Below, piece by piece: positions 1-64,000 of a DNA stretch of 64,000 nucleotides. This DNA is from Chitinophagaceae bacterium 26-R-25. GTDB lineage: Bacteria; Bacteroidota; Bacteroidia; Chitinophagales; Chitinophagaceae. Each line of letters starts with the position of its first letter. The stretch's first letter is position 1. A program made the position numbers and the translations under genes. The stretch is taken from contig JARWSJ010000001.1 of assembly GCA_029906195.1 (NCBI GenBank), positions 434,001 through 498,000 of the forward strand. Direction: 5' to 3'. Under the pieces are notes generated by a model. It did not search any database. It saw nothing but the letters and a program-made list of their open reading frames with translations, and had not been told where the DNA came from.

Positions 1-1
1 C

Positions 2-1981
2 AACCTGTTGACGTTGTTTGCGCTGGTACTCGCTATCGGTATTGTTGTGGACGATGCGATAGTAGTGGTAGAGGCGGTCCACGCTAAATTGGATGAGGGT
101 TATACCTCTGCAGTGAAAGCAAGTACGGATGCTTTGCACGAAATTTCGGGAGCAATTATTTCCATTACGTTGGTGATGTCTGCTGTATTTGTTCCGGTGA
201 GTTTTATCGGGGGCTCAACAGGTATTTTTTATAAGCAGTTCGGCTTGACTTTGGCCATTGCCATTGCATTGTCCGCCATCAACGCGCTAACACTCAGCCC
301 CGCTTTGTGTGCGCTCTTTCTTAAGCCACACGAGGATAGAAAAGAGCATAAGAGTTTTATCAAACGATTCTATGCAGCCTTCAATGCTTCGTTTGATAGT
401 ATGAGCAACAAATATGCGAAGGTTGTAGCATTTTTTAGTAAACGTAAATGGATACCCGCAGTTATATTGTCTGGCTTTATTTGTTTATTGGTTTACCTGG
501 CGTCGACCACTTCCACAGGATTTGTGCCGGAAGAAGATCTGGGAGCCATTAATTGTAATATCAGTTTACCGCCCGGATCTTCCCTGCAACGCACCGATGC
601 GGTGGCACGTAAAGTAGAAGCGATCGCAAAGACAATTCCTGAAATTAACAACGTGCTGGCCGTTACGGGCCGGTCGCAATTGTCCGGCATCGGCAACAAT
701 TATGCTATGGTTGTTATGCGGTTAATACCATGGGACCGCCGTACACGCACCGCTCAGAAAATCATCCAGGAGCTTTTTAAAAAATCTGCAGAAATAACTG
801 AAGCGGAGGTGAAATTCTTTACTCCGCCGACCATTCAGGGTTTTGGTGTAAGCAATGGTTTCTCTTTTCAATTACAGGACAGAACAGGAGGAGACATTGC
901 GAAGTTCTATAAGATTAGTAAAGACTTTCTCGTTGCACTTAATCAGCGGCCCGAGATACAATTCGCAACAACATCTTTCAATCCAAATTTTCCTCAGTAC
1001 CTGATGAATGTGAATGTGCCGAAAATCAAAGAATCCGGATTGAAAGTCACCGACATCACCGGCGCTATGCAAGGATATTTCGGCGGCATTTATGCTTCTA
1101 CTTTCAATGAGTTCGGCCAGCAATATAGAGTAATGGTGCAAGCCTCTCCCGAATTTCGTATGACACCTGAAAGTATGAACGCTGTGTTTGTCAAAACGCC
1201 TGACGGGCTAATGGTGCCGATTACCGAGTTTGTTACTCTTGCGCCGACTTACGGACCACAGAGTATAACCAGGTTTAATCTGTTTACTTCCATCAGTGTA
1301 AATGGTACACCCAATCCGGGCTATAGTTCCGGGCAAGCTATACAGAGTATTCAGGAGGTTGCGTCTCAAACGCTTCCGGCGGGCTACAGCTATGAATACT
1401 CCGGACTTGTAAGAGAGGAGTTATCAGGCAAAAGCCAGTCGACCTTTATCTTCCTGCTATGTCTCATTTTCGTGTATCTGTTGCTGAGCGCTCAATACGA
1501 AAGTTATGTTCTGCCATTCGCCATATTGCTGACCGTCCCTATCGGGCTTTCCGGTGCATTTCTTTTTGCGAACATAATGGGAGTAAGTAACAACATCTAT
1601 CTCCAGATTACATTGATCATGCTGATTGGGTTATTGGCAAAGAATGCGATACTGATCGTTGAATATGCATTGGAGCGTAGAAGAACAGGCATGTCGATTG
1701 CCGAGGCTGCCATCAAAGGTGCACAGGCGAGACTACGACCTATCCTAATGACCTCATTTGCATTTATCCTGGGGTTGTTGCCGCTGATAATTGAGGGCGG
1801 GGTGGGGGCTAACGGAAATCATTCCATCGCGAGTGGCGCCATAGGAGGCATGCTCATAGGAACCGTAGTAGGATTATTCATTACGCCAACCTTGTTTATC
1901 GTCTTGCAAAACTTACAGGAAAAAATGAAAGGCGCTCAAATGAAATCGCGCATTGGTAAAATAAAAGAAGGCTTTGTATGA
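2..1981 (+). CDS. RND-family (HAE1/AcrB-like) efflux permease, 5-prime truncated by window
   Basis: Inner-membrane proton-driven pump subunit that exports drugs or other hydrophobic compounds through a periplasmic adaptor and an outer-membrane channel. The reading frame is already open at base 2, so the N-terminal part (roughly 400 of the usual ~1,040 residues) lies outside the window. The visible part begins in transmembrane helix 4 with the motif GIVVDDAIVVVE, whose paired aspartates are the proton-relay residues of the family. It continues through the second porter region, and near the end carries the helix-10 motif LLAKNAILIVEYA with the conserved lysine. The gene overlaps the next one by ATGA at 1978-1981, so the two are translationally coupled. 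The membrane-fusion adaptor is expected upstream of the window. The exported substrate cannot be read from sequence. Confidence 0.95.
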   Translation, partial: NLLTLFALVLAIGIVVDDAIVVVEAVHAKLDEGYTSAVKASTDALHEISGAIISITLVMSAVFVPVSFIGGSTGIFYKQFGLTLAIAIALSAINALTLSPALCALFLKPHEDRKEHKSFIKRFYAAFNASFDSMSNKYAKVVAFFSKRKWIPAVILSGFICLLVYLASTTSTGFVPEEDLGAINCNISLPPGSSLQRTDAVARKVEAIAKTIPEINNVLAVTGRSQLSGIGNNYAMVVMRLIPWDRRTRTAQKIIQELFKKSAEITEAEVKFFTPPTIQGFGVSNGFSFQLQDRTGGDIAKFYKISKDFLVALNQRPEIQFATTSFNPNFPQYLMNVNVPKIKESGLKVTDITGAMQGYFGGIYASTFNEFGQQYRVMVQASPEFRMTPESMNAVFVKTPDGLMVPITEFVTLAPTYGPQSITRFNLFTSISVNGTPNPGYSSGQAIQSIQEVASQTLPAGYSYEYSGLVREELSGKSQSTFIFLLCLIFVYLLLSAQYESYVLPFAILLTVPIGLSGAFLFANIMGVSNNIYLQITLIMLIGLLAKNAILIVEYALERRRTGMSIAEAAIKGAQARLRPILMTSFAFILGLLPLIIEGGVGANGNHSIASGAIGGMLIGTVVGLFITPTLFIVLQNLQEKMKGAQMKSRIGKIKEGFV

Positions 1982-3360
1982 TATCTATAAAGAAAATAAT
2001 AGTTCCGGTTGTGCTGCTACTGTTTGTGCTGAACGCATGCAAGGTTACTCAACCATTTAGCACACCGGTCGTTAAAACGGATAGCCTGTACCGCGATGTT
2101 TACGGAACAGACACAACAACAATTGCGCAGCTTTCATGGAAAGATGTATTCAGCGATACACTGCTTCAAAAGTTGATCAACGAAACAATTGATAACAATC
2201 TTGACCTGAAGATCGCTTATTCGAGAATCAATGAAGCAGAGGCAAGTTTTCTTCAAAGCAAAGCTGCCTTTTACCCATCTGTAAGTGGCAGTGCAGGCAT
2301 CACTTTAAACAGTTCGAGCAACAGCAATGTGTTGGGGCAAAATGCTACAGCACACGCTTACACAGCCGAAATTGGTGCAAGCTGGGAAGCAGATATCTGG
2401 GGCAAACTTAAAAGCTCCAAACATGCAGCGTTGGCCAACCTTTTACAGTTACAGGAAAATGGTAATGCCGTTATAAGTAAGCTGGTTGCCGATATTGCAT
2501 TGAACTATTATCACTTACTCGCATTGGATAGAGAATTGGAAGTCACTCGTGGAACGGTTCAGAACTGGCAATCCATTGTCAATATCATGAAAGAACTTAA
2601 GAAAGCAGATGTGGTTACAAGTGCTGCTATTGTTCAAAGCGATGCTGCTAAATATGCAACGGATGCAACAATTCCAGACATCATTCAAAATATCCGGGAA
2701 ACGGAAAATATGATCAACTTCCTCGCAGGTAAACCCGCTGGCCCCGTAGCCCGGTCCTCATTGGACTTGCAGAAAGGATGGACTAACATTAACACAGGCG
2801 TTCCTGTGCAATTACTTGCCAATCGTCCCGATGTTAAAGCAGCAGAGCAAAACGTTCGATACTACTTTGAATTAACGAATGTGGCAAGAACCTATTTTTA
2901 TCCTTCGGTTACGATTGCTGCCTCCGGTGGTTATTTAACCAATAATGTTTTTTCAGGACCGGTATCCCTTATCGGCAATTTCGTGGGAGGTCTTGTTCAA
3001 CCTGTCTTTAATCAACGCATTAATAAAACTCGGTTGGAGATTGCCAAAGCGCAGCAGCAACAAGCCTTGCTGAATTTTCAAACAAGCATTTTGAGTTCTG
3101 GTAAAGAAGTAAGCGACGCCCTTTTTAGTTATCAGGCGGCTAAGGATAAACAATCCATTCGGAGCAAACAATTGATTAATCTTCAAAAATCGGTGGCTTA
3201 CACGGAAGAGTTAGTAAAGTATGGATTTGCAAATTATACCGAGGTTTTAAATGCACAACAAAACTTGCTGAATGGACAATTGGGAGAGATTAATGACAAG
3301 CAACAAGAATTACAATCATTTGTTTCTCTGTACAACGCATTGGGAGGTGGCTGGAAATAA
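1978..3360 (+). CDS. TolC/OprM-like outer-membrane efflux lipoprotein (NodT family)
   Basis: Outer-membrane channel partner of the RND pump immediately upstream. The 460-residue length is normal for the OEP/NodT family. It has a lipoprotein signal (hydrophobic stretch then LNAC at residues 18-21) and two outer-membrane efflux repeats. The first runs from about residue 60 with the typical helix start NNLDLKIAYSRINEAEA; the second follows the segment LLANRPDVKAAEQNVR near residue 280, a hallmark of this family. The protein ends with the usual LVSLYNALGGGWK-type tail. The ATG overlaps the pump stop codon, marking a shared operon that ends before the hairpin at 3435-3462. Confidence 0.95.
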   Translation: MISIKKIIVPVVLLLFVLNACKVTQPFSTPVVKTDSLYRDVYGTDTTTIAQLSWKDVFSDTLLQKLINETIDNNLDLKIAYSRINEAEASFLQSKAAFYPSVSGSAGITLNSSSNSNVLGQNATAHAYTAEIGASWEADIWGKLKSSKHAALANLLQLQENGNAVISKLVADIALNYYHLLALDRELEVTRGTVQNWQSIVNIMKELKKADVVTSAAIVQSDAAKYATDATIPDIIQNIRETENMINFLAGKPAGPVARSSLDLQKGWTNINTGVPVQLLANRPDVKAAEQNVRYYFELTNVARTYFYPSVTIAASGGYLTNNVFSGPVSLIGNFVGGLVQPVFNQRINKTRLEIAKAQQQQALLNFQTSILSSGKEVSDALFSYQAAKDKQSIRSKQLINLQKSVAYTEELVKYGFANYTEVLNAQQNLLNGQLGEINDKQQELQSFVSLYNALGGGWK

Positions 3361-3434
3361 AATTAAAAAATCATAAGGCAATCACTTCCGATAATGGAAT
3401 AGACGTACTCAATCCCAAGATACGAAAATGAAGA

Positions 3435-3462
3435 AACGCCCGAAGTAGAGACAACGGGCGTT
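3435..3462 (+). terminator. hairpin after efflux operon
   Basis: An 8-bp perfect inverted repeat (AACGCCCG / CGGGCGTT) with a 12-base loop lies 75 bases past the efflux channel stop. It is the only hairpin seen between this operon and the convergent NIPSNAP gene. No long T-run follows, so intrinsic termination is only a guess. Confidence 0.4.
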
Positions 3463-3537
3463 GTGAGTCTTTCCCTTACCAAACAGAGACCCACGAACCA
3501 AACGTCTGTATGGTAATTTGGCAAAGAGTTAAACAGT

Positions 3538-4335
3538 TTAAAAATCTGAATAGCCTGTTGGATACAGGAATGAGATGTCTACATGCGATACGTTATGTTG
3601 GTATTCTGGCATAGCTACAAGCTTTTTCCAGTAGGGATCATCTCCAAAAATTTTCCAATGAATATCCCTGTCTGACTTGTTTTCAAAACTCGTCATGTAC
3701 ATTAAGTTCGGCATCTTGCTTCCGCTGATTACCTCACCATAAAAAATCGAATTGAAATTTAATCTTTTGAAGAGTCCAACTTCGTCCCCCTCGTTAAACA
3801 TTTGCACTTTATTTTTATACAGCTTTTCAGTAGCGCCCTCATAGCTTCTAAGTTCATAGACTCTTTCGTTTCTGGCACCTTTCAGCTTTGGAGTTTGTAG
3901 TACGGGTGCCAATGGAAAAGCTTTCAAAAGGATTTTCTCCATTCGTTGATAAGGTGGAGCACTATAGGTTGCATTAAGATATTCCGCACCAGCTGCCAGG
4001 TACTCTTTGTCTGCATCAAGTTTTTCTGTAAGTGTTGCCGACACATCGATCGATTTTATCGGAACAAGAACATACATCGTTTTATCAGCCAATGTATCAT
4101 TGCCATGATTCTTAAATATGCCGATGTTTTTTAGTCCCGCTTTGTGCAGCGCCGGAAGTAATGCATCCTGCAAGTATTTATCAATCACCTTTTCCTGGTC
4201 TGCTGTGTTGAAATGATAAATAGTAAGTTGGTAAAATCCTTGCTCCGGTTTCTTTTCAGAAGACCATGATAATAAAAAAAAGGTGGTGATGACCAATAAT
4301 ACTCCGGAGCACGAACAAAATAATCTCCAATTCAT
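3538..4335 (-). CDS. NIPSNAP-family protein, exported
   Basis: Protein of 265 residues with two dimeric alpha/beta-barrel (NIPSNAP) repeats. The first starts near residue 35 (FYQLTIYHFN), the second near residue 158 (RVYELRSYEGATEKLYKNKVQMF). The second holds the family pattern LFKRLNFNSIFYGEV and a C-terminal DDPYWKKL segment. An N-terminal hydrophobic stretch (LFCSCSGVLLVITTFFLLSW) suggests export or membrane anchoring. The start codon overlaps the stop of a tiny upstream reading frame (4332-4442), and a PQQ-type dehydrogenase and cytochrome c lie further upstream on the same strand. NIPSNAP proteins have no agreed reaction, so the function is open. Confidence 0.85.
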   Translation of the reverse strand: MNWRLFCSCSGVLLVITTFFLLSWSSEKKPEQGFYQLTIYHFNTADQEKVIDKYLQDALLPALHKAGLKNIGIFKNHGNDTLADKTMYVLVPIKSIDVSATLTEKLDADKEYLAAGAEYLNATYSAPPYQRMEKILLKAFPLAPVLQTPKLKGARNERVYELRSYEGATEKLYKNKVQMFNEGDEVGLFKRLNFNSIFYGEVISGSKMPNLMYMTSFENKSDRDIHWKIFGDDPYWKKLVAMPEYQHNVSHVDISFLYPTGYSDF

Positions 4336-4442
4336 TTAGAAACATTTTTTGAAAAAAAATAAATTAAGTGGACAACAATGACTATTGCGCCTAATAGAAT
4401 CAATAACAAAAAGGCGTTGGTATTTTGGTTTTGCAGTTCCAT
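4332..4442 (-). CDS. 36-residue single-pass membrane protein (candidate small gene)
   Basis: A short reading frame, ATG at 4442, coding for 36 residues. A polar N-terminus (MELQNQNTNA) is followed by about 20 hydrophobic residues (FLLLILLGAIVIVVHLIYFF) and a short basic tail (SKNVSK). Its TGA stop overlaps the ATG of the NIPSNAP gene (TCAT at 4332-4335 read on the other strand), the usual layout of translationally coupled genes. The composition is far from random and matches one transmembrane helix. It resembles small membrane subunits of respiratory assemblies only in shape; I recognise no family. Confidence 0.6.
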   Translation of the reverse strand: MELQNQNTNAFLLLILLGAIVIVVHLIYFFSKNVSK

Positions 4443-4464
4443 TTTAATGCCTGATTTTTTATAA

Positions 4465-4510
4465 ATTTTGTTATTGCTCATTCTTTTGAAAGAAGGAGCA
4501 ATAACAAAAT
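4465..4510 (-). terminator. near-perfect 46-base hairpin between cytochrome c and small membrane gene
   Basis: A 15-bp perfect inverted repeat (4465-4479 and 4496-4510, arm ATTTTGTTATTGCTC) encloses a loop that itself folds (TTCTTT-TG-AAAGAA). The whole element pairs almost end to end with a single A/G mismatch. It lies 28 bases past the cytochrome c stop. It may end or attenuate transcription before the small membrane protein and NIPSNAP gene, or protect the 3-prime end of the upstream message. Confidence 0.55.
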
Positions 4511-4538
4511 CTCCAATAACGGCAGCGTTGCGGAGTAG

Positions 4539-4943
4539 TCATTTGGTTTTGCTTCGAACAGCTTTTACTTCAGCAGCTGTTATGGCGCTTGCCTTGTTAC
4601 CAAAATGACTACGAATGTAAGTAAGCACACTTGCAAGTTCCTCGTCCTTTAGAAAATATTGAGGCGGCATGTTGTTGGAATAATCTTTGCCATCAATGGG
4701 AACATTTTCGATTGAACCTGTTAGCACCCAATGGATAAGTTTTTGCTTACTCCCAATGACGTAAGATGTTTTTATAAGCGGTGGGTTCATGTTTGGGACG
4801 CCGCTTCCGTCGGCCTGGTGACAGGTTAAGCAATATTGCGCGTATATTTTTTGTCCATTGTCTATAGACGAAGGTGATGTCTGTGCAGCTAAAAAGATTG
4901 TAGAACCGGTAATAAAACCTAAGCTGATTATTATTTTTTTCAT
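4539..4943 (-). CDS. mono-haem c-type cytochrome, periplasmic
   Basis: Soluble electron carrier of 134 residues. A signal peptide (MKKIIISLGFITGSTIFLAAQ) is followed by a class I cytochrome c fold with the haem site CLTCH at residues 38-42. A likely sixth ligand, M92, lies in the NNMPPQ segment, which has the usual spacing. I place the start at 4943 because the frame upstream lies inside the dehydrogenase gene, and because this ATG is separated from that gene's stop (4945-4947) by a single base and begins a clean signal peptide. Its position directly after a PQQ-type sugar dehydrogenase suggests that it accepts electrons from it. Confidence 0.92.
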   Translation of the reverse strand: MKKIIISLGFITGSTIFLAAQTSPSSIDNGQKIYAQYCLTCHQADGSGVPNMNPPLIKTSYVIGSKQKLIHWVLTGSIENVPIDGKDYSNNMPPQYFLKDEELASVLTYIRSHFGNKASAITAAEVKAVRSKTK

Positions 4944-4944
4944 G

Positions 4945-6264
4945 TTATTTTCCTGTATAAATGATTCTGTAAATAGTGCCGCCGTGGTCATCAGATACAT
5001 AAAGCGATCCATCGGGGCCTTGTGCTAACCCGCATGGACGGTGCATTGCCGTGCCGGGCTGCACATTTTCTTCTCCGGCAAAATTGTCTGCGAATATTTC
5101 CCAGGCTCCACTTGGTTTGCCGTCTTTGAAAGGAAGGAACACGACGAAATATCCTTTTTGTGGTTCAGGTGAACGATTCCATGATCCATGAAACGCAATG
5201 AATGCGCCATTTTTATATTTTTCCGGAAACATGTTGCCGGTGTAAAACAGCAATCCATCAGGTGCCAGGTGTGCGGGAAATGCAAACAAAGGATCCTGTG
5301 CATTTTCCCCTGCGGTTTTCTTTCCGTCGCCGCCATATTCCGGACACAAGATCTTTTTGTGCTGAATAGGATCGTAGTAAATGTAAGGCCAGCCGCAGTC
5401 GGATCCTTTATGCAATTCGTACATACATTCTGCAGGTAATTCAACAGCTTCTTTCGGGTTATAGAACTCTGTATAGTCCTGCAACTGATCCCTTCCGTGC
5501 TGCATTACAAACAAACTATTGGTTGCAGCATTCCAGTCAAGACCAACAACATTGCGTAAGCCCGTTGCATAGCGGGTTTCATCGCCATAAGTTTGATTTA
5601 ATTTGTCTGCTTTGAATTGCCAGATACCGGCAGCAGAATCAAGAATAGGACAGGATTTTATGCCCGGCGAACCTTTGGCGCGATCTCTTTCCTGGCAAAT
5701 GTTTGAATAGGCCCCGATGTTTACATAAATATTGCCACCATTGTCTAGCGTTATTGCTTTTGCCTCATGCTCATGACGTGCCAGCAGACCGGAAATGATT
5801 TTTTCAGGCTTGTCAGGCGTAGTTACTTTTTCAGTTGCATCAAGCTTGTATCTGAAAACATCTGTGTTGGATGACGCATATAAGTAACCATTTTTGATTG
5901 CCATGCCTGTGCCACCGTAGTTGCCAAATCCTGTTTTTATATCTGCTTTTCCGTCGCCATTACTATCGTGCAAAAAGTAAATGCCTTTCCCATTCTTCAA
6001 TGATGCGAGCTTTACATAAATGTCTCCTTGTTGTGTTACAGCAATGTGTCGGGCGTCACCTAATCCATCCGCAACTTTCAATGCACCAAACCCGGCAGGC
6101 AACTTTAACCCTGCATTGTCCCTGTCGGGGCTTATTCTATTTGTCGGTTGTAAAGCGCGAAAGTCATGATGTGGACCTTGAGCCGCAACAGATGTTATAT
6201 TCAAGCAGCAAACAATAGCCGTCAAATAAATTAAGCCCAATCCATCCTTTTTCATATTATTCAT
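4945..6264 (-). CDS. soluble PQQ-dependent sugar/sorbosone dehydrogenase-like protein
   Basis: Periplasmic six-bladed beta-propeller oxidoreductase of 439 residues with a signal peptide (LGLIYLTAIVCCLNITSVAAQ). Family features are the first-blade region LPAGFGALKVADGLGDARHIAV, the central ATGLRNVVGLDWN with FVMQHGRDQL, the AFHGSWNR segment, and the closing blade CGLAQGPDGSLYVSDDHGGTIYRI. Such proteins oxidise aldoses or related compounds with PQQ and pass electrons to a c-type cytochrome, which is encoded one base downstream. The exact substrate is unknown. Two starts are possible (6264, or 6255 at the second methionine). An HxlR regulator is divergent from it across 218 bases. Confidence 0.88.
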   Translation of the reverse strand: MNNMKKDGLGLIYLTAIVCCLNITSVAAQGPHHDFRALQPTNRISPDRDNAGLKLPAGFGALKVADGLGDARHIAVTQQGDIYVKLASLKNGKGIYFLHDSNGDGKADIKTGFGNYGGTGMAIKNGYLYASSNTDVFRYKLDATEKVTTPDKPEKIISGLLARHEHEAKAITLDNGGNIYVNIGAYSNICQERDRAKGSPGIKSCPILDSAAGIWQFKADKLNQTYGDETRYATGLRNVVGLDWNAATNSLFVMQHGRDQLQDYTEFYNPKEAVELPAECMYELHKGSDCGWPYIYYDPIQHKKILCPEYGGDGKKTAGENAQDPLFAFPAHLAPDGLLFYTGNMFPEKYKNGAFIAFHGSWNRSPEPQKGYFVVFLPFKDGKPSGAWEIFADNFAGEENVQPGTAMHRPCGLAQGPDGSLYVSDDHGGTIYRIIYTGK

Positions 6265-6482
6265 TTTAAATTTGCAATTGAGAACGAACCACTACTTGTC
6301 TTCATATGTTGACTCACGCTTTAAATGTCTTTTGAACATTTTAAATAGTATTCCGTTGATTTCTTAGGTATCTTGAATATGCTTGGTGAAGGCTGTTCGA
6401 ATAACCAGAAGCAAAAGAAATTAATAATACCTGATCACACAATAACTAACCTTTTTTGTAGTAACTAATTAAATTTTTAGTA

Positions 6483-6872
6483 ATGGCGACGGAAAGAAAA
6501 GTGACCTCGACGAATTATCGCAATCAATCATTTTTGGAAGAAAAATGTTCTCTAAATGAATTGCTTGATCTTGTTAGTAAAAGATGGATATGCGAAGTCC
6601 TGTTTTGCATAGAAGAAGGAATCAATCGATTTAAGAGTGTTAAAGAGGAATTGTCCTACATAAGCGACACTATTCTTGCGGACCGCTTTAGGCTTCTTGA
6701 AAAATATGATTTGGTTAGTAAAGAACATTTTGATGAGATCCCGTTTCGCGTTGAATACACATTAACGGAGAAGGGACAAGAGTTGTGCACTTTGCTGGAA
6801 CAGATTTGCAACTTCAGCGACAGTTTACCAGCTTGCAAGATCGAATCAAAGAAAAAGACTACATCAGGCTAA
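6483..6872 (+). CDS. HxlR-family winged-helix transcriptional regulator
   Basis: DNA-binding protein of 129 residues. The family core is visible: CSLNELLDLVSKRWICEVLFCIEEGINRFKSVK, then SYISDTILADRFRLLEKYDLVSKE, then the wing FRVEYTLTEKGQEL. HxlR proteins often sense redox stress or reactive electrophiles and usually control the divergent neighbour, here the PQQ-type dehydrogenase and cytochrome genes. It carries one N-terminal cysteine (C21 in EEKCSLNE), the usual place of the redox-sensing cysteine in this family; that role here is inferred. No clear operator was found in the intergenic stretch. Confidence 0.9.
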   Translation: MATERKVTSTNYRNQSFLEEKCSLNELLDLVSKRWICEVLFCIEEGINRFKSVKEELSYISDTILADRFRLLEKYDLVSKEHFDEIPFRVEYTLTEKGQELCTLLEQICNFSDSLPACKIESKKKTTSG

Positions 6873-6952
6873 TGGAAAATCATAAATAGTGAATCCGGAT
6901 TGCAGTGGGTATGTTGAATGTATTTGCCTTAAAGTTTTCTACTTCACAAAGT

Positions 6953-8629
6953 TTATGCTGAATCGCTCGTTGGTAAAGGTATTTCTATTGAAACTTTACA
7001 ACCATTTTGTGGAGTGGAATCAATCGTAAATGTACCTGAAAACAATTCTGCGCGCTTTTTCATGTTTAATAACCCAATGCCGGTTTTTACTTCACTTGTA
7101 TCAAATCCAATTCCATCATCAGTTATATTCATAAAAAGAGTGTTGTTCTGAAACATCAGCTCAATATGAATTTCTGTTGCTCCGGAATATTTTTTAATGT
7201 TGTTCAGTTGCTCCTGCAAAATGCGATACATGTTAAGTTTTACATCAGATTCCATTTTCAGTAGTAAAATCTGAGCATCAAATTCAAAATTAATATTCAA
7301 GGTTCCCTCCGGATTCATGTCTTCCAGGAGTTTATGGATGGCATCTACCAGTGAACGTTGTTCAAGAAAGGCTGGCGCTGCCTGATGTGACAGGCTCCTT
7401 ATCTCTTTTGTTACGAGAGCGATATTTCTGGCTGCTTCCTTTAAATATTCTTTTTTGTCGCGTTTTGCTTTGATGCACAAATCTAAATAGAGCTGAACAC
7501 TTGCCAGTATCTGCAACACATTGTCATGCAATTCCTCGCCCAGTGTCATTCGTTCTTTTTCCTGCGTTTTAATAATTGCCATCGTAAGTTCTTTTTCCAG
7601 TTTTCCTTTTTCAGTAACATCATTGATTGAAACAAGAAATACTTTCTTACGATTAATGTATATCACATTTGAGTTGATCTCAACATCCAATAATTCACCT
7701 GTTTTTGAATAATGTTTCGCATTGGTTAAAAACGAATTCTCAGCTTCCGATAAACTCCTGAATTCTGATTCAAGATTTTCTTTTTCATTGCCATCTGACC
7801 GTCGTAGGTCAAAGGGAGTGAGGTGCAAAAAATCTTCTTTTGAATAGCCGTATTTTTTTACAGCGGCAAAGTTTGCTTCAAGGATCTTAAGGCTTTTAAC
7901 GTCAACAAACCAAATGGGCAACGGGTTGAAATCAAACAAAACTCTGTACTTGTGCTCGGTCCTCCTCAATCTTTGTAGAGTATTGCCTATGCTAATTCCT
8001 AGCATTAACAAAAGCAGTATAACAAAGTAAGAACTCAGTTCCTTTCTTTTTGCCAGGAGAAGTATGTGAGCATTGACGGCTGCAATATTTTCTTTTGATT
8101 CATTATTTACAAGGGTTACAAGCTGGTGATTTGCTGCTTCATAATTTTCGGAGAGGTTAATTTGATTGCTGACAAGCAAATGCAATTTCCCTGGGGCGAA
8201 GTTGCCTTTAACAATAGATGCATAGAGAGAGTCAGTCAATTGCTTCTTTTGATTGCTAAGTGCAATCACCTTATCAAGAATCATATGCTCACTTTTGTTG
8301 GAAATCAGCTTTTCAAATGCGGAAAGGTTGCTGCCGGTTTCAGACAACAATTTTTTTAGCAGGTCATCATTTCCCTCTGTTGTTTTCTTTTGATTGGAAT
8401 AAACTTTCAACAGCAATAAATTCCAAGCAGAATCAATGCCGTTACTTGAGGTCGTAAGAAGAGTTAATTTTCTTGACGTAAGCTGTGAAATTTCATTGAT
8501 TTTTGTTACTGCCGCATGCGTTTGGCGGTATTCCATGAACCTCACAGGCACAACAAATACTAAAAGTACCGTGTAACTTATGATCAATATTCTGCTCAAA
8601 GTGCGCGGACCCGGTTTCGTTTCTTTCAT
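6953..8629 (-). CDS. membrane PAS-domain sensor histidine kinase (NarL-type, HisKA_3), orphan
   Basis: Sensor kinase of 558 residues. A first membrane helix (about residues 10-28) and a second (about 199-217) bracket a helical periplasmic sensing region of the CHASE3/four-helix kind. A PAS domain follows (VLFDFNPLPIWFVDVKSLKILEAN). Then comes the HisKA_3 phospho-acceptor box (GEELHDNVLQILASVQLYLD), and an HATPase with LQEQLNNIKKYSGATEI, DDGIGFD and GIGLLNMKKRAEL. HisKA_3 kinases normally signal to a LuxR/NarL response regulator. None is encoded next to it, so the partner must be elsewhere. The signal is unknown. Confidence 0.92.
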   Translation of the reverse strand: MKETKPGPRTLSRILIISYTVLLVFVVPVRFMEYRQTHAAVTKINEISQLTSRKLTLLTTSSNGIDSAWNLLLLKVYSNQKKTTEGNDDLLKKLLSETGSNLSAFEKLISNKSEHMILDKVIALSNQKKQLTDSLYASIVKGNFAPGKLHLLVSNQINLSENYEAANHQLVTLVNNESKENIAAVNAHILLLAKRKELSSYFVILLLLMLGISIGNTLQRLRRTEHKYRVLFDFNPLPIWFVDVKSLKILEANFAAVKKYGYSKEDFLHLTPFDLRRSDGNEKENLESEFRSLSEAENSFLTNAKHYSKTGELLDVEINSNVIYINRKKVFLVSINDVTEKGKLEKELTMAIIKTQEKERMTLGEELHDNVLQILASVQLYLDLCIKAKRDKKEYLKEAARNIALVTKEIRSLSHQAAPAFLEQRSLVDAIHKLLEDMNPEGTLNINFEFDAQILLLKMESDVKLNMYRILQEQLNNIKKYSGATEIHIELMFQNNTLFMNITDDGIGFDTSEVKTGIGLLNMKKRAELFSGTFTIDSTPQNGCKVSIEIPLPTSDSA

Positions 8630-8850
8630 CTCACTTAATGGGTGACATTATGTTCTTCTTACCTTCAAAGAAAACCGCTATGTCTTTTATAGGATTGAAA
8701 AGTAAATGCAGGAGCAATCGATATTTCTCCTTGCTCGTATTAAAAAATAACTCGAATATTTTAAAAAAGATTTTCCATGTAGAATTTGCCCGGCACCCCT
8801 GTTCAGAAAGCGCAAGGCAAATTCTTTATTTTGCTTTCCGGAAATCTTGT

Positions 8851-9855
8851 TTATTTCAGGAGAGGCTCCATTTCAAAATGTATTAACTCGTCATTGATAA
8901 AATCCATCTCTTCCTGTGATAATTGCACGTTAATTGCCCGCGCATTTTCTATTGCCTGTTTAACAGTTCTTGCCCCAACCAATGCAACTGTAATGCCCGG
9001 CTGATCAATTGTCCAGCGTATGACAAGCTGTGTGAGCGTTGCTTTCTTTTCTTCCGCCAAAGGACTCAGTTTGTCAAGAAAACGGTTTACTCTTTGTATG
9101 CTTTCTTCTGTATAAAATTTACTTTGTGTACGGCTGTCGCCTTCATTAAATTGATAGCCCGGTTTTATTTTTCCGGTTAACAATCCTCTTTGCAACGGGC
9201 TATAGGCAATGATTGATTTTTCATCATTCAACGCATAAGGAACAAGTTCATCCTCGATGTCGCGCAGCAACATGCTATAAGGCACCTGGTTAGATGCGAG
9301 GTTAATGGTATTTTTTGCTTCTTTCATTTGATCTACTGAATAGTTACATACACCTGCTGATCTTATTTTTCCCTGTTCAATCAAACGTTGCAGCGCCTCC
9401 ATTGTTTCTGATATAGGTGTTGTGCTGTCGGCCCAATGAATTTGATAAAGGTCGATATAATCTGTCCTGAGACGTCTGAGACTGTCCTCGCATTCCTTTA
9501 TCACGCTTTCTTTTGAAGCAAATCTGTAGATGTCAATATCATTTCCGCTGTTATCCTTGCTGCTGAAAAAGTATTCACCCTTCTTAGTATCCCATCGTAA
9601 ACCAAATTTTGTAAAGATTTGAATTTTATCCCTCGGAATGCCTTGTTTAGCTTCGCCCACGAGTTCTTCGCTTAACCCCTGGCCATAAGCAGGTGCCGTA
9701 TCTATGGATGTAACACCATGATCGAATGATGCTCTTATTGCATCAATTGCGTCTTTTCTGTCAGCGCCACCCCACATCCATCCACCAATGGCCCATGCAC
9801 CGAAAGTGATTGCGGAAACCTTCACTTCAGAATCTCCCAATTTTCTGTATTCCAT
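8851..9855 (-). CDS. aldo/keto reductase
   Basis: Cytosolic NADPH-dependent carbonyl reductase of 334 residues with a TIM-barrel fold. The N-terminus MEYRKLGDSEVKVSAITFGAWAIGG is typical, followed by DTAPAYGQGLSEELVG with the catalytic Asp and Tyr. The catalytic Lys lies in IFTKFG, and the His in DLYQIHWAD. The start is set at 9855 because the family begins there and because a textbook Bacteroidota promoter ends just upstream; a longer frame to 9915 would run through that promoter. The natural substrate is unknown. A broken copy of its first 24 codons plus promoter lies at 35895-36041. Confidence 0.93.
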   Translation of the reverse strand: MEYRKLGDSEVKVSAITFGAWAIGGWMWGGADRKDAIDAIRASFDHGVTSIDTAPAYGQGLSEELVGEAKQGIPRDKIQIFTKFGLRWDTKKGEYFFSSKDNSGNDIDIYRFASKESVIKECEDSLRRLRTDYIDLYQIHWADSTTPISETMEALQRLIEQGKIRSAGVCNYSVDQMKEAKNTINLASNQVPYSMLLRDIEDELVPYALNDEKSIIAYSPLQRGLLTGKIKPGYQFNEGDSRTQSKFYTEESIQRVNRFLDKLSPLAEEKKATLTQLVIRWTIDQPGITVALVGARTVKQAIENARAINVQLSQEEMDFINDELIHFEMEPLLK

Positions 9856-9872
9856 AAAACAAATATTTTTAT

Positions 9873-9902
9873 CAAAATTATTTCTCTTAATGATCACGGC
9901 AA
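9873..9902 (-). promoter_or_regulatory. Bacteroidota-type promoter of the aldo/keto reductase
   Basis: Read on the minus strand, TTG (9900-9902), then 19 bases, then TAATTTTG (9873-9880). This matches the known Bacteroidota consensus TTTG / TAnnTTTG with its usual spacing, and the reductase ATG follows 17 bases further on. The same two boxes with the same 19-base gap are kept in the relic copy at 35983-36012, although most of the spacer has changed. That conservation supports the call. Confidence 0.7.
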
Positions 9903-9978
9903 TTTTTGCAGCCACTAAAAAATGGATTAGTAAGTTCTATTTGGCTATAAGGATGATTTTGCACTACAGGTTGGTCTA

Positions 9979-10259
9979 ATGGCCAATAACGAAAAGTGAA
10001 AACTATTTTTTTTGCACAAGGCAAAAGATTGGTGGTTTCACAAAAGGAGGTGAGCTGAAATGTTCTATAAAGGCCTTCGAAAAATTTGAAGCAGGGAAAG
10101 AGTTATATTAATGACGCTGTTCTTGATAAGTTAACGCCCACAGAAATCAGAAAGTTCTTTATTTATGATATGGTTTCTTTGGGAAAATCGATTGAAAACA
10201 AAAAGTATTCGAAATCAGATATCGACAAAGATTTCTTTTTTTGGGGGAACTTAATTTAG
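9979..10259 (+). pseudogene. frameshifted remnant of an unidentified gene
   Basis: Coding-like peptide pieces appear in successive frames: a start MANNEK, then GGELKCSIKAFEKFEAGKEL in another frame, then INDAVLDKLTPTEIRKFFIY running to a TAG at 10257-10259. The fragments follow one another with no room between them, as expected of a gene hit by several small indels or stops. I do not recognise the family. It could instead be chance open frames in non-coding DNA, but the length and composition of the third piece make that less likely. Confidence 0.4.
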
Positions 10260-10275
10260 CAAGGATTGTTCTTTT

Positions 10276-10509
10276 ATGGAAAAAAGTAGCGCGGCACACC
10301 TGGCGGATGTGAATGTGTCGATGCTCTTTTTGCAGTACACCAAAGATACACCAGCGCAATGGGATTTGATAGAACAGGTAAATGCGTCACTGAAGAAGGC
10401 CAACCAGGTGAAGATAGAGGGCGCAGACCACTCATGCAAGGCGGGTAAGAAAGTGGATGTAATGAGAACGCTGTTGAATGCGACACAGGAGTGGGCAAAC
10501 TCCCGGTAA
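10276..10509 (+). pseudogene. C-terminal fragment of an alpha/beta hydrolase (KANL3/Tex30 or dienelactone-hydrolase type)
   Basis: The 77 residues match only the last third of this hydrolase family: AAHLADVNVSMLFLQYTKDTP (the strand that normally reads VPMLFLQGTRD) and VKIEGADHSCK with the catalytic-histidine segment GADHS. The nucleophile elbow and the rest of the fold are missing, and no matching frame extends upstream. It is therefore a decayed remnant rather than a working enzyme. It follows another broken frame, which marks this stretch as genomic rubble. Confidence 0.6.
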
Positions 10510-10818
10510 CCGTTACAACACGGAAAACAATTTATGCTTGTAATCAATGAGCACTAGATTGTTGAGAAAATAACTAATCCGGTAGTTACAATTGTCTTGA
10601 TTCATTTTACAGTCGTTTCTTACCTGTGATTGAAAGTTTTCTTCATTATTTATTTAGCAGTGAGCAACGTGGTGAGTTACTTTATCACTGAATTTGGAAG
10701 TAATTGATATAGTCTTTGTTATAGGAGAAATTCGAATCCAGTCACGAAGAGAACATAAAACCGAGTTTGTGGTTTGTTGAATACTGCAGAATGTTTATAC
10801 ATTTACAAGGTAGATAAA
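10510..10818. other. non-coding stretch
   Basis: About 310 AT-rich bases between the broken hydrolase and the 40-residue frame. I see no credible gene. A weak promoter-like pair (TTG, 18 bases, TACATTTA) sits near the 3-prime end, ahead of the next small frame. Confidence 0.5.
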
Positions 10819-10941
10819 ATGCAGCTTTTTGAAGAGGTGAGTAAAAAGGTGAGCATGATTCGTCACTATTCGCAAAAGCTTATTGATACTCGGTTTCAAC
10901 GATACGGTGTTGTCCCCTACGGGGACACTTATGGTTTTTAA
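10819..10941 (+). CDS. 40-residue peptide frame followed by a strong terminator (candidate small gene)
   Basis: ATG at 10819, TAA at 10939-10941. The peptide starts MQLFEEVSKKVSMIRHYSQK and ends RYGVVPYGDTYGF. It is followed within 6 bases by a 13-bp terminator stem, so the ORF and terminator look like one unit. The last ~45 bases and the terminator recur in altered form at 12352-12428. No ribosome site is evident and I recognise no family. It could be a real short gene or the tail of a decayed longer one. Confidence 0.35.
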   Translation: MQLFEEVSKKVSMIRHYSQKLIDTRFQRYGVVPYGDTYGF

Positions 10942-10946
10942 AAGAA

Positions 10947-10980
10947 ACAAAACCCGCTATGGTAGCGGGTTTTGTCGTTT
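10947..10980 (+). terminator. intrinsic terminator
   Basis: Perfect 13-bp stem (10947-10959 with 10963-10975), 3-base loop, and T-rich flanks. It reads ACAAAACCCGCTA-TGG-TAGCGGGTTTTGT. A sister hairpin with the same AAAACCCGCT core lies at 12396-12420. Confidence 0.8.
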
Positions 10981-11034
10981 ATTAAAACCATTTCATCTTT
11001 TATTGAATTCTGCTAATACGATGATTTTCAATCT

Positions 11035-11469
11035 TTAATTAGTTCGAGTCTCCTTGGTATTTTTTAGCCTTTGCCTGATTTTACAATAGGCATTCGAAAG
11101 TAGCAATATGATAACAACATTTAGTCCGTAAAAAAATAGGTTAATAAAAATTCTGTGTTTTGTTTCCCAAAGAAACCATGTTTTGTCGCCATAAAAAAAG
11201 CCAACGATCAAATGCCCGACCATTGATGTCATTACAAATAACGATACAAATGCAATAGGGATAGATATTAAAAGTCGCTCAATTAGCAAGAATTTGAAAT
11301 ACAGCAAACAAATTAAAATAGAAATAAGAGTGACAAAAAAAATGATTGCAAAATAAAATTTCTCGTCAGCACCTCCTTTTTGAAAATGTGAGGGTATAAC
11401 AATTGTCCATATTAAAAGCAATCCTGTAATAATTGCCCAACCATATTTTTTATAGAATAGTTTTAGCAT
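11035..11469 (-). CDS. four-helix integral membrane protein, unknown function
   Basis: Protein of 144 residues with four predicted membrane helices (approximate centres at residues 18, 50, 75 and 115) and a basic C-terminal tail (KIRQRLKNTKETRTN). No known motif is visible. It stands alone on the minus strand, with a plus-strand terminator just past its 3-prime end. Base composition is more AT-rich than in neighbouring enzymes. I do not recognise it. Confidence 0.7.
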   Translation of the reverse strand: MLKLFYKKYGWAIITGLLLIWTIVIPSHFQKGGADEKFYFAIIFFVTLISILICLLYFKFLLIERLLISIPIAFVSLFVMTSMVGHLIVGFFYGDKTWFLWETKHRIFINLFFYGLNVVIILLLSNAYCKIRQRLKNTKETRTN

Positions 11470-11779
11470 TAACTAAGATAAAAGTTGATGTTCGTCGTGG
11501 AATTGCCACCACCCGACAAGGTCTTATGCAGGTTGGAAATTAGTATTCCGCGCCGAGATTAATTGTTTGTCCATGGTCATTACTGTAATCGAAAATAAGA
11601 TGAGAAGTTCATTATGCATCAGTTTGCTTCGACCTTTTTTTGTTAAAGAATTTTTCTTCCTGGTGCTTGACTCATAGTCGAAAAGAGACATCTAACTATC
11701 AGCTGCAAATATGCTCGTTAATCGCTGAAAATCCTCCGCAAATAGTTCGAATTTCGAACCAAACGGTACACTGGAATAG

Positions 11780-11815
11780 AAAACCTTTGATCATTTTGGT
11801 CAAAGGTTTTTTTGT
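11780..11815 (+). terminator. intrinsic terminator without an obvious gene upstream
   Basis: Perfect 11-bp stem AAAACCTTTGA (11780-11790) and TCAAAGGTTTT (11800-11810), 9-base loop, followed by more T residues. It would stop plus-strand transcripts, yet no gene was found upstream on that strand. It may end an unseen small RNA or be left from a lost gene. Confidence 0.7.
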
Positions 11816-11831
11816 TTTACAAAATCTTTAT

Positions 11832-11899
11832 GCGAGGTCCTGTTGGTAAGGCATCCCGATTCATAAATCGGGAAGGTCGAGGGCTCGAGTCCCTTTAGC
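11832..11899 (+). other. degenerate tRNA-like sequence
   Basis: It resembles the 3-prime two thirds of a tRNA. There is a D-loop-like TGTTGGTAAGGC, and a stem-loop containing TTCATAA (CAT anticodon-like). A T-arm-like GAGGG-CTCGAGT-CCCTT follows, then TAGCCTA. The anticodon stem pairs as 7 bp with a 6-base loop rather than 5 and 7, and the 5-prime acceptor strand is missing. It is not a working tRNA. It could be a relic of tRNA-directed integration, or chance. Confidence 0.3.
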
Positions 11900-12190
11900 C
11901 TATGGTGCCACTGGGTATTTAGAAACTTTTATAACTCGCCCCAACTGTATGGCATAACACAAGACACCGTCAATTTTTTTCTTCTTTATGCCGTTAAATT
12001 CGACCAATAAACGTGGTGCATTAGGGGCATAACCATTTTGAAAAATGACATACTTGTACGGTTTGGATAGTCGGGTGTCAAAAAACGGCTTGATCTCTCT
12101 GAATTCTTCTTTTTTCTTGCCTGTTGCGATTTCATCAAACCATTTCTTTTTAATGGTTAAAAAGAGGGTGTTGGGGTCTTTCTGCGGCAT
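11900..12190 (-). CDS. ASCH-domain protein
   Basis: Small 96-residue protein with the PUA-like ASCH pattern: LFLTIKKKWFDEIATGKKKEEFREIKPFFDTRL, where the lysine and glutamate line the presumed RNA/nucleotide pocket. A middle strand YKYVIFQNGY and the tail YAIQLGRVIKV follow. ASCH proteins are thought to bind RNA or modified nucleosides, and some are N4-acetylcytidine amidohydrolases. No neighbour suggests a pathway. It lies alone on the minus strand. Confidence 0.75.
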   Translation of the reverse strand: MPQKDPNTLFLTIKKKWFDEIATGKKKEEFREIKPFFDTRLSKPYKYVIFQNGYAPNAPRLLVEFNGIKKKKIDGVLCYAIQLGRVIKVSKYPVAP

Positions 12191-12351
12191 AGACGGTGGT
12201 GATTATTCAGCCAAAATACTAAAATTTATTACATGCTAATTTTGCCAGTGTTTAAATATAGATTCAAACAATGGCAAATCTGTGATTTGTAATAACCTAC
12301 TTTTATGATACGGAGAAGACTACCTGTCCGAACGTCAATGGTTTGCCCGGA

Positions 12352-12428
12352 GGAAGGTATTGTCCCCACGGGAACACATACGGTTTTGAAAATAGAAAAC
12401 CCGCTGCTGTAGCGGGTTTTGTCGTTCT
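12352..12428 (+). repeat. sister copy of the 10894-10980 tail block and terminator
   Basis: The block GGTATTGTCCCC-ACGGGAACACATACGGTTTT, followed by the stem AAAACCCGCT (12396-12405) / AGCGGGTTTT (12411-12420) and GTCGTT, parallels 10894-10980 base for base apart from scattered changes and small indels. Differences in the upstream part fall largely at third codon positions of the frame ending TYGF, as in coding DNA. A 1-base deletion breaks that frame here. The rest of 12191-12521 holds no gene that I can support. Confidence 0.5.
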
Positions 12429-12521
12429 TGATATTTTTATTCTTTCTCTCTTCGGTGAATAACTATTTTATTTCAAGATAGAAAAGCTCGGGCTTCTTTG
12501 AAGTGCTGGCCTTATTGGTTA

Positions 12522-13094
12522 TCAATTCACCGTCATCCTAAACCCTCCGAAATAAACCAGCTCTAGCTGACCATTCCCTATGTACCAGCTAAGGGTTGGC
12601 TGTGGCGCTACTCCTAACTGTAGAGCTTTCACAAGCGAGTCTTGCGTCACCATTGTATTAGGGTTATTAGGTGGCATCACCCATTGGCGCGCACTGACAA
12701 CGTTGCTGGCCTTCAATGCAGTGTGTTGGTAGAAGTAAAGAAAATTTTTATTTCCCAGGGCCTGAGTCAGCGTATCTGTGTTTTCAATACCGACAATCTT
12801 AATGATGTTACCGTCCTGTAAATTGAGCAATAAATTATAATGCTGTGCCGGCGCATTAGGATCTATTACCGGCAAGCTGATGGCAGCTTCCATTTGTGTA
12901 CTGGGATTCAGCTTTGTGTACAAATAATCCTTTTTATCTTTTAGGGAAGACTCCACGGCGCTGTAGTTCTGCCCTACATAGCCCATCAATAACTCAGGCG
13001 TTATCTGCATTACCGGGCGGGGACCGTTATCATCATTGCGTTTACAGGAAACAAGCAATCCGAGGCAACATGCTAAGAAAACAATTTTTTTCAT
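12522..13094 (-). CDS. hypothetical lipoprotein
   Basis: Protein of 190 residues with a clear lipoprotein signal (MKKIVFLACCLGLLVSC, acylated C17). The mature part is soluble and mixed alpha/beta, with no repeat or catalytic motif that I recognise. It stands at the end of a minus-strand gene run but about 95 bases past the DJ-1 gene stop. Bacteroidota genomes hold many such family-specific lipoproteins. A function cannot be inferred. Confidence 0.75.
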   Translation of the reverse strand: MKKIVFLACCLGLLVSCKRNDDNGPRPVMQITPELLMGYVGQNYSAVESSLKDKKDYLYTKLNPSTQMEAAISLPVIDPNAPAQHYNLLLNLQDGNIIKIVGIENTDTLTQALGNKNFLYFYQHTALKASNVVSARQWVMPPNNPNTMVTQDSLVKALQLGVAPQPTLSWYIGNGQLELVYFGGFRMTVN

Positions 13095-13188
13095 TGGGTC
13101 AAGGTTTACGGACGAAGGTAGTTAATATTAAGAATATAATCCTGAAATGGTAATCTGGCCGTTGCTACCCATCTTATGTTTTAATCCA

Positions 13189-14004
13189 CTACTTCCTGGT
13201 CAACCAGGCTTCCACTGCCCGAGAAAAATCTGCTACATCAATCGGATGCCTGCTGGTTATAAGATTGCCATCCGTTACTACGGGGTCATCCGAAACTGTA
13301 CCACCAGCATTCTTTAAATCTGTTTGAATATTCCAATAGCCGGTTAATTTTTTCCCTTTTAAAATATCTGCAGAAGCTAATACAACCGGCGCATGGCAAA
13401 TTGCTGCAATTAGTTTCCCCGATTGATTAAAGTCACGGATAAATTTGATCACATCTTTATCATAGCGCAGATTATCCGGGTTCCAGGCACCACCGGGAAT
13501 GAAGACTGCGTCGTAATCACTTATTTTAACCTGGTCTGCTGTCCGGTCAAATTTCAACCATCCAACAGGCTGCAAATATTGTATCGCCATGATGTGAGTC
13601 TTCGACATTTCGGGATACACCAAGCCATATCGTTCAGGTGCAGGATTGTACTTCGGTGCAACAATATCTACCGTAGCGCCTAGTTTTCTAAAATACCAAA
13701 CGGGGCCTAAAAGTTCAATCTCTTCAAAACCATCCGCGACAAATGCCGCTATTCTTTTACCTTTCAGAACAGTGGTATCTTTTACAGGTGTAAAAAAGAA
13801 AGCTCTCAAAGCCTCATTGCCCGGGGCATTCAGCAATTGCGATACCGGCATATTCACCACTACGGAAGGAGAGCCTAACTGATTCAATACGGAAAGTTCA
13901 TAACTGTTCATTTCTTTTGTTTTTATGGTCACCTGGCTTGTTGCATTCCATACATTAAGTATGCTTAGCACACCTGCCAGAATAAGTTGATTGATTGTTT
14001 TCAT
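13189..14004 (-). CDS. exported DJ-1/PfpI-family protein
   Basis: Protein of 271 residues with a signal peptide (MKTINQLILAGVLSILNVWNATSQ) and one DJ-1/PfpI domain from about residue 83. Visible features are the strand RIAAFVADGFEEIELLGP with the acidic residue E94, DAVFIPGGAWNP, and the nucleophile elbow AAICHAP with C203 and H204. The C-terminal SRHPIDVADFSRAVEAWL is standard. Members act as cysteine-dependent amidases, deglycase-like enzymes or chaperones. An exported version is less usual. It follows the ABM gene on the same strand with a 50-base gap. Confidence 0.88.
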   Translation of the reverse strand: MKTINQLILAGVLSILNVWNATSQVTIKTKEMNSYELSVLNQLGSPSVVVNMPVSQLLNAPGNEALRAFFFTPVKDTTVLKGKRIAAFVADGFEEIELLGPVWYFRKLGATVDIVAPKYNPAPERYGLVYPEMSKTHIMAIQYLQPVGWLKFDRTADQVKISDYDAVFIPGGAWNPDNLRYDKDVIKFIRDFNQSGKLIAAICHAPVVLASADILKGKKLTGYWNIQTDLKNAGGTVSDDPVVTDGNLITSRHPIDVADFSRAVEAWLTRK

Positions 14005-14054
14005 TTTTTAATTTTTATTATTAAAAAGCTTTGATGGTGAATGTTTGATAAATT

Positions 14055-14807
14055 TCATTTTCGTTTTACGGGAGCAAATTCTATCAACCTGTGAAGCCCT
14101 GCCTGGAAAGGTTGCTGTTTGATGCTGGTGTTCAGGTAATCTATTACGGGTTGAATGGGAGGGAACTGCAGGTGATATTGAAACGCCTCTTCATTTCTGA
14201 ATTTTTCATACGTAACAAACTGCGTGCTATCGTTTTCCAATTGCGAAAGCTGGTAATTAACAACACCTGCTTCGCTGCGGAACAGTGGCATGGCCGTGTG
14301 ATAAACATCTTTAAACCGGTTCTCAGTTCCCGGCTTTGCATTAACAAACAACATAATGGTAAGTGGATTATCTTTCTTATCGGGCAGTCGACGCCATTGT
14401 TGTTTGGTAAGTGGTTCCAGGTCTTGTAAATCAATGATCGTTGCCGGTTGTACCAATGCATTTTCAGCCAAAGATTGTATCACTTTGTACGTCGTGCTTT
14501 TTACAACTTTATCAAGATCATTTTTACCGGTCCATCTTTCCATGAGCCATAAAATAGCCGTAGTGTCCTGCTCGATATAAGCCTCAGACATGATGTTGTT
14601 CTCACTGTGAAGTGAGTACAGCACATAGTCGCTCAATGCTTTTTGGAAAGCTGCATTGTACGCCGGTTTCACTTCATAACGGGTCAATCTTGCAACCGTT
14701 CTGTCGTCGTCTGACGCAATATTTTGGACTTTGCCATAGTTATTAAGCATGAATAATCCAGTAACTGAAAGAAAAATAATTTTCGATATCGGGATCATTT
14801 GTTGCAT
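14055..14807 (-). CDS. two-domain antibiotic-biosynthesis-monooxygenase (ABM)-like protein, exported
   Basis: Protein of 250 residues with an N-terminal hydrophobic segment and two ferredoxin-like ABM domains. The first spans about residues 38-120 (RLTRYEVKPAYNAAFQKALSDYV). The second starts at about 148 (PLTIMLFVNAKPGTENRFKDVYHTAMPLFRSEAGVVNYQLSQ), and its ending QFVTYEKFRNEEAFQYHL is typical. ABM domains are found in quinol monooxygenases and haem-degrading enzymes. Without structure the reaction cannot be named. The start is 14807, or 14798 at the second methionine. It lies in a run of small redox or detoxification genes. Confidence 0.8.
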   Translation of the reverse strand: MQQMIPISKIIFLSVTGLFMLNNYGKVQNIASDDDRTVARLTRYEVKPAYNAAFQKALSDYVLYSLHSENNIMSEAYIEQDTTAILWLMERWTGKNDLDKVVKSTTYKVIQSLAENALVQPATIIDLQDLEPLTKQQWRRLPDKKDNPLTIMLFVNAKPGTENRFKDVYHTAMPLFRSEAGVVNYQLSQLENDSTQFVTYEKFRNEEAFQYHLQFPPIQPVIDYLNTSIKQQPFQAGLHRLIEFAPVKRK

Positions 14808-14879
14808 TGTGATTTGCTATTTGATAGATTATTGAGCACATCCAGCACTCAGTATGTTTGATGGATGATCATCCTCTTC

Positions 14880-15689
14880 CTATTGCGCAATTTTTAACAA
14901 CAAATCGGAAACTGCTTGGGGCTGAGATAAGAAAGGAGAATGACTTGTATTCAACTCGTACACTGTTTTTATGCCTGCTGCAGCTATCATGCGGTCTTGC
15001 AGCGCCGGGCTGATTACAATATCCTGCAAGGTTTTGATGTACACTTTATCCACTGAACCAAAGTTTTTATTGGTTAATGTAACCTTGTTGCCAAAAGGTA
15101 TAGCAGGTTCTGCACGATAATTATTCAACACGCTTTTTTTGACTGCTTCTGAACCATCGTTGATGAAGAGATAGGTTAGGTTTTCGTGTTTGACATCAAG
15201 CGTAAGATGATCGGGTGATTCTATTAGTGAAGGTCCTAGTTGAGAAGCCGGATCTTTCATGGCAAGATCTGCAATCGCCTCTCCGGAGGCAGGTAGAAAC
15301 GCACCGATGTATACTATCTTTTTTATTTTAGAAGGAATTTTTTCAGCCACGCTTGTTATGACCATGCCACCCATGCTATGGCCGACTAGTATCACTTTAC
15401 CATCAACTTTTGAAATGGGATCTGCTACTTTATCACGATATGCATCCAGTGACAGCAAGTATGGTGCGGTAGTGTCACTCCCATGACCGGGAAGTTCAAC
15501 CACGATTACTTTGTTGCCTTTTGCTTTAAGATTTGATGCTACGGCATCCCAAACATAAGGGGCCTGCCAGGCTCCATGTACCAATACATAGGTATTTGTT
15601 ACAGTAGGCTTTTCTTCATCATCTGAACACGCTGCTAATGCAGCAAACGTAACTGCTGCAGACAGCAGTATGGAGATTATTTTTTTCAT
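14880..15689 (-). CDS. alpha/beta hydrolase lipoprotein (EstC-like esterase)
   Basis: Lipoprotein of 269 residues (MKKIISILLSAAVTFAALAAC, acylated C21) with an alpha/beta hydrolase fold. Visible parts are the strand YVLVHGAWQAPYVWD with the oxyanion HGA, the PGHGSDTT loop, and the nucleophile elbow GHSMGG with S105. The catalytic His lies in NTSHSPFLSQP near the end. The pattern matches the salicylate-esterase/hydroxynitrile-lyase-like subgroup. It probably cleaves small esters at the cell envelope. It is 26 bases from the CMD-like gene upstream and likely co-transcribed. Confidence 0.9.
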   Translation of the reverse strand: MKKIISILLSAAVTFAALAACSDDEEKPTVTNTYVLVHGAWQAPYVWDAVASNLKAKGNKVIVVELPGHGSDTTAPYLLSLDAYRDKVADPISKVDGKVILVGHSMGGMVITSVAEKIPSKIKKIVYIGAFLPASGEAIADLAMKDPASQLGPSLIESPDHLTLDVKHENLTYLFINDGSEAVKKSVLNNYRAEPAIPFGNKVTLTNKNFGSVDKVYIKTLQDIVISPALQDRMIAAAGIKTVYELNTSHSPFLSQPQAVSDLLLKIAQ

Positions 15690-15715
15690 TGTTTCCTATT
15701 TAATTATTGATGTTA

Positions 15716-16297
15716 TTATAACGAACTGTTTGGAAGTAGACACGGCGCAGGTATATCAAATCCATTGAGGATAATTGCAATCAAACAATAGCCTGCGATC
15801 AGGAAGTATAATTCGGCCACGCCGTCTTTTCCCAGTACTTCTGTTGCCTGGTAATAAGTTGAATCGTGGATTGCATGGCCAGATACCAAAGCATAGGCAA
15901 TTATGTGAGCAATGTTTTCCTTTTCATTTAGGCCATGCGGATGTCCGCCTGCAGCAAGTGTGGCAATAATGTTTGCAGGTAAACCAACGGCGCTTGCCGT
16001 AATCTGGTGCGCATACAATTCAAAGCGGGCATCGTAAGCTGCGCCAACAGTAAGTATGGCTACTTCCCGCATCCTTTTGTCCAATGTTGCCAGTGTGTCC
16101 AGTGTTCTTAAAAAACTTAATGCGGGTATGCCGAAATGAGGGTAGTGCAGCATGGGTGCAAATGGCCCCAATAGTGCACCGTTTTCGTCCATCATTTTTA
16201 CGTGGCTTTGGCTACTGCCAACAAGCTTCGCAATTTCTTCATGCACATAACGGGCTTCATCATTCAGGCTTTCCGGCGGTAATGGTTTAATACGCAT
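15716..16297 (-). CDS. carboxymuconolactone decarboxylase-like (AhpD-fold) protein lacking redox cysteines
   Basis: All-helical protein of 193 residues. The family core is seen in RTLDTLATLDKRMREVAILTVGAAYDARFELYAHQITASAVGL. In AhpD-type peroxidases this segment would hold CxxC; here it reads FELYAH, as in the cysteine-free branch of the family. A thiol-peroxidase role is therefore unlikely, and a decarboxylase/lactonase-like or unknown role is more probable. It follows the cupin gene by 11 bases on the same strand. Confidence 0.82.
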   Translation of the reverse strand: MRIKPLPPESLNDEARYVHEEIAKLVGSSQSHVKMMDENGALLGPFAPMLHYPHFGIPALSFLRTLDTLATLDKRMREVAILTVGAAYDARFELYAHQITASAVGLPANIIATLAAGGHPHGLNEKENIAHIIAYALVSGHAIHDSTYYQATEVLGKDGVAELYFLIAGYCLIAIILNGFDIPAPCLLPNSSL

Positions 16298-16308
16298 AGT
16301 CAGGTGTT

Positions 16309-16884
16309 TTAAGCGTGATTAAATTCATTGGAAAATTCGCCGTCAATCAATACAAAGGCCATGCGGCAGGCCTTGCCGGACCGGTTCGCCCAAGCATGAT
16401 TGGTGCCGCTTTGAACGACGATGTCACCTGTGTAAATAGTTGTTTCTAGACGATCAAGTACGAGGGTTATTTCACCTTCCAGCACAATTCCGTAATCAAC
16501 GGTTTTAGTACGGTGCATCAACGGATGTGGCGGCGGTTCACTTGACGAGGATGTTTTTTCGCTGCCCATTGATTTGAACTCCGCGGCAGTATCGGCGGAC
16601 ATTAATTTTCGAAATTCTTCACCTTCTGGTGGAAACTCAATAATACGTAATCTTGTTCCGTTCTTTGGTGGAGGCAATACCAAACCATTCTCTTCCGGTT
16701 CGGTGGGTTGCATACTAATGAGCGCAGGCGTTTTCAAGGTATGCCACACTTCAAAAAAAGTTGGGCCGCCCGGTCCACCCACAAGTTGCGTATGTACGGG
16801 TGGAGCATCTGTAATAATAATGGCTTTGCCATCCGCATCATGACCTGTCACAATGCGCCTGAATGTTTTTTGTTCCTGTTGCAT
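16309..16884 (-). CDS. cupin-domain protein
   Basis: Protein of 191 residues with a single C-terminal cupin barrel. The first motif region includes HRTKTVDYGIVLEGEITLVLD and the second GDIVVQSGTNHAWANRSGKACRMAFVLID, giving one glutamate and one histidine that could bind metal. The N-terminal part (TGHDADGKAIIITDAPP) matches the start of a common gentisate-dioxygenase-like/cupin family in which the substrate is usually unknown. It sits between the 2TM gene and the CMD-like gene, all within a dozen bases, so one operon is likely. Confidence 0.88.
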   Translation of the reverse strand: MQQEQKTFRRIVTGHDADGKAIIITDAPPVHTQLVGGPGGPTFFEVWHTLKTPALISMQPTEPEENGLVLPPPKNGTRLRIIEFPPEGEEFRKLMSADTAAEFKSMGSEKTSSSSEPPPHPLMHRTKTVDYGIVLEGEITLVLDRLETTIYTGDIVVQSGTNHAWANRSGKACRMAFVLIDGEFSNEFNHA

Positions 16885-16894
16885 GGATTATGAT

Positions 16895-17146
16895 TTAATA
16901 GTTCTCCGTCTTGCGAAATACATAAACGCCAAGGTAATGAAACAGCAAACCGACGCCCCAGGCGACTGTTGACCATAATGCCCAGGGATAAGTTCTGTCG
17001 GTGAGATACCAGACAAGCCAGACTACCGGAGTTGCTAACAAAAAAACAAGCAGATGTATTCTGAAACCTTTTCGGGGATTTATGGTGGCAGACGTGCCCC
17101 ATTTAGTTTGGTCAGTCATAAATTTAGTTTCAATGGCTATGTCCAT
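16895..17146 (-). CDS. 2TM-domain small membrane protein
   Basis: Protein of 83 residues (or 74 if started at the ATG at 17119, which gives MTDQTKWG). Two membrane helices flank a short turn (IHLLVFLLATPVVWLVWYL and ALWSTVAWGVGLLFHYLGVYVF), with the arginine-rich stretch NPRKGFR before the first. This is the 2TM domain common in Bacteroidota, often near regulators. It is the first gene of the minus-strand run, 10 bases before the cupin gene. Two tandem palindromes lie upstream at 17254-17301. Confidence 0.82.
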   Translation of the reverse strand: MDIAIETKFMTDQTKWGTSATINPRKGFRIHLLVFLLATPVVWLVWYLTDRTYPWALWSTVAWGVGLLFHYLGVYVFRKTENY

Positions 17147-17253
17147 TTACATGCCATTGAGATGCTGCAGCAGAAACTATTTTGCAATGGATTGAGAGAT
17201 AGTTTGTTGAATTGAGGATGACGAAAATAACAAAACGAAGTATGGATGTTTAA

Positions 17254-17301
17254 CTCTGAAATTTTCAGAGTTATTGGGGACGAACTACGAAATTTTCAGA
17301 G
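17254..17301 (-). promoter_or_regulatory. tandem palindromic protein-binding sites upstream of the 2TM/cupin operon
   Basis: Site 1 (17254-17270) is CTCTGAAATTTTCAGAG, 8-bp arms around one central base. Site 2 (17285-17301) is CTACGAAATTTTCAGAG, identical over the last 13 bases. Their centres are 31 bp apart, close to three helix turns, so both would face the same side of the DNA. They lie 108-155 bases before the 2TM start, a distance typical of enhancer sites for sigma-54 activators, and one is encoded next door. No clear -24/-12 (GG-N10-GC) box was found between, so the link is inference. Confidence 0.5.
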
Positions 17302-17375
17302 GGACTAAAAAGATTTCAACAAGCAGATAGAACCTCGCTGCAATTAAATACTATGCTAACGTTAAGGAATCCACG

Positions 17376-19322
17376 CTAAAACTTATCTTCCTGCTTCTTA
17401 ATGCCCAATTTTGCCATTTTAGATTCCAATGTACTGGGATTGATGTTTAATATTTCGGCGGCACCATTAGTACCCCGTATCCTGCCTTTTGTTTGTTTAA
17501 GAACAGACATAATGTAATCTCTCTCTGTCTGCCGCTGAATATGCTTTACATCTTCGAGCGTTTGTATGGATTGTTTTTCTACAGTCGGTGTAGAGCTCAA
17601 CCTTCTTTTTAATTCCAATGGCGAAGTACCATTATTTAATACAACGGATTGTTCCAGTACATTTTCCAACTCACGGATATTGCCCGGCCAGTCATAGGCA
17701 AGCATAGCTTCTGCCATAGAAATACCAATGCCATGAAAGGGTTTATTGAATGCTTTACAAAACTTTTCGGCAAAATATAAAGCCAGTAATTCTATATCGC
17801 TTTTTCGCTCGCGCAAAGGCGGCAGCGTTAATGGAAAAACGCTGAGGCGATAATATAGATCAAGCCGGAAATTGCCGTCTGCTACTTCCTTTTCAAGGTT
17901 CCGGTTAGTAGCCGCAATAATGCGAACGTCTATTTTAATGGTGGCATTGCCGCCCACATGTTCGATCTCTTTTTCCTGCAATACGCGCAGCAATTTACCC
18001 TGCATGGACAGTGGTAATTCACCAATCTCGTCTAAGAAAATGGTGCCACCATCTGCCTGCTCAAATTTGCCTTTTCTTTTATCGACGGCGCCGGTAAAAG
18101 CACCTTTCTCATGACCAAATAATTCTGATTCAATCAAATTGGGTGGAATAGCCGCACAGTTAATTTTTATAAAGGGTTTATGTTTTCGCGGTGACAATTC
18201 ATGAATGCATTGAGCTACCTTTTCTTTGCCTGTGCCGCTTTCACCAAGAATCAATACGGAAGTGCTATAGGGCGCAGCTTGTGCTGCAAGGTCCAATGCT
18301 GACAATAACAAATGATGATTGCCGATGATGCCGTTAAAGGCAGCATTGGCCGGTGCATCACGCTTGTTTGCAGCTACGGGTTGATGATGATCTGTAGTCG
18401 TTGGTTTTGTTAGATAAATGGTACTATCTGCCAGTTCCTGCAAAGATATTTTCAAGCGATTCAGTAAAGTAATATGTCCCTCGTTGTACACGTCAGCTTT
18501 ACGGCTGTAAAAAAAATAATGAAGGGCTAAGCCATAGCCTAAAGCTACCGGAAATACGAGGCATGATTCCAGCCGGAGGCAATTCATAATAATGCTTTGC
18601 AATGATTCGTCTTTATGCCCGCCATTCGCGTCATCTTTGTGTATATAGGCTTTATTGCTGGCTGGACTGCTGTTGATAATCTGAGTAAAAGCGCTTTGCT
18701 GTAATCCTGATATGTTTCTTAATTCCTTTTCGCCAATAAATTGATATTCATTAAAACCTGTGCGTAAATAGCCAACATCTGTGAATTGCTCAACGCTTAA
18801 AGGACGTATGCCGGAAGCTATAAAATCAAATGGAATAAACGACTGTAATATGCCAGCAAGCTTCAATAATTTTTGTTCAGTGTTTAAAGTCTCATCACGA
18901 ATGTCTTCTAACTTTTTTCGCAGTTGTTCTTCCTGCCGTAGCTTTGACTCAAGGCTGTGCTGATGGCGATACCAGGCAACATCAAGAGCTACCAATAAAT
19001 CTTTTTCCCGAAACGGTTTTACCAGGAAGCCATCGGGTTCGGTGGCTTTTGCTTCTTCCAAAATCTTTTGACTGGAATTGGCAGATAAATAAATGAAAGC
19101 AATATTATCGGCCCGCAACCTTTTTGCAATGTCAATGCCGGATAGTTTTCCTTTCAGGCGTATATCAAGCAAAACAATGTCTGGTTTTTTGTTGATGTAT
19201 TCAGCAGCTTCTTCCGCCGAAACAGCAATACCAATAACGATAAAACCGGCTTTCTCCAGTATTAGTTGGAGATCGTTGGCTATAATAAATTCATCTTCTA
19301 CTATGAGTAATTTTTTAAGCAT
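17376..19322 (-). CDS. sigma-54-dependent response regulator (NtrC-type)
   Basis: Transcription activator of 648 residues. The receiver domain (residues 1-120) has phospho-acceptor D53 in VLLDIRLKG and acidic D10/E11. A linker and GAF-like middle region (about 150-320) follows. The AAA+ domain (about 330-560) has the Walker A GESGTGKE, the sigma-54 contact loop [13 protein letters not shown] and the Walker [12 protein letters not shown] Fis-type helix-turn-helix ends the protein ([24 protein letters not shown]). It works with RNA polymerase carrying sigma-54. Its ATG overlaps the end of the kinase gene by 8 bases, so the two form a two-component operon. Confidence 0.95.
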
Positions 19323-21780
19323 GCGCCGTTATTTCTTGATCTGAAGCCAGCTGAGCAGCACCAATAAATTTTACTGTTATTTCCAATCCGTTATCTATGT
19401 TCACAAACAGGTTGCCGTTTAATTGTTTTGCTAAGCCTTTCATTAAATTAAAACCTAAGGAATTATGTGCTGATACATCAACACCGGCAGGTAAACCAAC
19501 ACCGTTATCCGATATTTTCAGCATTAAAAAATTATTGTCTTCACGCCGCAATTGAATACACAAGACACCTTTGCGCCCGTCTGGAAATGCATACTTCAGT
19601 GAATTTACAATGCTTTCATTAATAATTAAACCTAGCGGAATAGCCTGTGATACATCCAGTTCAATCGGTTCAATTTTCTGTTCAAATGTTATCCGGTTAT
19701 CTGTATCAAAGCTATCTTGCAAATAGCTTACCAGTTCATTGATATATTGCCCCATTGCGATGGAAGAAACATTTTCTGATTGATAGAGCTTTTGATGAAT
19801 CAGCGAGATGGTATGTACTCTGCGTTGACTGTCGTGAATAGCTGTTAGAGCCGCATCATTATTGATGTACACCGACTGGGAATTCAGTAAGCTCATAATG
19901 ATTTGCAGATTGTTTTTTACACGGTGATGTATTTCTCTTAACAACCATTCTTTATCGTTGACCAGTTGCTGAAGCTGTTCATTTTTATGTGTGATAACGG
20001 CGTTGTTCTTTTTTCTGTTACCGCTCTGCCGATACAATAGAAACGCAATGATAATTACAGCAGCAATGCCTCCAAGGGTTAAATTCTTTACAAGTAACGT
20101 TTGTTTCGCCTGCTTGTTTAACAATGCAATTTGATTTTCTTTTTCGTGTGTTTCATACATTACCTGCAGCTCTTCGGCCTGTCTTATTTTAGTCACTTTG
20201 AAATTGGAGTCAAGCAACTCTGTATATTTTTTATAGTGGTGCATGCCCGACGCATTATCTCCGAGCGCAGAATCTGCAGCAATGAGCGAACGGTAAGTAT
20301 TCAGATCATTTACCAAAGTACGTTGTCCATATGAACGAGTCGTGAATTGTTTTTCAAAGTATTCCCTTGCTTTTTGGTATTGGCCACGCTTAAAAAACAG
20401 ATGCCCATAGGTATCAGTTACTATGCTGCGGCTAAGAGGTCCTCTGATCATCTCTGCTTTCGTCTCCAGGGAATCCATTGTTTTTATATGCGCCTCCGCC
20501 TCGTCCAGCCAGTTGAGACTTAAATAGCATCCCGCTAGTGCATAATGATAGACAAGCATTTCTGAAAAAGTTTTTGAGGGTCCTACCGCTTCGGAAGTTT
20601 TCCGCAGCAGATCAAGCGCCTCTGTAGCACGGCCCTCGCCGCACATCTGTTCGGTTACTACGCTAAGGATATTGTATACTGATGGATTACGGGAGTCTAT
20701 AAATCGCCTTATTGCCTTTTGCGCCATAATCAAGCTTTCTTTTTTTCTTCCCTCGGCATCATATAGAAACGCCAGCCGGCTATAAAAAAAGGCCCACCCA
20801 ATGCTGTCACGTACACTTTCTGCCACCTTGATGGTTTGAAGTGTATGTCGAAATGGTTCGCCAAATTTCCCCTGGTAAGTGGTCACCATGGTAAGTGCAT
20901 CAGTAAGGTAGTGAGTATATGGGTAGTGAATGTCTTCAGCCAATGCAAGTGCTTTTAAAAAAAGCTCATGTGCAGGTTGAAACTGCCCTGTTACAACCAG
21001 CATGTAGCCCCTGTCTGCTAAAACATTGATTTCTCTTTCTGTATTTCCAAGATCATGATACAAGCCGGATGCAGTTTGCAGGTCTGTCAATTTTTGCTGA
21101 AAGGTTGACTGTGTTGGGGCAGTGTATATGCCGCGATAAGCCACCGCCTTGGCTTCCGTTTCTTTGTCGCCGGCTTTCCTGGCCTGATTGATTACCACAT
21201 TAAAAATAGAATCACCTTTACTATTGTTTGCCTGTACATATATCTTACCGAGAAGGCAAAGGGCTTGCCTGCCCAGTTTTTCTTCTTTCAATAAGCTGCT
21301 TTCACTTATCGCTTTGTTTAAAAAATATTCCACGCTGTCCCTGTACCTGTAATAACTACCGGGTTGAAATGCGTAGTAGGAGCCGAGCAATATCAATAGC
21401 TCAAGATGTTTCCTGCCCGTTGCGGTTGAAAGCAATTGGATGCCAGTGCTTGGCTGCTCCTTGTCAATCCACTGTGATAGCGCAGGCAATTTCTCATCAC
21501 CAATACCTTCCGCCAATATTGGAACCCGGCTTAAGCCCAGGGAACGGGCCGCAGTAAACAAACAGGTGTCATGGTCAACCTGCCCTTCCTTTACAACCAC
21601 CATGTAAGTAGAGCTAAGCAATAAATTCAATCTTTGGAAGGAGAGTTTGTCTTTGGAAGGTGGGTGGTAAGAATAGTTTGCACTGCCTGCTGCAATATTT
21701 TGTGATTTTGTTACCAGGAACATCAACAGGTAAATGAGAAGGTGTAAATATTTAACGCTGCGCATGATGGGGTTCTGCAT
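19315..21780 (-). CDS. TPR-repeat sensor histidine kinase (HisKA_2 type)
   Basis: Membrane sensor kinase of 821 residues. A signal/anchor segment ([17 protein letters not shown]) is followed by about 500 residues of periplasmic tetratricopeptide repeats, a membrane helix near residue 575 ([15 protein letters not shown]) and a short coiled coil. The HisKA_2 box is [26 protein letters not shown], where the first His of HHRVKNNLQ is the phospho-acceptor. The HATPase has [21 protein letters not shown] and ISDNGVGLP. It passes phosphate to the sigma-54 activator encoded after it. The TPR region suggests that it senses a protein or peptide. The start is 21780, or 21765 at the second methionine. Confidence 0.94.
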
Positions 21781-21891
21781 TCATTAAATTTAATAAAATA
21801 GCATCAGAATTTTTAATCAATCAACGAATTAGGTTGAAGCAATGGTCAACGTGAAAATGCACAGCGTTAAGTTTTGGAATGTGGAATAAAC

Positions 21892-21940
21892 TTAAGCAAA
21901 CGATTGCTTAACTGCATGATAATAATAAACGTTAGGTTTG
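21892..21940 (+). promoter_or_regulatory. perfect palindrome and -7-like box before the phosphoesterase gene
   Basis: TTAAGCAA-ACGA-TTGCTTAA (21892-21911) is a perfect 8-bp inverted repeat. TAGGTTTG (21933-21940), a full match to the Bacteroidota -7 box TAnnTTTG, follows 21 bases later and 52 bases before the ATG at 21993. No TTG lies at the standard 19-base spacing; the nearest is inside the palindrome, 26 bases away. A protein bound there could replace a -33 box. It also lies in the divergent region shared with the sensor kinase. Confidence 0.45.
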
Positions 21941-21992
21941 ATTATATATATTTAGCATCTCAAAACGAATCAACATTTCAACCATTAAACAA

Positions 21993-24593
21993 ATGAAAGC
22001 ACGCCGGCATCACTTTTTGACAACTTCAATATTCAGTGTCTTCATTGCCATTCAGGGACTGAATGCTCAAACTACCAATACAAACACTCCCGAACAAAGA
22101 AAAGATGTCAGGAAGCCAGCAGATTCTTCCTGGACGCACGCTTTACAAAAACCTGTCTTATTGCCCAACGGGCAAACATTAAACCCTGCAGGAGAAAGTC
22201 TAAACTTAATAGAAGGTTCAAGAGTATTAAACTTGTCATTGGCCTTAAATAAAACTTTGCTTATTGCAAAAACCAACAGAAACATATCTGTTATTGATGC
22301 CAAAAATTTCAAGCTACTTCAATCGTTTAATTATCTTGATAAGGAAGCAGGTTCGATGAACGGGCTTGTTGTTGATGCCAATGATTCTACCATTTATTTT
22401 ACCGGACTGAACAAGAATTTATATGTTGGCAATGTTAGCAGTTCGGGAACATTTACACTTGCAAAAAAAATAGACCTCTCCATTAATAACAAAAACACAA
22501 ATCCGCTTGGCATTGGGTTATGCGGTAACAACATCGCGCTGGTGGCTTGTGCTGTTGCTAACGAGGTTGCGGTAGTAGATATTGCAAAAGGAAAAGTATT
22601 GACTAACATTCCTGTAGGAGTTTGCCCCTATGCAATTGTTATTAGTAAAAATAAAAAAACTGCCTTTGTCAGTGATTTTGGAGGACCTCATCCGCGAAAG
22701 GGAGATAGAACGGAGAAGTCAGCAGGAACAGATGTTGCGGTGGACGAAAGATCAGTAGCAATGCGTGGTTCAGTAAGCGTAATTAATATTGAGTCAAGAA
22801 AAAAGATTGCTGAAATTAGTACCAACATTCATCCGGAATCAATGATTTTATCTGCGGATGGTAAATTACTTTATGTAACTGACGATAGTGGAGATGGTAT
22901 TAGTGTGATAGATGCAACAACTTTCAAGACGATTCGCACCATTAACACCAAACCTGACCGGTCGCTTCCTTATGGCAGCCTTACGACGGCGCTGGAATTG
23001 AGTGGAGACGGAAAAACATTAATGACAGCCAACGCTGGCAATAATTCCATTGCACTTATTGATGCCCAACGTCCCGGCGCAACACCTTATGGTTTTATTG
23101 CTGCAGCTGGTTTTCCCGGAGCAATATGCGTTGCTGATAATAACTTGTTTATAGGAAATGTAACAGCTGTTAAAGGCCAGATTCAAAAAGTAAAACTTCC
23201 TGGCAATGCTTCCGAATTAGCAGCCTATACTTCTGAAGCTAAAAAAGGATTTCATTTTATAGACATGCTGAGGGCTCAAGCAGCGGCCAACTCTCATGTT
23301 GCTCCAACACCAGTTCCCAATAATCCCGGAGAACTTTCTTCTATAAAACATGTCGTGTATATTATTAAAGAGAATAAAAAATTCGACCAGGTTTTGGGTG
23401 ATATTGGCAGAGGCAATTGCGATTCCACATTGGTTGAATTTGGGAGAAAATCTACCCCCAATTTACACCAGCTTGCCAACCAATTTGTATTGCTTGATAA
23501 CTATTATTGCAATGGTGTAAACTCCAGCGATGGCCACCAGTGGGCTATCCAAGGTATCACGACACCTTACCATGAAAAAGATTTTTCCAATGGGCATTGT
23601 GCTTATGATTTTGGTTCAGACCCTTTGTGTTACGCCGGTTGTGGCTTTATTTGGGATCACCTGGTACGCAAAGGGATTTCATTCAGGAATTTTGGAGAAA
23701 CAGATCTTGCTGAAATTCCAAAGGGCGTTACATGGACAGATATTTATAATTCCTGGAAAAACAAAACCGATACCGCTCCCGTTTACAAATGTTCGTATTC
23801 GATGAAAGGGTTGGAAAAATATAGCGACTTGCGTTATCCGGGCTGGAACATGGACATTACCGACCAGGTAAGAGCCGATGTATTCCTGAAAGCGTTAAAG
23901 GAATATGAAACTGCAGGCAGTCTGCCTGAATTTATTGTTATTTACTTACCAAACGACCACACCAGCGGATACGACCCAAAGAACCCCACGCCGCGTGCTT
24001 ATGTTGCAGATAACGATTTGGCAACAGGCAGAGTAGTAGATGCACTTTCTAAAAGCCCCTTTTGGAAAGACATGGCGATTTTTATCAATGAAGATGACCC
24101 TCAAACTGGTACCGATCATGTGGATGGGCATCGATCCATATGTATGATCGCAAGTCCCTTTGCAAAGCGCAATGCCATTGTGAGTAAGTTTTATAACCAA
24201 TCATCTGTACTCCATACAATCTGCCAGATATTCGGTGTACAACCCATGAACCAGTTGGTTGCAACGGCTCCCTTAATGACTGAATGTTTTCAGCAAACCC
24301 CTGATTTTACAGGCTACAACTCGATCGCTGCATCCATTCCCATAAATGAAATGAATCCTGCAAAGACAGCGTTCCAAAGCAAAACCACCGCGAGGCTTGC
24401 TGATATTACGCAAAGAATGGACTTTTCAAAACCTGATCTTATCGATAAGGATGCGCTAATTTTTAGTGAATATGTATGGTCCACAATACATGGCGATAAA
24501 CCTTTTCCTAAACAATACTTCGGCAATCATCAAAAAGGATTGAAAGCGCTTGGTTTAAAAATAGATTCAAATTATAAAGATGATGACGATTAG
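21993..24593 (+). CDS. bifunctional YncE-like beta-propeller / phosphoesterase, exported
   Basis: Protein of 866 residues with a signal peptide (FLTTSIFSVFIAIQGLNAQ). The N-terminal half (about 60-430) is a seven-bladed YncE-type propeller with repeated VxVIDAxxFKxxxTI strands. The C-terminal half (about 445-780) is a phosphoesterase of the acid-phosphatase/phospholipase C family: KHVVYIIKENKKFDQVLGD opens it, NSSDGHQW and LPNDHTSGYD hold metal ligands, and NEDDPQTGTDHVDGHRS completes the site. It likely removes phosphate from an organic phosphate in the periplasm. It ends in an acidic tail, KDDDD, as does its paralogue at 43142. A strong terminator follows, so it is probably transcribed alone. 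Confidence 0.9.
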   Translation: MKARRHHFLTTSIFSVFIAIQGLNAQTTNTNTPEQRKDVRKPADSSWTHALQKPVLLPNGQTLNPAGESLNLIEGSRVLNLSLALNKTLLIAKTNRNISVIDAKNFKLLQSFNYLDKEAGSMNGLVVDANDSTIYFTGLNKNLYVGNVSSSGTFTLAKKIDLSINNKNTNPLGIGLCGNNIALVACAVANEVAVVDIAKGKVLTNIPVGVCPYAIVISKNKKTAFVSDFGGPHPRKGDRTEKSAGTDVAVDERSVAMRGSVSVINIESRKKIAEISTNIHPESMILSADGKLLYVTDDSGDGISVIDATTFKTIRTINTKPDRSLPYGSLTTALELSGDGKTLMTANAGNNSIALIDAQRPGATPYGFIAAAGFPGAICVADNNLFIGNVTAVKGQIQKVKLPGNASELAAYTSEAKKGFHFIDMLRAQAAANSHVAPTPVPNNPGELSSIKHVVYIIKENKKFDQVLGDIGRGNCDSTLVEFGRKSTPNLHQLANQFVLLDNYYCNGVNSSDGHQWAIQGITTPYHEKDFSNGHCAYDFGSDPLCYAGCGFIWDHLVRKGISFRNFGETDLAEIPKGVTWTDIYNSWKNKTDTAPVYKCSYSMKGLEKYSDLRYPGWNMDITDQVRADVFLKALKEYETAGSLPEFIVIYLPNDHTSGYDPKNPTPRAYVADNDLATGRVVDALSKSPFWKDMAIFINEDDPQTGTDHVDGHRSICMIASPFAKRNAIVSKFYNQSSVLHTICQIFGVQPMNQLVATAPLMTECFQQTPDFTGYNSIAASIPINEMNPAKTAFQSKTTARLADITQRMDFSKPDLIDKDALIFSEYVWSTIHGDKPFPKQYFGNHQKGLKALGLKIDSNYKDDDD

Positions 24594-24630
24594 GTGAACG
24601 CGAACTTCAAATGTAGTGTAAAGCATAACG

Positions 24631-24670
24631 ATACAGCGAGTGCAGGAAGTTGCACTCGCTGTATTTTTTT
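24631..24670 (+). terminator. strong intrinsic terminator
   Basis: Perfect 14-bp stem (ATACAGCGAGTGCA at 24631-24644 with 24651-24664), 6-base loop, followed by a run of T. It ends the phosphoesterase transcript and lies between two convergent genes. Confidence 0.9.
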
Positions 24671-24712
24671 AGGTTAAGCAATTGAATTACGATAGTATAC
24701 CTTCCTTTGGTA

Positions 24713-25849
24713 TTAATTTAAAATGATTGACTTTTCTTCCACAACTTCTTCTGCAAGCCCAAATGAAAGGGTCATTCCCGCTCCACTTGTTGCGTTTATT
24801 ATCGTCACACCTTGTTCAGGTGAATGAATAAATTCTGTTGCGCCATTTGTCATCTTCGCATACTGGCCATTCCAGGATTGTATGCGTTCCCATGATTTGA
24901 AGCGGGCGAACGTTTTCAGATAATCCAATACCAAAGTATTCAATTGTTCACGATCGAACGGATCATGAGCAAGGCCATACTCGTGCGTATCACCTACAGT
25001 AAGAGCGCCTTCTTCATTTTGTGAAACCATCACGTGAATACCCCATTGTACATATTCCGGAAATTCAGCGGCATATCTTTTCTTTAACGCATCAAGCGAA
25101 GGAGAGGACTTGAATGCTGCATAATGCCCGAGTGTTAAGCCACCGCATAGGGAAGGGCCAATGCGCCATCTGCCCGGTTGGGCCGCAAGCCGCATCATTT
25201 GCAATTTGCATTTGGTGATGGGTATTGATTGAAAAACTTCGGGATACAACGTTTCAAAATCTGCGCCACTGCACACAAATATTTTGTAGGCCTGCCATTG
25301 CTTATTTCCCGCAAACGCCGAAGGATATGCGATACGTGTAATAGCAGTGTTCCAAACAAATTCAACTCCATGCTTTTCTTCAAGGTAGCTGGCAACCTGC
25401 GCCACGGCTTGTCTTGATTCAACGATCAATTCGCTCGGGCTCCACAAAGCGCCCTTTAGTCCTTGCGGATTCACAGCCTCTGATTTTCCTACCGCCTCTG
25501 CAGGTGATAACATTGAGCAACGTCGATGATCCTTGCTTTTGGCTTCGAACTCTTCCAATACCTGCAGTTCATCGTTTTGATAAGCGAGATGTAACGATCC
25601 GTTTGGATGGTGCCATATGTCTGCCTCGGCACATAACTCACGCCAAATTTGCCGCGAACGAATGGCGCGTTCATACAATGGACCGTCGGGCTGGCCGATT
25701 GGCCAAATCATTCCAAAGTTTCGAATGGAGGCCCCGATGGCCATTTCATTGCGTTCAAGTACAGTGACTTTATATCCTTGCAGTGATAAGGCTCTGGCGG
25801 TTGCGAGACCAACAATACCCGCACCAATAACTATGGCAGTTTGTTGCAT
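24713..25849 (-). CDS. FAD-dependent oxidoreductase, TIGR03364 (phosphonate-associated) type
   Basis: Flavin amine-oxidase-like enzyme of the DAO fold, 378 residues. The dinucleotide site is VIGAGIVGLATARAL (GxGxxG at residues 9-14), followed by VTVLERNEMAIGASIRNFGMIWPIGQPDGPLYERA, a stretch characteristic of TIGR03364. That family is named for its place in phosphonate-degradation gene clusters and probably oxidises an amine carbon of an aminophosphonate. Here it lies close to a PhnZ-like oxygenase and a phosphonatase-like hydrolase, which supports the assignment. Substrate and product are inferred, not shown. Two palindromes (25862-25899) sit just before its start. Confidence 0.85.
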   Translation of the reverse strand: MQQTAIVIGAGIVGLATARALSLQGYKVTVLERNEMAIGASIRNFGMIWPIGQPDGPLYERAIRSRQIWRELCAEADIWHHPNGSLHLAYQNDELQVLEEFEAKSKDHRRCSMLSPAEAVGKSEAVNPQGLKGALWSPSELIVESRQAVAQVASYLEEKHGVEFVWNTAITRIAYPSAFAGNKQWQAYKIFVCSGADFETLYPEVFQSIPITKCKLQMMRLAAQPGRWRIGPSLCGGLTLGHYAAFKSSPSLDALKKRYAAEFPEYVQWGIHVMVSQNEEGALTVGDTHEYGLAHDPFDREQLNTLVLDYLKTFARFKSWERIQSWNGQYAKMTNGATEFIHSPEQGVTIINATSGAGMTLSFGLAEEVVEEKSIILN

Positions 25850-25861
25850 TTACTTTCATTT

Positions 25862-25899
25862 GTTTAGTAAAAGTAAACTAATGTTTATTTTGAGTAAAT
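25862..25899 (-). promoter_or_regulatory. tandem operator candidate for the XRE-cupin regulator
   Basis: GTTTAGTAAAAGTAAAC (25862-25878) and GTTTATTTTGAGTAAAT (25883-25899) share the pattern GTTTA-N7-TAAAC/T. Their centres are 21 bp apart, two helix turns. They lie 13-50 bases upstream of the oxidoreductase ATG, a repression position. The first, read in reverse, matches 15 of 17 bases with a site upstream of the SusC gene (26757-26773). The region is AT-rich, so single sites could arise by chance; the cross-match is the stronger evidence. Confidence 0.55.
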
Positions 25900-25955
25900 G
25901 AGTGAAGTGTTAAGTAATTATTAGGAGTTGAGAATTGAATAGATGCTGTTGCACC

Positions 25956-25990
25956 AAGACCTGACAGGTTTTTAAAACCTGTCAGGTCTT
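25956..25990. repeat. palindromic repeat, family of GACCTGACAGGTTTT hairpins (copy 1)
   Basis: Arms of 17 bases (25956-25972 and 25974-25990) around one base form a near-continuous hairpin. The same 16-base arm recurs at 43043-43076. This copy lies between the 3-prime end of the regulator and the start of the oxidoreductase, where it could also terminate the regulator transcript. Confidence 0.8.
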
Positions 25991-26017
25991 GTAACCCGCA
26001 ACTTGCATTCAACATTA

Positions 26018-26596
26018 TTAAGAATTAATCTCTTCAAAAAAATAAATGACAAGCATGCTTACCACAGTGTTGCCAAGGTTATGTGGCGTGTGAAATAATC
26101 TTCCATCGAAAAGCATCGAGTCACCTGTTTCTAACGTGATGGTTTCTTTTTCAAATTCATAAGAAACCTGGCCTTGTATTATATATTTATATTCGAAAGC
26201 TTCAGTTTGTACCATTGGTCTGCTCGCACCCGGTTGCAGATCCAGCAGCACAATATCTATCGTAGTGTTTTTTATATGCCGCGAAAAAATGCGATGATAA
26301 TCAAATCCCGTTGCAGATTCTTTTTCAAAATGTTCATATTCGTTTCGTCGTTTGATCACTACCAGTGATTCTGATTGCGACGAGATATCTTTGAAAAAAT
26401 TGTTTAGATCGACATCCAACGCTTTTATAATTTCAATGAGAACGATAAGAGAAGGGATCGTCCGGCTGTTTTCAATTTGTGAAATTAAACCTTTCGTTAC
26501 CTGTGCCCTGTTTGCAAGCTCCTGGATGGTAATCCCCCTGTCTTTTCTCAGCTCTTTAATACGCTGGCTGATACGGATGATAATGTCGTCCTGCAT
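26018..26596 (-). CDS. XRE-family regulator with C-terminal cupin sensor domain
   Basis: Transcription regulator of 192 residues. The helix-turn-helix covers about residues 8-65 (ISQRIKELRKDRGITIQELANRAQVTKGLISQIENSRTIPS). A cupin domain (about 110-185) holds the ligand-binding barrel with YKYIIQGQVSYEF and GDSMLFDGRLFHTPHNLGN. Such regulators usually bind a small catabolic substrate in the cupin and control adjacent uptake or breakdown genes. It sits between the oxidoreductase and the divergent SusC/SusD operon, and palindromes with a shared sequence lie before both. It is therefore the likely local regulator of the phosphonate locus. Confidence 0.9.
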   Translation of the reverse strand: MQDDIIIRISQRIKELRKDRGITIQELANRAQVTKGLISQIENSRTIPSLIVLIEIIKALDVDLNNFFKDISSQSESLVVIKRRNEYEHFEKESATGFDYHRIFSRHIKNTTIDIVLLDLQPGASRPMVQTEAFEYKYIIQGQVSYEFEKETITLETGDSMLFDGRLFHTPHNLGNTVVSMLVIYFFEEINS

Positions 26597-26715
26597 AATC
26601 TTTTGCTAATAAAATACAAGTTAGTGGCTGTCGATCAATAAAAGCCTGGCAGGTAATAATATTTTAATACCGGGGGCAATATAACTAAACATTATTATCA
26701 TAAAATGATATGTAT

Positions 26716-26773
26716 GTTAATAAATATTAAACTAATTAGCCTTAAATGTTCATTAAGTTTAGTTTTACTTAAC
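26716..26773 (+). promoter_or_regulatory. operator candidates between the regulator and SusC genes
   Basis: GTTTAGTTTTACTTAAC (26757-26773) differs at 2 of 17 bases from the reverse of the site at 25862-25878. A weaker copy, GTTAATAAATATTAAAC (26716-26732), lies 41 bp upstream, about four helix turns. A -7-like TAGATTTG (26817-26824) stands between these sites and the SusC ATG (26851), though no -33 box at normal spacing is seen. This arrangement suits a repressor or activator acting on the SusC/SusD operon and perhaps on its own gene. Confidence 0.5.
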
Positions 26774-26850
26774 TTTTAGATAACTTCGAGTATACAATGG
26801 CTTAACACGTCAGGAATAGATTTGTGGGTATAAAATCAAACTGATTGGTT

Positions 26851-29800
26851 ATGACCATTTCAAAACAAACACCATTCTACCTGGTGCTTTTGGTTGCAAC
26901 AATTCTTTTTCAGCAGCCACTACAAGCCCAAAAACATGCCATCAAAGGCCTGGTCAAGGAAGCAAGCACCCATGAACCTATTGCGGGTGCCAGCATCTCA
27001 GTAAAGAACACAAGTCTTGGTACTACTTCCAATGCTGATGGTTCTTTTTTAATACAGGCAAAAGATGGAGATGAGCTGATCATTTCTTCTACGGGTTTTC
27101 AAACGACTACCGTTGCTGTAGCGGGCAGTAATGTCGAAGTTTCTCTTCCGGTTTCTACCAAGCAACTAACCGATGTGGTGGTAACGGCATTGGGCGTACG
27201 AAAAGAAATTAAGAAGTTAGGATATGCGGTGCAGGAAGTAAAAGGTGAGGACCTGGTAAAGGCGCGTGATCAAAACCCACTCACGGGACTTACCGGAAAA
27301 GTGGCCGGTCTGTCGGTTGGCGCATCTGCAGAAATGCTTGCAAAACCTACAGTGCTACTGCGTGGTAACGAGTTGAACCTTTACGTGGTTGATGGTATGC
27401 CGATCAGTTCGGATACCTGGAACTTAAGTCCGGACGACATTGAAACTTACACGGTGCTGAAAGGGCCCGCTGCTGCGGCATTATACGGCAGCCGTGCACA
27501 GTATGGTGCTATCTTGATCACTACAAAAAAAGGTGGAAAGAAAAAAGGCTACTCTGTTGAGTTTAATTCCAGCAACGTTTTCGATAAAGGCTTTTTGGCT
27601 TTTCCACGCATGCAGGATGACTACGGTCCGGGTGAAAATGGCCTGTACAGTTTTGGTGATGGAAAGGGCGGTGGCTTGAACGATAACGACTACGATGTTT
27701 GGGGACCTCATTTTGAAGGCCAGTCGATTCCTCAGTATGATAGCCCGGTTGATCCGGTTACCGGCGTGCGCCAGGGAACACCTTGGGTTGCCCGGGGTAA
27801 AGACAATCTGAAAAGATTTTTGCAAACAGGCTTTCAAACTACCAACAACATTGCGTTGAATGCTACGGGCGAAAACTACAATGTGCGTTTTTCTTTGTCG
27901 CAATCATATCAGAAAAGCATTATTCCAAACATGAAGTTGAACATTACCAACTTCAACCTTTATGGATCATATAACCCAACGCAGCGTTTGAAAATTGAAG
28001 CCAACTTCAATTACAACCGTCAGTACACACCTAATTATCCTGATGTTACCTACGGGCCCAACAGTTTAATCTACAACATTGCGATTTGGACCGGCGCGGA
28101 TTGGAACATGTCGGATATGCGTAATTACTGGCAAAAAGGCAAAGAAGGTACACAGTCCATCTTTGCTGAATACCAGCGCTATCACAACCCTTACTTTATG
28201 GTGTACGAATGGTTAAGGGGGCATTACAAAACGGATATCTATGGTTATGCATCTGCTAACTACAAGATCAATAATAACCTGAATACAACGCTGCGTACAC
28301 AGATTACCGGATATGATCTTTTCCGTTCTGAAAAAATGCCTTTCTCTGCCCACCCTTATGGCCGTGAGCAACAGATGGGTGATTATCGCGAAGACAAGCG
28401 CAGCCTGTTTGAAAATAATACGGAGTTGTTGTTAAACTTTAACTACAATATCGGACGTTCAGTAAACCTTGCAGGACTGGCAGGTGGAAACATCCGTTCA
28501 TTCATGTATAACTCGAGCTTTACTTCAACAGACTATTTAAGTGTTCCTAATGTATATAACTTCAACAACTCACTGAATCCTATCCAGTCGAGCAGTTTTG
28601 GTTCTGACATGCGAGTGCTAAGCGCTTACTATGCAGTGGACGCTTCCTTCGGAAAATATCTTACTTTATCTACAACGGGACGTGTAGACAAATCATCCGC
28701 AGCACCTAAACAGGCATCGTTCTTTTATCCAAGCATTTCGATCGCTTCTGTATTGTCTGACTACATCAAGTTGCCGTCGGCAATATCTTTCCTGAAAGTA
28801 CGCGGCTCTTATGCCCAGGTAAAAGGAGATGCAACTTCACCTACAATCGGTATGGCTCCATATAACTCCATTACCGCGTTCGGTCAAACACCTTCAGGAA
28901 ATTCTTTAACAGATTATCCGCTTGGTTACGGCACCAATTATTTGTCTCCTTATGGCGGTCCTGATTATTCTCTACAGCAAGTGTACAATACGTCTAAAAC
29001 GTACAATAATCAACCAGACGCGCACTCATCTATCTATTTGTATGATCCAAATATCCGCACCTTCAATCGTGTGAACTATGAAGAAGGCTTTGATATCCGC
29101 TTCCTGCAAAACAGGCTCGGCCTGAGTGCAACTGCTTTCCAATATGTAGATGGTCCTCAGATATTGAAGAATCCCATTTCAACTGCTTCGGGTGCGCAGT
29201 ACTATTATGTTAACGCATTAAAGACGCAAAAAACGGGATACGAGGTATCTGTAACGGGATCGCCTTTACACAAGGCGAATGGATTAAACTGGGATGTGTT
29301 GGTTAACTGGTCAACTTTTCACGACAAATACAAAGAGTTACCTGCAGGCCAATCTACCTACAATACATTTTTTCACACAGGAGATCGCGTTGATAAATTT
29401 TATGGAACTGCTTTCGAAAAAACAACAGATGGCAAGATCATTTATGACGGTGCCGGCATGCCACTTACCAATCCTGTTAAACAATTCCTCGGTAATCTTA
29501 ACGCAGACTATTCATGGAGCATTTACAATAAATTCTTTTACAAGAACCTGTCATTCGGTTTTCAGTTTGACGGTAGTGTAGGAGGCGTAATGTCAGATTA
29601 CATGCACCTTAAAACAATGAGAGGTGGCCGCAATATTGAAACAGTGGAAGGTAAACTGGGCGAAGCAAGATTAGCAGACTTTAAAAATATAGGCAACAGC
29701 AACTACGAGGGAACTTATGTGGGAGAGGGCGTTGTTGTATCCAATGGTGTTGACATCGATCACAATTCAGAAACAGGAGCGATTACAAACTATGATAAGC

Positions 29801-30126
29801 TGCAGTTTGCTGCAAACACAACGCCAAGCAAGGTGCAGGGTTGGGTAAGTTCTTACTATGCCCTGGATGAAGCAAACCTTATGAGCAAAACATACGCAAA
29901 GCTTCGCGAGGTAACAATTGGTTACGACTTGCCTGCCAACTGGGTGGCGAAAGCTTCTCTTAAAAAAGTAACGGTTTCTTTAGTTGGTCGCAACTTGTTG
30001 TACTTCTACAAAGACAACAGATTTAAAGATGTAGATCTTGATCAGTATAACGCAGCTACCAATACAACTATGTTGCAATCGCCTACTACACGTCGTTATG
30101 GCTTTAACCTGAATGTTGTGTTCTAA
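26851..30126 (+). CDS. SusC/RagA-family TonB-dependent outer-membrane transporter (phosphonate locus)
   Basis: Outer-membrane active transporter of about 1,091 residues. A signal peptide (FYLVLLVATILFQQPLQAQ) precedes a carboxypeptidase-like regulatory domain (about 28-105). The plug carries the SusC signature VLKGPAAAALYGSRAQYGAILITTKKG, then a 22-strand barrel ends in YGFNLNVVF. The ATG at 26851 is chosen over an in-frame TTG six bases earlier. It lacks an STN signalling domain, in keeping with control by a cytoplasmic XRE regulator rather than by an anti-sigma factor. It would import the locus substrate with the SusD lipoprotein 18 bases downstream. Confidence 0.95.
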   Translation: MTISKQTPFYLVLLVATILFQQPLQAQKHAIKGLVKEASTHEPIAGASISVKNTSLGTTSNADGSFLIQAKDGDELIISSTGFQTTTVAVAGSNVEVSLPVSTKQLTDVVVTALGVRKEIKKLGYAVQEVKGEDLVKARDQNPLTGLTGKVAGLSVGASAEMLAKPTVLLRGNELNLYVVDGMPISSDTWNLSPDDIETYTVLKGPAAAALYGSRAQYGAILITTKKGGKKKGYSVEFNSSNVFDKGFLAFPRMQDDYGPGENGLYSFGDGKGGGLNDNDYDVWGPHFEGQSIPQYDSPVDPVTGVRQGTPWVARGKDNLKRFLQTGFQTTNNIALNATGENYNVRFSLSQSYQKSIIPNMKLNITNFNLYGSYNPTQRLKIEANFNYNRQYTPNYPDVTYGPNSLIYNIAIWTGADWNMSDMRNYWQKGKEGTQSIFAEYQRYHNPYFMVYEWLRGHYKTDIYGYASANYKINNNLNTTLRTQITGYDLFRSEKMPFSAHPYGREQQMGDYREDKRSLFENNTELLLNFNYNIGRSVNLAGLAGGNIRSFMYNSSFTSTDYLSVPNVYNFNNSLNPIQSSSFGSDMRVLSAYYAVDASFGKYLTLSTTGRVDKSSAAPKQASFFYPSISIASVLSDYIKLPSAISFLKVRGSYAQVKGDATSPTIGMAPYNSITAFGQTPSGNSLTDYPLGYGTNYLSPYGGPDYSLQQVYNTSKTYNNQPDAHSSIYLYDPNIRTFNRVNYEEGFDIRFLQNRLGLSATAFQYVDGPQILKNPISTASGAQYYYVNALKTQKTGYEVSVTGSPLHKANGLNWDVLVNWSTFHDKYKELPAGQSTYNTFFHTGDRVDKFYGTAFEKTTDGKIIYDGAGMPLTNPVKQFLGNLNADYSWSIYNKFFYKNLSFGFQFDGSVGGVMSDYMHLKTMRGGRNIETVEGKLGEARLADFKNIGNSNYEGTYVGEGVVVSNGVDIDHNSETGAITNYDKLQFAANTTPSKVQGWVSSYYALDEANLMSKTYAKLREVTIGYDLPANWVAKASLKKVTVSLVGRNLLYFYKDNRFKDVDLDQYNAATNTTMLQSPTTRRYGFNLNVVF

Positions 30127-30144
30127 TCAATAAATATTAATTGT

Positions 30145-31767
30145 ATGAAAAAGATATATGCAATTTCACTTTTAGCAATCGCTGTGATAATAGCAAGCAG
30201 TTGCAGCAAGAGCTTTAGTGATTTGGAAAAAAATAATAACAAACCAACTGAGGTTCCTCCCAATCAGTTATTTACTGGTGTGCTTACTGATATGTACGAA
30301 GCACCATACACCATGGCCGAACGCTGGAGTCAATATTACCTGTGTAATTATGATTACTATGGAGATAACCGTTACGATTTCGGATCGCTGGAAGCGGATC
30401 TCAAATCCGTACCGATGGACTATTATTCAACACTGCAAAACGTAGTGAACATGGAAACCGCGGCCAAAAAAAATGGAGGGAACACTGTAAATCCATACAG
30501 TGCTTTAGCCAAATTTTTTAAAGCTTACCTGTATTCAAAAATGAGCATGGAGCTGGGTGATATTCCTATGACGCAGGCTTTGCAGCAAATTGGAAATCTT
30601 ACCCCAAAATACGATTTGCAGAAAGATGTTTTCAAGCAGTCTTTCTTGTGGCTCGATTCTGCAAATAATGACCTGGCGGCACTTATCGCTCGTCCGGACA
30701 AGGCGAACACCACTCCGGGACAACTTTTGAAAGGCGATATCTATTTTAACAATGATCTCAGCAAATGGCAGAAAGCTGTAAACACTTTGCGCATCCGCCT
30801 GCTGCTTGCATTAAGCAAACATGCCGATGATGCAGATCTTAAAGTGAAAGAACAGTTTACAGATATTCTTTCGAACAGCACGCAGTATCCCTTAATGATG
30901 GATGGTTCAGATAATTTGCAATACACTTATTTGTACCCAACCAATCTTTATCCAAACAATCCGGGCAATTTTGGTTTTGATGCGTTGAGATACAATACAT
31001 CAAATACCTACATTCATTTGCTCGACAGCTTACAAGATCCGCGTGTGTATGTAACTGCGGAACCTGCCCGCTATCTTGTTGACTCGCTTCACCAGGACCC
31101 GTTGGATTTCAAATCCTTTGTAGGTGCAGATCCGGGAGAAAACCTTACGGATATGTATGATAAAACAAATCATGGCAAATATTCTTTGCTTAATCGTAAG
31201 CATTACTACGACACTTATACAGGAGAGCCCGGAATACAAATAGGTTACCCTGAGCTGATGTTTAACATCGCAGAGGGCATCAATCGTGGTTGGTATACTA
31301 AAGGAGGACTTAGTGCTGAAACCTTCTACAAGAACGGCATACAATCATCTTTGAGTTTTTACAGTATTCCAGCAAGCGGTGCTATGAATGTGTATTTCCT
31401 TCATCCGGGCGCAAGCCTTGGTCAGTATGATAAGTACGTGGTGAATGTTGATTTTAATAATTACTACAATCAATCAACCGTTTCTTACTCTACAACTGAT
31501 GTTAACAAAGCGCTGAAGCAGATATTGATTCAAAGATACATCGCATTGTTCCGTCACTCCGGACTGGAATCATATTTCACTTACAGGAGAACAGGTGTGC
31601 CAACATTTACAGTGGGCGATGGAACAGGAAACAGCAAGCGTATTCCAATGCGTTTTCAATATCCTATTAATGAACGTTCCGCAAATCAGGCAAATTATAA
31701 AGCCGCATTGACCTCACAATATGGCGGTAACGATGATATTAACGGAGTTATGTGGTTGTTGAAATAA
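30145..31767 (+). CDS. SusD/RagB-family nutrient-binding lipoprotein (SusD_2 type)
   Basis: Surface lipoprotein lid of the SusC transporter, 540 residues, with a lipobox at IASSC (acylated C20). The N-terminus SFSDLEKNNNKPTEVPPNQLFTGVLTDMY and the mid-region helices (YSALAKFFKAYLYSKMSMELGDIPMTQAL) match the SusD_2 subgroup, which is often paired with transporters for peptides or small compounds rather than large glycans. The gene follows SusC by 18 bases. A short hairpin separates it from the phosphatase-family gene that continues the operon. Confidence 0.93.
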   Translation: MKKIYAISLLAIAVIIASSCSKSFSDLEKNNNKPTEVPPNQLFTGVLTDMYEAPYTMAERWSQYYLCNYDYYGDNRYDFGSLEADLKSVPMDYYSTLQNVVNMETAAKKNGGNTVNPYSALAKFFKAYLYSKMSMELGDIPMTQALQQIGNLTPKYDLQKDVFKQSFLWLDSANNDLAALIARPDKANTTPGQLLKGDIYFNNDLSKWQKAVNTLRIRLLLALSKHADDADLKVKEQFTDILSNSTQYPLMMDGSDNLQYTYLYPTNLYPNNPGNFGFDALRYNTSNTYIHLLDSLQDPRVYVTAEPARYLVDSLHQDPLDFKSFVGADPGENLTDMYDKTNHGKYSLLNRKHYYDTYTGEPGIQIGYPELMFNIAEGINRGWYTKGGLSAETFYKNGIQSSLSFYSIPASGAMNVYFLHPGASLGQYDKYVVNVDFNNYYNQSTVSYSTTDVNKALKQILIQRYIALFRHSGLESYFTYRRTGVPTFTVGDGTGNSKRIPMRFQYPINERSANQANYKAALTSQYGGNDDINGVMWLLK

Positions 31768-31810
31768 AGTGCCAACATAAAATCTGGTTGTGTTAGAATT
31801 TTCAAAAACG

Positions 31811-31839
31811 GTGTCAGGCGGTGCGATACTGCCTGGCAC
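31811..31839 (+). promoter_or_regulatory. intercistronic hairpin after SusD
   Basis: GTGTCAGGC (31811-31819) pairs with GCCTGGCAC (31831-31839) with one G-U pair and an 11-base loop. It is followed by an AT-rich run but no clean T-tract. It could weaken read-through or set mRNA stability so that SusC/SusD is made in excess over the enzymes downstream. Confidence 0.4.
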
Positions 31840-31860
31840 ATTTATTAAAAAAGCTTTAGA

Positions 31861-32937
31861 ATGAAAAAGATAAACATGCTGCTGATATGTGCGGTGATAG
31901 CGTTGCAGACCATTGCTCAGCAGAAAACAGAAAATGTAGTTATTGTGACGCTTGATGGAATGCGTTGGCAGGAAGTGTTTGGTGGTGTGGACAGCGCATT
32001 GATGAACGGTCGTTACACGATGGATAAAAAAGCAATGACAGAAAAATTTTGGAGCGACACGCTGCAGGAGAGAAGAAGAAAGCTTTTCCCCTTCCTGTGG
32101 CAAATGGTTGCAACGAATGGGCAGCTGTATGGAAACAGGTGGGAGAATAATAAAGTGAATGTGGCAAACCGGTATCAATTTTCTTATCCCGGCTACAACG
32201 AAATATTTACAGGTTATCCGGACACTGCAGTGAACTCAAACGATAAAGTACCTAACAGCAATATCAATGTATTGGAGTTTATAAACAAAGATCCAAAGTA
32301 CAAAAATAAAGTGGCCGCATTTGCTACCTGGGATGTGTTCCCTTACATTCTGAATGCGAAACGTAGCGGAGTATATGTAAACGCTGGTGTAGATACGCTA
32401 CCATCTTTAACACAAGGGTTGTCGTTGGTAAATGACTTGCAATTCCTGTCGCCACAACCGATCGATGTAAGACCGGATGTAGCCACTTATCTCGCGGCAC
32501 GAGAATATCTTAAAGCAAAACAGCCAAGAGTATTATACATCGCATTTGATGAAACAGACGATTACGCTCACGCCGGTTTGTATGACCAGTACTTAAAGTC
32601 TGCACATGCAGAAGATGCCATGCTCGCAGATTTATGGAATACACTTCAATCGATGCCGCAATACAAAAACAAAACAACGCTGATCGTTACATGCGATCAT
32701 GGTCGTGGCGATAAAAAGAAAGATACGTGGCGCGATCATGGAAGTGATATTGCTGAATCGGGTGAAATATGGATGGCATTTATCGGACAAGGAATTTCAT
32801 CAAAGGGAGAAATGAAAACTTCACAGCAACACTACCAACAACAATTGGCCGCTACGATTGCTTCTCTGCTTGGATTGAACTTTACAACCACTCATCCTGT
32901 AGCGCCTTCTCTTTCAGCAGAAATTGTTAAACAGTAA
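31861..32937 (+). CDS. periplasmic alkaline-phosphatase-superfamily enzyme (phosphodiesterase/phosphoglyceromutase-like)
   Basis: Exported enzyme of 358 residues (signal peptide MLLICAVIALQTIAQ). Metal ligands are readable: D32 in VTLDGMRWQEVF, the pair in FDETDDYAHAG, and TCDHGRGDKKKDTWRDHGSD. The likely nucleophile region is FSYPGYNEIFTGYPD. The superfamily includes phosphatases, phosphodiesterases and phosphonoacetate hydrolase, so it could release phosphate or trim an esterified phosphonate before import into the cytoplasm. Its TAA overlaps the ATG of the PhnZ-like gene (TAATG), marking the same operon. Automated pipelines tend to label relatives as phosphoglyceromutase, which its export makes unlikely as the role here. 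Confidence 0.82.
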   Translation: MKKINMLLICAVIALQTIAQQKTENVVIVTLDGMRWQEVFGGVDSALMNGRYTMDKKAMTEKFWSDTLQERRRKLFPFLWQMVATNGQLYGNRWENNKVNVANRYQFSYPGYNEIFTGYPDTAVNSNDKVPNSNINVLEFINKDPKYKNKVAAFATWDVFPYILNAKRSGVYVNAGVDTLPSLTQGLSLVNDLQFLSPQPIDVRPDVATYLAAREYLKAKQPRVLYIAFDETDDYAHAGLYDQYLKSAHAEDAMLADLWNTLQSMPQYKNKTTLIVTCDHGRGDKKKDTWRDHGSDIAESGEIWMAFIGQGISSKGEMKTSQQHYQQQLAATIASLLGLNFTTTHPVAPSLSAEIVKQ

Positions 32938-33509
32938 TGAACGAAAAGATGAATCAATACGAAATTATTGCAGATGAGATCATCGGGCTGTACAAGGATT
33001 TTGGTAGTGCCGACTATATAGGTGAGCCGGTGTCGCAAATCGAACACATGTGCCAGGCCGCCCAACTTGCAGAAGAGGAAGGTTTTGATGATGAGGTTGT
33101 CCTTGCTGCTTTTTTTCATGACATCGGCCACATCTGCGAAACAGAAGTGGAAAGCATGGATGGATATGGCGCCAAAGATCATGAAGAAATGGGAGCGGAG
33201 TTTTTGCATGTAAGAGGGTTCTCTGAAAAAATCATAAAACTTGTTTTATCGCATGTGGCAACAAAACGGTTTCTAACGCAGCGTTATCCTGCATACTATA
33301 ACAAATTATCAGAAGCCAGTAAGATTACACTTGCACATCAGGGTGGGCCAATGTCAGAGGAAGAGGCTTCCGTATATGAAAGCCACCCCTTGTTTCCTTT
33401 GTTCATAAAAATAAGAGAGTGGGATGATAAGGCGAAAGTTGAAAACGTTCCATTGCCTTCTCTCGAACATTATCGTGAGATGATGGTCAGGCATCTTTCA
33501 AGGAATTAA
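32937..33509 (+). CDS. PhnZ-like HD-domain diiron oxygenase (phosphonate-associated, TIGR03276 type)
   Basis: HD-fold protein of 190 residues. It keeps the diiron ligands by pattern: H37, H61/D62 in FFHDIGH, H82 in YGAKDHEEMG, H106 in SHVATKR and D163 in REWDDK. It also keeps Y27 and E30 in ADYIGE, which in PhnZ close over the iron site and bind substrate, and the K110 position. PhnZ splits the carbon-phosphorus bond of 1-hydroxy-2-aminoethylphosphonate using oxygen. The presence of YIGE argues for an oxygenase of this kind rather than an ordinary HD phosphohydrolase. It is cytosolic and coupled to the gene upstream. Its last codons, RN-stop, fall in a repeat element. The substrate may differ from PhnZ. 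Confidence 0.87.
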   Translation: MNEKMNQYEIIADEIIGLYKDFGSADYIGEPVSQIEHMCQAAQLAEEEGFDDEVVLAAFFHDIGHICETEVESMDGYGAKDHEEMGAEFLHVRGFSEKIIKLVLSHVATKRFLTQRYPAYYNKLSEASKITLAHQGGPMSEEEASVYESHPLFPLFIKIREWDDKAKVENVPLPSLEHYREMMVRHLSRN

Positions 33510-33727
33510 GAATTAGGAATTAGGAATGCTTTTAGTGATGCTGGTTGAATAATTAAACGCATGTCGCTTGTCATCCCGACGAAGGAGGGATCTGGGTCTA
33601 GCCCAGCGAGCACTATGTGTAAGCAATCACGCAGATCCCTCCTTCGTCGGGATGACAAGCAGTCTTTGTTTATGGTTTACGAGCCGCACACAAACAATTC
33701 TTAATTCTTAATTCCTAATTCTTAATT
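33501..33727. repeat. nested inverted-repeat element (REP/MITE-like), copy 1
   Basis: Outer ends are imperfect inverted repeats built from AATTAGGAATT / AATTCCTAATT-type units (33501-33527 and about 33697-33727). Inside lies a perfect 29-bp inverted repeat (33566-33594 and 33632-33660; core GTCATCCCGACGAAGGAGGG) with a 37-base loop. The upstream gene ends inside the outer repeat (AAGGAATTAA). A related copy follows the LacI gene at 51288-51577. No transposase is nearby, so it would be mobilised in trans, if at all. Confidence 0.8.
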
Positions 33728-33742
33728 GAATAAAAAACAAGC

Positions 33743-35065
33743 ATGAGAAAAATTCTAAGTAATAGCAGAACTATCGTAGCAAATTGGCCGGCAAAATGGA
33801 TAGCAATCTTAGCGGCGATTTCCGCTTTTGGATGTTACACCTGCATGTATGCTTTTCGCAAGGCATTTGCCGCTGGAACCTATGATAATACAACGTTTTG
33901 GCACGTTGACTATAAAGTATGGCTGGTTATTGCGCAAGTGGTAGGCTATACTGCCAGCAAATTCTATGGCATCCGTTTTATTGCTGAAACGGGCCGTCGA
34001 ACAAGAGGAAAAAGTATTCTCACACTCATCGGTATTTCCTGGGTTGCCTTGCTTGGTTTTGCAATAGTGCCTGCACCATGGAACATCGTTTTTCTGTTGA
34101 TCAACGGATTTCCGCTGGGGATGATTTGGGGATTGGTTTGCGGTTACCTTGAAGGGCGGCGCAATACAGAATTTATGGCGGCGGTAATGTCAACGAGTCT
34201 CATCTTCGCGTCCGGGTTTGTAAAATCTACAGGCCGAATGTTGATGGCGCATGCTTCGGTGAGTGAATACTGGATGCCTTTTCTTACGGGACTAATTTTT
34301 GTACTTCCACTTATTTTGTTTGTATACTGTTTGGAAATTATTCCCCCGCCTTCCGAAAAAGACCGGCAATCAAGATCTGTAAGGGCTCCCATGAATGCAG
34401 CCGAAAGAAAGCATTTTGTAAAATATTTTTTACCGGGCATTATTCTTACACTCATTATTTATGTTTCACTAACGATCATGCGCGATGTGCGTGATAACTT
34501 TGAAGTGGAGATCTGGGCAAATTACGGCATCCACGATTACAGCATTTACACAAAAATAGACAGTATCATTGCGATCGTTGTACTGGTGTTGATCAGCTCG
34601 CTTATGCTGGTAAAAAACAACCTCAAAGCGTTCTCCCTGATTCATTATATGATCATAAGCGGTTGCCTGCTTATATCGATAGCTACAATATTGTTTAGCG
34701 CGGGCAAGCTCGATGTAACCACATGGATGATGTTGGCAGGCCTGGGATTGTATTTAGGTTACATTCCTTACAACGCGATATTTTTTGAACGGATGCTTGC
34801 AACGTTCCGGTATAAAGGGAATGTAGGGTTTGTAATGTACATTGCAGATGCAATCGGCTATTTGGGAAGTGTGAGTATTTTATTAATTAAGGAATTTGGA
34901 AATGCCACTTTGAGCTGGGGGTATTTTTTTCAGCATAGTGTTTTGGTTGTTGGCTTCACGGGTGGTGCAGTCACAATTGTTTCATTACTTTATTTCAGGG
35001 CAAAGAAAATGCGTTCAGGTGTTTCTGAAATGGAAAACTTCGCTCCTGGAAATGCGATCGCGTAG
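33743..35065 (+). CDS. DUF5690-family MFS-like membrane transporter
   Basis: Polytopic inner-membrane protein of 440 residues with about 12 helices, opening WIAILAAISAFGCYTCMYAFRKAFAAG, as in major-facilitator organophosphate carriers. A loop motif FYGIRFIAETGRRTRGK follows the second helix, and LGLYLGYIPYNAIFFERMLATFR lies in the C-terminal half. It matches DUF5690, a Bacteroidota family without an assigned substrate. Its place between a PhnZ-like enzyme and a phosphonatase-like hydrolase suggests that it carries the phosphonate, or a product, across the inner membrane. The element at 33501-33727 separates it from the gene upstream, so it may have its own promoter. Confidence 0.85.
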   Translation: MRKILSNSRTIVANWPAKWIAILAAISAFGCYTCMYAFRKAFAAGTYDNTTFWHVDYKVWLVIAQVVGYTASKFYGIRFIAETGRRTRGKSILTLIGISWVALLGFAIVPAPWNIVFLLINGFPLGMIWGLVCGYLEGRRNTEFMAAVMSTSLIFASGFVKSTGRMLMAHASVSEYWMPFLTGLIFVLPLILFVYCLEIIPPPSEKDRQSRSVRAPMNAAERKHFVKYFLPGIILTLIIYVSLTIMRDVRDNFEVEIWANYGIHDYSIYTKIDSIIAIVVLVLISSLMLVKNNLKAFSLIHYMIISGCLLISIATILFSAGKLDVTTWMMLAGLGLYLGYIPYNAIFFERMLATFRYKGNVGFVMYIADAIGYLGSVSILLIKEFGNATLSWGYFFQHSVLVVGFTGGAVTIVSLLYFRAKKMRSGVSEMENFAPGNAIA

Positions 35066-35151
35066 TGATTGTTGGCAATGTGGGCGGCGACTGGCTTAGG
35101 CATAAAATGAAATTTGATTTTACAGTGGTTCTATAAAAAAATAATTCGGAT

Positions 35152-35832
35152 ATGATAAAGATGATTGTGTTTGATATGGCAGGTACAACTGTCGATGAAG
35201 ATAATATTGTGTATAAAACTTTACAAAGTGCCATCAACGAAAAAGGTTTTGATCTTGATCTGGCCAAGGTTTTGGAACAGGGAGCCGGAAAAGAAAAACT
35301 ACAGGCCATAAAAAGTATACTTAAAACATACGCTCAAAATGAGGACGAAAACTTGGCGAAAGATATTTATGATAGGTTTTTAGTGCTGCTTAAGGACGCA
35401 TATACAACAATGGATGTTTTTCCGCAGGCAAATGCAGTCGACCTTTTTCAGTCATTGAAACAAAAAAATATCCTTGTAGTATTAAACACCGGATATAACC
35501 AGGAAACAGCAACGTTTCTTATTAAAAAATTAGGCTGGGAGAAAGGAACACATTTTGACGGTTTAATCACCGCCACAGATGTTCAACAAAATCGTCCGGA
35601 ACCGGACATGATATTGCTGGCAATGGAAAAATTCAACATTGCCAACGCGAGTGAAGTAGTAAAAGTGGGCGATTCAACCATTGACATAGCAGAAGGGCAA
35701 AATGCGGGCTGCGGAATAAGCATAGGCATTACTACCGGAGCGCATACATATGACCAGTTACTTACCGCCAATCCGGATTATATCATTGATGACTTGTTGG
35801 ATCTGTTGCCAATTATTGAAATGAGAAAATAG
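35152..35832 (+). CDS. phosphonatase-like HAD hydrolase (PhnX-like, TIGR03351 type)
   Basis: HAD-superfamily enzyme of 226 residues. The nucleophile is D8 in VFDMAGTTVDED. The residue two places on is Ala, as in phosphonoacetaldehyde hydrolase (DWAGT), whereas phosphatases have Asp there. By eye, K47 in GAGKEKL falls where phosphonatase has its Schiff-base lysine. Other matches are NTGYNQET, TATDVQQNRPEPDM and VKVGDSTIDIAEGQNAGC (acidic metal ligands). It is therefore a good candidate to hydrolyse a carbon-phosphorus bond of an aldehyde such as phosphonoacetaldehyde, a plausible product of the FAD oxidoreductase. It is cytosolic and the last intact gene of the locus. Confidence 0.85.
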   Translation: MIKMIVFDMAGTTVDEDNIVYKTLQSAINEKGFDLDLAKVLEQGAGKEKLQAIKSILKTYAQNEDENLAKDIYDRFLVLLKDAYTTMDVFPQANAVDLFQSLKQKNILVVLNTGYNQETATFLIKKLGWEKGTHFDGLITATDVQQNRPEPDMILLAMEKFNIANASEVVKVGDSTIDIAEGQNAGCGISIGITTGAHTYDQLLTANPDYIIDDLLDLLPIIEMRK

Positions 35833-35894
35833 ATGATGCTAATAGGCTTCGGCAGGTTTTCCAGGCACTCTGAATAACTGGTAGTTCTGTCGAA

Positions 35895-36041
35895 GCCAAT
35901 GGCCCACGCGCCGAATGTGATTCCGGGTGCCTTCACTTCAGATTTTCCCAATTTTCTGTATTCCATCAAACAAATATTTTTTCAAAATTATTTCTCCTGG
36001 TACAGATAGCAATTTCTGCGGCCACTAAAAAATAGGTTAGT
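35895..36041 (-). pseudogene. relic of aldo/keto reductase 5-prime end with its promoter
   Basis: Codons 1-24 of an aldo/keto reductase (MEYRKLGKSEVKAPGITFGA) lie at 35895-35966, then the frame loses similarity. Upstream DNA to 36041 stays alignable with 9856-9932, including the promoter boxes TTG (36010-36012) and TAATTTTG (35983-35990) with the same 19-base spacing. Only the beginning of the gene remains, so it cannot make an enzyme. The promoter could still fire into the 3-prime end of the HAD gene on the opposite strand. The rest of 35833-36249 shows no gene. Confidence 0.75.
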
Positions 36042-36217
36042 GTAGGAACTTATTACCACAGAAAATATAAACAGGTTTTAAATATGCAATTAGATTAGTG
36101 TTATTATCACACTTTTTATTTCTTTTTTTTATATGATAAAGAATATTTTAAGTCGCTTTATCTTGATGGTAACAAATATTTAATCCTGTTTTTTTAACAA
36201 CCTATATAATTTGCGCC

Positions 36218-36253
36218 ATGAATCTTTCAATTTTTACAGGAGGAGGAGAATGA
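36218..36253 (+). promoter_or_regulatory. 11-codon leader frame and purine-rich ribosome site overlapping the sigma-factor start
   Basis: An ATG at 36218 opens MNLSIFTGGGE, stopping at the TGA of 36251-36253, which overlaps the sigma-factor start (ATGATG at 36250-36255). The glycine codons form AGGAGGAGGAGA (36238-36249), a strong Shine-Dalgarno match that is unusual for Bacteroidota. The overlap could couple leader and sigma translation. Confidence 0.4.
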
Positions 36254-36849
36254 TGGACAAGTATTTAATAGAAGGAATCCAGGAAAACAACCAAACGATA
36301 TTTTCCACTGTTTTTAAGCAGTATCACGCCAAACTATACTTTTACTTTCTTGAGAAGAGCGGTTCCTCTATCACCAGTAGTGAACTGGTACAAACAACTT
36401 TCATTAAGTGCTGGAATCACAGGCACGGACTCAACCTGGAAATGGCTCTGTCAGCTCAATTGTTCAGGATAGCAAAAACAACATTCATCGACCACTTGCG
36501 TGAGAAGGCCCGCGAGAGGATCGTAAGTATCGAGGTGGAAAGCATTAATGAAGACCTGACTGATCCTATTGCTGATATTCATCCTTTGTTGGATGAAGTA
36601 GAAGCCAGCTTAAACAAAATATCTCCTCAACGCAGCACTATAGTTAAGTTTCGCCTCGAAGGATTCAGCAACCAGGAAATTGCTGACCAGTTAGGCATTT
36701 CCAAAAAAACGGTAGAAAACCAATTAAACAAAGCAGTAAAAGAAATCCGCAGTCTTGTTCATTCTACAGCCGATTTGTCTTTCCCCCTTTTTTTATTTTG
36801 CCTGCTTTACACTGAAACAATCACGCACTCTCTTGGCGGCGCATGTTAA
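36250..36849 (+). CDS. ECF RNA polymerase sigma factor (Bacteroidota expansion family)
   Basis: Sigma factor of about 199 residues. Region 2 includes FSTVFKQYHAKLYFYFLEKSGSSITSSELVQTTFIKCW, and region 4 includes ISPQRSTIVKFRLEGFSNQEIADQLGISKKTVENQLNKAVKEI. A hydrophobic C-terminal tail (FPLFLFCLLYTETI) is typical of this group. Start codons at 36250 and 36253 follow a purine-rich ribosome site; the frame upstream has no ATG. A FecR-type anti-sigma factor is 75 bases downstream. Together they should switch on the SusC/SusD operon that follows. Confidence 0.92.
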   Translation: MMDKYLIEGIQENNQTIFSTVFKQYHAKLYFYFLEKSGSSITSSELVQTTFIKCWNHRHGLNLEMALSAQLFRIAKTTFIDHLREKARERIVSIEVESINEDLTDPIADIHPLLDEVEASLNKISPQRSTIVKFRLEGFSNQEIADQLGISKKTVENQLNKAVKEIRSLVHSTADLSFPLFLFCLLYTETITHSLGGAC

Positions 36850-36924
36850 CAAATTATTACCGGTGGGTGCAATCGTTCTTCGCGAACGTAATATGGTTGT
36901 CCACTCAGTTCAACAGATTTTGAT

Positions 36925-37947
36925 ATGGAAATTTTAAAGCGAACAATTATTAAGTTATTTAAAGGAACTGCTTCAAAGGAACAGGCTCAGGATCTTTTGC
37001 TGGCTTCTGAAGAAGAGCTGGACAACTATTTCAACGAAAAGGAATGGGCGTCGTTTTCTCCTGGAATTTTGCCAGACGAGTTATCTGTTGAGTGGCACAA
37101 TAATATCCAGCAGCAAATTACTCCTTCGCGTCAATTGCATTGGAAACGCTGGCTGGCAGCAGCGTGCATTCTAGGAGTCGCAACAACCTGCATTTTTTAT
37201 TATCACTCGGGACGAGATCAAAATGCCGATGTAAAAACAATAGCGGAGAACAATGCGGAACCTTCCGCTGAACGTTGCATTGTTAACCGGCTTGCGACAG
37301 TACAACAATATTTGTTGCCCGATAGCTCACTTGTTGAGCTTTCGCCTTCAAGTTGTGTGAAATACAAAGAGCCTTTGGAAAAAGACAGCCGATCTTTCTT
37401 CCTCGAAGGAGAAGCGATATTTCATGTAAAAAAAGATGCACGCAGGTCTTTTACCGTTTTTTCGTCAGGGCTTGCTACAACAGCGCTGGGCACCATTTTC
37501 AAAGTGTCAGGATTTAAAGATCAAAAGATTAGTGTGCTCTTGATTAGTGGAAAGATTAAAGTGAGCGAAGAAAGAAGCAAAAAGACACTGTACTTAAACC
37601 CAGGCCAGAAATGCTCTTTTGATCCCAAATCCTGTGCATTGGAAATGAGTAAAACGCCATTGAAAAAAACGGCACCATTAATTGCAACTAACGATAATTC
37701 TAAGTCAGGTCTTTTGACCGACAATGAAATTATTTTCAATAAAACCCCCTTGCCTAACGTGTTCAGGCAAATAGAATCGATCTACAAGGTTCATATTGTT
37801 TTTGAAGAAGCTTCGATCGGTTCCAGGACATTTACAGGAAGTTTTACAAAAAGCGATATGCCTGATGACGCGATAGAAACAATCGCCCGGCTTAATAATC
37901 TGGACTTGACAAAGGCGGGAGATACCATTTACCTGGGGAAAAAATAA
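36925..37947 (+). CDS. FecR-type anti-sigma factor
   Basis: Inner-membrane regulator of 340 residues. A short cytoplasmic N-terminal part, which binds the sigma factor, is followed by one membrane helix (WLAAACILGVATTCIFYY, about residues 75-92). A periplasmic FecR domain comes next (LLPDSSLVELSPSSCVKYKEPLEKDSRSFFLEGEAIFHVKKDARRSF), then a DUF4974 C-terminal domain (NKTPLPNVFRQIESIYKVHIVF). Normally such proteins receive a signal from the STN domain of a TonB transporter. The SusC gene downstream lacks an STN domain, which is odd. Confidence 0.93.
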   Translation: MEILKRTIIKLFKGTASKEQAQDLLLASEEELDNYFNEKEWASFSPGILPDELSVEWHNNIQQQITPSRQLHWKRWLAAACILGVATTCIFYYHSGRDQNADVKTIAENNAEPSAERCIVNRLATVQQYLLPDSSLVELSPSSCVKYKEPLEKDSRSFFLEGEAIFHVKKDARRSFTVFSSGLATTALGTIFKVSGFKDQKISVLLISGKIKVSEERSKKTLYLNPGQKCSFDPKSCALEMSKTPLKKTAPLIATNDNSKSGLLTDNEIIFNKTPLPNVFRQIESIYKVHIVFEEASIGSRTFTGSFTKSDMPDDAIETIARLNNLDLTKAGDTIYLGKK

Positions 37948-38016
37948 TTAACTGAGAAGAAATTAAAAAAGTGCGCACCACTGGTGCAGGAATCTTATTG
38001 TCTAAATAAATATACA

Positions 38017-41000
38017 ATGAAACAGTTCTACTTGTTCTTGCTAATTGCTTTCATGTTTCCGCTCACGGGAACATTTGCCCAGCAGCAAACGCCTGCTGTG
38101 AAGGGCATCGTTAAATCGGTCAAGGGTGAGGTTCTTACCAATGTTACCGTAACCGTACGCGACAAATCCGGTGATTTTTCTTCAACGGTTGAAACCAATG
38201 CTTCTGGCGTTTTCACTTTTGAAAAACTGAAAAATGCCGGCACCTATTCTTTTACGTTTACCCATGTGGGTTATGAAAAAAAGGTGCTGACCGACTATGT
38301 TTATAAAAGTGGCGACATGATTACCCTATCGGTGAAACTTGCTGTGGTCGATGAATCCATGACGCAGGTAGTAGTAGTGGGTTATGGCACGCAGAAGAAA
38401 GTCAATCTTACCGGCGCCGTTGACCAGGTGGGCAGTGAATATTTTGAAGACAGGCCAATGGCAAACATTGCGAAGGGCCTCGAGGGCGTAATACCGAACC
38501 TTAATATCAAAATGACAGATGGTAAACCTACACGCAGTTCTGTCTTCAACATTCGTGGTGTTACTTCCATCGGATCTGGCGGTAGCGCGCTTGTTTTGAT
38601 TGATGGTGTACCTGGTGATCCTTCAACCATAAATCCAAATGATATCGAAAATATATCCGTATTAAAAGATGCTTCTTCAGCAGCTATTTACGGTTCCCGT
38701 GGTGCTTTCGGAGTAGTTTTAATCACTACCAAATCCACTAAAAAAGACAAAACACAAATTAGCTACAACGGCAATTATTCCGTCAATCAACGCACCTTTA
38801 CACCGGACCTGGTGACTAACGGTTACGAATGGGCGAAAAATTTTGATGAAGCGTTTTATTCATGGAACGATTACCTTTCGCATCCGCAAACGATCAACTC
38901 GCAGTTGGATTTTTCGCTTGCTTATCTCGACTCCTTAAAATACCACAACGAGCACCCGGGATTGCCGGATGTTTCCGTTGATCCCGCTACCGGTAAATAT
39001 GTTTACTATGGCAATACCGATTGGTTGAAGTTGTTGTATAAAGACAAAAATAATTCTTATGAACATGCGCTGTCGGTTTCTGGTGGTTCAGATAAAGCCA
39101 GCTACATGATTTCCGGAAGATATTATCATCAGGATGGAATTTTTCGCTACAACACTGATAATTTCGACCGTTACAATCTTCGCGTAAAAGGAAGCGTTAA
39201 AGTGACAGACTGGTTAACAGTGAATAGCAACACTGATTTCTCCAGCTTTAAGTACAAATATCCGCTGAGCTCGGTTGGAGGGCTCAATGCGATATGGAGA
39301 TTGATGGCCGTTACCGCGTTTCCGGTTTCAACCATGTTGAACCCGGACCAAAGCATGAGCATCGTTGGTGCGTACTCTGTTGGTGATTTTTACTACGGTA
39401 AAAGTTATTCTACTCTCAAGCAGAATTTTCTTCGCAACACAGTTGGCTTTAATGCTTCTATCCTGAAAAATAAATTGAGTATCAAAGGTGATTTTTCGTA
39501 CCTCTATACAAATATGACCGAGGATCGTCGCTTCTTCACGGTTCCATATAGCCTCGGACCTGGCAAGGATATTAATACCGGTCTGAATTACCTGGGTAAC
39601 AACGATACTACAGAAAATTATTTGGTGAGCAACATCTATGGTGAATACTCGCAAAATTTCGGCAAACACTCCGTGAAATTGCTCGCCGGTTGGAACTATG
39701 AGGATGATCTGACCAAAGCTATGTATGCACAAAGAGATGGTCTCCTTGTTGACAATCTTACAGATTTTAATCTTGCTACCGGCTTGAATTATAAGTTAAC
39801 AGGAGGTGGGGCGCAATGGAGAAACTCCGGTATCTTCTATCGTGCGAACTACGCCTTTAAAAACAGGTATCTCGTGGAGTTGGACGGCCGCTATGATGGT
39901 TCTTCTAAATTTCCGGTTGACCAGGCCTTTGGCTTTTTCCCATCTGCTTCTGTAGGTTGGAAAGTGAATGAGGAGTCCTTCATGGAGGGCACCAAAAACT
40001 GGCTGGATAACCTGAAACTCCGCGCTTCTTATGGTACGCTTGGAAATGGTAACATTAAACCGTACACGTTCCTTCCAACGATTGGTACCGCCACCTCCGG
40101 CTCGATAGTTAATGGTGTGTTCCCGAGTTATTTTGTGCAGCCTTCGGTAGTACCGCAAGGACTTACCTGGGAATCGGTTACGACGTTGAATTTTGGTACC
40201 GACTGGGAGGTGTTGAACAGAAGATTGAAGTTCAACTTTGACTGGTACCAGAGAAAGACAACAGGAATGATCACTGCCGGTCAACCACTGCCTGCTACTT
40301 TTGGCGCTTCAGTTCCTAAAGGCAACAATGCAGACATGGTTACCAAAGGTTTTGAGCTTTCATTAAACTGGTCAGACAAAACAGGTGGCAGCAAACCTTT
40401 GTATTACAGCTTCCGTTTTACGCTTGCCAATAATGTTTCCCGCATAACCAAATTTTACAACCCGAACCACCTGCTCTCAACTTATTATGTTGGCCAGAAA
40501 CTCGGTGATATCTGGGGCTACCAGACTGATGGATTTTTCACTTCGCAAGATGATATTTCCAAACATGCCGATCAAAGCTATTTTGTTGTAAGTAATGCCA
40601 ATAAACTTTTGCCCGGCGACATCAAATTTGCTGATCTGAATGGAGACAATAAAGTAAACAACGGAAAAAATACATTAGACGATCCGGGTGATCAAAAGAT
40701 CATTGGTAACTCTGCTATCCGTTTCCCTTATGGATTTACCGGTAACCTAGACTGGAACAATTTCTCCCTTTCATTCTTCTTCCAGGGCGTGGGTAAAAGA
40801 GATTGGGCGCCTTCACCTGAGGCAGCTTATTTCTGGGGACAGATGAACCGTCCTTACAGCTTTTTACCGGCTTTTAACCTCAACCATTGGACAGAGGAAA
40901 ACCCAAGCCAGGATGCTTATTTCCCAAGATACCGTGGATATGTGGCCCTTTCAGGCACGAGAGAATTAGCAGTGGCTCAAACACGTTACCTGCAAAATGC

Positions 41001-41259
41001 AAGCTATGTACGTTTGAAAAATCTTACGATCGGTTATAATCTGCCTGGCTCATTGGTACAGAAACTCCACGTTGCATCAATTCGCCTTTATGCAACGGGT
41101 CAAAACCTGTGGACGTATTCACCAATGTTCAAAGTCTCTAAGAACTTTGACCCAGAGGTGATTGAAGCTTCTGATCCTGAAATCAATTCCGGCGGAGGCG
41201 ATGGGTTCTCTTACCCAATGCAGAAAACTTACACACTTGGTTTAAACGTTAACTTCTGA
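38017..41259 (+). CDS. SusC/RagA-family TonB-dependent transporter (second locus)
   Basis: Outer-membrane transporter of about 1,080 residues. A signal peptide (QFYLFLLIAFMFPLTGTFAQ) leads directly to a carboxypeptidase-like domain (about 25-110), a plug with VVVVGYGTQKKVNLTGAV and SVLKDASSAAIYGSRGAFGVVLITTK, and a barrel ending TYTLGLNVNF. I choose the ATG at 38017 because it begins a normal signal peptide. There is no STN domain between signal peptide and carboxypeptidase-like domain, although a sigma/FecR pair precedes it. SusD follows after 19 bases. Confidence 0.95.
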   Translation: MKQFYLFLLIAFMFPLTGTFAQQQTPAVKGIVKSVKGEVLTNVTVTVRDKSGDFSSTVETNASGVFTFEKLKNAGTYSFTFTHVGYEKKVLTDYVYKSGDMITLSVKLAVVDESMTQVVVVGYGTQKKVNLTGAVDQVGSEYFEDRPMANIAKGLEGVIPNLNIKMTDGKPTRSSVFNIRGVTSIGSGGSALVLIDGVPGDPSTINPNDIENISVLKDASSAAIYGSRGAFGVVLITTKSTKKDKTQISYNGNYSVNQRTFTPDLVTNGYEWAKNFDEAFYSWNDYLSHPQTINSQLDFSLAYLDSLKYHNEHPGLPDVSVDPATGKYVYYGNTDWLKLLYKDKNNSYEHALSVSGGSDKASYMISGRYYHQDGIFRYNTDNFDRYNLRVKGSVKVTDWLTVNSNTDFSSFKYKYPLSSVGGLNAIWRLMAVTAFPVSTMLNPDQSMSIVGAYSVGDFYYGKSYSTLKQNFLRNTVGFNASILKNKLSIKGDFSYLYTNMTEDRRFFTVPYSLGPGKDINTGLNYLGNNDTTENYLVSNIYGEYSQNFGKHSVKLLAGWNYEDDLTKAMYAQRDGLLVDNLTDFNLATGLNYKLTGGGAQWRNSGIFYRANYAFKNRYLVELDGRYDGSSKFPVDQAFGFFPSASVGWKVNEESFMEGTKNWLDNLKLRASYGTLGNGNIKPYTFLPTIGTATSGSIVNGVFPSYFVQPSVVPQGLTWESVTTLNFGTDWEVLNRRLKFNFDWYQRKTTGMITAGQPLPATFGASVPKGNNADMVTKGFELSLNWSDKTGGSKPLYYSFRFTLANNVSRITKFYNPNHLLSTYYVGQKLGDIWGYQTDGFFTSQDDISKHADQSYFVVSNANKLLPGDIKFADLNGDNKVNNGKNTLDDPGDQKIIGNSAIRFPYGFTGNLDWNNFSLSFFFQGVGKRDWAPSPEAAYFWGQMNRPYSFLPAFNLNHWTEENPSQDAYFPRYRGYVALSGTRELAVAQTRYLQNASYVRLKNLTIGYNLPGSLVQKLHVASIRLYATGQNLWTYSPMFKVSKNFDPEVIEASDPEINSGGGDGFSYPMQKTYTLGLNVNF

Positions 41260-41278
41260 TCATTTTTAATATAAACAA

Positions 41279-43012
41279 ATGAAAAAGATATTCTTCTCGA
41301 TTCTTGTGCTTGCAGCGGTTAGCTCCTGCAAAAAGAACCTGGATCTTTCACCGTTGGACAAGCTCACACCTGCGCAGGCTTTTGCAAGTGAAAGCAATCT
41401 TCAACTTTATACGAACTCGTTTTATTCAATGCTGCCGGACGGCCCGGGCGTGTACAAAGCAGATGTGATGACAGACATCACGGTGCCAAACGCTGTATCT
41501 ACCTACATCTCCGGCAAGTTTTCTCCAAACGATGCGACCGGCTGGGGCTGGGGCGCATTAAGAAACGTCAATTATTTTCTGGAGAACTATAACAATCCTT
41601 CCATTTCAGAAAAGGCCCGCAACCATTATGCAGGAATTGCGAAGTTTTTCAGAGCATATTTCTATTTCAACATGGTTAAACAGTTTGGTGATGTGCCGTG
41701 GTACAGTCATACAATGTCACCAACCGATTCTGCGCTGTACAAATCACGCGATCCACGCACATTGGTAATGGATTCGGTACTGGCAGATATCAATTTTGCC
41801 TGCAACAATATTTACGATACCAAAGACGCTACTTCCACGCAAATAACCAAATGGGTGGCGCTTGCACTGAAGTCAAGAATTTGTCTCTTTGAAGGCACGT
41901 TCCGTAAGTATCACAGCGAACTTTCTTTAACCGGTACAGCCAATCAATGGTTGCAGGATGCAGTTGATGCCAGTGATCTTTTGGTCAAAAGTGGTCAATA
42001 CCGTTTGCAAACTGGAACACCGGATAAGGATTACCGTTCATTGTTCATCAGTGAAAATCCTGTTTCAAGTGAAGTTATGCTGGCTGCAGTTTATAATAAT
42101 GCGCTTAAGAAATGGCACGATGCGGCATGGTGGTATAACAGTGCTACCTTGGGCGCACGCCTCGGCCTGTCAAAATCTTTTGTCAATACTTACCTGAATA
42201 GTGACGGCACTCCGTTTACAAGTACACCGGGATATGATACTTTACAATTCCAGACGGAAGTAAAGAACAGGGATAAGCGTCTAACCCAAACCATCCGCAG
42301 TGGTTATTACAAACGTAGCGATGGCACTACGGCGCTGCCGGATTTTAATGTTACTTACTCCGGCTACCAGATCGTTAAGTTTTCGCTGGATGACAAATAC
42401 TATGACACCCGCACGGAAAGTTATAATTCCATTCCAATCATACGTTATGCGGAAGTGTTGCTAAACTATGCAGAGGCGAAAGCAGAACTGGGCACATTTG
42501 TACAGGCAGATTGGGACCTTACAATTGGTGCGCTGAGAAAACGCGCCGGTATTACCAATCCTTTGATGCCTGCTACAGTCGATACTTACATGCAAACAAA
42601 TTTCTTTCCTGATGTTACCAACGGCGTAGTGATGGAAATAAGAAGAGAACGCGGTGTGGAATTGGCTGCGGAAGGATTCCGTTACGATGACCTGAAGCGC
42701 TGGAAGGCAGGTAAATTATTGGAAAGAGTGTACGATGGCCTCTATGTGCCCGGCAAAAACCTGTTACTCGACCTTGACGAGAATGGCAAGCCCGATGTAT
42801 GCTTTGTGGATGCAGTTCCAGCCAGTAAAGTGACAGGCGTTGTGTATTTTCTGTTGGATAATAGCACAAAGAAATTATCGCAGGGCGACAAAGGAAATCT
42901 GCTCTGGTTAGGCAACACACCAAAGACTTATGAAGACAAGAAATATTTTTATCCGATACCCTATAATGAAACACTGCTGAATCCAAATTTGAAGCAGAAT
43001 ACTGGCTGGTAA
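41279..43012 (+). CDS. SusD/RagB-family lipoprotein (second locus)
   Basis: Surface lipoprotein of 577 residues that should cap the SusC channel. The lipobox is VSSC (residues 14-17). TPR-like helices of the SusD fold are visible (RNHYAGIAKFFRAYFYFNMVKQFGDVPW), and the C-terminal half has IIRYAEVLLNYAEAKAELG and MEIRRERGVELAAEGFRYDDLKRWKAG. It ends YPIPYNETLLNPNLKQNTGW, the canonical tail. It is followed by a palindromic repeat and the second propeller/phosphoesterase. Confidence 0.95.
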   Translation: MKKIFFSILVLAAVSSCKKNLDLSPLDKLTPAQAFASESNLQLYTNSFYSMLPDGPGVYKADVMTDITVPNAVSTYISGKFSPNDATGWGWGALRNVNYFLENYNNPSISEKARNHYAGIAKFFRAYFYFNMVKQFGDVPWYSHTMSPTDSALYKSRDPRTLVMDSVLADINFACNNIYDTKDATSTQITKWVALALKSRICLFEGTFRKYHSELSLTGTANQWLQDAVDASDLLVKSGQYRLQTGTPDKDYRSLFISENPVSSEVMLAAVYNNALKKWHDAAWWYNSATLGARLGLSKSFVNTYLNSDGTPFTSTPGYDTLQFQTEVKNRDKRLTQTIRSGYYKRSDGTTALPDFNVTYSGYQIVKFSLDDKYYDTRTESYNSIPIIRYAEVLLNYAEAKAELGTFVQADWDLTIGALRKRAGITNPLMPATVDTYMQTNFFPDVTNGVVMEIRRERGVELAAEGFRYDDLKRWKAGKLLERVYDGLYVPGKNLLLDLDENGKPDVCFVDAVPASKVTGVVYFLLDNSTKKLSQGDKGNLLWLGNTPKTYEDKKYFYPIPYNETLLNPNLKQNTGW

Positions 43013-43042
43013 AAGGTCAGCATTTTTTGTCGATAAGGTGCC

Positions 43043-43076
43043 AGACCTGACAGGTTTTTCAAAACCTGTCAGGTCT
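43043..43076. repeat. palindromic repeat, GACCTGACAGGTTTT hairpin family (copy 2)
   Basis: Perfect 16-bp arms (43043-43058, 43061-43076) with a 2-base loop, then TTTGT. Arm sequence is the same as at 25956-25990. It lies between SusD and the phosphoesterase gene and could act as a partial terminator. Confidence 0.85.
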
Positions 43077-43141
43077 TTGTCCCGAATTTTTTCGAAATCG
43101 TTGAATACAGAAGTTTTCTTCACTATAAGAAAAAACAATTT

Positions 43142-45604
43142 ATGAAAAAGACGATATCACAGTTATTGGTACTGGCGGTGCTTGCTGGTCCGGTTCATGC
43201 GCAGTCGAGCGTTCATCCTGCCTTTAGCCAGCCGGGAAACGATACTAAGGAAAAACGAGTGAAGCTTCCCAATGGATGGAGCCTGACACCCGCCGGAAGA
43301 CAATTGCCATTAGGGGATCTTCCACTGAACATAGCCGTTAGTCGCTCTAAGCGCTACCTCGCTGTGACTAATAATGGTCAGAGCATTCAATCGATCCAGT
43401 TGGTGGATACTTCCAATGAAAAAATTTTGGACAACCAGGTTATTGCGAAAAGCTGGGGTGGCCTGGCTTTTAGCAGTGATGAAAAATATCTGTATGCATC
43501 TGGAGGTAATGACAACTGGATATTGAAGTATGCCATTGAAGATTCAAAACTTCATACTGTCGACACGATTAAGTTGGGTGCGCCGTGGCCGAATAAAATT
43601 TCTCCTGCGGGCATTACCATTGATGACAAAAATAATTTGCTGTATGTAGTCACCAAGGAAGATAACAGTTTGTATGTTGTTGACTTGAAAACAAAAGCCA
43701 TCCGGCAACAAGTTCCGCTTGGTGGCGAGGCTTATACCTGTTTGCTTTCTCCGGACAGGAAAGAACTCTACATCAGCGGATGGGCCATGGACAAAATATT
43801 CGTGTATAACACCAGCCAGCAAAAGATCGTGGACAGCATCGCTGTAGGCGATAATCCAAATGACATTTGTCTTTCCGCGAAAGGAACTTACCTGTTTGTT
43901 GCCAATGCAAACGACAACAGCGTATCGGTGATCGATACAAAAAAACGCACCGTACTGGAAACACTCAATGCGGCTCTTTATGCGACAAAACTAAGCGGCT
44001 CCACGACCAATGGAGTTTGTTTAAGCAGCGATGAAAAGACACTTTACATTGCCAATGCAGACAACAATTGCCTCGCCGCATTTGATGTGAGCCATCCCGG
44101 AAAAAGCACGTCCAAAGGCTTTATTCCGGTGGGTTGGTATCCAACGTGCGTAAGAGTGTCAGGGAAAAAGATCTTTGTAACCAACGGTAAAGGACTGGAG
44201 CCGTTTGCCAATCCTAAAGGCCCAAACCCCATTGCAAAAAAACAAAAGGTAGCACTGCATGAAGGCATCTCTCAAAAGCCGGAAGAAGTGCAATACATCG
44301 CGGGAATGTTTCGCGGTACACTAAGTGTTATTGATAATCCTTCTGAAAAAGAAATGTCTGATTATTCCCAGGCAGTGTACAAGAACACGCCTTACAATAA
44401 AGACGATGAGCAAATGGCAGAAGGGGAAGCGGGCAATCCTGTGCCAATGAAAGTTGGTGGCACATCGCCTATTAAACATGTGTTTTACCTGATTAAAGAA
44501 AACAGAACATACGACCAGGTGTTGGGCGATCTTCCAATGGGCAACGGCGATGCGTCACTGGTGCTATTCGGTGAAAAGGTTACTCCCAATCAGCACTCCC
44601 TTGCGAAACAATTTGTTTTGCTGGATAACTTTTATGTAGATGGAGAAGTTAGCTCCGATGGCCACAACTGGAGCATGGGTGCTTATGCTACGGATTTTCT
44701 GGAAAAAAACTGGCCCTCTCATTATGGTCGCAGAGGCAGTTCAGAGGCCTCTTCCGGCTTGCGTGAGGTAGCGAATAACAAAGATGGTTTTATCTGGGAC
44801 AATGCAAAACGTTCGAACGTTAGCTTCAGAACTTACGGAGAGTTTTCCAACAATCAATTTCTTCCACAAATACCTGTGCTAAAAGATCATTTATGTCCTT
44901 ACTTCCCTTCATTCAACGGCAACATAAGAGATACCACAAGGTTTGGTCTGTTCAAAAGAGAAATGGATTCACTTATTGCTGCCGATGCCGTTCCGCAATT
45001 GGTGACCATCAAATTTCCCAATGACCACACGGAAGGCACTACAATAGGAAGACCTACACCTTTCGCTCATGTGGCAGACAATGATCTCGCGGTTGGTATG
45101 CTTGTAGAATATTTAAGCAAAAGTCCATTGTGGAATGAAAGCGTACTCTTCGTTTTGGAAGACGACGCACAGGCCGGCCCAGATCACGTAGATGCACACC
45201 GCTCGCCAGCCTATGTAGCGGGAGGTTTTGTAAAAAGAAACTTCGTTGATCATACAATGTATTCGACTTCGTCTGTTCTAAGAACCATTGAACTCATTCT
45301 TGGCATGCCGCCGATGACACAGTATGATGCTGCTGCAACGCCGATGTGGCGTTGCTTTGACAAAACTTCTAATATGGAGGGATTCAAAGCGCTTGCAGCA
45401 AATGTGGATCTTAACGAAAAAAATAAGGAAGTGAATTCACTATCAGTTCGTTCTTCAAAACTTGATTTTTCGAGCGAGGATCGTGTTCCTGACCAGGTAA
45501 TGAACGACATACTGTGGAAATATGTTCATGGTGAACATTCACGTATGCCCGTGCCCGTTAGATCAGCTTTTCTAAAAAAGAAGATGGACGACGATGACGA
45601 TTAA
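43142..45604 (+). CDS. bifunctional YncE-like beta-propeller / phosphoesterase, exported (paralogue)
   Basis: Protein of 820 residues, same architecture as the gene at 21993. After a signal peptide (LLVLAVLAGPVHAQ) come a propeller with LYVVDLKTKAIRQQVPLGG-type blades (about 45-330) and a phosphoesterase from KHVFYLIKENRTYDQVLGD (about 440). The latter has VSSDGHNW, FPNDHTEGTT and LEDDAQAGPDHVDAHRS as metal-binding segments. It too ends in an acidic tail (MDDDDD). Being in the SusC/SusD operon, it probably dephosphorylates the imported substrate in the periplasm. This points to an organic phosphate or phosphonate ester as the nutrient, though that is inference. Confidence 0.9.
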   Translation: MKKTISQLLVLAVLAGPVHAQSSVHPAFSQPGNDTKEKRVKLPNGWSLTPAGRQLPLGDLPLNIAVSRSKRYLAVTNNGQSIQSIQLVDTSNEKILDNQVIAKSWGGLAFSSDEKYLYASGGNDNWILKYAIEDSKLHTVDTIKLGAPWPNKISPAGITIDDKNNLLYVVTKEDNSLYVVDLKTKAIRQQVPLGGEAYTCLLSPDRKELYISGWAMDKIFVYNTSQQKIVDSIAVGDNPNDICLSAKGTYLFVANANDNSVSVIDTKKRTVLETLNAALYATKLSGSTTNGVCLSSDEKTLYIANADNNCLAAFDVSHPGKSTSKGFIPVGWYPTCVRVSGKKIFVTNGKGLEPFANPKGPNPIAKKQKVALHEGISQKPEEVQYIAGMFRGTLSVIDNPSEKEMSDYSQAVYKNTPYNKDDEQMAEGEAGNPVPMKVGGTSPIKHVFYLIKENRTYDQVLGDLPMGNGDASLVLFGEKVTPNQHSLAKQFVLLDNFYVDGEVSSDGHNWSMGAYATDFLEKNWPSHYGRRGSSEASSGLREVANNKDGFIWDNAKRSNVSFRTYGEFSNNQFLPQIPVLKDHLCPYFPSFNGNIRDTTRFGLFKREMDSLIAADAVPQLVTIKFPNDHTEGTTIGRPTPFAHVADNDLAVGMLVEYLSKSPLWNESVLFVLEDDAQAGPDHVDAHRSPAYVAGGFVKRNFVDHTMYSTSSVLRTIELILGMPPMTQYDAAATPMWRCFDKTSNMEGFKALAANVDLNEKNKEVNSLSVRSSKLDFSSEDRVPDQVMNDILWKYVHGEHSRMPVPVRSAFLKKKMDDDDD

Positions 45605-45734
45605 GAATATAAATGATGTGTGTTAAATAAAGTAGCAAGGTGCCTGCAAATTAATTTTTGTGGGCACTTGATGCTACTATTGTGTTACCGGGATAAAAGA
45701 AAAAATGATGACAATTAAGAGAAATAACCTTAGT

Positions 45735-47135
45735 ATGAAAAAACAGCTATTAAGTATTTTTTGCGTTACAACAGTTTTATTAACAGCCTGTAGTAAGTCG
45801 GGTGATGTTTCAGTAACAACACCGCCTCCAGCCACAGGTAATTACATTAAAGAAGGGGACACCCTTAACAGTTCTGCTGGCAGCAATATCAAAGGCACAC
45901 TTAGGCAGGGCACTACTTACTATTTATACAGCGGTGCAGGCGATGCGGTAATAAATGCAGGCGACACGTTAATGATTGAAAGCGGCGTTAAGGTGCTGAT
46001 AGTTGGCCCTTCATCAGGCAATGATGCCATAGGCACACAGGGGCACGCCCCCGGCATTGTTGTGAAAGGTACTTTCATTTGCCTGGGAACAAAAGATGCG
46101 CCAGTATTATTTACTGTGAAAGATGAAGCATTAAAATCCAACCCTGCAAAGGACCCGCAATCACCACAAACCGACCCCGCGTTTAAAGGTTACTGGGGAG
46201 GCATACAAGGTGCAGTGGGCTGCGGGGATATTATTATAAAATGGGCAAGAATAGAATATACGGGTGGCCTCGGTCCAGCCAACGATCCATATCGTCCCAA
46301 CGCTGCACGCTATGGTATTTATATGCAGAATCCTTCAGCCAATTTTGTGTTGGAAGATAGCTGGTTGTACGGCTCAAACAACGACATGGTGCGTGTGACG
46401 GGTGGTAAATTTGAGATCATGCGCAACACGTTTGAAAAGGTTGGACTGATTGCAGGCGAATGCGTCAACGTTAAAAGCGGCAGTGTGGGTGACATTGCAT
46501 ATAATCTTGTGGTGGGTGGCACCGGTAATGCATTTAAATCTGCAAATGCTGGCGGCCTCTCACCGCAAAGCAATGCGAACATCTATAACAACACCATTGT
46601 AAGCGCTGGTTACCGTCAGCAAAAAGTGGGAGAGGGTGGCTCAATTGATTTTGAGAATGGCGGCAGAGGTGCCAGTTATAACAACATACTGGTAAACTGT
46701 GCTTTTGGGCTCGCGGTGATGGGCGGAGGTAACAGCACGCCTGCGGCGGATACAGCCAATCTTAAATATGGCTATACTTACAACTACGGTGACACCAAAG
46801 ATATAACAGCGCAATTTTTACCCGCCGGTTATATAACCAGGCAACAGTCAACAGATATTAACGGAGGCAACGGAACCACACCGGGTGCCAACAACCCTTT
46901 GTTTGTAAATTGTCAACTACCTGTTGGAGACGGTTTTAACTTTATTGAAGATGATTATGTTGGCAGCAGAAATTTTCACTTGCAAAATGGCTCGCCTGCT
47001 GTAGCTAAGGGTTTCACAGGCTTCCAACCATATAGCGTTGTGAAAAAAGATCCTGTATTTGGAGTTACAGAAATAACACCGCCCGGGAAAGACATGGGCG
47101 CTTTTCAATTAGATAAAACAGGCAACCAGCACTGA
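45735..47135 (+). CDS. right-handed beta-helix lipoprotein
   Basis: Lipoprotein of 466 residues (MKKQLLSIFCVTTVLLTAC, acylated C19) with a parallel beta-helix body. Short repeating turns recur (INAGDTLMIESGVKVLIVG, APGIVVKGTFICLGTKDAPVLFTV, DNMVRVTGGKFEIMRNTFEKV and YNNTIV), with a gap of about 25 residues between rungs. Such folds often bind or cleave polysaccharides, but no lyase residues are recognisable, so it may only bind at the surface. The start at 45735 is chosen because it begins the lipoprotein signal. The next gene starts 7 bases on, so the two are one unit. Confidence 0.8.
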   Translation: MKKQLLSIFCVTTVLLTACSKSGDVSVTTPPPATGNYIKEGDTLNSSAGSNIKGTLRQGTTYYLYSGAGDAVINAGDTLMIESGVKVLIVGPSSGNDAIGTQGHAPGIVVKGTFICLGTKDAPVLFTVKDEALKSNPAKDPQSPQTDPAFKGYWGGIQGAVGCGDIIIKWARIEYTGGLGPANDPYRPNAARYGIYMQNPSANFVLEDSWLYGSNNDMVRVTGGKFEIMRNTFEKVGLIAGECVNVKSGSVGDIAYNLVVGGTGNAFKSANAGGLSPQSNANIYNNTIVSAGYRQQKVGEGGSIDFENGGRGASYNNILVNCAFGLAVMGGGNSTPAADTANLKYGYTYNYGDTKDITAQFLPAGYITRQQSTDINGGNGTTPGANNPLFVNCQLPVGDGFNFIEDDYVGSRNFHLQNGSPAVAKGFTGFQPYSVVKKDPVFGVTEITPPGKDMGAFQLDKTGNQH

Positions 47136-47142
47136 TAATGGA

Positions 47143-49965
47143 ATGATAAAAAGTTGCGCAACCGCATTAATATTACTTGCATGTTCCTTGTTTGATATGG
47201 CACATGCCGCAATCGTGCGCGGTGATGTGATTGAAAAGGGAACCGGCCTGCCGGTAGCCGGCGCAACAGTTGCCGTTGCCGGCGAGAGTTTCATTACCAA
47301 GGCGGACCAGAATGGATCGTTTTTATTTCATAACCTGCCTGAAGGCAATTACAATTTACAAGTTTCGGCTGCCGGGTATATGTCCGGCAGCTTTGTAATT
47401 AATGCAAAAAATGACAAGCCTGTTGTGGTGCACATGGTTTTGCAGCCCAGAGTAGTTGAACTGGAAAGCGTTACCGTAATTGATAGTGTTGACCATCACT
47501 CCGCGTTATATGGTCGGATTCTGGAAAGAAAATCTGTACCAATTGTAAACATTATCTCAAAGCAATCAATAGAGCTATCTGCCGATGTTACCATGGCTGA
47601 TGCCATGCAGCGTGTTAGCGGTGTTTCACTTGCAACTGACCAAACGGGTGCACCCACAAAAGCAATTATACGTGGCATGGATACCAAATACAGCTATACC
47701 TCTGTAAATGGTATTGCTTTGCCCAGTCCGGATGACAGGAGCCGTTATATAGCGCTGGACCTTTTTCCCGCCGGTATTATCGAGCGACTGGAAACGTATA
47801 AAACGCTTGTGCCTTCTATGTCTGCGGATGCCATCGGCGGATCAATGAATATTGTTACGCAACAGGTGCCCTTACAACCTGTTTTTATGGCCCGGATGGC
47901 AACCGGTTACAGCCAGATATTTTTCGATCGTTCCTTTCTCACTTTTAACAATGGGGCTGTGCAGAAACAATCACCGTATGAAAAATATGGGAGCAGTTAC
48001 TATGCAAAAGGAAATGATTTTACAAAAGATAATTTATCATTCAATCATGTTAACCCTTTGCCGGATGCACGGGCAGATGTACTCTGGGGTCGGCAATTTC
48101 TAAAGAATAAAAAACTGGGCGTGATGGCTGCAGCTGGTGTGCAGAATATAAAAGAAGGCTCAAACAGTTTTTTTATTGCACAAAATAGCGAGCCTCAACT
48201 AAACAATGCACCCGGCATTACAGACTTTACCCAAAGGCAATACTCCATCAATAGTAAGAGGGCTAATTTTTACATGCAGGCGCAATACCGCATAAATCCG
48301 CGACACCTGTTACTCTTAACGCAATTATATACCCGAAAGCAGGACGACGAGGCTCGTTACCTGGTTGATACCAGCCTGGCAGAAGGACGCAGCGGGCCTG
48401 GCACCGGAAGAATTGCCATTTCACAAAGGTCCCGGCTACATATACAGTCGCTTTACCACATAAACTTACACGGAGATCATGCCTGGAATGATGAACTGTT
48501 TGCCAACTGGCAGTTAGCTTATTCCACAGCTTATGGAAGCTATCCAGACTGGGCAGAACTTACCGCCAACACTGGCCGCATTGCAGGGCCGGATGGACAG
48601 GTCCAACAAACGCCGGTTTTGCTGGCTCCTTTAAATAGGTACTGGCTGCATAACACAGAAAGGAAAAAAGATTTATCCCTAAACATTACTTACACACCAA
48701 AACTTTTTAATCAGCATATTGCATTTGACGGTGGTACACTGCTGCAATTCAAACGCAGAGATAATTTTTACAATCAATATATTTTTAATCCTGCATACAC
48801 TGAACCCAAAGGCCAACCCTTTGCAGGTATTTACAATGCGACCTGGTATAACGATAATGGTCCGCAAAATCCACTTGGCAACACCAATACTCCCGGCACT
48901 TACGGGGCTAAAGAAAATATATCGGCCGTTTATGCTCAGGTAGCTATGCGACTTAGAAAGGTGGATGTTACAGCAGGTATTCGCAATGAGCATACCTACC
49001 AGCTTGAATCATCTGCAGATAAAACGGACGGTGAGGTACAAATTAAGTACAATGATTGGCTGCCATCAATGCATATTCGCTATGCATTAAGCAAACAGCA
49101 AAACATAAGGCTGTCATATTACAAAGCTATAAGCCGACCTGCACTGTATGACGTTACTTTTTTTAACATGGCTTATGATGACTATAATATTGCGGGTAAT
49201 CCATTTTTACAACGTAGCTCTGCAGATAATATTGATTTAAGGTATGAACTGCAAGTCCCTCAAATATTAAACGTTTTACAGGTTACTGCATTTTACAAGA
49301 AAATAAAGAATCCGTATGAAAAAACGCTGCTTAATGCAGGCGACACATTATACCCTATCCCGGAAGGCGGGTTGTCGTATACACCTGCAGTAAAGATTAC
49401 GGAGCAGTTGCGAAACTTCGCTTCGGCATGCAATTATGGGTTTGAATTGTCCGGAGAAAAACATTTCGGCAATATGGCCATTGGTGTTAATTACACTTTT
49501 ACATCATCCCGCATCACCCAAAGCAAAAAGTTTAAAGAGCGCGAAAACCGACAGGATCCATCATCTGATATTATAACGGTAACAAAACAACAACAACGGC
49601 CATTGCAGGGGCAATCAAAACACATCGGCAGCATAAATTTTAGTTACCGGATACCGCGCATTGGCAGTACGGTGCAGGTGACGGCTGTTTATACGGGTAA
49701 GCGCATAGAGGATGTGTCTGGCTGGTATGAACTTGACGACTGGCAAAAGGGATACACGATGTTGAATCTCTCGGCAGAAAAAACATTTCATACACACTGG
49801 CGCGCATTTGCACGAGCGGGGAACGTATTAAATGCCGGCAGAACGGTGTACATCAACACTTCCCCTGTAGCCGGTTTACCTGGCCAAACAGAAAAAAACA
49901 GGCTTGTCATTGAAAAAATAAATAACTACTCACAATATGTAGTAGGTATTGCCTACAAGTTATAG
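47143..49965 (+). CDS. TonB-dependent receptor with carboxypeptidase-like N-domain
   Basis: Outer-membrane receptor of 940 residues, not a SusC. After a signal peptide (CATALILLACSLFDMAHA) come a carboxypeptidase-like domain (about 25-105), then a plug with VTMADAMQRVSGVSLATDQTGAPTKAIIRGMDTKYSYTSVNG and a barrel ending YSQYVVGIAYKL. It resembles the CirA/FepA-type branch used for smaller ligands. No SusD partner follows. It lies 7 bases after the beta-helix lipoprotein, so the lipoprotein may serve as its surface partner, an inference from position only. Confidence 0.92.
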   Translation: MIKSCATALILLACSLFDMAHAAIVRGDVIEKGTGLPVAGATVAVAGESFITKADQNGSFLFHNLPEGNYNLQVSAAGYMSGSFVINAKNDKPVVVHMVLQPRVVELESVTVIDSVDHHSALYGRILERKSVPIVNIISKQSIELSADVTMADAMQRVSGVSLATDQTGAPTKAIIRGMDTKYSYTSVNGIALPSPDDRSRYIALDLFPAGIIERLETYKTLVPSMSADAIGGSMNIVTQQVPLQPVFMARMATGYSQIFFDRSFLTFNNGAVQKQSPYEKYGSSYYAKGNDFTKDNLSFNHVNPLPDARADVLWGRQFLKNKKLGVMAAAGVQNIKEGSNSFFIAQNSEPQLNNAPGITDFTQRQYSINSKRANFYMQAQYRINPRHLLLLTQLYTRKQDDEARYLVDTSLAEGRSGPGTGRIAISQRSRLHIQSLYHINLHGDHAWNDELFANWQLAYSTAYGSYPDWAELTANTGRIAGPDGQVQQTPVLLAPLNRYWLHNTERKKDLSLNITYTPKLFNQHIAFDGGTLLQFKRRDNFYNQYIFNPAYTEPKGQPFAGIYNATWYNDNGPQNPLGNTNTPGTYGAKENISAVYAQVAMRLRKVDVTAGIRNEHTYQLESSADKTDGEVQIKYNDWLPSMHIRYALSKQQNIRLSYYKAISRPALYDVTFFNMAYDDYNIAGNPFLQRSSADNIDLRYELQVPQILNVLQVTAFYKKIKNPYEKTLLNAGDTLYPIPEGGLSYTPAVKITEQLRNFASACNYGFELSGEKHFGNMAIGVNYTFTSSRITQSKKFKERENRQDPSSDIITVTKQQQRPLQGQSKHIGSINFSYRIPRIGSTVQVTAVYTGKRIEDVSGWYELDDWQKGYTMLNLSAEKTFHTHWRAFARAGNVLNAGRTVYINTSPVAGLPGQTEKNRLVIEKINNYSQYVVGIAYKL

Positions 49966-50075
49966 GCTTATACTTACGTCCCTCAAATGCTTCCTCAGAT
50001 ACTATTCGAAGTAATAAACCCAGCCTGAAAATTCATCAATCTATTGATTACCAATTAAGTTATGGAATGGAATGA

Positions 50076-50105
50076 ACAAATGTTCTGTTGTGACTGAACA
50101 TTTGT
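50076..50105 (+). promoter_or_regulatory. operator-like inverted repeat upstream of the LacI gene
   Basis: ACAAATGTTC (50076-50085) and GAACATTTGT (50096-50105) form a perfect 10-bp inverted repeat with a 10-base spacer, 166-195 bases before the LacI start. Each arm extends towards the smaller palindrome GAACA-N2-TGTTC. It fits a dimer-binding site for the LacI regulator. The rest of 49966-50270 shows no gene that I can support. Confidence 0.45.
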
Positions 50106-50270
50106 GTTATTCTTTTCAACAAATAAGCCATCCTGTCAATCGGCGCCTTTATACATTTGGTTCAGTTGCGAAGATGAATTTATTGAGCTGTGTAACCGAC
50201 AGCCCGGGCGATTTACCAGCAGGCGTCCACCAGATTATTCTGCGTTACAATTACTACTACACTTGCCCAT

Positions 50271-51296
50271 ATGAAAGAAGAAAAAGAGATAACTATATAT
50301 GATATTGCCAGGCGCCTTAACGTTTCTGCTGCTACCGTCAGCAGGAGTTTAAAGGATCATAAGTCCATTAGCAGTGCCACGAGAAAAAAGGTGCATGCGA
50401 TGGCTAAAGAAATGGGATATCGTTCCAATAGTTTTGCCCGGAACCTGCGCACGCAACAAACAAACACACTTGGTCTTATTGTTCCCCGTCTCAATAGTTA
50501 TGTCGTTTCTTCCATTATTGCAGGTATAGAAAATGTTGCCAGTGAATATGGGTATAATATTATCATCAGCCAATCGCTGGGATCCGCCAAAAAAGAAACC
50601 TCAAATATTAATATGATGTTTGACAGCCGAGTAGACGGGCTGCTTGTTTCGCTCGCCTATAATGCCAGGAACATGGACAAATTCAAGATGTTTTTTGATA
50701 AAAACATTCCAGTTGTCTTCTTCGATCGCGGTTGTGAAGACCCTCGCAGCCTGAACGTGGTAATCGACAATTACAAAAATGCATACGATATCACCAGGCA
50801 TTTGGTGGAACAGGGATGTAAGCGCATCATGCATATTACCGGCAATCTTTCAACCAATATTTATACTGAAAGATATCGTGGTTATAAAGCAGCGCTGCAG
50901 GATTCGGGACTCGCATCCGGCGATGATTTACTGCTGGTGAATGAATTAACAGAACAGGATGGGGTAGATGCCGGTAATCATATTTTACAAATGACAAACA
51001 AGCCGGACGGCGTTTTTGCGGCAAATGATAATTGTGCGGCCTATTGCTTGCAAACTTTGAAAGAGGCAGGCGTAAAAATTCCAAAGGAAATTGCTTTTGC
51101 AGGGTTTAACAATGATCCTGTTAGCAGAATAATAGAGCCTAATCTTACTACCATAAACTATCCTTGCCAGGAGATGGGTGAAGTGGCGGCAAAATGCCTC
51201 ATCGACCATCTTTCAGGATCCAGAACTGTCGACCATGCCAATACGGTCGTTCTCCGCTCCCAAATTATCGTCAGGGAATCTTCATTAAGGAATTAG
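50271..51296 (+). CDS. LacI/PurR-family transcriptional regulator
   Basis: Regulator of 341 residues. The N-terminal helix-turn-helix is EITIYDIARRLNVSAATVSRSLKDHKSISSATRKKV with the hinge helix NSFARNLRTQQ. A periplasmic-binding-protein-like sensor follows, with LGLIVPRLNSYVVSSIIAGIE, IPVVFFDRG, KPDGVFAANDNCAAYCLQTLKEAGVKIPKEIAFAGFNND and PNLTTINYPCQEMGEVAA. These usually bind a sugar or nucleoside. It lies between two uptake loci and may control either. Its C-terminus (SSLRN) ends inside the repeat element at 51288-51577. Confidence 0.93.
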   Translation: MKEEKEITIYDIARRLNVSAATVSRSLKDHKSISSATRKKVHAMAKEMGYRSNSFARNLRTQQTNTLGLIVPRLNSYVVSSIIAGIENVASEYGYNIIISQSLGSAKKETSNINMMFDSRVDGLLVSLAYNARNMDKFKMFFDKNIPVVFFDRGCEDPRSLNVVIDNYKNAYDITRHLVEQGCKRIMHITGNLSTNIYTERYRGYKAALQDSGLASGDDLLLVNELTEQDGVDAGNHILQMTNKPDGVFAANDNCAAYCLQTLKEAGVKIPKEIAFAGFNNDPVSRIIEPNLTTINYPCQEMGEVAAKCLIDHLSGSRTVDHANTVVLRSQIIVRESSLRN

Positions 51297-51577
51297 AAAT
51301 TAGAAATTAGGGATTCAATGTCGTTTAGTTAAGGTGTTTGAAGAATTAAGAGGCTGTTGTTTGTCATCCCGAGGAACGAGGGATCTGAGAGCTGCGCAAA
51401 CAGTATGCAAGTATGAGACCCAGATCCCTCGTTCCTCGGGATGACAAAGCGGGCTTTCGCTGCGAGTAATAAATATCAAAAGAAGAAAGAGTTGCCTAAC
51501 TAGCCCACGTTTAATTGGGACCAGAAAAACTTCCAACAAATTCCTAATCGCTAATTCCTAACTCCTAATTCTTAAAA
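51288..51577. repeat. nested inverted-repeat element (REP/MITE-like), copy 2
   Basis: Same plan as the element at 33501-33727. Outer repeats are of AATTAGAAATTAG / CTAATTCCTAACTCC type (51288-51312 and about 51540-51577). A perfect 28-bp inner inverted repeat (51360-51387 and 51421-51448; core GTCATCCCGAGGAACGAGGG) encloses a 33-base loop. The inner arms differ from copy 1 at paired positions, so pairing is kept while sequence drifts. It starts within the last codons of the LacI gene and fills most of the space before the next sigma gene. Confidence 0.8.
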
Positions 51578-51780
51578 TCCCCCCCTTTTACGCTTCATTT
51601 TAAACATTTGTGCAATGATTTTGGCGATAAGTAAAGTCAAAAAAAACAGATCGCTGATACTTTTGGACTGTTTGGTAGATATATTTTTTTACAAATAACG
51701 AATAGGTGTCAGAAATACACTAATTGATTTTTCAGACCCCGTTTCGTGCATTCACCAAAACTGCTTGACAAGATTGCTAT
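51578..51780. other. AT-rich leader of the third locus
   Basis: About 200 bases ahead of the sigma-factor gene with no coding potential. It should hold the promoter, but I found no full TTTG / TAnnTTTG match. A run of C followed by TTTT at 51579-51590 is the only marked feature. Confidence 0.4.
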
Positions 51781-52410
51781 ATGAAACTAACTTATTTTAC
51801 ACGTAACGCTGCCTTGCATGCCGATCTCCCTGAACAAGATGTGTTGCTTCTTTTAAAGGAAGGAAATAAAGAAGCATTTATACAAATTTATAATACCTAT
51901 CATAATCTCTTGTACGGCTATGCAATGCGATTTCTCAAAGTGCCGCAATTTGCCGAAGATATCGTGCAGGAAGTGTTTATTAAGGTGTGGGAGCTTCGTT
52001 CGAATATCAATCCTTCACTTTCTTTTAAGTCGTACTTATTTACCATTACACGTAACAGCATCTTTAAACTGATCAAGAAGGTTGCTGCTGACGAAAAAAT
52101 GCGAACCGAAATCGCATTGCATATGGGAAATAAGATCACCGACCCTGATTTGCAATTACAATGGCAACAATACAATGTTATATTAAGCGCTGCGATTGAA
52201 CGTTTGCCACCACAACGGAAAAAGGTTTTCAAACTTTGCCGGCTTGAAGGGAAAAAGTATGAAGAAGTGGCAACAGAATTAAATCTCACCCGCAATACCG
52301 TTAAGGAGCACATGGTGTTGGCTGTAAGATCAATCAGGGAGTATGTTGGTCGCCATGCAGACATGGAATTGATGGTGGCGCTAACCGTTGCCGTTATGAT
52401 CAAATCATAG
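51781..52410 (+). CDS. ECF RNA polymerase sigma factor (third locus)
   Basis: Sigma factor of 209 residues. Region 2 is FIQIYNTYHNLLYGYAMRFLKVPQFAEDIVQEVFIKVWELRSNI, and region 4 is RLPPQRKKVFKLCRLEGKKYEEVATELNLTRNTVKEHMVLAVRSIREYV. A hydrophobic tail (MELMVALTVAVMIKS) is typical of the Bacteroidota expansion group. A FecR protein and an STN-bearing SusC follow, giving the full trans-envelope signalling set. Confidence 0.93.
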   Translation: MKLTYFTRNAALHADLPEQDVLLLLKEGNKEAFIQIYNTYHNLLYGYAMRFLKVPQFAEDIVQEVFIKVWELRSNINPSLSFKSYLFTITRNSIFKLIKKVAADEKMRTEIALHMGNKITDPDLQLQWQQYNVILSAAIERLPPQRKKVFKLCRLEGKKYEEVATELNLTRNTVKEHMVLAVRSIREYVGRHADMELMVALTVAVMIKS

Positions 52411-52505
52411 TTGAAAAATATTTTTTAAAAAAAGTTCAAACACATCCACCCTTTATTCCGGTTCAGGGATATTACAATGGAGCGCGATGCTTGCGAATTA
52501 CTAAC

Positions 52506-53699
52506 ATGACACAAAACGAACAGTATTACCAGGAACTACTTGCAAAATTTCTCGACAATCAATGCAGTCGGGAGGAATTGGAAGTGCTGTTGGATTTTTT
52601 AGCTAAAGATGAGGCAAACCCTCTTTTGTTGTCAGCGTTGCGTAAAGAACATAATGAGGATGCGCTGAGTGAAGATATTTCCCACGATGCGTCTGACAGG
52701 ATACTTGCTACTTTAATACAAAAGACGAACGCCCCGGGTATAATAACCATCAATAGAAGAAAAACATTCTTTTTGGTTGCTGCCGTTGTTGCTGCTATGT
52801 CGATCGGATTATTTTTTCTTGCTCCTCAATTCAGGTCAGGTCGTCCACCGGCAAACAGAATTAATTACACACAGCGGTTTAAAAATGATGTACAACCAGG
52901 AACCAATAAAGCCGTATTAACACTGGGCGATGGTTCTACAGTAAATCTTGACGATGCACAAAATGGAAGTCTTGCAAAGCAAGGAGGTACAGACATAATC
53001 AAGAAAGGAAACAGGTTATCATATAACGCCGCTCATACAGCAACTCAACAAATTGTTTTCAATACAATTTCTACACCACGCGGCGGGCAGTATCAGCTGC
53101 AGCTTCCGGATGGAACCATGGTATGGCTAAATGCAGCCACAACACTGAAATTTCCAACATCATTTTCCGGAAACGAGCGCAGGGTTGAGATCACTGGTGA
53201 GGCTTATTTTGAAGTAGCGCAAAACAGAAATGTCCCTTTTATTGTGTCTGTCAATGATGCTGAGGTACAAGTGTTAGGCACGCGTTTCAATGTGATGGCT
53301 TATAGCGATGAAGGTTCTGTCAAAACAACTTTACTCGATGGTGGAGTTAGGTTCAAGAGCCATGACGACAGCAGTGTATTAAAGCCAGGAGAACAATCTA
53401 TGTTGCTTCGCAACGGAAAAATAAAAATAAACAACGGGGTTGATATTGATGCTGTGATGGCCTGGAAAAATGGTATGATGAACTTTAACGACGCAGACCT
53501 CACAACGGTTATGCGGCAATTATCCCGCTGGTATGATGTAGATATTGTATACCAGAATGCTTCGTTCAATCAAACATTCATTGGCGAGCTTCCCAAAAGC
53601 TTAACACTGATGGATGTCTTGCAGGCACTGGAGCGCACCGGCAATCTTCGCTTTGGAATTGAGGGAAAAAAGATCATCGTATTGCCGGAACTAAAATAA
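52506..53699 (+). CDS. FecR-type anti-sigma factor (third locus)
   Basis: Inner-membrane anti-sigma factor of 397 residues. The cytoplasmic N-terminal part (about 1-80) binds sigma. A membrane helix follows (FFLVAAVVAAMSIGLFFLA), then the FecR domain (STPRGGQYQLQLPDGTMVWLNAATTLKFPTSFSGNERRVEITGEAYFEVA) and a DUF4974 domain (FNDADLTTVMRQLSRWYDVDIVYQNASFNQTFIGELPKSLTLMDVL). The ATG at 52506 is used; the frame extends only to a TTG before it. It should hold the sigma factor inactive until the STN domain of the next gene reports substrate. Confidence 0.93.
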   Translation: MTQNEQYYQELLAKFLDNQCSREELEVLLDFLAKDEANPLLLSALRKEHNEDALSEDISHDASDRILATLIQKTNAPGIITINRRKTFFLVAAVVAAMSIGLFFLAPQFRSGRPPANRINYTQRFKNDVQPGTNKAVLTLGDGSTVNLDDAQNGSLAKQGGTDIIKKGNRLSYNAAHTATQQIVFNTISTPRGGQYQLQLPDGTMVWLNAATTLKFPTSFSGNERRVEITGEAYFEVAQNRNVPFIVSVNDAEVQVLGTRFNVMAYSDEGSVKTTLLDGGVRFKSHDDSSVLKPGEQSMLLRNGKIKINNGVDIDAVMAWKNGMMNFNDADLTTVMRQLSRWYDVDIVYQNASFNQTFIGELPKSLTLMDVLQALERTGNLRFGIEGKKIIVLPELK

Positions 53700-53812
53700 A
53701 TCATAGGAAAGTTTAACTCCTCCGCCTTTGTGTATCATGAGCTCAATGGTGATGGGATAGTTATAGACATACTCGAACTTCTAAATTGTTTAACCAAAAG
53801 TAAACCAAGACT

Positions 53813-56800
53813 ATGCATTTGATTGTTTGCCAGAAATCCTTTGCGTCAAAGGATTCTTTAAAAATGCGCCTGCTGGTAAAATGTATGGCGATACTTCTTT
53901 GCGCCATGTGTCTTTCGGCGAAGGCGTTTACGCAAGGTATAACGTTGCATGAAAAAAACGCCAGCCTTGAAAAAATATTCAAGGAGATCAGGCGGCAAAC
54001 GGATTTTACGTTTATTGCCACCAAAGAACATTTTCAAAAATCAAAGCCGGTAACTATCTCAGTTACGAATGCTTCCTTAGAAAGCGTGTTGAAGCAGGCA
54101 TTCCAGGACCAGCCGCTTGAATTTTCCATCATCAAAAAAACAATCGTTGTTGAAAACAAAAAAGCATCGGCGGCGTCCTCGTCTCCTGCCGCTGTAGTTG
54201 CTATTGGTTCTTCTCCGGTCGTTATCATGGGAACAGTGCGGTCCGAAAAAGGTGAAGCCTTAGACGGTGCAACCGTTACGGAAAAAGGCCACACAGACAA
54301 TGCTACTCAAACTAAAGAAGACGGAAGCTTTATTTTAAAAGTTAAAAACCCGAATGCAACACTTGTAATCGGGTACATAGGTTATGCATCAAAAGAGATT
54401 AAGATCAAAGATGCACAAAGCTCCATTACCGTTGCCCTGGCAGTAGCAAATACGCTGGCAACGGATACTGTTGTTATCGTAGGATATGGCAGACAGAGAA
54501 AGCAAAGTGTTGTTGGTGCCATCTCGCAGGTAAAAGGAGAAGTGCTTGAAAGAACGGGCGGTGTGTCAAGTCTTGGTGCAACGTTGACAGGAAATCTGCC
54601 GGGCGTTATCACTGTTGCAACGCAGGGTACACCGGGCGCAGAAGATCCTAAAATATATATCAGGGGCCAGAGTACATGGAACAACAGTGATCCGCTCATT
54701 CTTGTTGATGGAATTGAACGTCCGATGAACAGTGTTGATATCGGTTCGGTAGAGAGTATTTCTGTTTTGAAGGATGCTTCTGCCACAGCTGTTTTTGGTG
54801 TGAAAGGTGCCAACGGTGTAATCCTCATCACCACTAAAAGAGGTAAAGACGGCAAAGCTGATATTCGCTTAACCGCCAATACCACCATGAAAGTGCCATC
54901 CAAGCTGGCCAGCAAATTTGACTCATACGATGCCATTAGAATAAGAGACATAGCGATCGAAAACGAACTCGGTACTTCTCCTGCATCATGGAACAACTAT
55001 GTGCCATATGCTGAGCTGGATAAATATAGAAATCCAGCGAACCAGGCAGAAGCTGAACGTTACCCAAATGTAGACTGGCAGGACCAGGTGGTTAAGAAAT
55101 ATGCTATGTCTTACAATGCCAATCTGAATATTTCAGGAGGCGCTCCATTTGTAAAATACTTTTCTTCCATTGATGTGCTGCACGAGGGAGACATCATTAA
55201 AAAGATCGCCAACGATAAGACCTATAGCCCGGGATATGGTTTTGACCGCATCAACGCACGTACGAACCTGGATTTTAATTTATCAAAATCTACTGTGCTT
55301 ACCACCAACCTCGCAGGCTCTTACGGTGTAAGGCAAGATGCATGGGGGCAGGACAGTTGGGAATACCGCATCTGGCAAAGTATCTACAACAACGCACCTA
55401 ACATTTACTATCCACGATATTCTGATGGTGGCTGGGGATACTATCCCGCAGAGCAGGTGTCCACTATCAACTCCCTTGCAACAATGGGAAACAATGGTGT
55501 TCGAAAAACAACAACAACACGCATTACAACAGACTTCACTCTTAAGCAAGATCTGGGCATGCTTGTAAAAGGACTTTCGGCAAAAGGACTTATCTCTTTT
55601 GATAATTCTTTCGTTTCGCAAGGCGGTATATATGATAATGGTACCATCCAGCAGGAGTACATCAATCCTGTAAGAGGAGATACTACGTATAGCCAGTACC
55701 TTGGAACCAACCAGTTTAACTGGGTTCCATATCATTGGACCACCAATGTCGACGCGGTGCAAAACGCTTCTACTTACCGCAAATTGTTTTACCAGGCTCA
55801 AATTGATTATTCGAGAAAATTTGGCTTCCATGACATAACAGCGATGGGATTGTTTAGCCGCGATAAGTATGCAACAGGAAGTGAGTTTAATCATTTTCGT
55901 GAAGATTGGGTGGGCCGTGTGACTTACAATTACGGACTAAAATATTTCGCAGAGTTTAACGGTGCATATAATGGATCTGAAAAATTTGGTCCTAACTATC
56001 GCTTCGCTTTCTTTCCTTCAGCGGCAGTTGGCTGGATGATCAGCAATGAAGCTTTTATGGCTAAAGTTCCTTTCATCAATACTTTAAAACTTCGCGGTTC
56101 TTATGGTAAGGTGGGTAACGACAACATTGCCAATCGCTGGCTGTATATGACTACGTGGACATACGGCGGAAATGCGCCACTGGGCGCTTCTCAGGGACAA
56201 AATAGTCCATACACATGGTGGTCAGAGGCACACACAAGCGTTGGTAACCCTGACATACATTGGGAAACAGTAACCAAAGCTGATATCGGTCTTGACTATT
56301 CGCTTTGGAACGGTTTGGTGTCCGGTAGTTTTGATGTGTTCAACGATTACCGCACAGACATTCTTTTGGATGGTGCAAGCAGGGCAGTGCCTTCTTATTT
56401 TGGTGTGCAACCTGCAACAGCCAACCTTGGAAAAGTTCGCAACAAAGGATATGAAATAGATCTTAGACTTAATAAAAACGTATCTAAGAATGTGAGAGTG
56501 TGGGCAAATCTTAGCATGACACATGCAAAGGACCAGATCATTGAAGCAGATGACCCGCAGCTGTTGGACGACTATCAGAAAAAAGCGGGAAAACAAATTG
56601 GCCAAGCATATTCATATGTAGGCAGTGGCTACTACAACACATGGGACCAGGTATATGGCAGCACTCGTTTAAACACTTACGACAATCAGAAATTGCCGGG
56701 CAATCTCAACATGATTGATTATAACGGAGATGGTGTTGTAGATAATAAAGATGTTGTACCTGCCGGTTATCCAGAGCGTCCTCAAAATACTTATAACGCT

Positions 56801-57238
56801 ACAATTGGCGTAGAATGGAAAGGGTTCAGTGCATTTGTTCAGTTCTATGGAGTGAGTAACGCCAACCGTTACCTGCAGTTGCTCAGCTTTGGCGGACAAT
56901 ATCATTATGACAACGTGTACAAACAAGGTTCTTACTGGTCACCTACCAACACAAATGCAGACATGCCCGTGCCACGCTATGCCAGTGTGATGCCATACTA
57001 CGGAACAAACTACCTGTATGATGGCTCCTTCCTCAGATTGAAAAATGCAGAGCTGGCCTACACATTTAAACTAACACAATTAAAAAGAATTGGAATTAAC
57101 GCCCTCAGAGTTTACCTGAATGGAGACAATCTGTTGTTGTGGACCAAAATGCCGGACGATCGTGAAGTGAGCATGGGCGCAGCAACTGCATATCCAACAA
57201 TCAGACGTTTTAACCTGGGTCTTAATCTAACGTTTTAA
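53813..57238 (+). CDS. STN-bearing SusC-family TonB-dependent transducer
   Basis: Outer-membrane transporter of 1,141 residues. After the leader (LLVKCMAILLCAMCLSAKAFTQ) comes an STN secretin/TonB signalling domain (about 42-115; ITLHEKNASLEKIFKEIRRQTDFTFIA). A carboxypeptidase-like domain (about 130-215), a plug with VVIVGYGRQRKQSVVGAI and SVLKDASATAVFGVKGANGVILITTKRG, and the barrel follow, ending RRFNLGLNLTF. The STN domain lets it signal to the FecR protein 114 bases upstream. A shorter start at 53864 (MRLLVKC) is possible. SusD follows after 11 bases. Confidence 0.95.
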   Translation: MHLIVCQKSFASKDSLKMRLLVKCMAILLCAMCLSAKAFTQGITLHEKNASLEKIFKEIRRQTDFTFIATKEHFQKSKPVTISVTNASLESVLKQAFQDQPLEFSIIKKTIVVENKKASAASSSPAAVVAIGSSPVVIMGTVRSEKGEALDGATVTEKGHTDNATQTKEDGSFILKVKNPNATLVIGYIGYASKEIKIKDAQSSITVALAVANTLATDTVVIVGYGRQRKQSVVGAISQVKGEVLERTGGVSSLGATLTGNLPGVITVATQGTPGAEDPKIYIRGQSTWNNSDPLILVDGIERPMNSVDIGSVESISVLKDASATAVFGVKGANGVILITTKRGKDGKADIRLTANTTMKVPSKLASKFDSYDAIRIRDIAIENELGTSPASWNNYVPYAELDKYRNPANQAEAERYPNVDWQDQVVKKYAMSYNANLNISGGAPFVKYFSSIDVLHEGDIIKKIANDKTYSPGYGFDRINARTNLDFNLSKSTVLTTNLAGSYGVRQDAWGQDSWEYRIWQSIYNNAPNIYYPRYSDGGWGYYPAEQVSTINSLATMGNNGVRKTTTTRITTDFTLKQDLGMLVKGLSAKGLISFDNSFVSQGGIYDNGTIQQEYINPVRGDTTYSQYLGTNQFNWVPYHWTTNVDAVQNASTYRKLFYQAQIDYSRKFGFHDITAMGLFSRDKYATGSEFNHFREDWVGRVTYNYGLKYFAEFNGAYNGSEKFGPNYRFAFFPSAAVGWMISNEAFMAKVPFINTLKLRGSYGKVGNDNIANRWLYMTTWTYGGNAPLGASQGQNSPYTWWSEAHTSVGNPDIHWETVTKADIGLDYSLWNGLVSGSFDVFNDYRTDILLDGASRAVPSYFGVQPATANLGKVRNKGYEIDLRLNKNVSKNVRVWANLSMTHAKDQIIEADDPQLLDDYQKKAGKQIGQAYSYVGSGYYNTWDQVYGSTRLNTYDNQKLPGNLNMIDYNGDGVVDNKDVVPAGYPERPQNTYNATIGVEWKGFSAFVQFYGVSNANRYLQLLSFGGQYHYDNVYKQGSYWSPTNTNADMPVPRYASVMPYYGTNYLYDGSFLRLKNAELAYTFKLTQLKRIGINALRVYLNGDNLLLWTKMPDDREVSMGAATAYPTIRRFNLGLNLTF

Positions 57239-57249
57239 AACAAAGCCGT

Positions 57250-59067
57250 ATGAGAAGATATTCGCATTTACTTATCAGGTGTTTTATTTTGATGGCTATA
57301 GTAAGCCAAACATCCTGTACAAAATATTTGGACAAAGCGCCCGGCGCAGATGTTTCACCAACGGATGCTTTCATCAACTTTACCAACTTCCAGGGTTTTA
57401 CCGAAGAGCTATATGCCTGCGTGCCGGAATTTACCAGCAAAACATGGGCGTGTGACTGGTTGTTGGGTGATGAGATAATTCACAAAACGGGAGTAACATG
57501 GTTGAACGAACAATTCGATAATGGCGATTCCTGGTCGTGGACAACCGGAGAATGGATTTCATGGTTGGATGCGCCAACTTACAACACTGATCCTACAACC
57601 GGCTTCGGTAAAGGATTGTGGCCCAACTCATGGTATGCTATTCACAAAGCAAACCTTGGCCTTGCTAACCTCGACAAACTGAACGGTACACAAGAAGAGA
57701 AGGATTTGATTAAAGGACAGTTACTATTTTTCAGAGGTTGGTTTCATTTTGAATTGATGAGTTACTGGGGTGGACTTCCTTACATAGACACCGTTTTAGC
57801 ATCGGGTGCCAAGTTGCAATTACCACGTCTTGATTACCAGACAATGGCAGAAAGTGTTGCTAAAGATTTAAGAGAAGCGGCAGATCTTTTGCCTACAAAT
57901 TGGGACAATACCACTGCCGGTAAAGCAACACTCGGCAAAAATCAACTGCGCCTTACAAAGATCGCTGCGCTTGGATACCTTGGAAAAAACTACTTGTATG
58001 CAGGCAGCCCGTTGATGAATCGCTCATCTAAAGGCAGTGCTACATTCAATGCAGACTATTGTAAAAAAGCAGCAGATGCATTTGCTGAATTATTGAAATT
58101 AGTCGACAATCAATCCACGTGGATCAAGCTGATAGACTTCCCGCATTACAGTAATTTGTTTTATACAAACGGAGGCAGTTTTATTCCTGGTTATCCTGAA
58201 GCAATTTTTCAAAATCCTGTTTACAGTTCATGGTTTGCCGGTTGCCCATGGGGACCGAGTTCCATCTTCGCTGAAGGAAATATTGGCGGTGGCTATACAT
58301 CTCCCAATGCACGTTTTGTAGAAAATTATGGCATGGCCAATGGCTTACCGATCGATGATCCTGCTTCTGGCTATGACCCTGCCAATCCGTGGGTTAACAG
58401 AGATCCGCGTTTTTATCATGACATCGTAGTAGACGGCGACCAGATCATAAAAGGATCTGCACCTGCAGATAAAGAAAAATACCGTTATGCTAATTTGTCG
58501 AATGGTGGCTACAGCCGCGATAATTCTTCTATCGGACGTACCGGTTATCTGTTGCGCAAGCTTACACCAATGACTTGCAATAACATTGACAATTTCCCCA
58601 ACAACTATTTACATGTGTCTTACATGCGTTTAGCTGATGTTTATCTTATGTATGCTGAAGCGGTATTGCAAGGTTATGGAACTGCTACAAGTGCAGGACC
58701 TAACTACATAACGGCGGAAGATGCTGTAAACGTGATCCGCACACGATGCGGTGCCGGAAAAGTAGGTGCACAATACGTAGCGAGCAAGGATAAATTCATG
58801 AATGAGATCATAAGGGAAAGGGCCATGGAACTGGGCTTTGAAGAAGAAATACGATACAACGATTTGCGCCGCTGGTTGCTTGCAGGAGATGTTAAATACA
58901 GAGAAAAAACGGCGATTGATTTTGACCGCGATGCAAATGGCAAACCGATCAACGTAAAAGAAAGGGTATTGATCACACGTAAGTTCGAGGATAAAAACTA
59001 TTGGTTACCGTTGAAGGTAAGTGATGTAAACCTTTATCCAACCTTTAATCAGAACCCGGGATACTAA
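57250..59067 (+). CDS. SusD/RagB-family lipoprotein (third locus, first pair)
   Basis: Surface nutrient-binding lipoprotein of 605 residues. The lipobox is SQTSC (acylated cysteine near residue 23). SusD features are LIKGQLLFFRGWFHFELMSYWGGLPYIDTVL, YLHVSYMRLADVYLMYAEAVLQGYG and IIRERAMELGFEEEIRYNDLRRWLLAGD, with the tail KVSDVNLYPTFNQNPGY. It is paired with the STN-SusC 11 bases upstream. Confidence 0.95.
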   Translation: MRRYSHLLIRCFILMAIVSQTSCTKYLDKAPGADVSPTDAFINFTNFQGFTEELYACVPEFTSKTWACDWLLGDEIIHKTGVTWLNEQFDNGDSWSWTTGEWISWLDAPTYNTDPTTGFGKGLWPNSWYAIHKANLGLANLDKLNGTQEEKDLIKGQLLFFRGWFHFELMSYWGGLPYIDTVLASGAKLQLPRLDYQTMAESVAKDLREAADLLPTNWDNTTAGKATLGKNQLRLTKIAALGYLGKNYLYAGSPLMNRSSKGSATFNADYCKKAADAFAELLKLVDNQSTWIKLIDFPHYSNLFYTNGGSFIPGYPEAIFQNPVYSSWFAGCPWGPSSIFAEGNIGGGYTSPNARFVENYGMANGLPIDDPASGYDPANPWVNRDPRFYHDIVVDGDQIIKGSAPADKEKYRYANLSNGGYSRDNSSIGRTGYLLRKLTPMTCNNIDNFPNNYLHVSYMRLADVYLMYAEAVLQGYGTATSAGPNYITAEDAVNVIRTRCGAGKVGAQYVASKDKFMNEIIRERAMELGFEEEIRYNDLRRWLLAGDVKYREKTAIDFDRDANGKPINVKERVLITRKFEDKNYWLPLKVSDVNLYPTFNQNPGY

Positions 59068-59101
59068 GAGCCAAAAGTTTTTAAAGCCAAAACGAGAATA
59101 A

Positions 59102-61897
59102 ATGAAAAAATCAATTATAAAGATATTTTTGGGTGGCTTGTGTTGCGGTGCAGTGTCTGTTGCAACAGCGCAAACCCCTAAACATGCCACTAACCTTGCA
59201 ACCGATTCTATTGTGAACGTTGCCTACCGCATCGTTCAAAAGAAAGATGTAGCCGGCGCTATATCTGTGTTGAACACGCCACAATATTTAGATAAAAACT
59301 ATGGCACTTATCCATTGGAAGGTGTAGACGCCATGATAGGAGGGAGCAACCTCTGGAGCCTCGGTAACGCTTTGGTATTGATCGATGGTGAACCACGTTC
59401 ACTGGGTGACATCACAACAAATGAGATTGCACAAATTACTTTTTTGAAAGGGGCCAATGCTGTTGTGTTATATGGAACTCGTGCAGCGAATGGTGTTATT
59501 CAAATTACTACAAAGCGCGGCAAAACTGGTGTGCATGGAAGTTCAGTGCGGGTGAATACTGGCATCAGTTCACCGAAATCATATCCTGATTATTTGGGTT
59601 CGGCAGAGTACATGTCTTATTACAACCAGGCATCGCTCAACGATGGCTTGCCTAAACTGTATGCCGATTCAACCATTCAAAAGTATGCAAGCCACTCCAA
59701 TCCATATCGCTATCCGGATGTGAATTATTTTTCTTCAGACTATCTGAAGAAATTCTATAACACATATTCCGCAAACGCAGAATTTACAAGTGGTACAGAG
59801 CGTGCACGCTTTTATGCGCTTGCAGGATTTCAAAGTCAGAACTCGCTACTGAATTTTGGAGAAGGAAAAAATGAACGCAATACACGTTTGAATTTGCGAG
59901 GTAACATTGACCTGAAGCTGAATTCTTTCATCAGCACTTATGTGAATGTTTCAACCGTATTTTCTACCAACAAGCGTGCATTGGGCAATTACTGGCAGCA
60001 AGCCGGTGTGTTGCAGCCTCAACAATTTGCGCCATTGCTGCCCATCAGTATGGTGTCTCAAACTTCAAAAGATGCACAAGCTGCGGTTAATGGTAGCCGC
60101 AACATCATTGAAGGAAAATATCTTTTGGGTGGTAACCAACAGTACCTTACCAATCCTATCGCGGATGTATATGCTGCCGGATATGATAACTTTACCAGCC
60201 GCCAGTTTCAATACACCAATGGCATTGATGTAGATCTTAAGAATGTGCTGAAAGGGTTGTCTTTTCATGGCCAGATGACAGTGGATTATTCAAACACTTA
60301 CGACGAAACGCTTAACAACACCTACGCTGTGTATGCGCCGGTATGGGCCAGTTTTGCAACAGGTGATTCAATAACTCAATTAACGAAGTACAATAAAGAC
60401 AGTAAGCCGGGCATACAAAATCTGGGCAACACATGGAGTGATCAACTCATTGATTTTGATATTCATCTTGATTATGTAAACACTTTCAAAGACAAGCACA
60501 ATGTATCTGCAATGTTATTGGCTGATGGCCTCAGACGCCGTCAGACAGGTGATTTCCAGTACAGAACAAATGCAAACCTTGGACTACAATTGAGTTACAA
60601 TTACAACCACAAGTATTACGCAGATTTCAGCGGTGCCGTTGTTAATTCTACAAAACTTCCCGTTGGTAAAAGAGTTGCATTTTCACCCACTGCCAACCTT
60701 GGCTGGTTGATAAATGAAGAAAACTTTTTAAAAAATAGTTCCTGGATAGATCGTTTGAAATTAGGTGCTTCCGGAGGTATCGTAAATACTGATCTTGACT
60801 TTAATAGTTACTACATGTATGATGCCGTGTATTCTCCGACTGCCTTCTATTCATGGTCGGACGGCACTTACGTAAGCCAGGCAACCACTATATCACGCGG
60901 CGAAAATTTGAACCTTACTTATGCGAAGCGCAAAGAAGTAAACTTCACAGTCGAAGGTTCTTTTTTCAAAAAGAAACTGAACTTGATTGCAAACCTATTT
61001 GCGATTAAAAAAGATGGTGTACCGGTTCAAAGCTATTCGCAGTACCCGAGTTATTTTGTTACGTCATTTCCTGTTACCTCATTTGTTCCTTACACGAATT
61101 TCCAGGCAGACAATTATCATGGTGCCGATTTTCAGTTAGACTACAATGAAAAAGTAGGCAATGTAAATATTACCGTAGGTGCTGCACTTACGATAGTGAA
61201 AACAAAAGCACTTAAACGCGATGAGTTGTACACAGATGCTTACAGGAACAGAGCTGGCAAACCTGTTGACGCAATTTTTGGTTTGCAAAGCGAAGGCTTC
61301 TTTGCAGATCAGAATGATATAAACACACATGCTGCGCAAAAATTTGCAGTGGTGAAACCAGGTGATATTAAATACAGGGATCAAAATGGAGACGGCATTA
61401 TAGACGAACGCGATGAAGTGTATATCGGTCGTTGGAACGGACCTGTAACAGGCGGTTTGAATGTAACCGTGCAATGGAAGGCGCTCTCTCTATTCGTGCT
61501 GGGTACAGGAAACTTTGGCGGCACAGGTATGAAGACCGGAAGTTATTACTGGGTGTCCGGTGCTACAAAATATTCTGATGTAGTGCGTAACAGCTGGACA
61601 GAGGCTACTAAGAACACAGCAGATTATCCGCGCCTTACCACTACCAGTGGCAGCAACAATTTCAGGAACTCTGATTTTTGGACCTATAGCACCAATCGGT
61701 TCAACCTAACTAAAGTGCAACTGACTTATACGTTGCCACAAAGCATCTTAAAAAATTCTTTCGTCAAAGGATTTAAAGCATACATAAGCGCCAACGATCT
61801 GCTTATGATTGCAAAGAATAAAGCGATCATGGAGTTGAACGTGGGTTCTGTGCCACAAATGAGGTTCTATAATTTCGGTATCAAAGGTGAGTTTTAG
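59102..61897 (+). CDS. short SusC-like TonB-dependent transporter without carboxypeptidase-like domain
   Basis: Transporter of 931 residues, about 150 shorter than its neighbours. A signal peptide (IFLGGLCCGAVSVATAQ) is followed by only about 55 residues before the plug, which reads GNALVLIDGEPRSLGDITTNEIAQITFLKGANAVVLYGTRAANGVIQITTKRG. The usual carboxypeptidase-like N-domain and the VVVxGYG start of the plug are missing. The barrel ends MRFYNFGIKGEF. It likely works with the SusD after it as a second channel for the same nutrient, relying on the first pair for signalling. Confidence 0.92.
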   Translation: MKKSIIKIFLGGLCCGAVSVATAQTPKHATNLATDSIVNVAYRIVQKKDVAGAISVLNTPQYLDKNYGTYPLEGVDAMIGGSNLWSLGNALVLIDGEPRSLGDITTNEIAQITFLKGANAVVLYGTRAANGVIQITTKRGKTGVHGSSVRVNTGISSPKSYPDYLGSAEYMSYYNQASLNDGLPKLYADSTIQKYASHSNPYRYPDVNYFSSDYLKKFYNTYSANAEFTSGTERARFYALAGFQSQNSLLNFGEGKNERNTRLNLRGNIDLKLNSFISTYVNVSTVFSTNKRALGNYWQQAGVLQPQQFAPLLPISMVSQTSKDAQAAVNGSRNIIEGKYLLGGNQQYLTNPIADVYAAGYDNFTSRQFQYTNGIDVDLKNVLKGLSFHGQMTVDYSNTYDETLNNTYAVYAPVWASFATGDSITQLTKYNKDSKPGIQNLGNTWSDQLIDFDIHLDYVNTFKDKHNVSAMLLADGLRRRQTGDFQYRTNANLGLQLSYNYNHKYYADFSGAVVNSTKLPVGKRVAFSPTANLGWLINEENFLKNSSWIDRLKLGASGGIVNTDLDFNSYYMYDAVYSPTAFYSWSDGTYVSQATTISRGENLNLTYAKRKEVNFTVEGSFFKKKLNLIANLFAIKKDGVPVQSYSQYPSYFVTSFPVTSFVPYTNFQADNYHGADFQLDYNEKVGNVNITVGAALTIVKTKALKRDELYTDAYRNRAGKPVDAIFGLQSEGFFADQNDINTHAAQKFAVVKPGDIKYRDQNGDGIIDERDEVYIGRWNGPVTGGLNVTVQWKALSLFVLGTGNFGGTGMKTGSYYWVSGATKYSDVVRNSWTEATKNTADYPRLTTTSGSNNFRNSDFWTYSTNRFNLTKVQLTYTLPQSILKNSFVKGFKAYISANDLLMIAKNKAIMELNVGSVPQMRFYNFGIKGEF

Positions 61898-61922
61898 TCT
61901 AACATTTCTACAACAAGTCAAT

Positions 61923-63668
61923 ATGAAAAGAACAATAATAAATATACTGATCATATCGCTGGCGTTTTCCGGTTGTAAAAAGATATTGTCTCCTGCAGAC
62001 GAGAACAATCGGGGGTTAAGCGATATTTATGATAATGCTGCATTTGCGGAGGGATTGTTGCTCAACGGTTATGTCCGGTTGCCAATAGCCAACTATTCAT
62101 TTACCGACGTTGCTACTGATGATGCGGTGTCCAACGATCCCAACAATAACTACAGATTGATGGCTACAGGAAAATGGTCCTCCATCAGCAATCCAATGGA
62201 ACAATGGACAGGCTCATTTGCAGCGATACAATACCTGAACCAGATATTGGAACAAACAGATAAAGTGACCTGGGCAACCACAGGACAATATACCGACGCG
62301 ATGTTCAACGACCGTACGAAAGGAGAGGCTTTCGGATTGCGCGGATTGTTTATGTTCTATTTGTTACAGGCACACGGTGGATGGTCACCCGATGGTAAAT
62401 TGCTGGGAGTGCCAATTTTGACTTCTTCGCAAAATGCTCAATCAAACTTCAAGCTGCCTCGTAATACTTTTGAAGAATGCGTGCAGCAGATATACAAAGA
62501 CCTCGATTCCGCAGCGAATTATCTTCCTCTCGACTTTGAGAATGTGAGTGCTGTACCTTCTAAATACGCAGGCAAGACAACTGTTGCCGATTACAACCGT
62601 GTGTTTGGTGCGTATAACCGTCAACGTATGACTGCTCGCATTGTAAATGCAGTTCGTGCAAAAGTTTCTTTATTGGCAGCAAGCCCTGCTTATAGCCAGG
62701 GAACAACTATCGTATGGAGCAAGGCTGCAGATGATGCCGCGAAGGTGCTTGACCTCAATGGCGGATTAGCAGGAATGGCAGCAAATGGCAACTACTGGTA
62801 CTCAAGTCAAAATGCCGGAGAGATCAATGGTGTTGCCTCTGGTGTCAATCCTCCTGAAATACTTTGGAGAGGCAATGTGGGCGACGGAAACAATTTGGAG
62901 AAAGACAATTACCCTCCAAGCTTGTACGGCAGCGGCCGCGTTAACCCAACACAAAATATTGTAGATGCATTTCCTATGGCGAATGGTTATCCAATTACCA
63001 ATGCCAGCAGCGGCTATGATGCAAACAATCCGTACGCCGGCAGAGATCCTCGTTTGGCCAGGTATGTTGTGGTAAACGGAAGTAAGATGGGGCCATCCGG
63101 TTCTACAATCTTTACAAAAGTAGGCGGTACCAACGATGGATTGAATGCGATTCCAACTTCTACCCGTACAGGATATTACATGAGGAAATTGTTGCGTGAA
63201 GATGTGAACCTTAATCCTGCGAACACCAATACACAAAGGCATTACATTCCTTACATACGCTATACTGAATTGTATCTCGCATATGCAGAAGCTGCCAACG
63301 AAGCATGGGGCCCGGATGGTAAAGGAACTCATAGCTACTCTGCAAGAGACGTGATTGTGGCTATTCGCAAAAGGGCGGGCATTGCGCAACCCGACAACTA
63401 CCTTGCATCAATTGGCTCCAAAGAAGATATGAGAGCGCTGATTCACAATGAAAGACGCCTGGAACTTAGTTTCGAAGGTTTCCGTTTCTGGGATCTGAGA
63501 AGATGGCAGGAGAATATCGCCGAAGCTGCAAAAGGCGTAACCATTACCGGTACTAGTTTTTCGACAGGTCCCGTAGAACAAAGACTATATCAGGATTTCA
63601 TGTATTACGGCCCATTACCTTACAATGAAGTGTTGAAAGAAAACTTAATTCAAAATAAAGGATGGTAA
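61923..63668 (+). CDS. SusD/RagB-family lipoprotein (third locus, second pair)
   Basis: Surface lipoprotein of 581 residues (MKRTIINILIISLAFSGC, acylated C18). SusD features include GEAFGLRGLFMFYLLQAHGGWSPDG, YIPYIRYTELYLAYAEAANEAWGPDG and LIHNERRLELSFEGFRFWDLRRWQ, with the tail GPLPYNEVLKENLIQNKGW. The start at 61923 gives a clean lipoprotein signal; the frame upstream overlaps the preceding gene. It is partner of the short SusC-like transporter. Confidence 0.94.
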   Translation: MKRTIINILIISLAFSGCKKILSPADENNRGLSDIYDNAAFAEGLLLNGYVRLPIANYSFTDVATDDAVSNDPNNNYRLMATGKWSSISNPMEQWTGSFAAIQYLNQILEQTDKVTWATTGQYTDAMFNDRTKGEAFGLRGLFMFYLLQAHGGWSPDGKLLGVPILTSSQNAQSNFKLPRNTFEECVQQIYKDLDSAANYLPLDFENVSAVPSKYAGKTTVADYNRVFGAYNRQRMTARIVNAVRAKVSLLAASPAYSQGTTIVWSKAADDAAKVLDLNGGLAGMAANGNYWYSSQNAGEINGVASGVNPPEILWRGNVGDGNNLEKDNYPPSLYGSGRVNPTQNIVDAFPMANGYPITNASSGYDANNPYAGRDPRLARYVVVNGSKMGPSGSTIFTKVGGTNDGLNAIPTSTRTGYYMRKLLREDVNLNPANTNTQRHYIPYIRYTELYLAYAEAANEAWGPDGKGTHSYSARDVIVAIRKRAGIAQPDNYLASIGSKEDMRALIHNERRLELSFEGFRFWDLRRWQENIAEAAKGVTITGTSFSTGPVEQRLYQDFMYYGPLPYNEVLKENLIQNKGW

Positions 63669-63699
63669 CATTTTGGTTTACAACTTAAACATAATGAAA

Positions 63700-64000
63700 T
63701 GAAAAGAATACTGTTTATATCATGTTTTATTTTGGCAATATTTTCTTCTTGCTCCAATAAAACTTTAAGCTTCCCGGATTATAAATACACCACTGTATAT
63801 TTTGCTTATCAATCACCCGTGAAGACGCTGGTGCTGGGCAATGATATTTTTGACAACACGCTGGACAATGCGCATAAAACCACCATCATGGCTACAATGG
63901 GCGGTGTATATCAAAACGATAAAAACGTTTCTATCAGCGTGTCCGTTGATCCAACGCTTTGTAACAATCTTCAGTTTGACGGAACCTCAAACCAGGTGAT
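63700..64000 (+). CDS. DUF1735 (BT_3987-like) surface lipoprotein, 3-prime truncated by window
   Basis: The first 100 codons of a lipoprotein with a signal MKRILFISCFILAIFSSC (acylated C18). The DUF1735 domain begins SFPDYKYTTVYFAYQSPVKTLVLGND, a pattern seen in lipoproteins encoded right after SusD in glycan-utilisation loci. The segment MGGVYQNDKNVSISVSVDP fits the immunoglobulin-like fold. Members often sit before GH18-type glycosidases. The rest, and any enzymes of the locus, lie beyond the window. Confidence 0.85.

Follow-up and report, generated by a model that had tools for sequence, protein, structure and literature searches.

A SusCD-linked candidate aminophosphonate utilisation locus in a Chitinophagaceae bacterium

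Genes and signals of the locus

The window analysed here is a 64,000-nucleotide stretch of the genome of Chitinophagaceae bacterium 26-R-25. An initial annotation had named eight genes in one part of it, and a check of the sequence and its open reading frames confirmed all eight at their positions. A SusC/RagA TonB-linked outer-membrane transporter (26845–30126, plus strand; TIGR04056, 422.9 bits against a cut-off of 368.25) is followed by a SusD-like lipoprotein (30145–31767, plus strand; PF12771, SusD-like_2, 204.1 bits, cut-off 27), and the adjacency of the two genes marks them as a SusCD uptake system. NCBIfam and Pfam scans of nine proteins revealed no carbohydrate-active enzyme or peptidase family among them, and the locus does not classify as a PUL.

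Three enzymes of carbon-phosphorus (C-P) families accompany this pair: firstly, the FAD oxidoreductase at 24713–25849 (minus strand) passes the curated NCBIfam cut-off of TIGR03364 (437.6 against 285.1 bits) and is proposed to be a PbfD-type oxidase of AEP and N-methyl-AEP, the activity given for this family in the available text of PMC10590968; secondly, the protein at 32937–33509 (plus strand) is a PhnZ-type HD di-iron oxygenase, for which PhnZ is the closest solved structure (chain 4mlm, E = 2e-47; TmpB, 6npa, E = 2e-33); thirdly, the product of 35152–35832 (plus strand) is a PhnX-like HAD, a proposed phosphonoacetaldehyde hydrolase. The HD protein scores just below the curated NCBIfam cut-off of TIGR03276 (206.2 against 214.6 bits), and 13 of its aligned active-site positions, which we take to be the PhnZ di-iron ligands and pocket residues, are invariant in 29/29 sequences. 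No PhnY*-type hydroxylase for PhnZ chemistry was found in NCBIfam and Pfam scans of the locus; the genome has one PhyH gene, ~2.4 Mb away, with no NCBIfam match at E ≤ 1e-25. The HAD likewise falls just short of the TIGR03351 cut-off (210.8 against 218.9 bits) and below that of TIGR01422 (PhnX; 115.8 against 220 bits). Its residues D8, T12, K49, R148, D174 and D178 are present in 40/40 sequences, and D8 and K49 align with the PhnX structure 1fez; presumably D8 is the HAD aspartate and K49 the lysine of the MGxxK motif in the cap, with the Schiff-base role. Neither a PhnW above cut-off nor an ABC phosphonate-binding protein was found in the genome.

Between the SusD and HD genes lies a secreted enzyme of the alkaline-phosphatase superfamily, a proposed phosphoesterase (31861–32937, plus strand; weak PF01663 match, 29.9 bits, cut-off 23), whose last base is also the first base of the HD gene. 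Residues D32, D206, D233, H237, D279, H280 and H293 are conserved in 24/24 sequences and S108 in 23/24. The predicted model is poor (pLDDT 61.2), and its structural matches (phosphoglycerate mutase, LtaS and ENPP, none at E ≤ 0.001) would place the product only within the superfamily. We considered and rejected PhnA (phosphonoacetate hydrolase) for this product: it has no TIGR02335 match at E ≤ 0.01, and two related loci (L041 and L112) carry a separate PhnA gene. A further gene, overlooked at first, encodes an 866-aa secreted protein with a beta-propeller and a PF04185 phosphoesterase (21993–24593, plus strand; 65 bits, cut-off 23). Homologs occur in the HD loci of 5/16 other genomes, no operator match stands in front of the gene, and we regard it as a probable accessory member of the locus. 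A hairpin with a T tail, a possible terminator from our terminator scan, separates it from the convergent FAD gene (24630–24665). Promoter- and terminator-like sites in this region are no commoner than in shuffled sequence.

The permease gene at 33743–35065 (plus strand) encodes a major-facilitator protein of the family DUF5690 (544.7 bits, Pfam cut-off 25), proposed as an organophosphate or phosphonate carrier. The five best PDB fold matches of its predicted model (pLDDT 86.6) are all G6PT, at E = 8.7e-8 to 2.4e-7; NorA is next at 2.7e-7, near the fifth G6PT, other carriers come soon after, and GlpT is absent among the 50 matches listed. R39, K73 and R247, each present in 59/59 sequences, align with GlpT Arg45, Lys80 and Arg269, which are substrate-binding residues according to the available text of PMC4598623; at K40, the counterpart of GlpT Lys46, 51 of the 59 have K and the other 8 have R. 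Comparison with the OPA family by hhalign gave a probability of 34%, and a second run gave 27% in local alignment and 87% with an end-to-end alignment imposed. No Pfam family other than DUF5690 was found in 12/12. These results would link DUF5690 to the OPA antiporters through fold and aligned residues only, with other carriers scoring almost equally. Viral contigs yielded one pattern match and no DUF5690 relative, and the family is named in no paper of the literature searched.

An XRE-cupin regulator (26018–26596, minus strand; Pfam HTH_3 and Cupin_2) lies between the FAD and SusC genes, and on either side of it we noted candidate operators that the initial annotation did not contain. Two, 21 bp apart, lie at 25862–25899 (25862–25878, an exact match to GTTTA-N7-TAAAC; 25883–25899, one mismatch), and two more, 41 bp apart, at 26716–26773 (26716–26732 and 26757–26773, one mismatch each). 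The number of operator-like matches across the window, 5 against 3.91 expected, is not above chance; only their placing is. The palindrome stands upstream in 12/25 loci and has no match in the other 13; it was first spotted in 11 of the 25, the remaining 14 forming a held-out set. XRE-cupin homologs are present in 8/16 other HD loci.

Conserved association of the SusCD pair with phosphonate genes

The initial annotation had read this run as a phosphonate-utilisation locus and had set conserved co-occurrence in related genomes as the check, its absence to count as refutation. In a survey of 395 genomes of the phylum, co-occurrence was strong: pairwise Fisher p values for the families ranged from 2.8e-15 to 9.2e-34, figures that are only indicative because the genomes are related, and the families lie ≤12 kb apart in most genomes that have both. 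The HD gene is found in 17/395 genomes, and a strong TIGR03364 match is missing in 12/42 DUF5690 genomes. Such tallies may be low because only some candidates per genome were scored (up to three for SusD and four each for DUF5690 and TIGR03364). Many loci end at contig ends. In L107, L119 and L121 mechanical ORF calling overlooked the HD gene, which tblastn recovered, and in L076 it overlooked DUF5690.

Known phosphonate enzymes, namely PhnW, PhnY (phosphonoacetaldehyde dehydrogenase), PhnA and PbfA, occur in the gene runs of relatives. One relative has a SusCD-phosphatase-HD run of identical type that continues into PhnA, PhnY and PhnW; the enzymes of the window are replaced by PhnW, PhnY and PhnA (L041), by PhnW and PhnY (L120), by PbfA (L057) or by PhnA (L112). 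Gene families, conserved co-occurrence and these enzymes, all read from sequence, thus argue for phosphonate utilisation as originally proposed.

SusC and SusD homologs adjoin the HD gene in 16/17 HD genomes including the window (15/16 others; SusC labelled at E < 1e-10), in contrast to a SusC homolog in only 2/20 loci that have DUF5690 without a FAD or HD gene (E < 1e-8). A SusC or SusD homolog is present in 8/15 named HD loci, several of which are incomplete, and a SusC homolog in 6/15 loci with core genes and no HD gene; five loci share another TonB receptor family instead of SusC. In L043 the HD gene, phosphatase and core are present, with no SusCD in the 20 kb covered. A SusD tree, rooted at its midpoint and with outside rows picked as kin of the window SusD, contains a clade of 21 rows, 18 of them from other phosphonate loci; a second SusD clade was sampled without close outside kin.

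An alternative that we judge unlikely, while giving it real weight, is that the phosphonate-degrading enzymes are what they seem and that the SusCD pair and secreted phosphatases are general scavengers of organophosphate esters, co-located by common conditions of need. Flavobacterium PusCD systems adjoin phosphodiesterases and monoesterases in the available text of PMC8115612, and two of our loci have SusCD and a phosphatase without C-P genes: L095, with identities of 61% (SusC), 56% (SusD) and 59% (phosphatase), and L097, a paralog in the same genome. General scavenging sits poorly with the persistence of SusCD beside the HD gene even where the latter lies apart from the DUF5690 core (L062, L071), and with the company kept by close SusD relatives: among matches to the window SusD of at least 41% identity, 14/16 (window counted) are at phosphonate genes. 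The figure for matches of 31–36% identity is 1/20, the 19 off phosphonate loci having been placed by neighbourhood (10) or by coordinates against survey matches (9).

Most SusCD pairs are glycan or peptide systems, and the genome holds 121 matches to the window SusC, pieces included. Import of a glycan or peptide as a carbon source, with the phosphonate genes as chance neighbours, is nevertheless very improbable here, since the nine proteins scanned include no carbohydrate-active enzyme or peptidase family and the association is kept across families of the phylum. A Maribacter forsetii SusCD pair with similar neighbours has been assigned to laminarin (PMC11345257, available text), but no CAZyme adjoins it. 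Still further from credible is the recycling of phosphonates made by the bacterium itself, for example from its own lipids: PepM (phosphoenolpyruvate mutase) exceeds its cut-off in 0/17 HD genomes (four weak matches, the best at 60.1 against 319.55 bits), and PhnW is likewise lacking above cut-off in the genome, even if AEP is held in the cell material of some bacteria.

Known systems and a proposed route

That SusCD import of phosphonates is not well described, as had been supposed, needs amending: Flavobacterium PusCD clusters already place SusCD beside phosphonate-degrading enzymes (PMC8115612, available text). Those clusters were found through low-phosphate induction; the same text gives no per-gene makeup with PbfD, PhnZ-type, PhnX-like and DUF5690 proteins, and the window differs in its XRE-cupin regulator and candidate operator. 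Like the hydrolytic AEP clusters with PbfD, as far as the available text of PMC10590968 describes them, the window has a TIGR03364 oxidase beside a PhnX-type hydrolase and no PhnW; unlike them, its hydrolase is of the TIGR03351 subgroup, and a PhnZ-type oxygenase and SusCD are extra. The words 'Bacteroid' and 'TonB' are absent from that text. The HD oxygenase is common to the window and the oxidative PhnY*/PhnZ pathway (PMC10574752, available text), whose hydroxylase the locus lacks. The 2-AEP permease AepP, which is of GlpT kind, resembles DUF5690 in being a major-facilitator permease near AEP enzymes, but is 27.75% identical to GlpT (PMC8316502, available text), whereas a search of the PDB with the DUF5690 profile gave no sequence match at E ≤ 10.

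Taken as a whole, the evidence is probably best explained by a locus for the use of aminophosphonates, equipped with an outer-membrane pump of its own; judged by sequence, the gene set very likely breaks C-P bonds for phosphate, and relatives keep it together with an importer of the SusCD type. In the route we envisage, SusD and SusC would capture and import a phosphonate-bearing compound, either an ester, for example a phosphonolipid or phosphonoglycan piece, or a free aminophosphonate, and the secreted phosphoesterases (31861–32937, probably also 21993–24593) would release a small aminophosphonate. The OPA-like DUF5690 protein, to go by its fold and residues, would carry this into the cytoplasm, perhaps swapping it for phosphate. 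From their family activities, the PbfD-type oxidase would convert AEP or N-methyl-AEP to phosphonoacetaldehyde, which the PhnX-like HAD would cleave via its Schiff-base lysine to acetaldehyde and phosphate, while in a parallel branch the PhnZ-type oxygenase would convert (R)-1-hydroxy-AEP to glycine and phosphate. The XRE-cupin protein would read the GTTTA-N7-TAAAC operators before the FAD gene and the SusCD run as one regulon. Because this linked regulator is an XRE-cupin protein and has its own candidate operator, the signal for the locus may be its substrate and not phosphate limitation.

Phosphonates form a large pool of reduced phosphorus, and we know of no outer-membrane importer for larger phosphonate compounds. 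The locus provides a testable candidate importer and, in DUF5690, a candidate inner-membrane carrier, and by its route AEP, N-methyl-AEP and hydroxy-AEP could all be used with neither PhnW nor an ABC phosphonate-binding protein. A broader reading is quite possible, and we advance it tentatively: that Bacteroidota more than once made SusCD pairs into dedicated phosphonate-ester importers, that DUF5690 includes new phosphonate:phosphate antiporters, and that the XRE-cupin protein and GTTTA-N7-TAAAC switch uptake and C-P cleavage together, driven by phosphonate and not by phosphate hunger. If this were true, the Maribacter forsetii SusCD pair proposed for laminarin (PMC11345257) would be a phosphonate importer. 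The locus is also a warning against giving SusCD pairs seen in proteomes to glycans by default.

Gene content and substrate class

The locus occupies part of a window (contig 1, 434001–498000) of a 6.51 Mb genome in 6 contigs, and all of the genes named in the initial annotation are present in it. That list had missed a secreted beta-propeller/PF04185 phosphoesterase (21993–24593, forward strand). This gene is followed on the reverse strand by a TIGR03364 FAD oxidoreductase (24713–25849) and an XRE-cupin regulator (26018–26596), and on the forward strand by SusC (26845–30126), SusD (30145–31767), a secreted alkaline-phosphatase-superfamily enzyme (31861–32937), a PhnZ-type HD protein (32937–33509) whose start base is the final base of the phosphatase gene, DUF5690 (33743–35065) and a PhnX-like HAD (35152–35832). 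The HD and PhnX-like proteins score slightly below their curated cut-offs (206.2 against 214.6 bits and 210.8 against 218.9 bits, respectively). Directly after the locus, at 36211–43012, inspection by eye showed ORFs resembling a sigma factor and a regulator of the FecR type; another pair like SusC/SusD comes after them.

Phosphonate routes swap around the same transporters in related loci, which points to phosphonates as the substrate class. One neighbourhood (L041) reads on a single strand SusC, SusD, phosphatase, HD, PhnA (496 bits, cut-off 407.55), phosphonoacetaldehyde dehydrogenase (665.1 bits, cut-off 635.65), PhnW (485.1 bits, cut-off 400.8), an FAD oxidoreductase of a different family and DUF5690; neither TIGR03364 (E ≤ 1e-60) nor PhnX-like (E ≤ 1e-40) was detected in its genome. 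PhnW (475.9 bits) and phosphonoacetaldehyde dehydrogenase (672.8 bits) lie near HD, DUF5690 and the FAD oxidoreductase in L120, PhnA is found in L112 (493.5 bits), and L057 carries in consecutive order PhnX-like, the (R)-hydroxy-AEP (HAEP) lyase PbfA (634 bits, cut-off 525) and DUF5690. PepM was above cut-off in none of the 17 genomes with HD, which gave four weak matches; the pathway is therefore catabolic. The phosphonate reading first proposed from the gene list is thus strengthened by the PhnA, PhnW, phosphonoacetaldehyde dehydrogenase and PbfA of its relatives, and we conclude with high confidence that the window locus serves aminophosphonate utilisation.

D8, T12, K49, R148, D174 and D178 of the PhnX-like protein are invariant in 40/40 sequences, window included. 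K49 corresponds in the alignment to the lysine of the MGLLK stretch in phosphonoacetaldehyde hydrolase 1fez, which we take to form the Schiff base. In HD, 13 positions aligned with the ligands and pocket of PhnZ are identical in 29/29 sequences; PhnZ (E 2e-47) is a closer match to the protein than TmpB is (E 2e-33). PhnZ is reported to be specific for (R)-alpha-hydroxyphosphonates (PMC10574752), and the locus contains no hydroxylase for PhnZ-type chemistry; the HD substrate is therefore likely to be ready-made (R)-HAEP, unless a distant PhyH gene (L122) serves. PbfD enzymes (TIGR03364) were shown to oxidise N-methyl-AEP in place of PhnW, with PbfD2 oxidising AEP about 4-fold more slowly (PMC10590968). 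PhnW is absent above cut-off from the window's own genome (best match 38.9 against 400.8 bits).

Association of SusCD with the phosphonate genes

To quantify co-occurrence, we searched 395 genomes from the phylum. DUF5690 was above cut-off in 42 (one additional genome gave a weak match), strong HD matches (E < 1e-50) were found in 17, TIGR03364 (E ≤ 1e-60) in 33 and PhnX-like (E ≤ 1e-40) in 29; another 15 genomes with HD matches only at E > 1e-4 were excluded. All 17 HD genomes encode DUF5690, at most 12 kb from HD in 14. Within the same distance lie DUF5690 and TIGR03364 in 25/30 genomes having both, DUF5690 and PhnX-like in 24/28, and TIGR03364 and PhnX-like in 25/27.

Neighbourhoods of 10–20 kb, labelled by blastp against the window proteins, revealed SusC and SusD each around HD in 15 of the 16 other HD genomes, bearing out the proposed co-occurrence of phosphonate families with SusCD. 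The sole exception (L043, G255) has a 41%-identity SusD on a different contig. DUF5690 and the FAD oxidoreductase each accompany HD in 13/16, PhnX-like in 11/16, the phosphatase in 9/16, XRE-cupin in 8/16 and the propeller phosphoesterase in 5/16. As a control, 20 DUF5690 loci without an FAD or HD label nearby (L060, L063, L065, L066, L069 and L072–L086, the last with a 25% PhnX match) yielded a SusC homolog in two (L060, L082). Loci with core genes (DUF5690, FAD, PhnX-like) and no HD (L045–L055, L057, L058, L061, L070) had one in 6/15, and five loci of this type share another TonB receptor family in place of SusC. An HD scan of named genomes gave 15 loci (by titles, 12 Bacteroidota, 2 'uncultured bacterium' and 1 Myxococcota), with DUF5690, PhnX-like or FAD homologs in 14. 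Several of the 15 loci are short. Eight have a homolog of SusC or SusD; L116, although 20.5 kb long, has neither.

The window SusD gave 36 matches in the 395 genomes (E ≤ 1e-40). Sixteen of these, counting the window's own, reach 41% identity or more: 13 are next to HD, one (G204, L050) is next to DUF5690, FAD and PhnX-like, and two (G009; G255 contig 8) are away from phosphonate genes. Of the 20 with 31–36% identity, a single one (G322, L046) belongs to a phosphonate locus. Maximum-likelihood inference on 40 SusD rows, with outside rows chosen as kin of the window SusD, placed the latter in a 21-row clade (support 100/100) with 16 HD-locus rows, 2 core loci without HD and 2 others; its nearest row, with 60% identity, is from a Terrimonas MAG (Chitinophagaceae). 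Another clade, of 9 rows (100/100), comes entirely from phosphonate loci (6 HD, 3 core). Recruitment of SusCD has likely been repeated. In G192 and G101 (L062, L071), SusCD–HD is located away from DUF5690, FAD and PhnX-like, and SusCD therefore tracks HD itself.

Against exclusivity of such SusCD pairs to phosphonate loci, SusCD and phosphatase occur without carbon–phosphorus genes in L095 (SusC 61%, SusD 56%, phosphatase 59% identical) and in an own-genome paralog (L097, 6329–13717; contig 1, about 376328–383716) with a second SusC/SusD pair and two alkaline-phosphatase-superfamily homologs (55% and 59%). The L095 set (7245–16147) is flanked by a GntP-family permease and an amino-acid permease. 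Overall, SusCD is probably the outer-membrane entry of the aminophosphonate locus.

PusCD clusters of Flavobacterium have been reported near phosphonate-degrading enzymes (PMC8115612); no other study of a SusCD phosphonate importer was apparent among the titles and abstract openings listed. One report (PMC11345257) attributes a Maribacter forsetii SusCD pair (P177_RS04595/04600) to laminarin; as described there, its neighbours include an alkaline phosphatase, an FAD oxidoreductase and a phosphonatase-like hydrolase, with no same-direction CAZyme adjoining. By these described neighbours, the pair may belong to the window's locus type. Two points in the same report count against the likeness: the pair was found with glucose and with laminarin and was missing when casamino acids served as control, a pattern that fits a carbon-source reading too, and no major-facilitator transporter was detected as expressed.

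Within the window's genus, DUF5690 is in 2/3 genomes, own included, and the second of these two (L070) has PhnX-like (75%), DUF5690, SusCD and a TIGR03366-like alcohol dehydrogenase (304 bits against a cut-off of 328), with HD and FAD absent within the 20 kb examined. The locus is therefore accessory.

A candidate operator

A GTTTA-N7-TAAAC palindrome precedes susC in several loci. We counted it in the upstream regions of locus genes, using 25 loci that combine an XRE-cupin homolog with one or more core genes. Spacer 7 gave 15 exact and 28 near (≤ 1 mismatch) matches; none of the spacers 0–6 and 8–15 exceeded 1 exact or 10 near matches. Matches are present in 12 loci and absent in 13; five pairs are separated by 20–22 bp and two by 41–42 bp. 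In 14 held-out loci we counted 2 exact palindromes (shuffle mean 0.04, maximum 1) and 7 near ones (mean 0.97, maximum 4), and 4/5 near matches in the 64 kb window fall in the two intergenic stretches flanking the regulator gene. We infer that the XRE-cupin protein binds these candidate operators.

Between the regulator and FAD genes lies a perfect palindrome (25959–25987) whose two arms, ACCTGACAGGT / ACCTGTCAGGT, recur at 43045–43074 (4 matches against 0.05 expected); it looks like an intergenic repeat element. By eye, TAGATTTG (26820–26827), 5' of susC, matches TAnnTTTG, the minus-7 element of Bacteroidota promoters.

DUF5690 as a candidate inner-membrane carrier

A DUF5690 model built from 12 sequences (pLDDT 86.6) had human G6PT, an organophosphate:phosphate antiporter, as its top five PDB matches (E 8.7e-8 to 2.4e-7). 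SLC37 proteins make up 13 of the best 50, GlpT is absent from these 50, and NorA ranks sixth (E 2.7e-7) with further carriers close behind. Alignments by hhalign to E. coli GlpT, UhpT and UhpC were weak (probability 34%; in a second alignment, 27% local and 87% end to end), and in every one R39, K40, K73 and R247 pair with GlpT R45, K46, K80 and R269. In GlpT, R45, K80 and R269 bind the substrate (PMC4598623). R39, K73 and R247 are invariant in 59/59 sequences; position 40 is K in 51 and R in 8. The 2-AEP permease AepP is likewise GlpT-related (PMC8316502). No PF12974 phosphonate-binding protein was detected in the window's own genome at E ≤ 0.001, and DUF5690 is named nowhere in the literature collection searched. 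Strong TIGR03364 is missing from 12/42 DUF5690 genomes, and the family is therefore broader than its use in phosphonate loci. The newest parts of this picture are DUF5690 as a putative carrier resembling the GlpT/UhpT/G6PT antiporter family (OPA), the candidate operator, and a recruitment of SusCD that is likely to have happened more than once.
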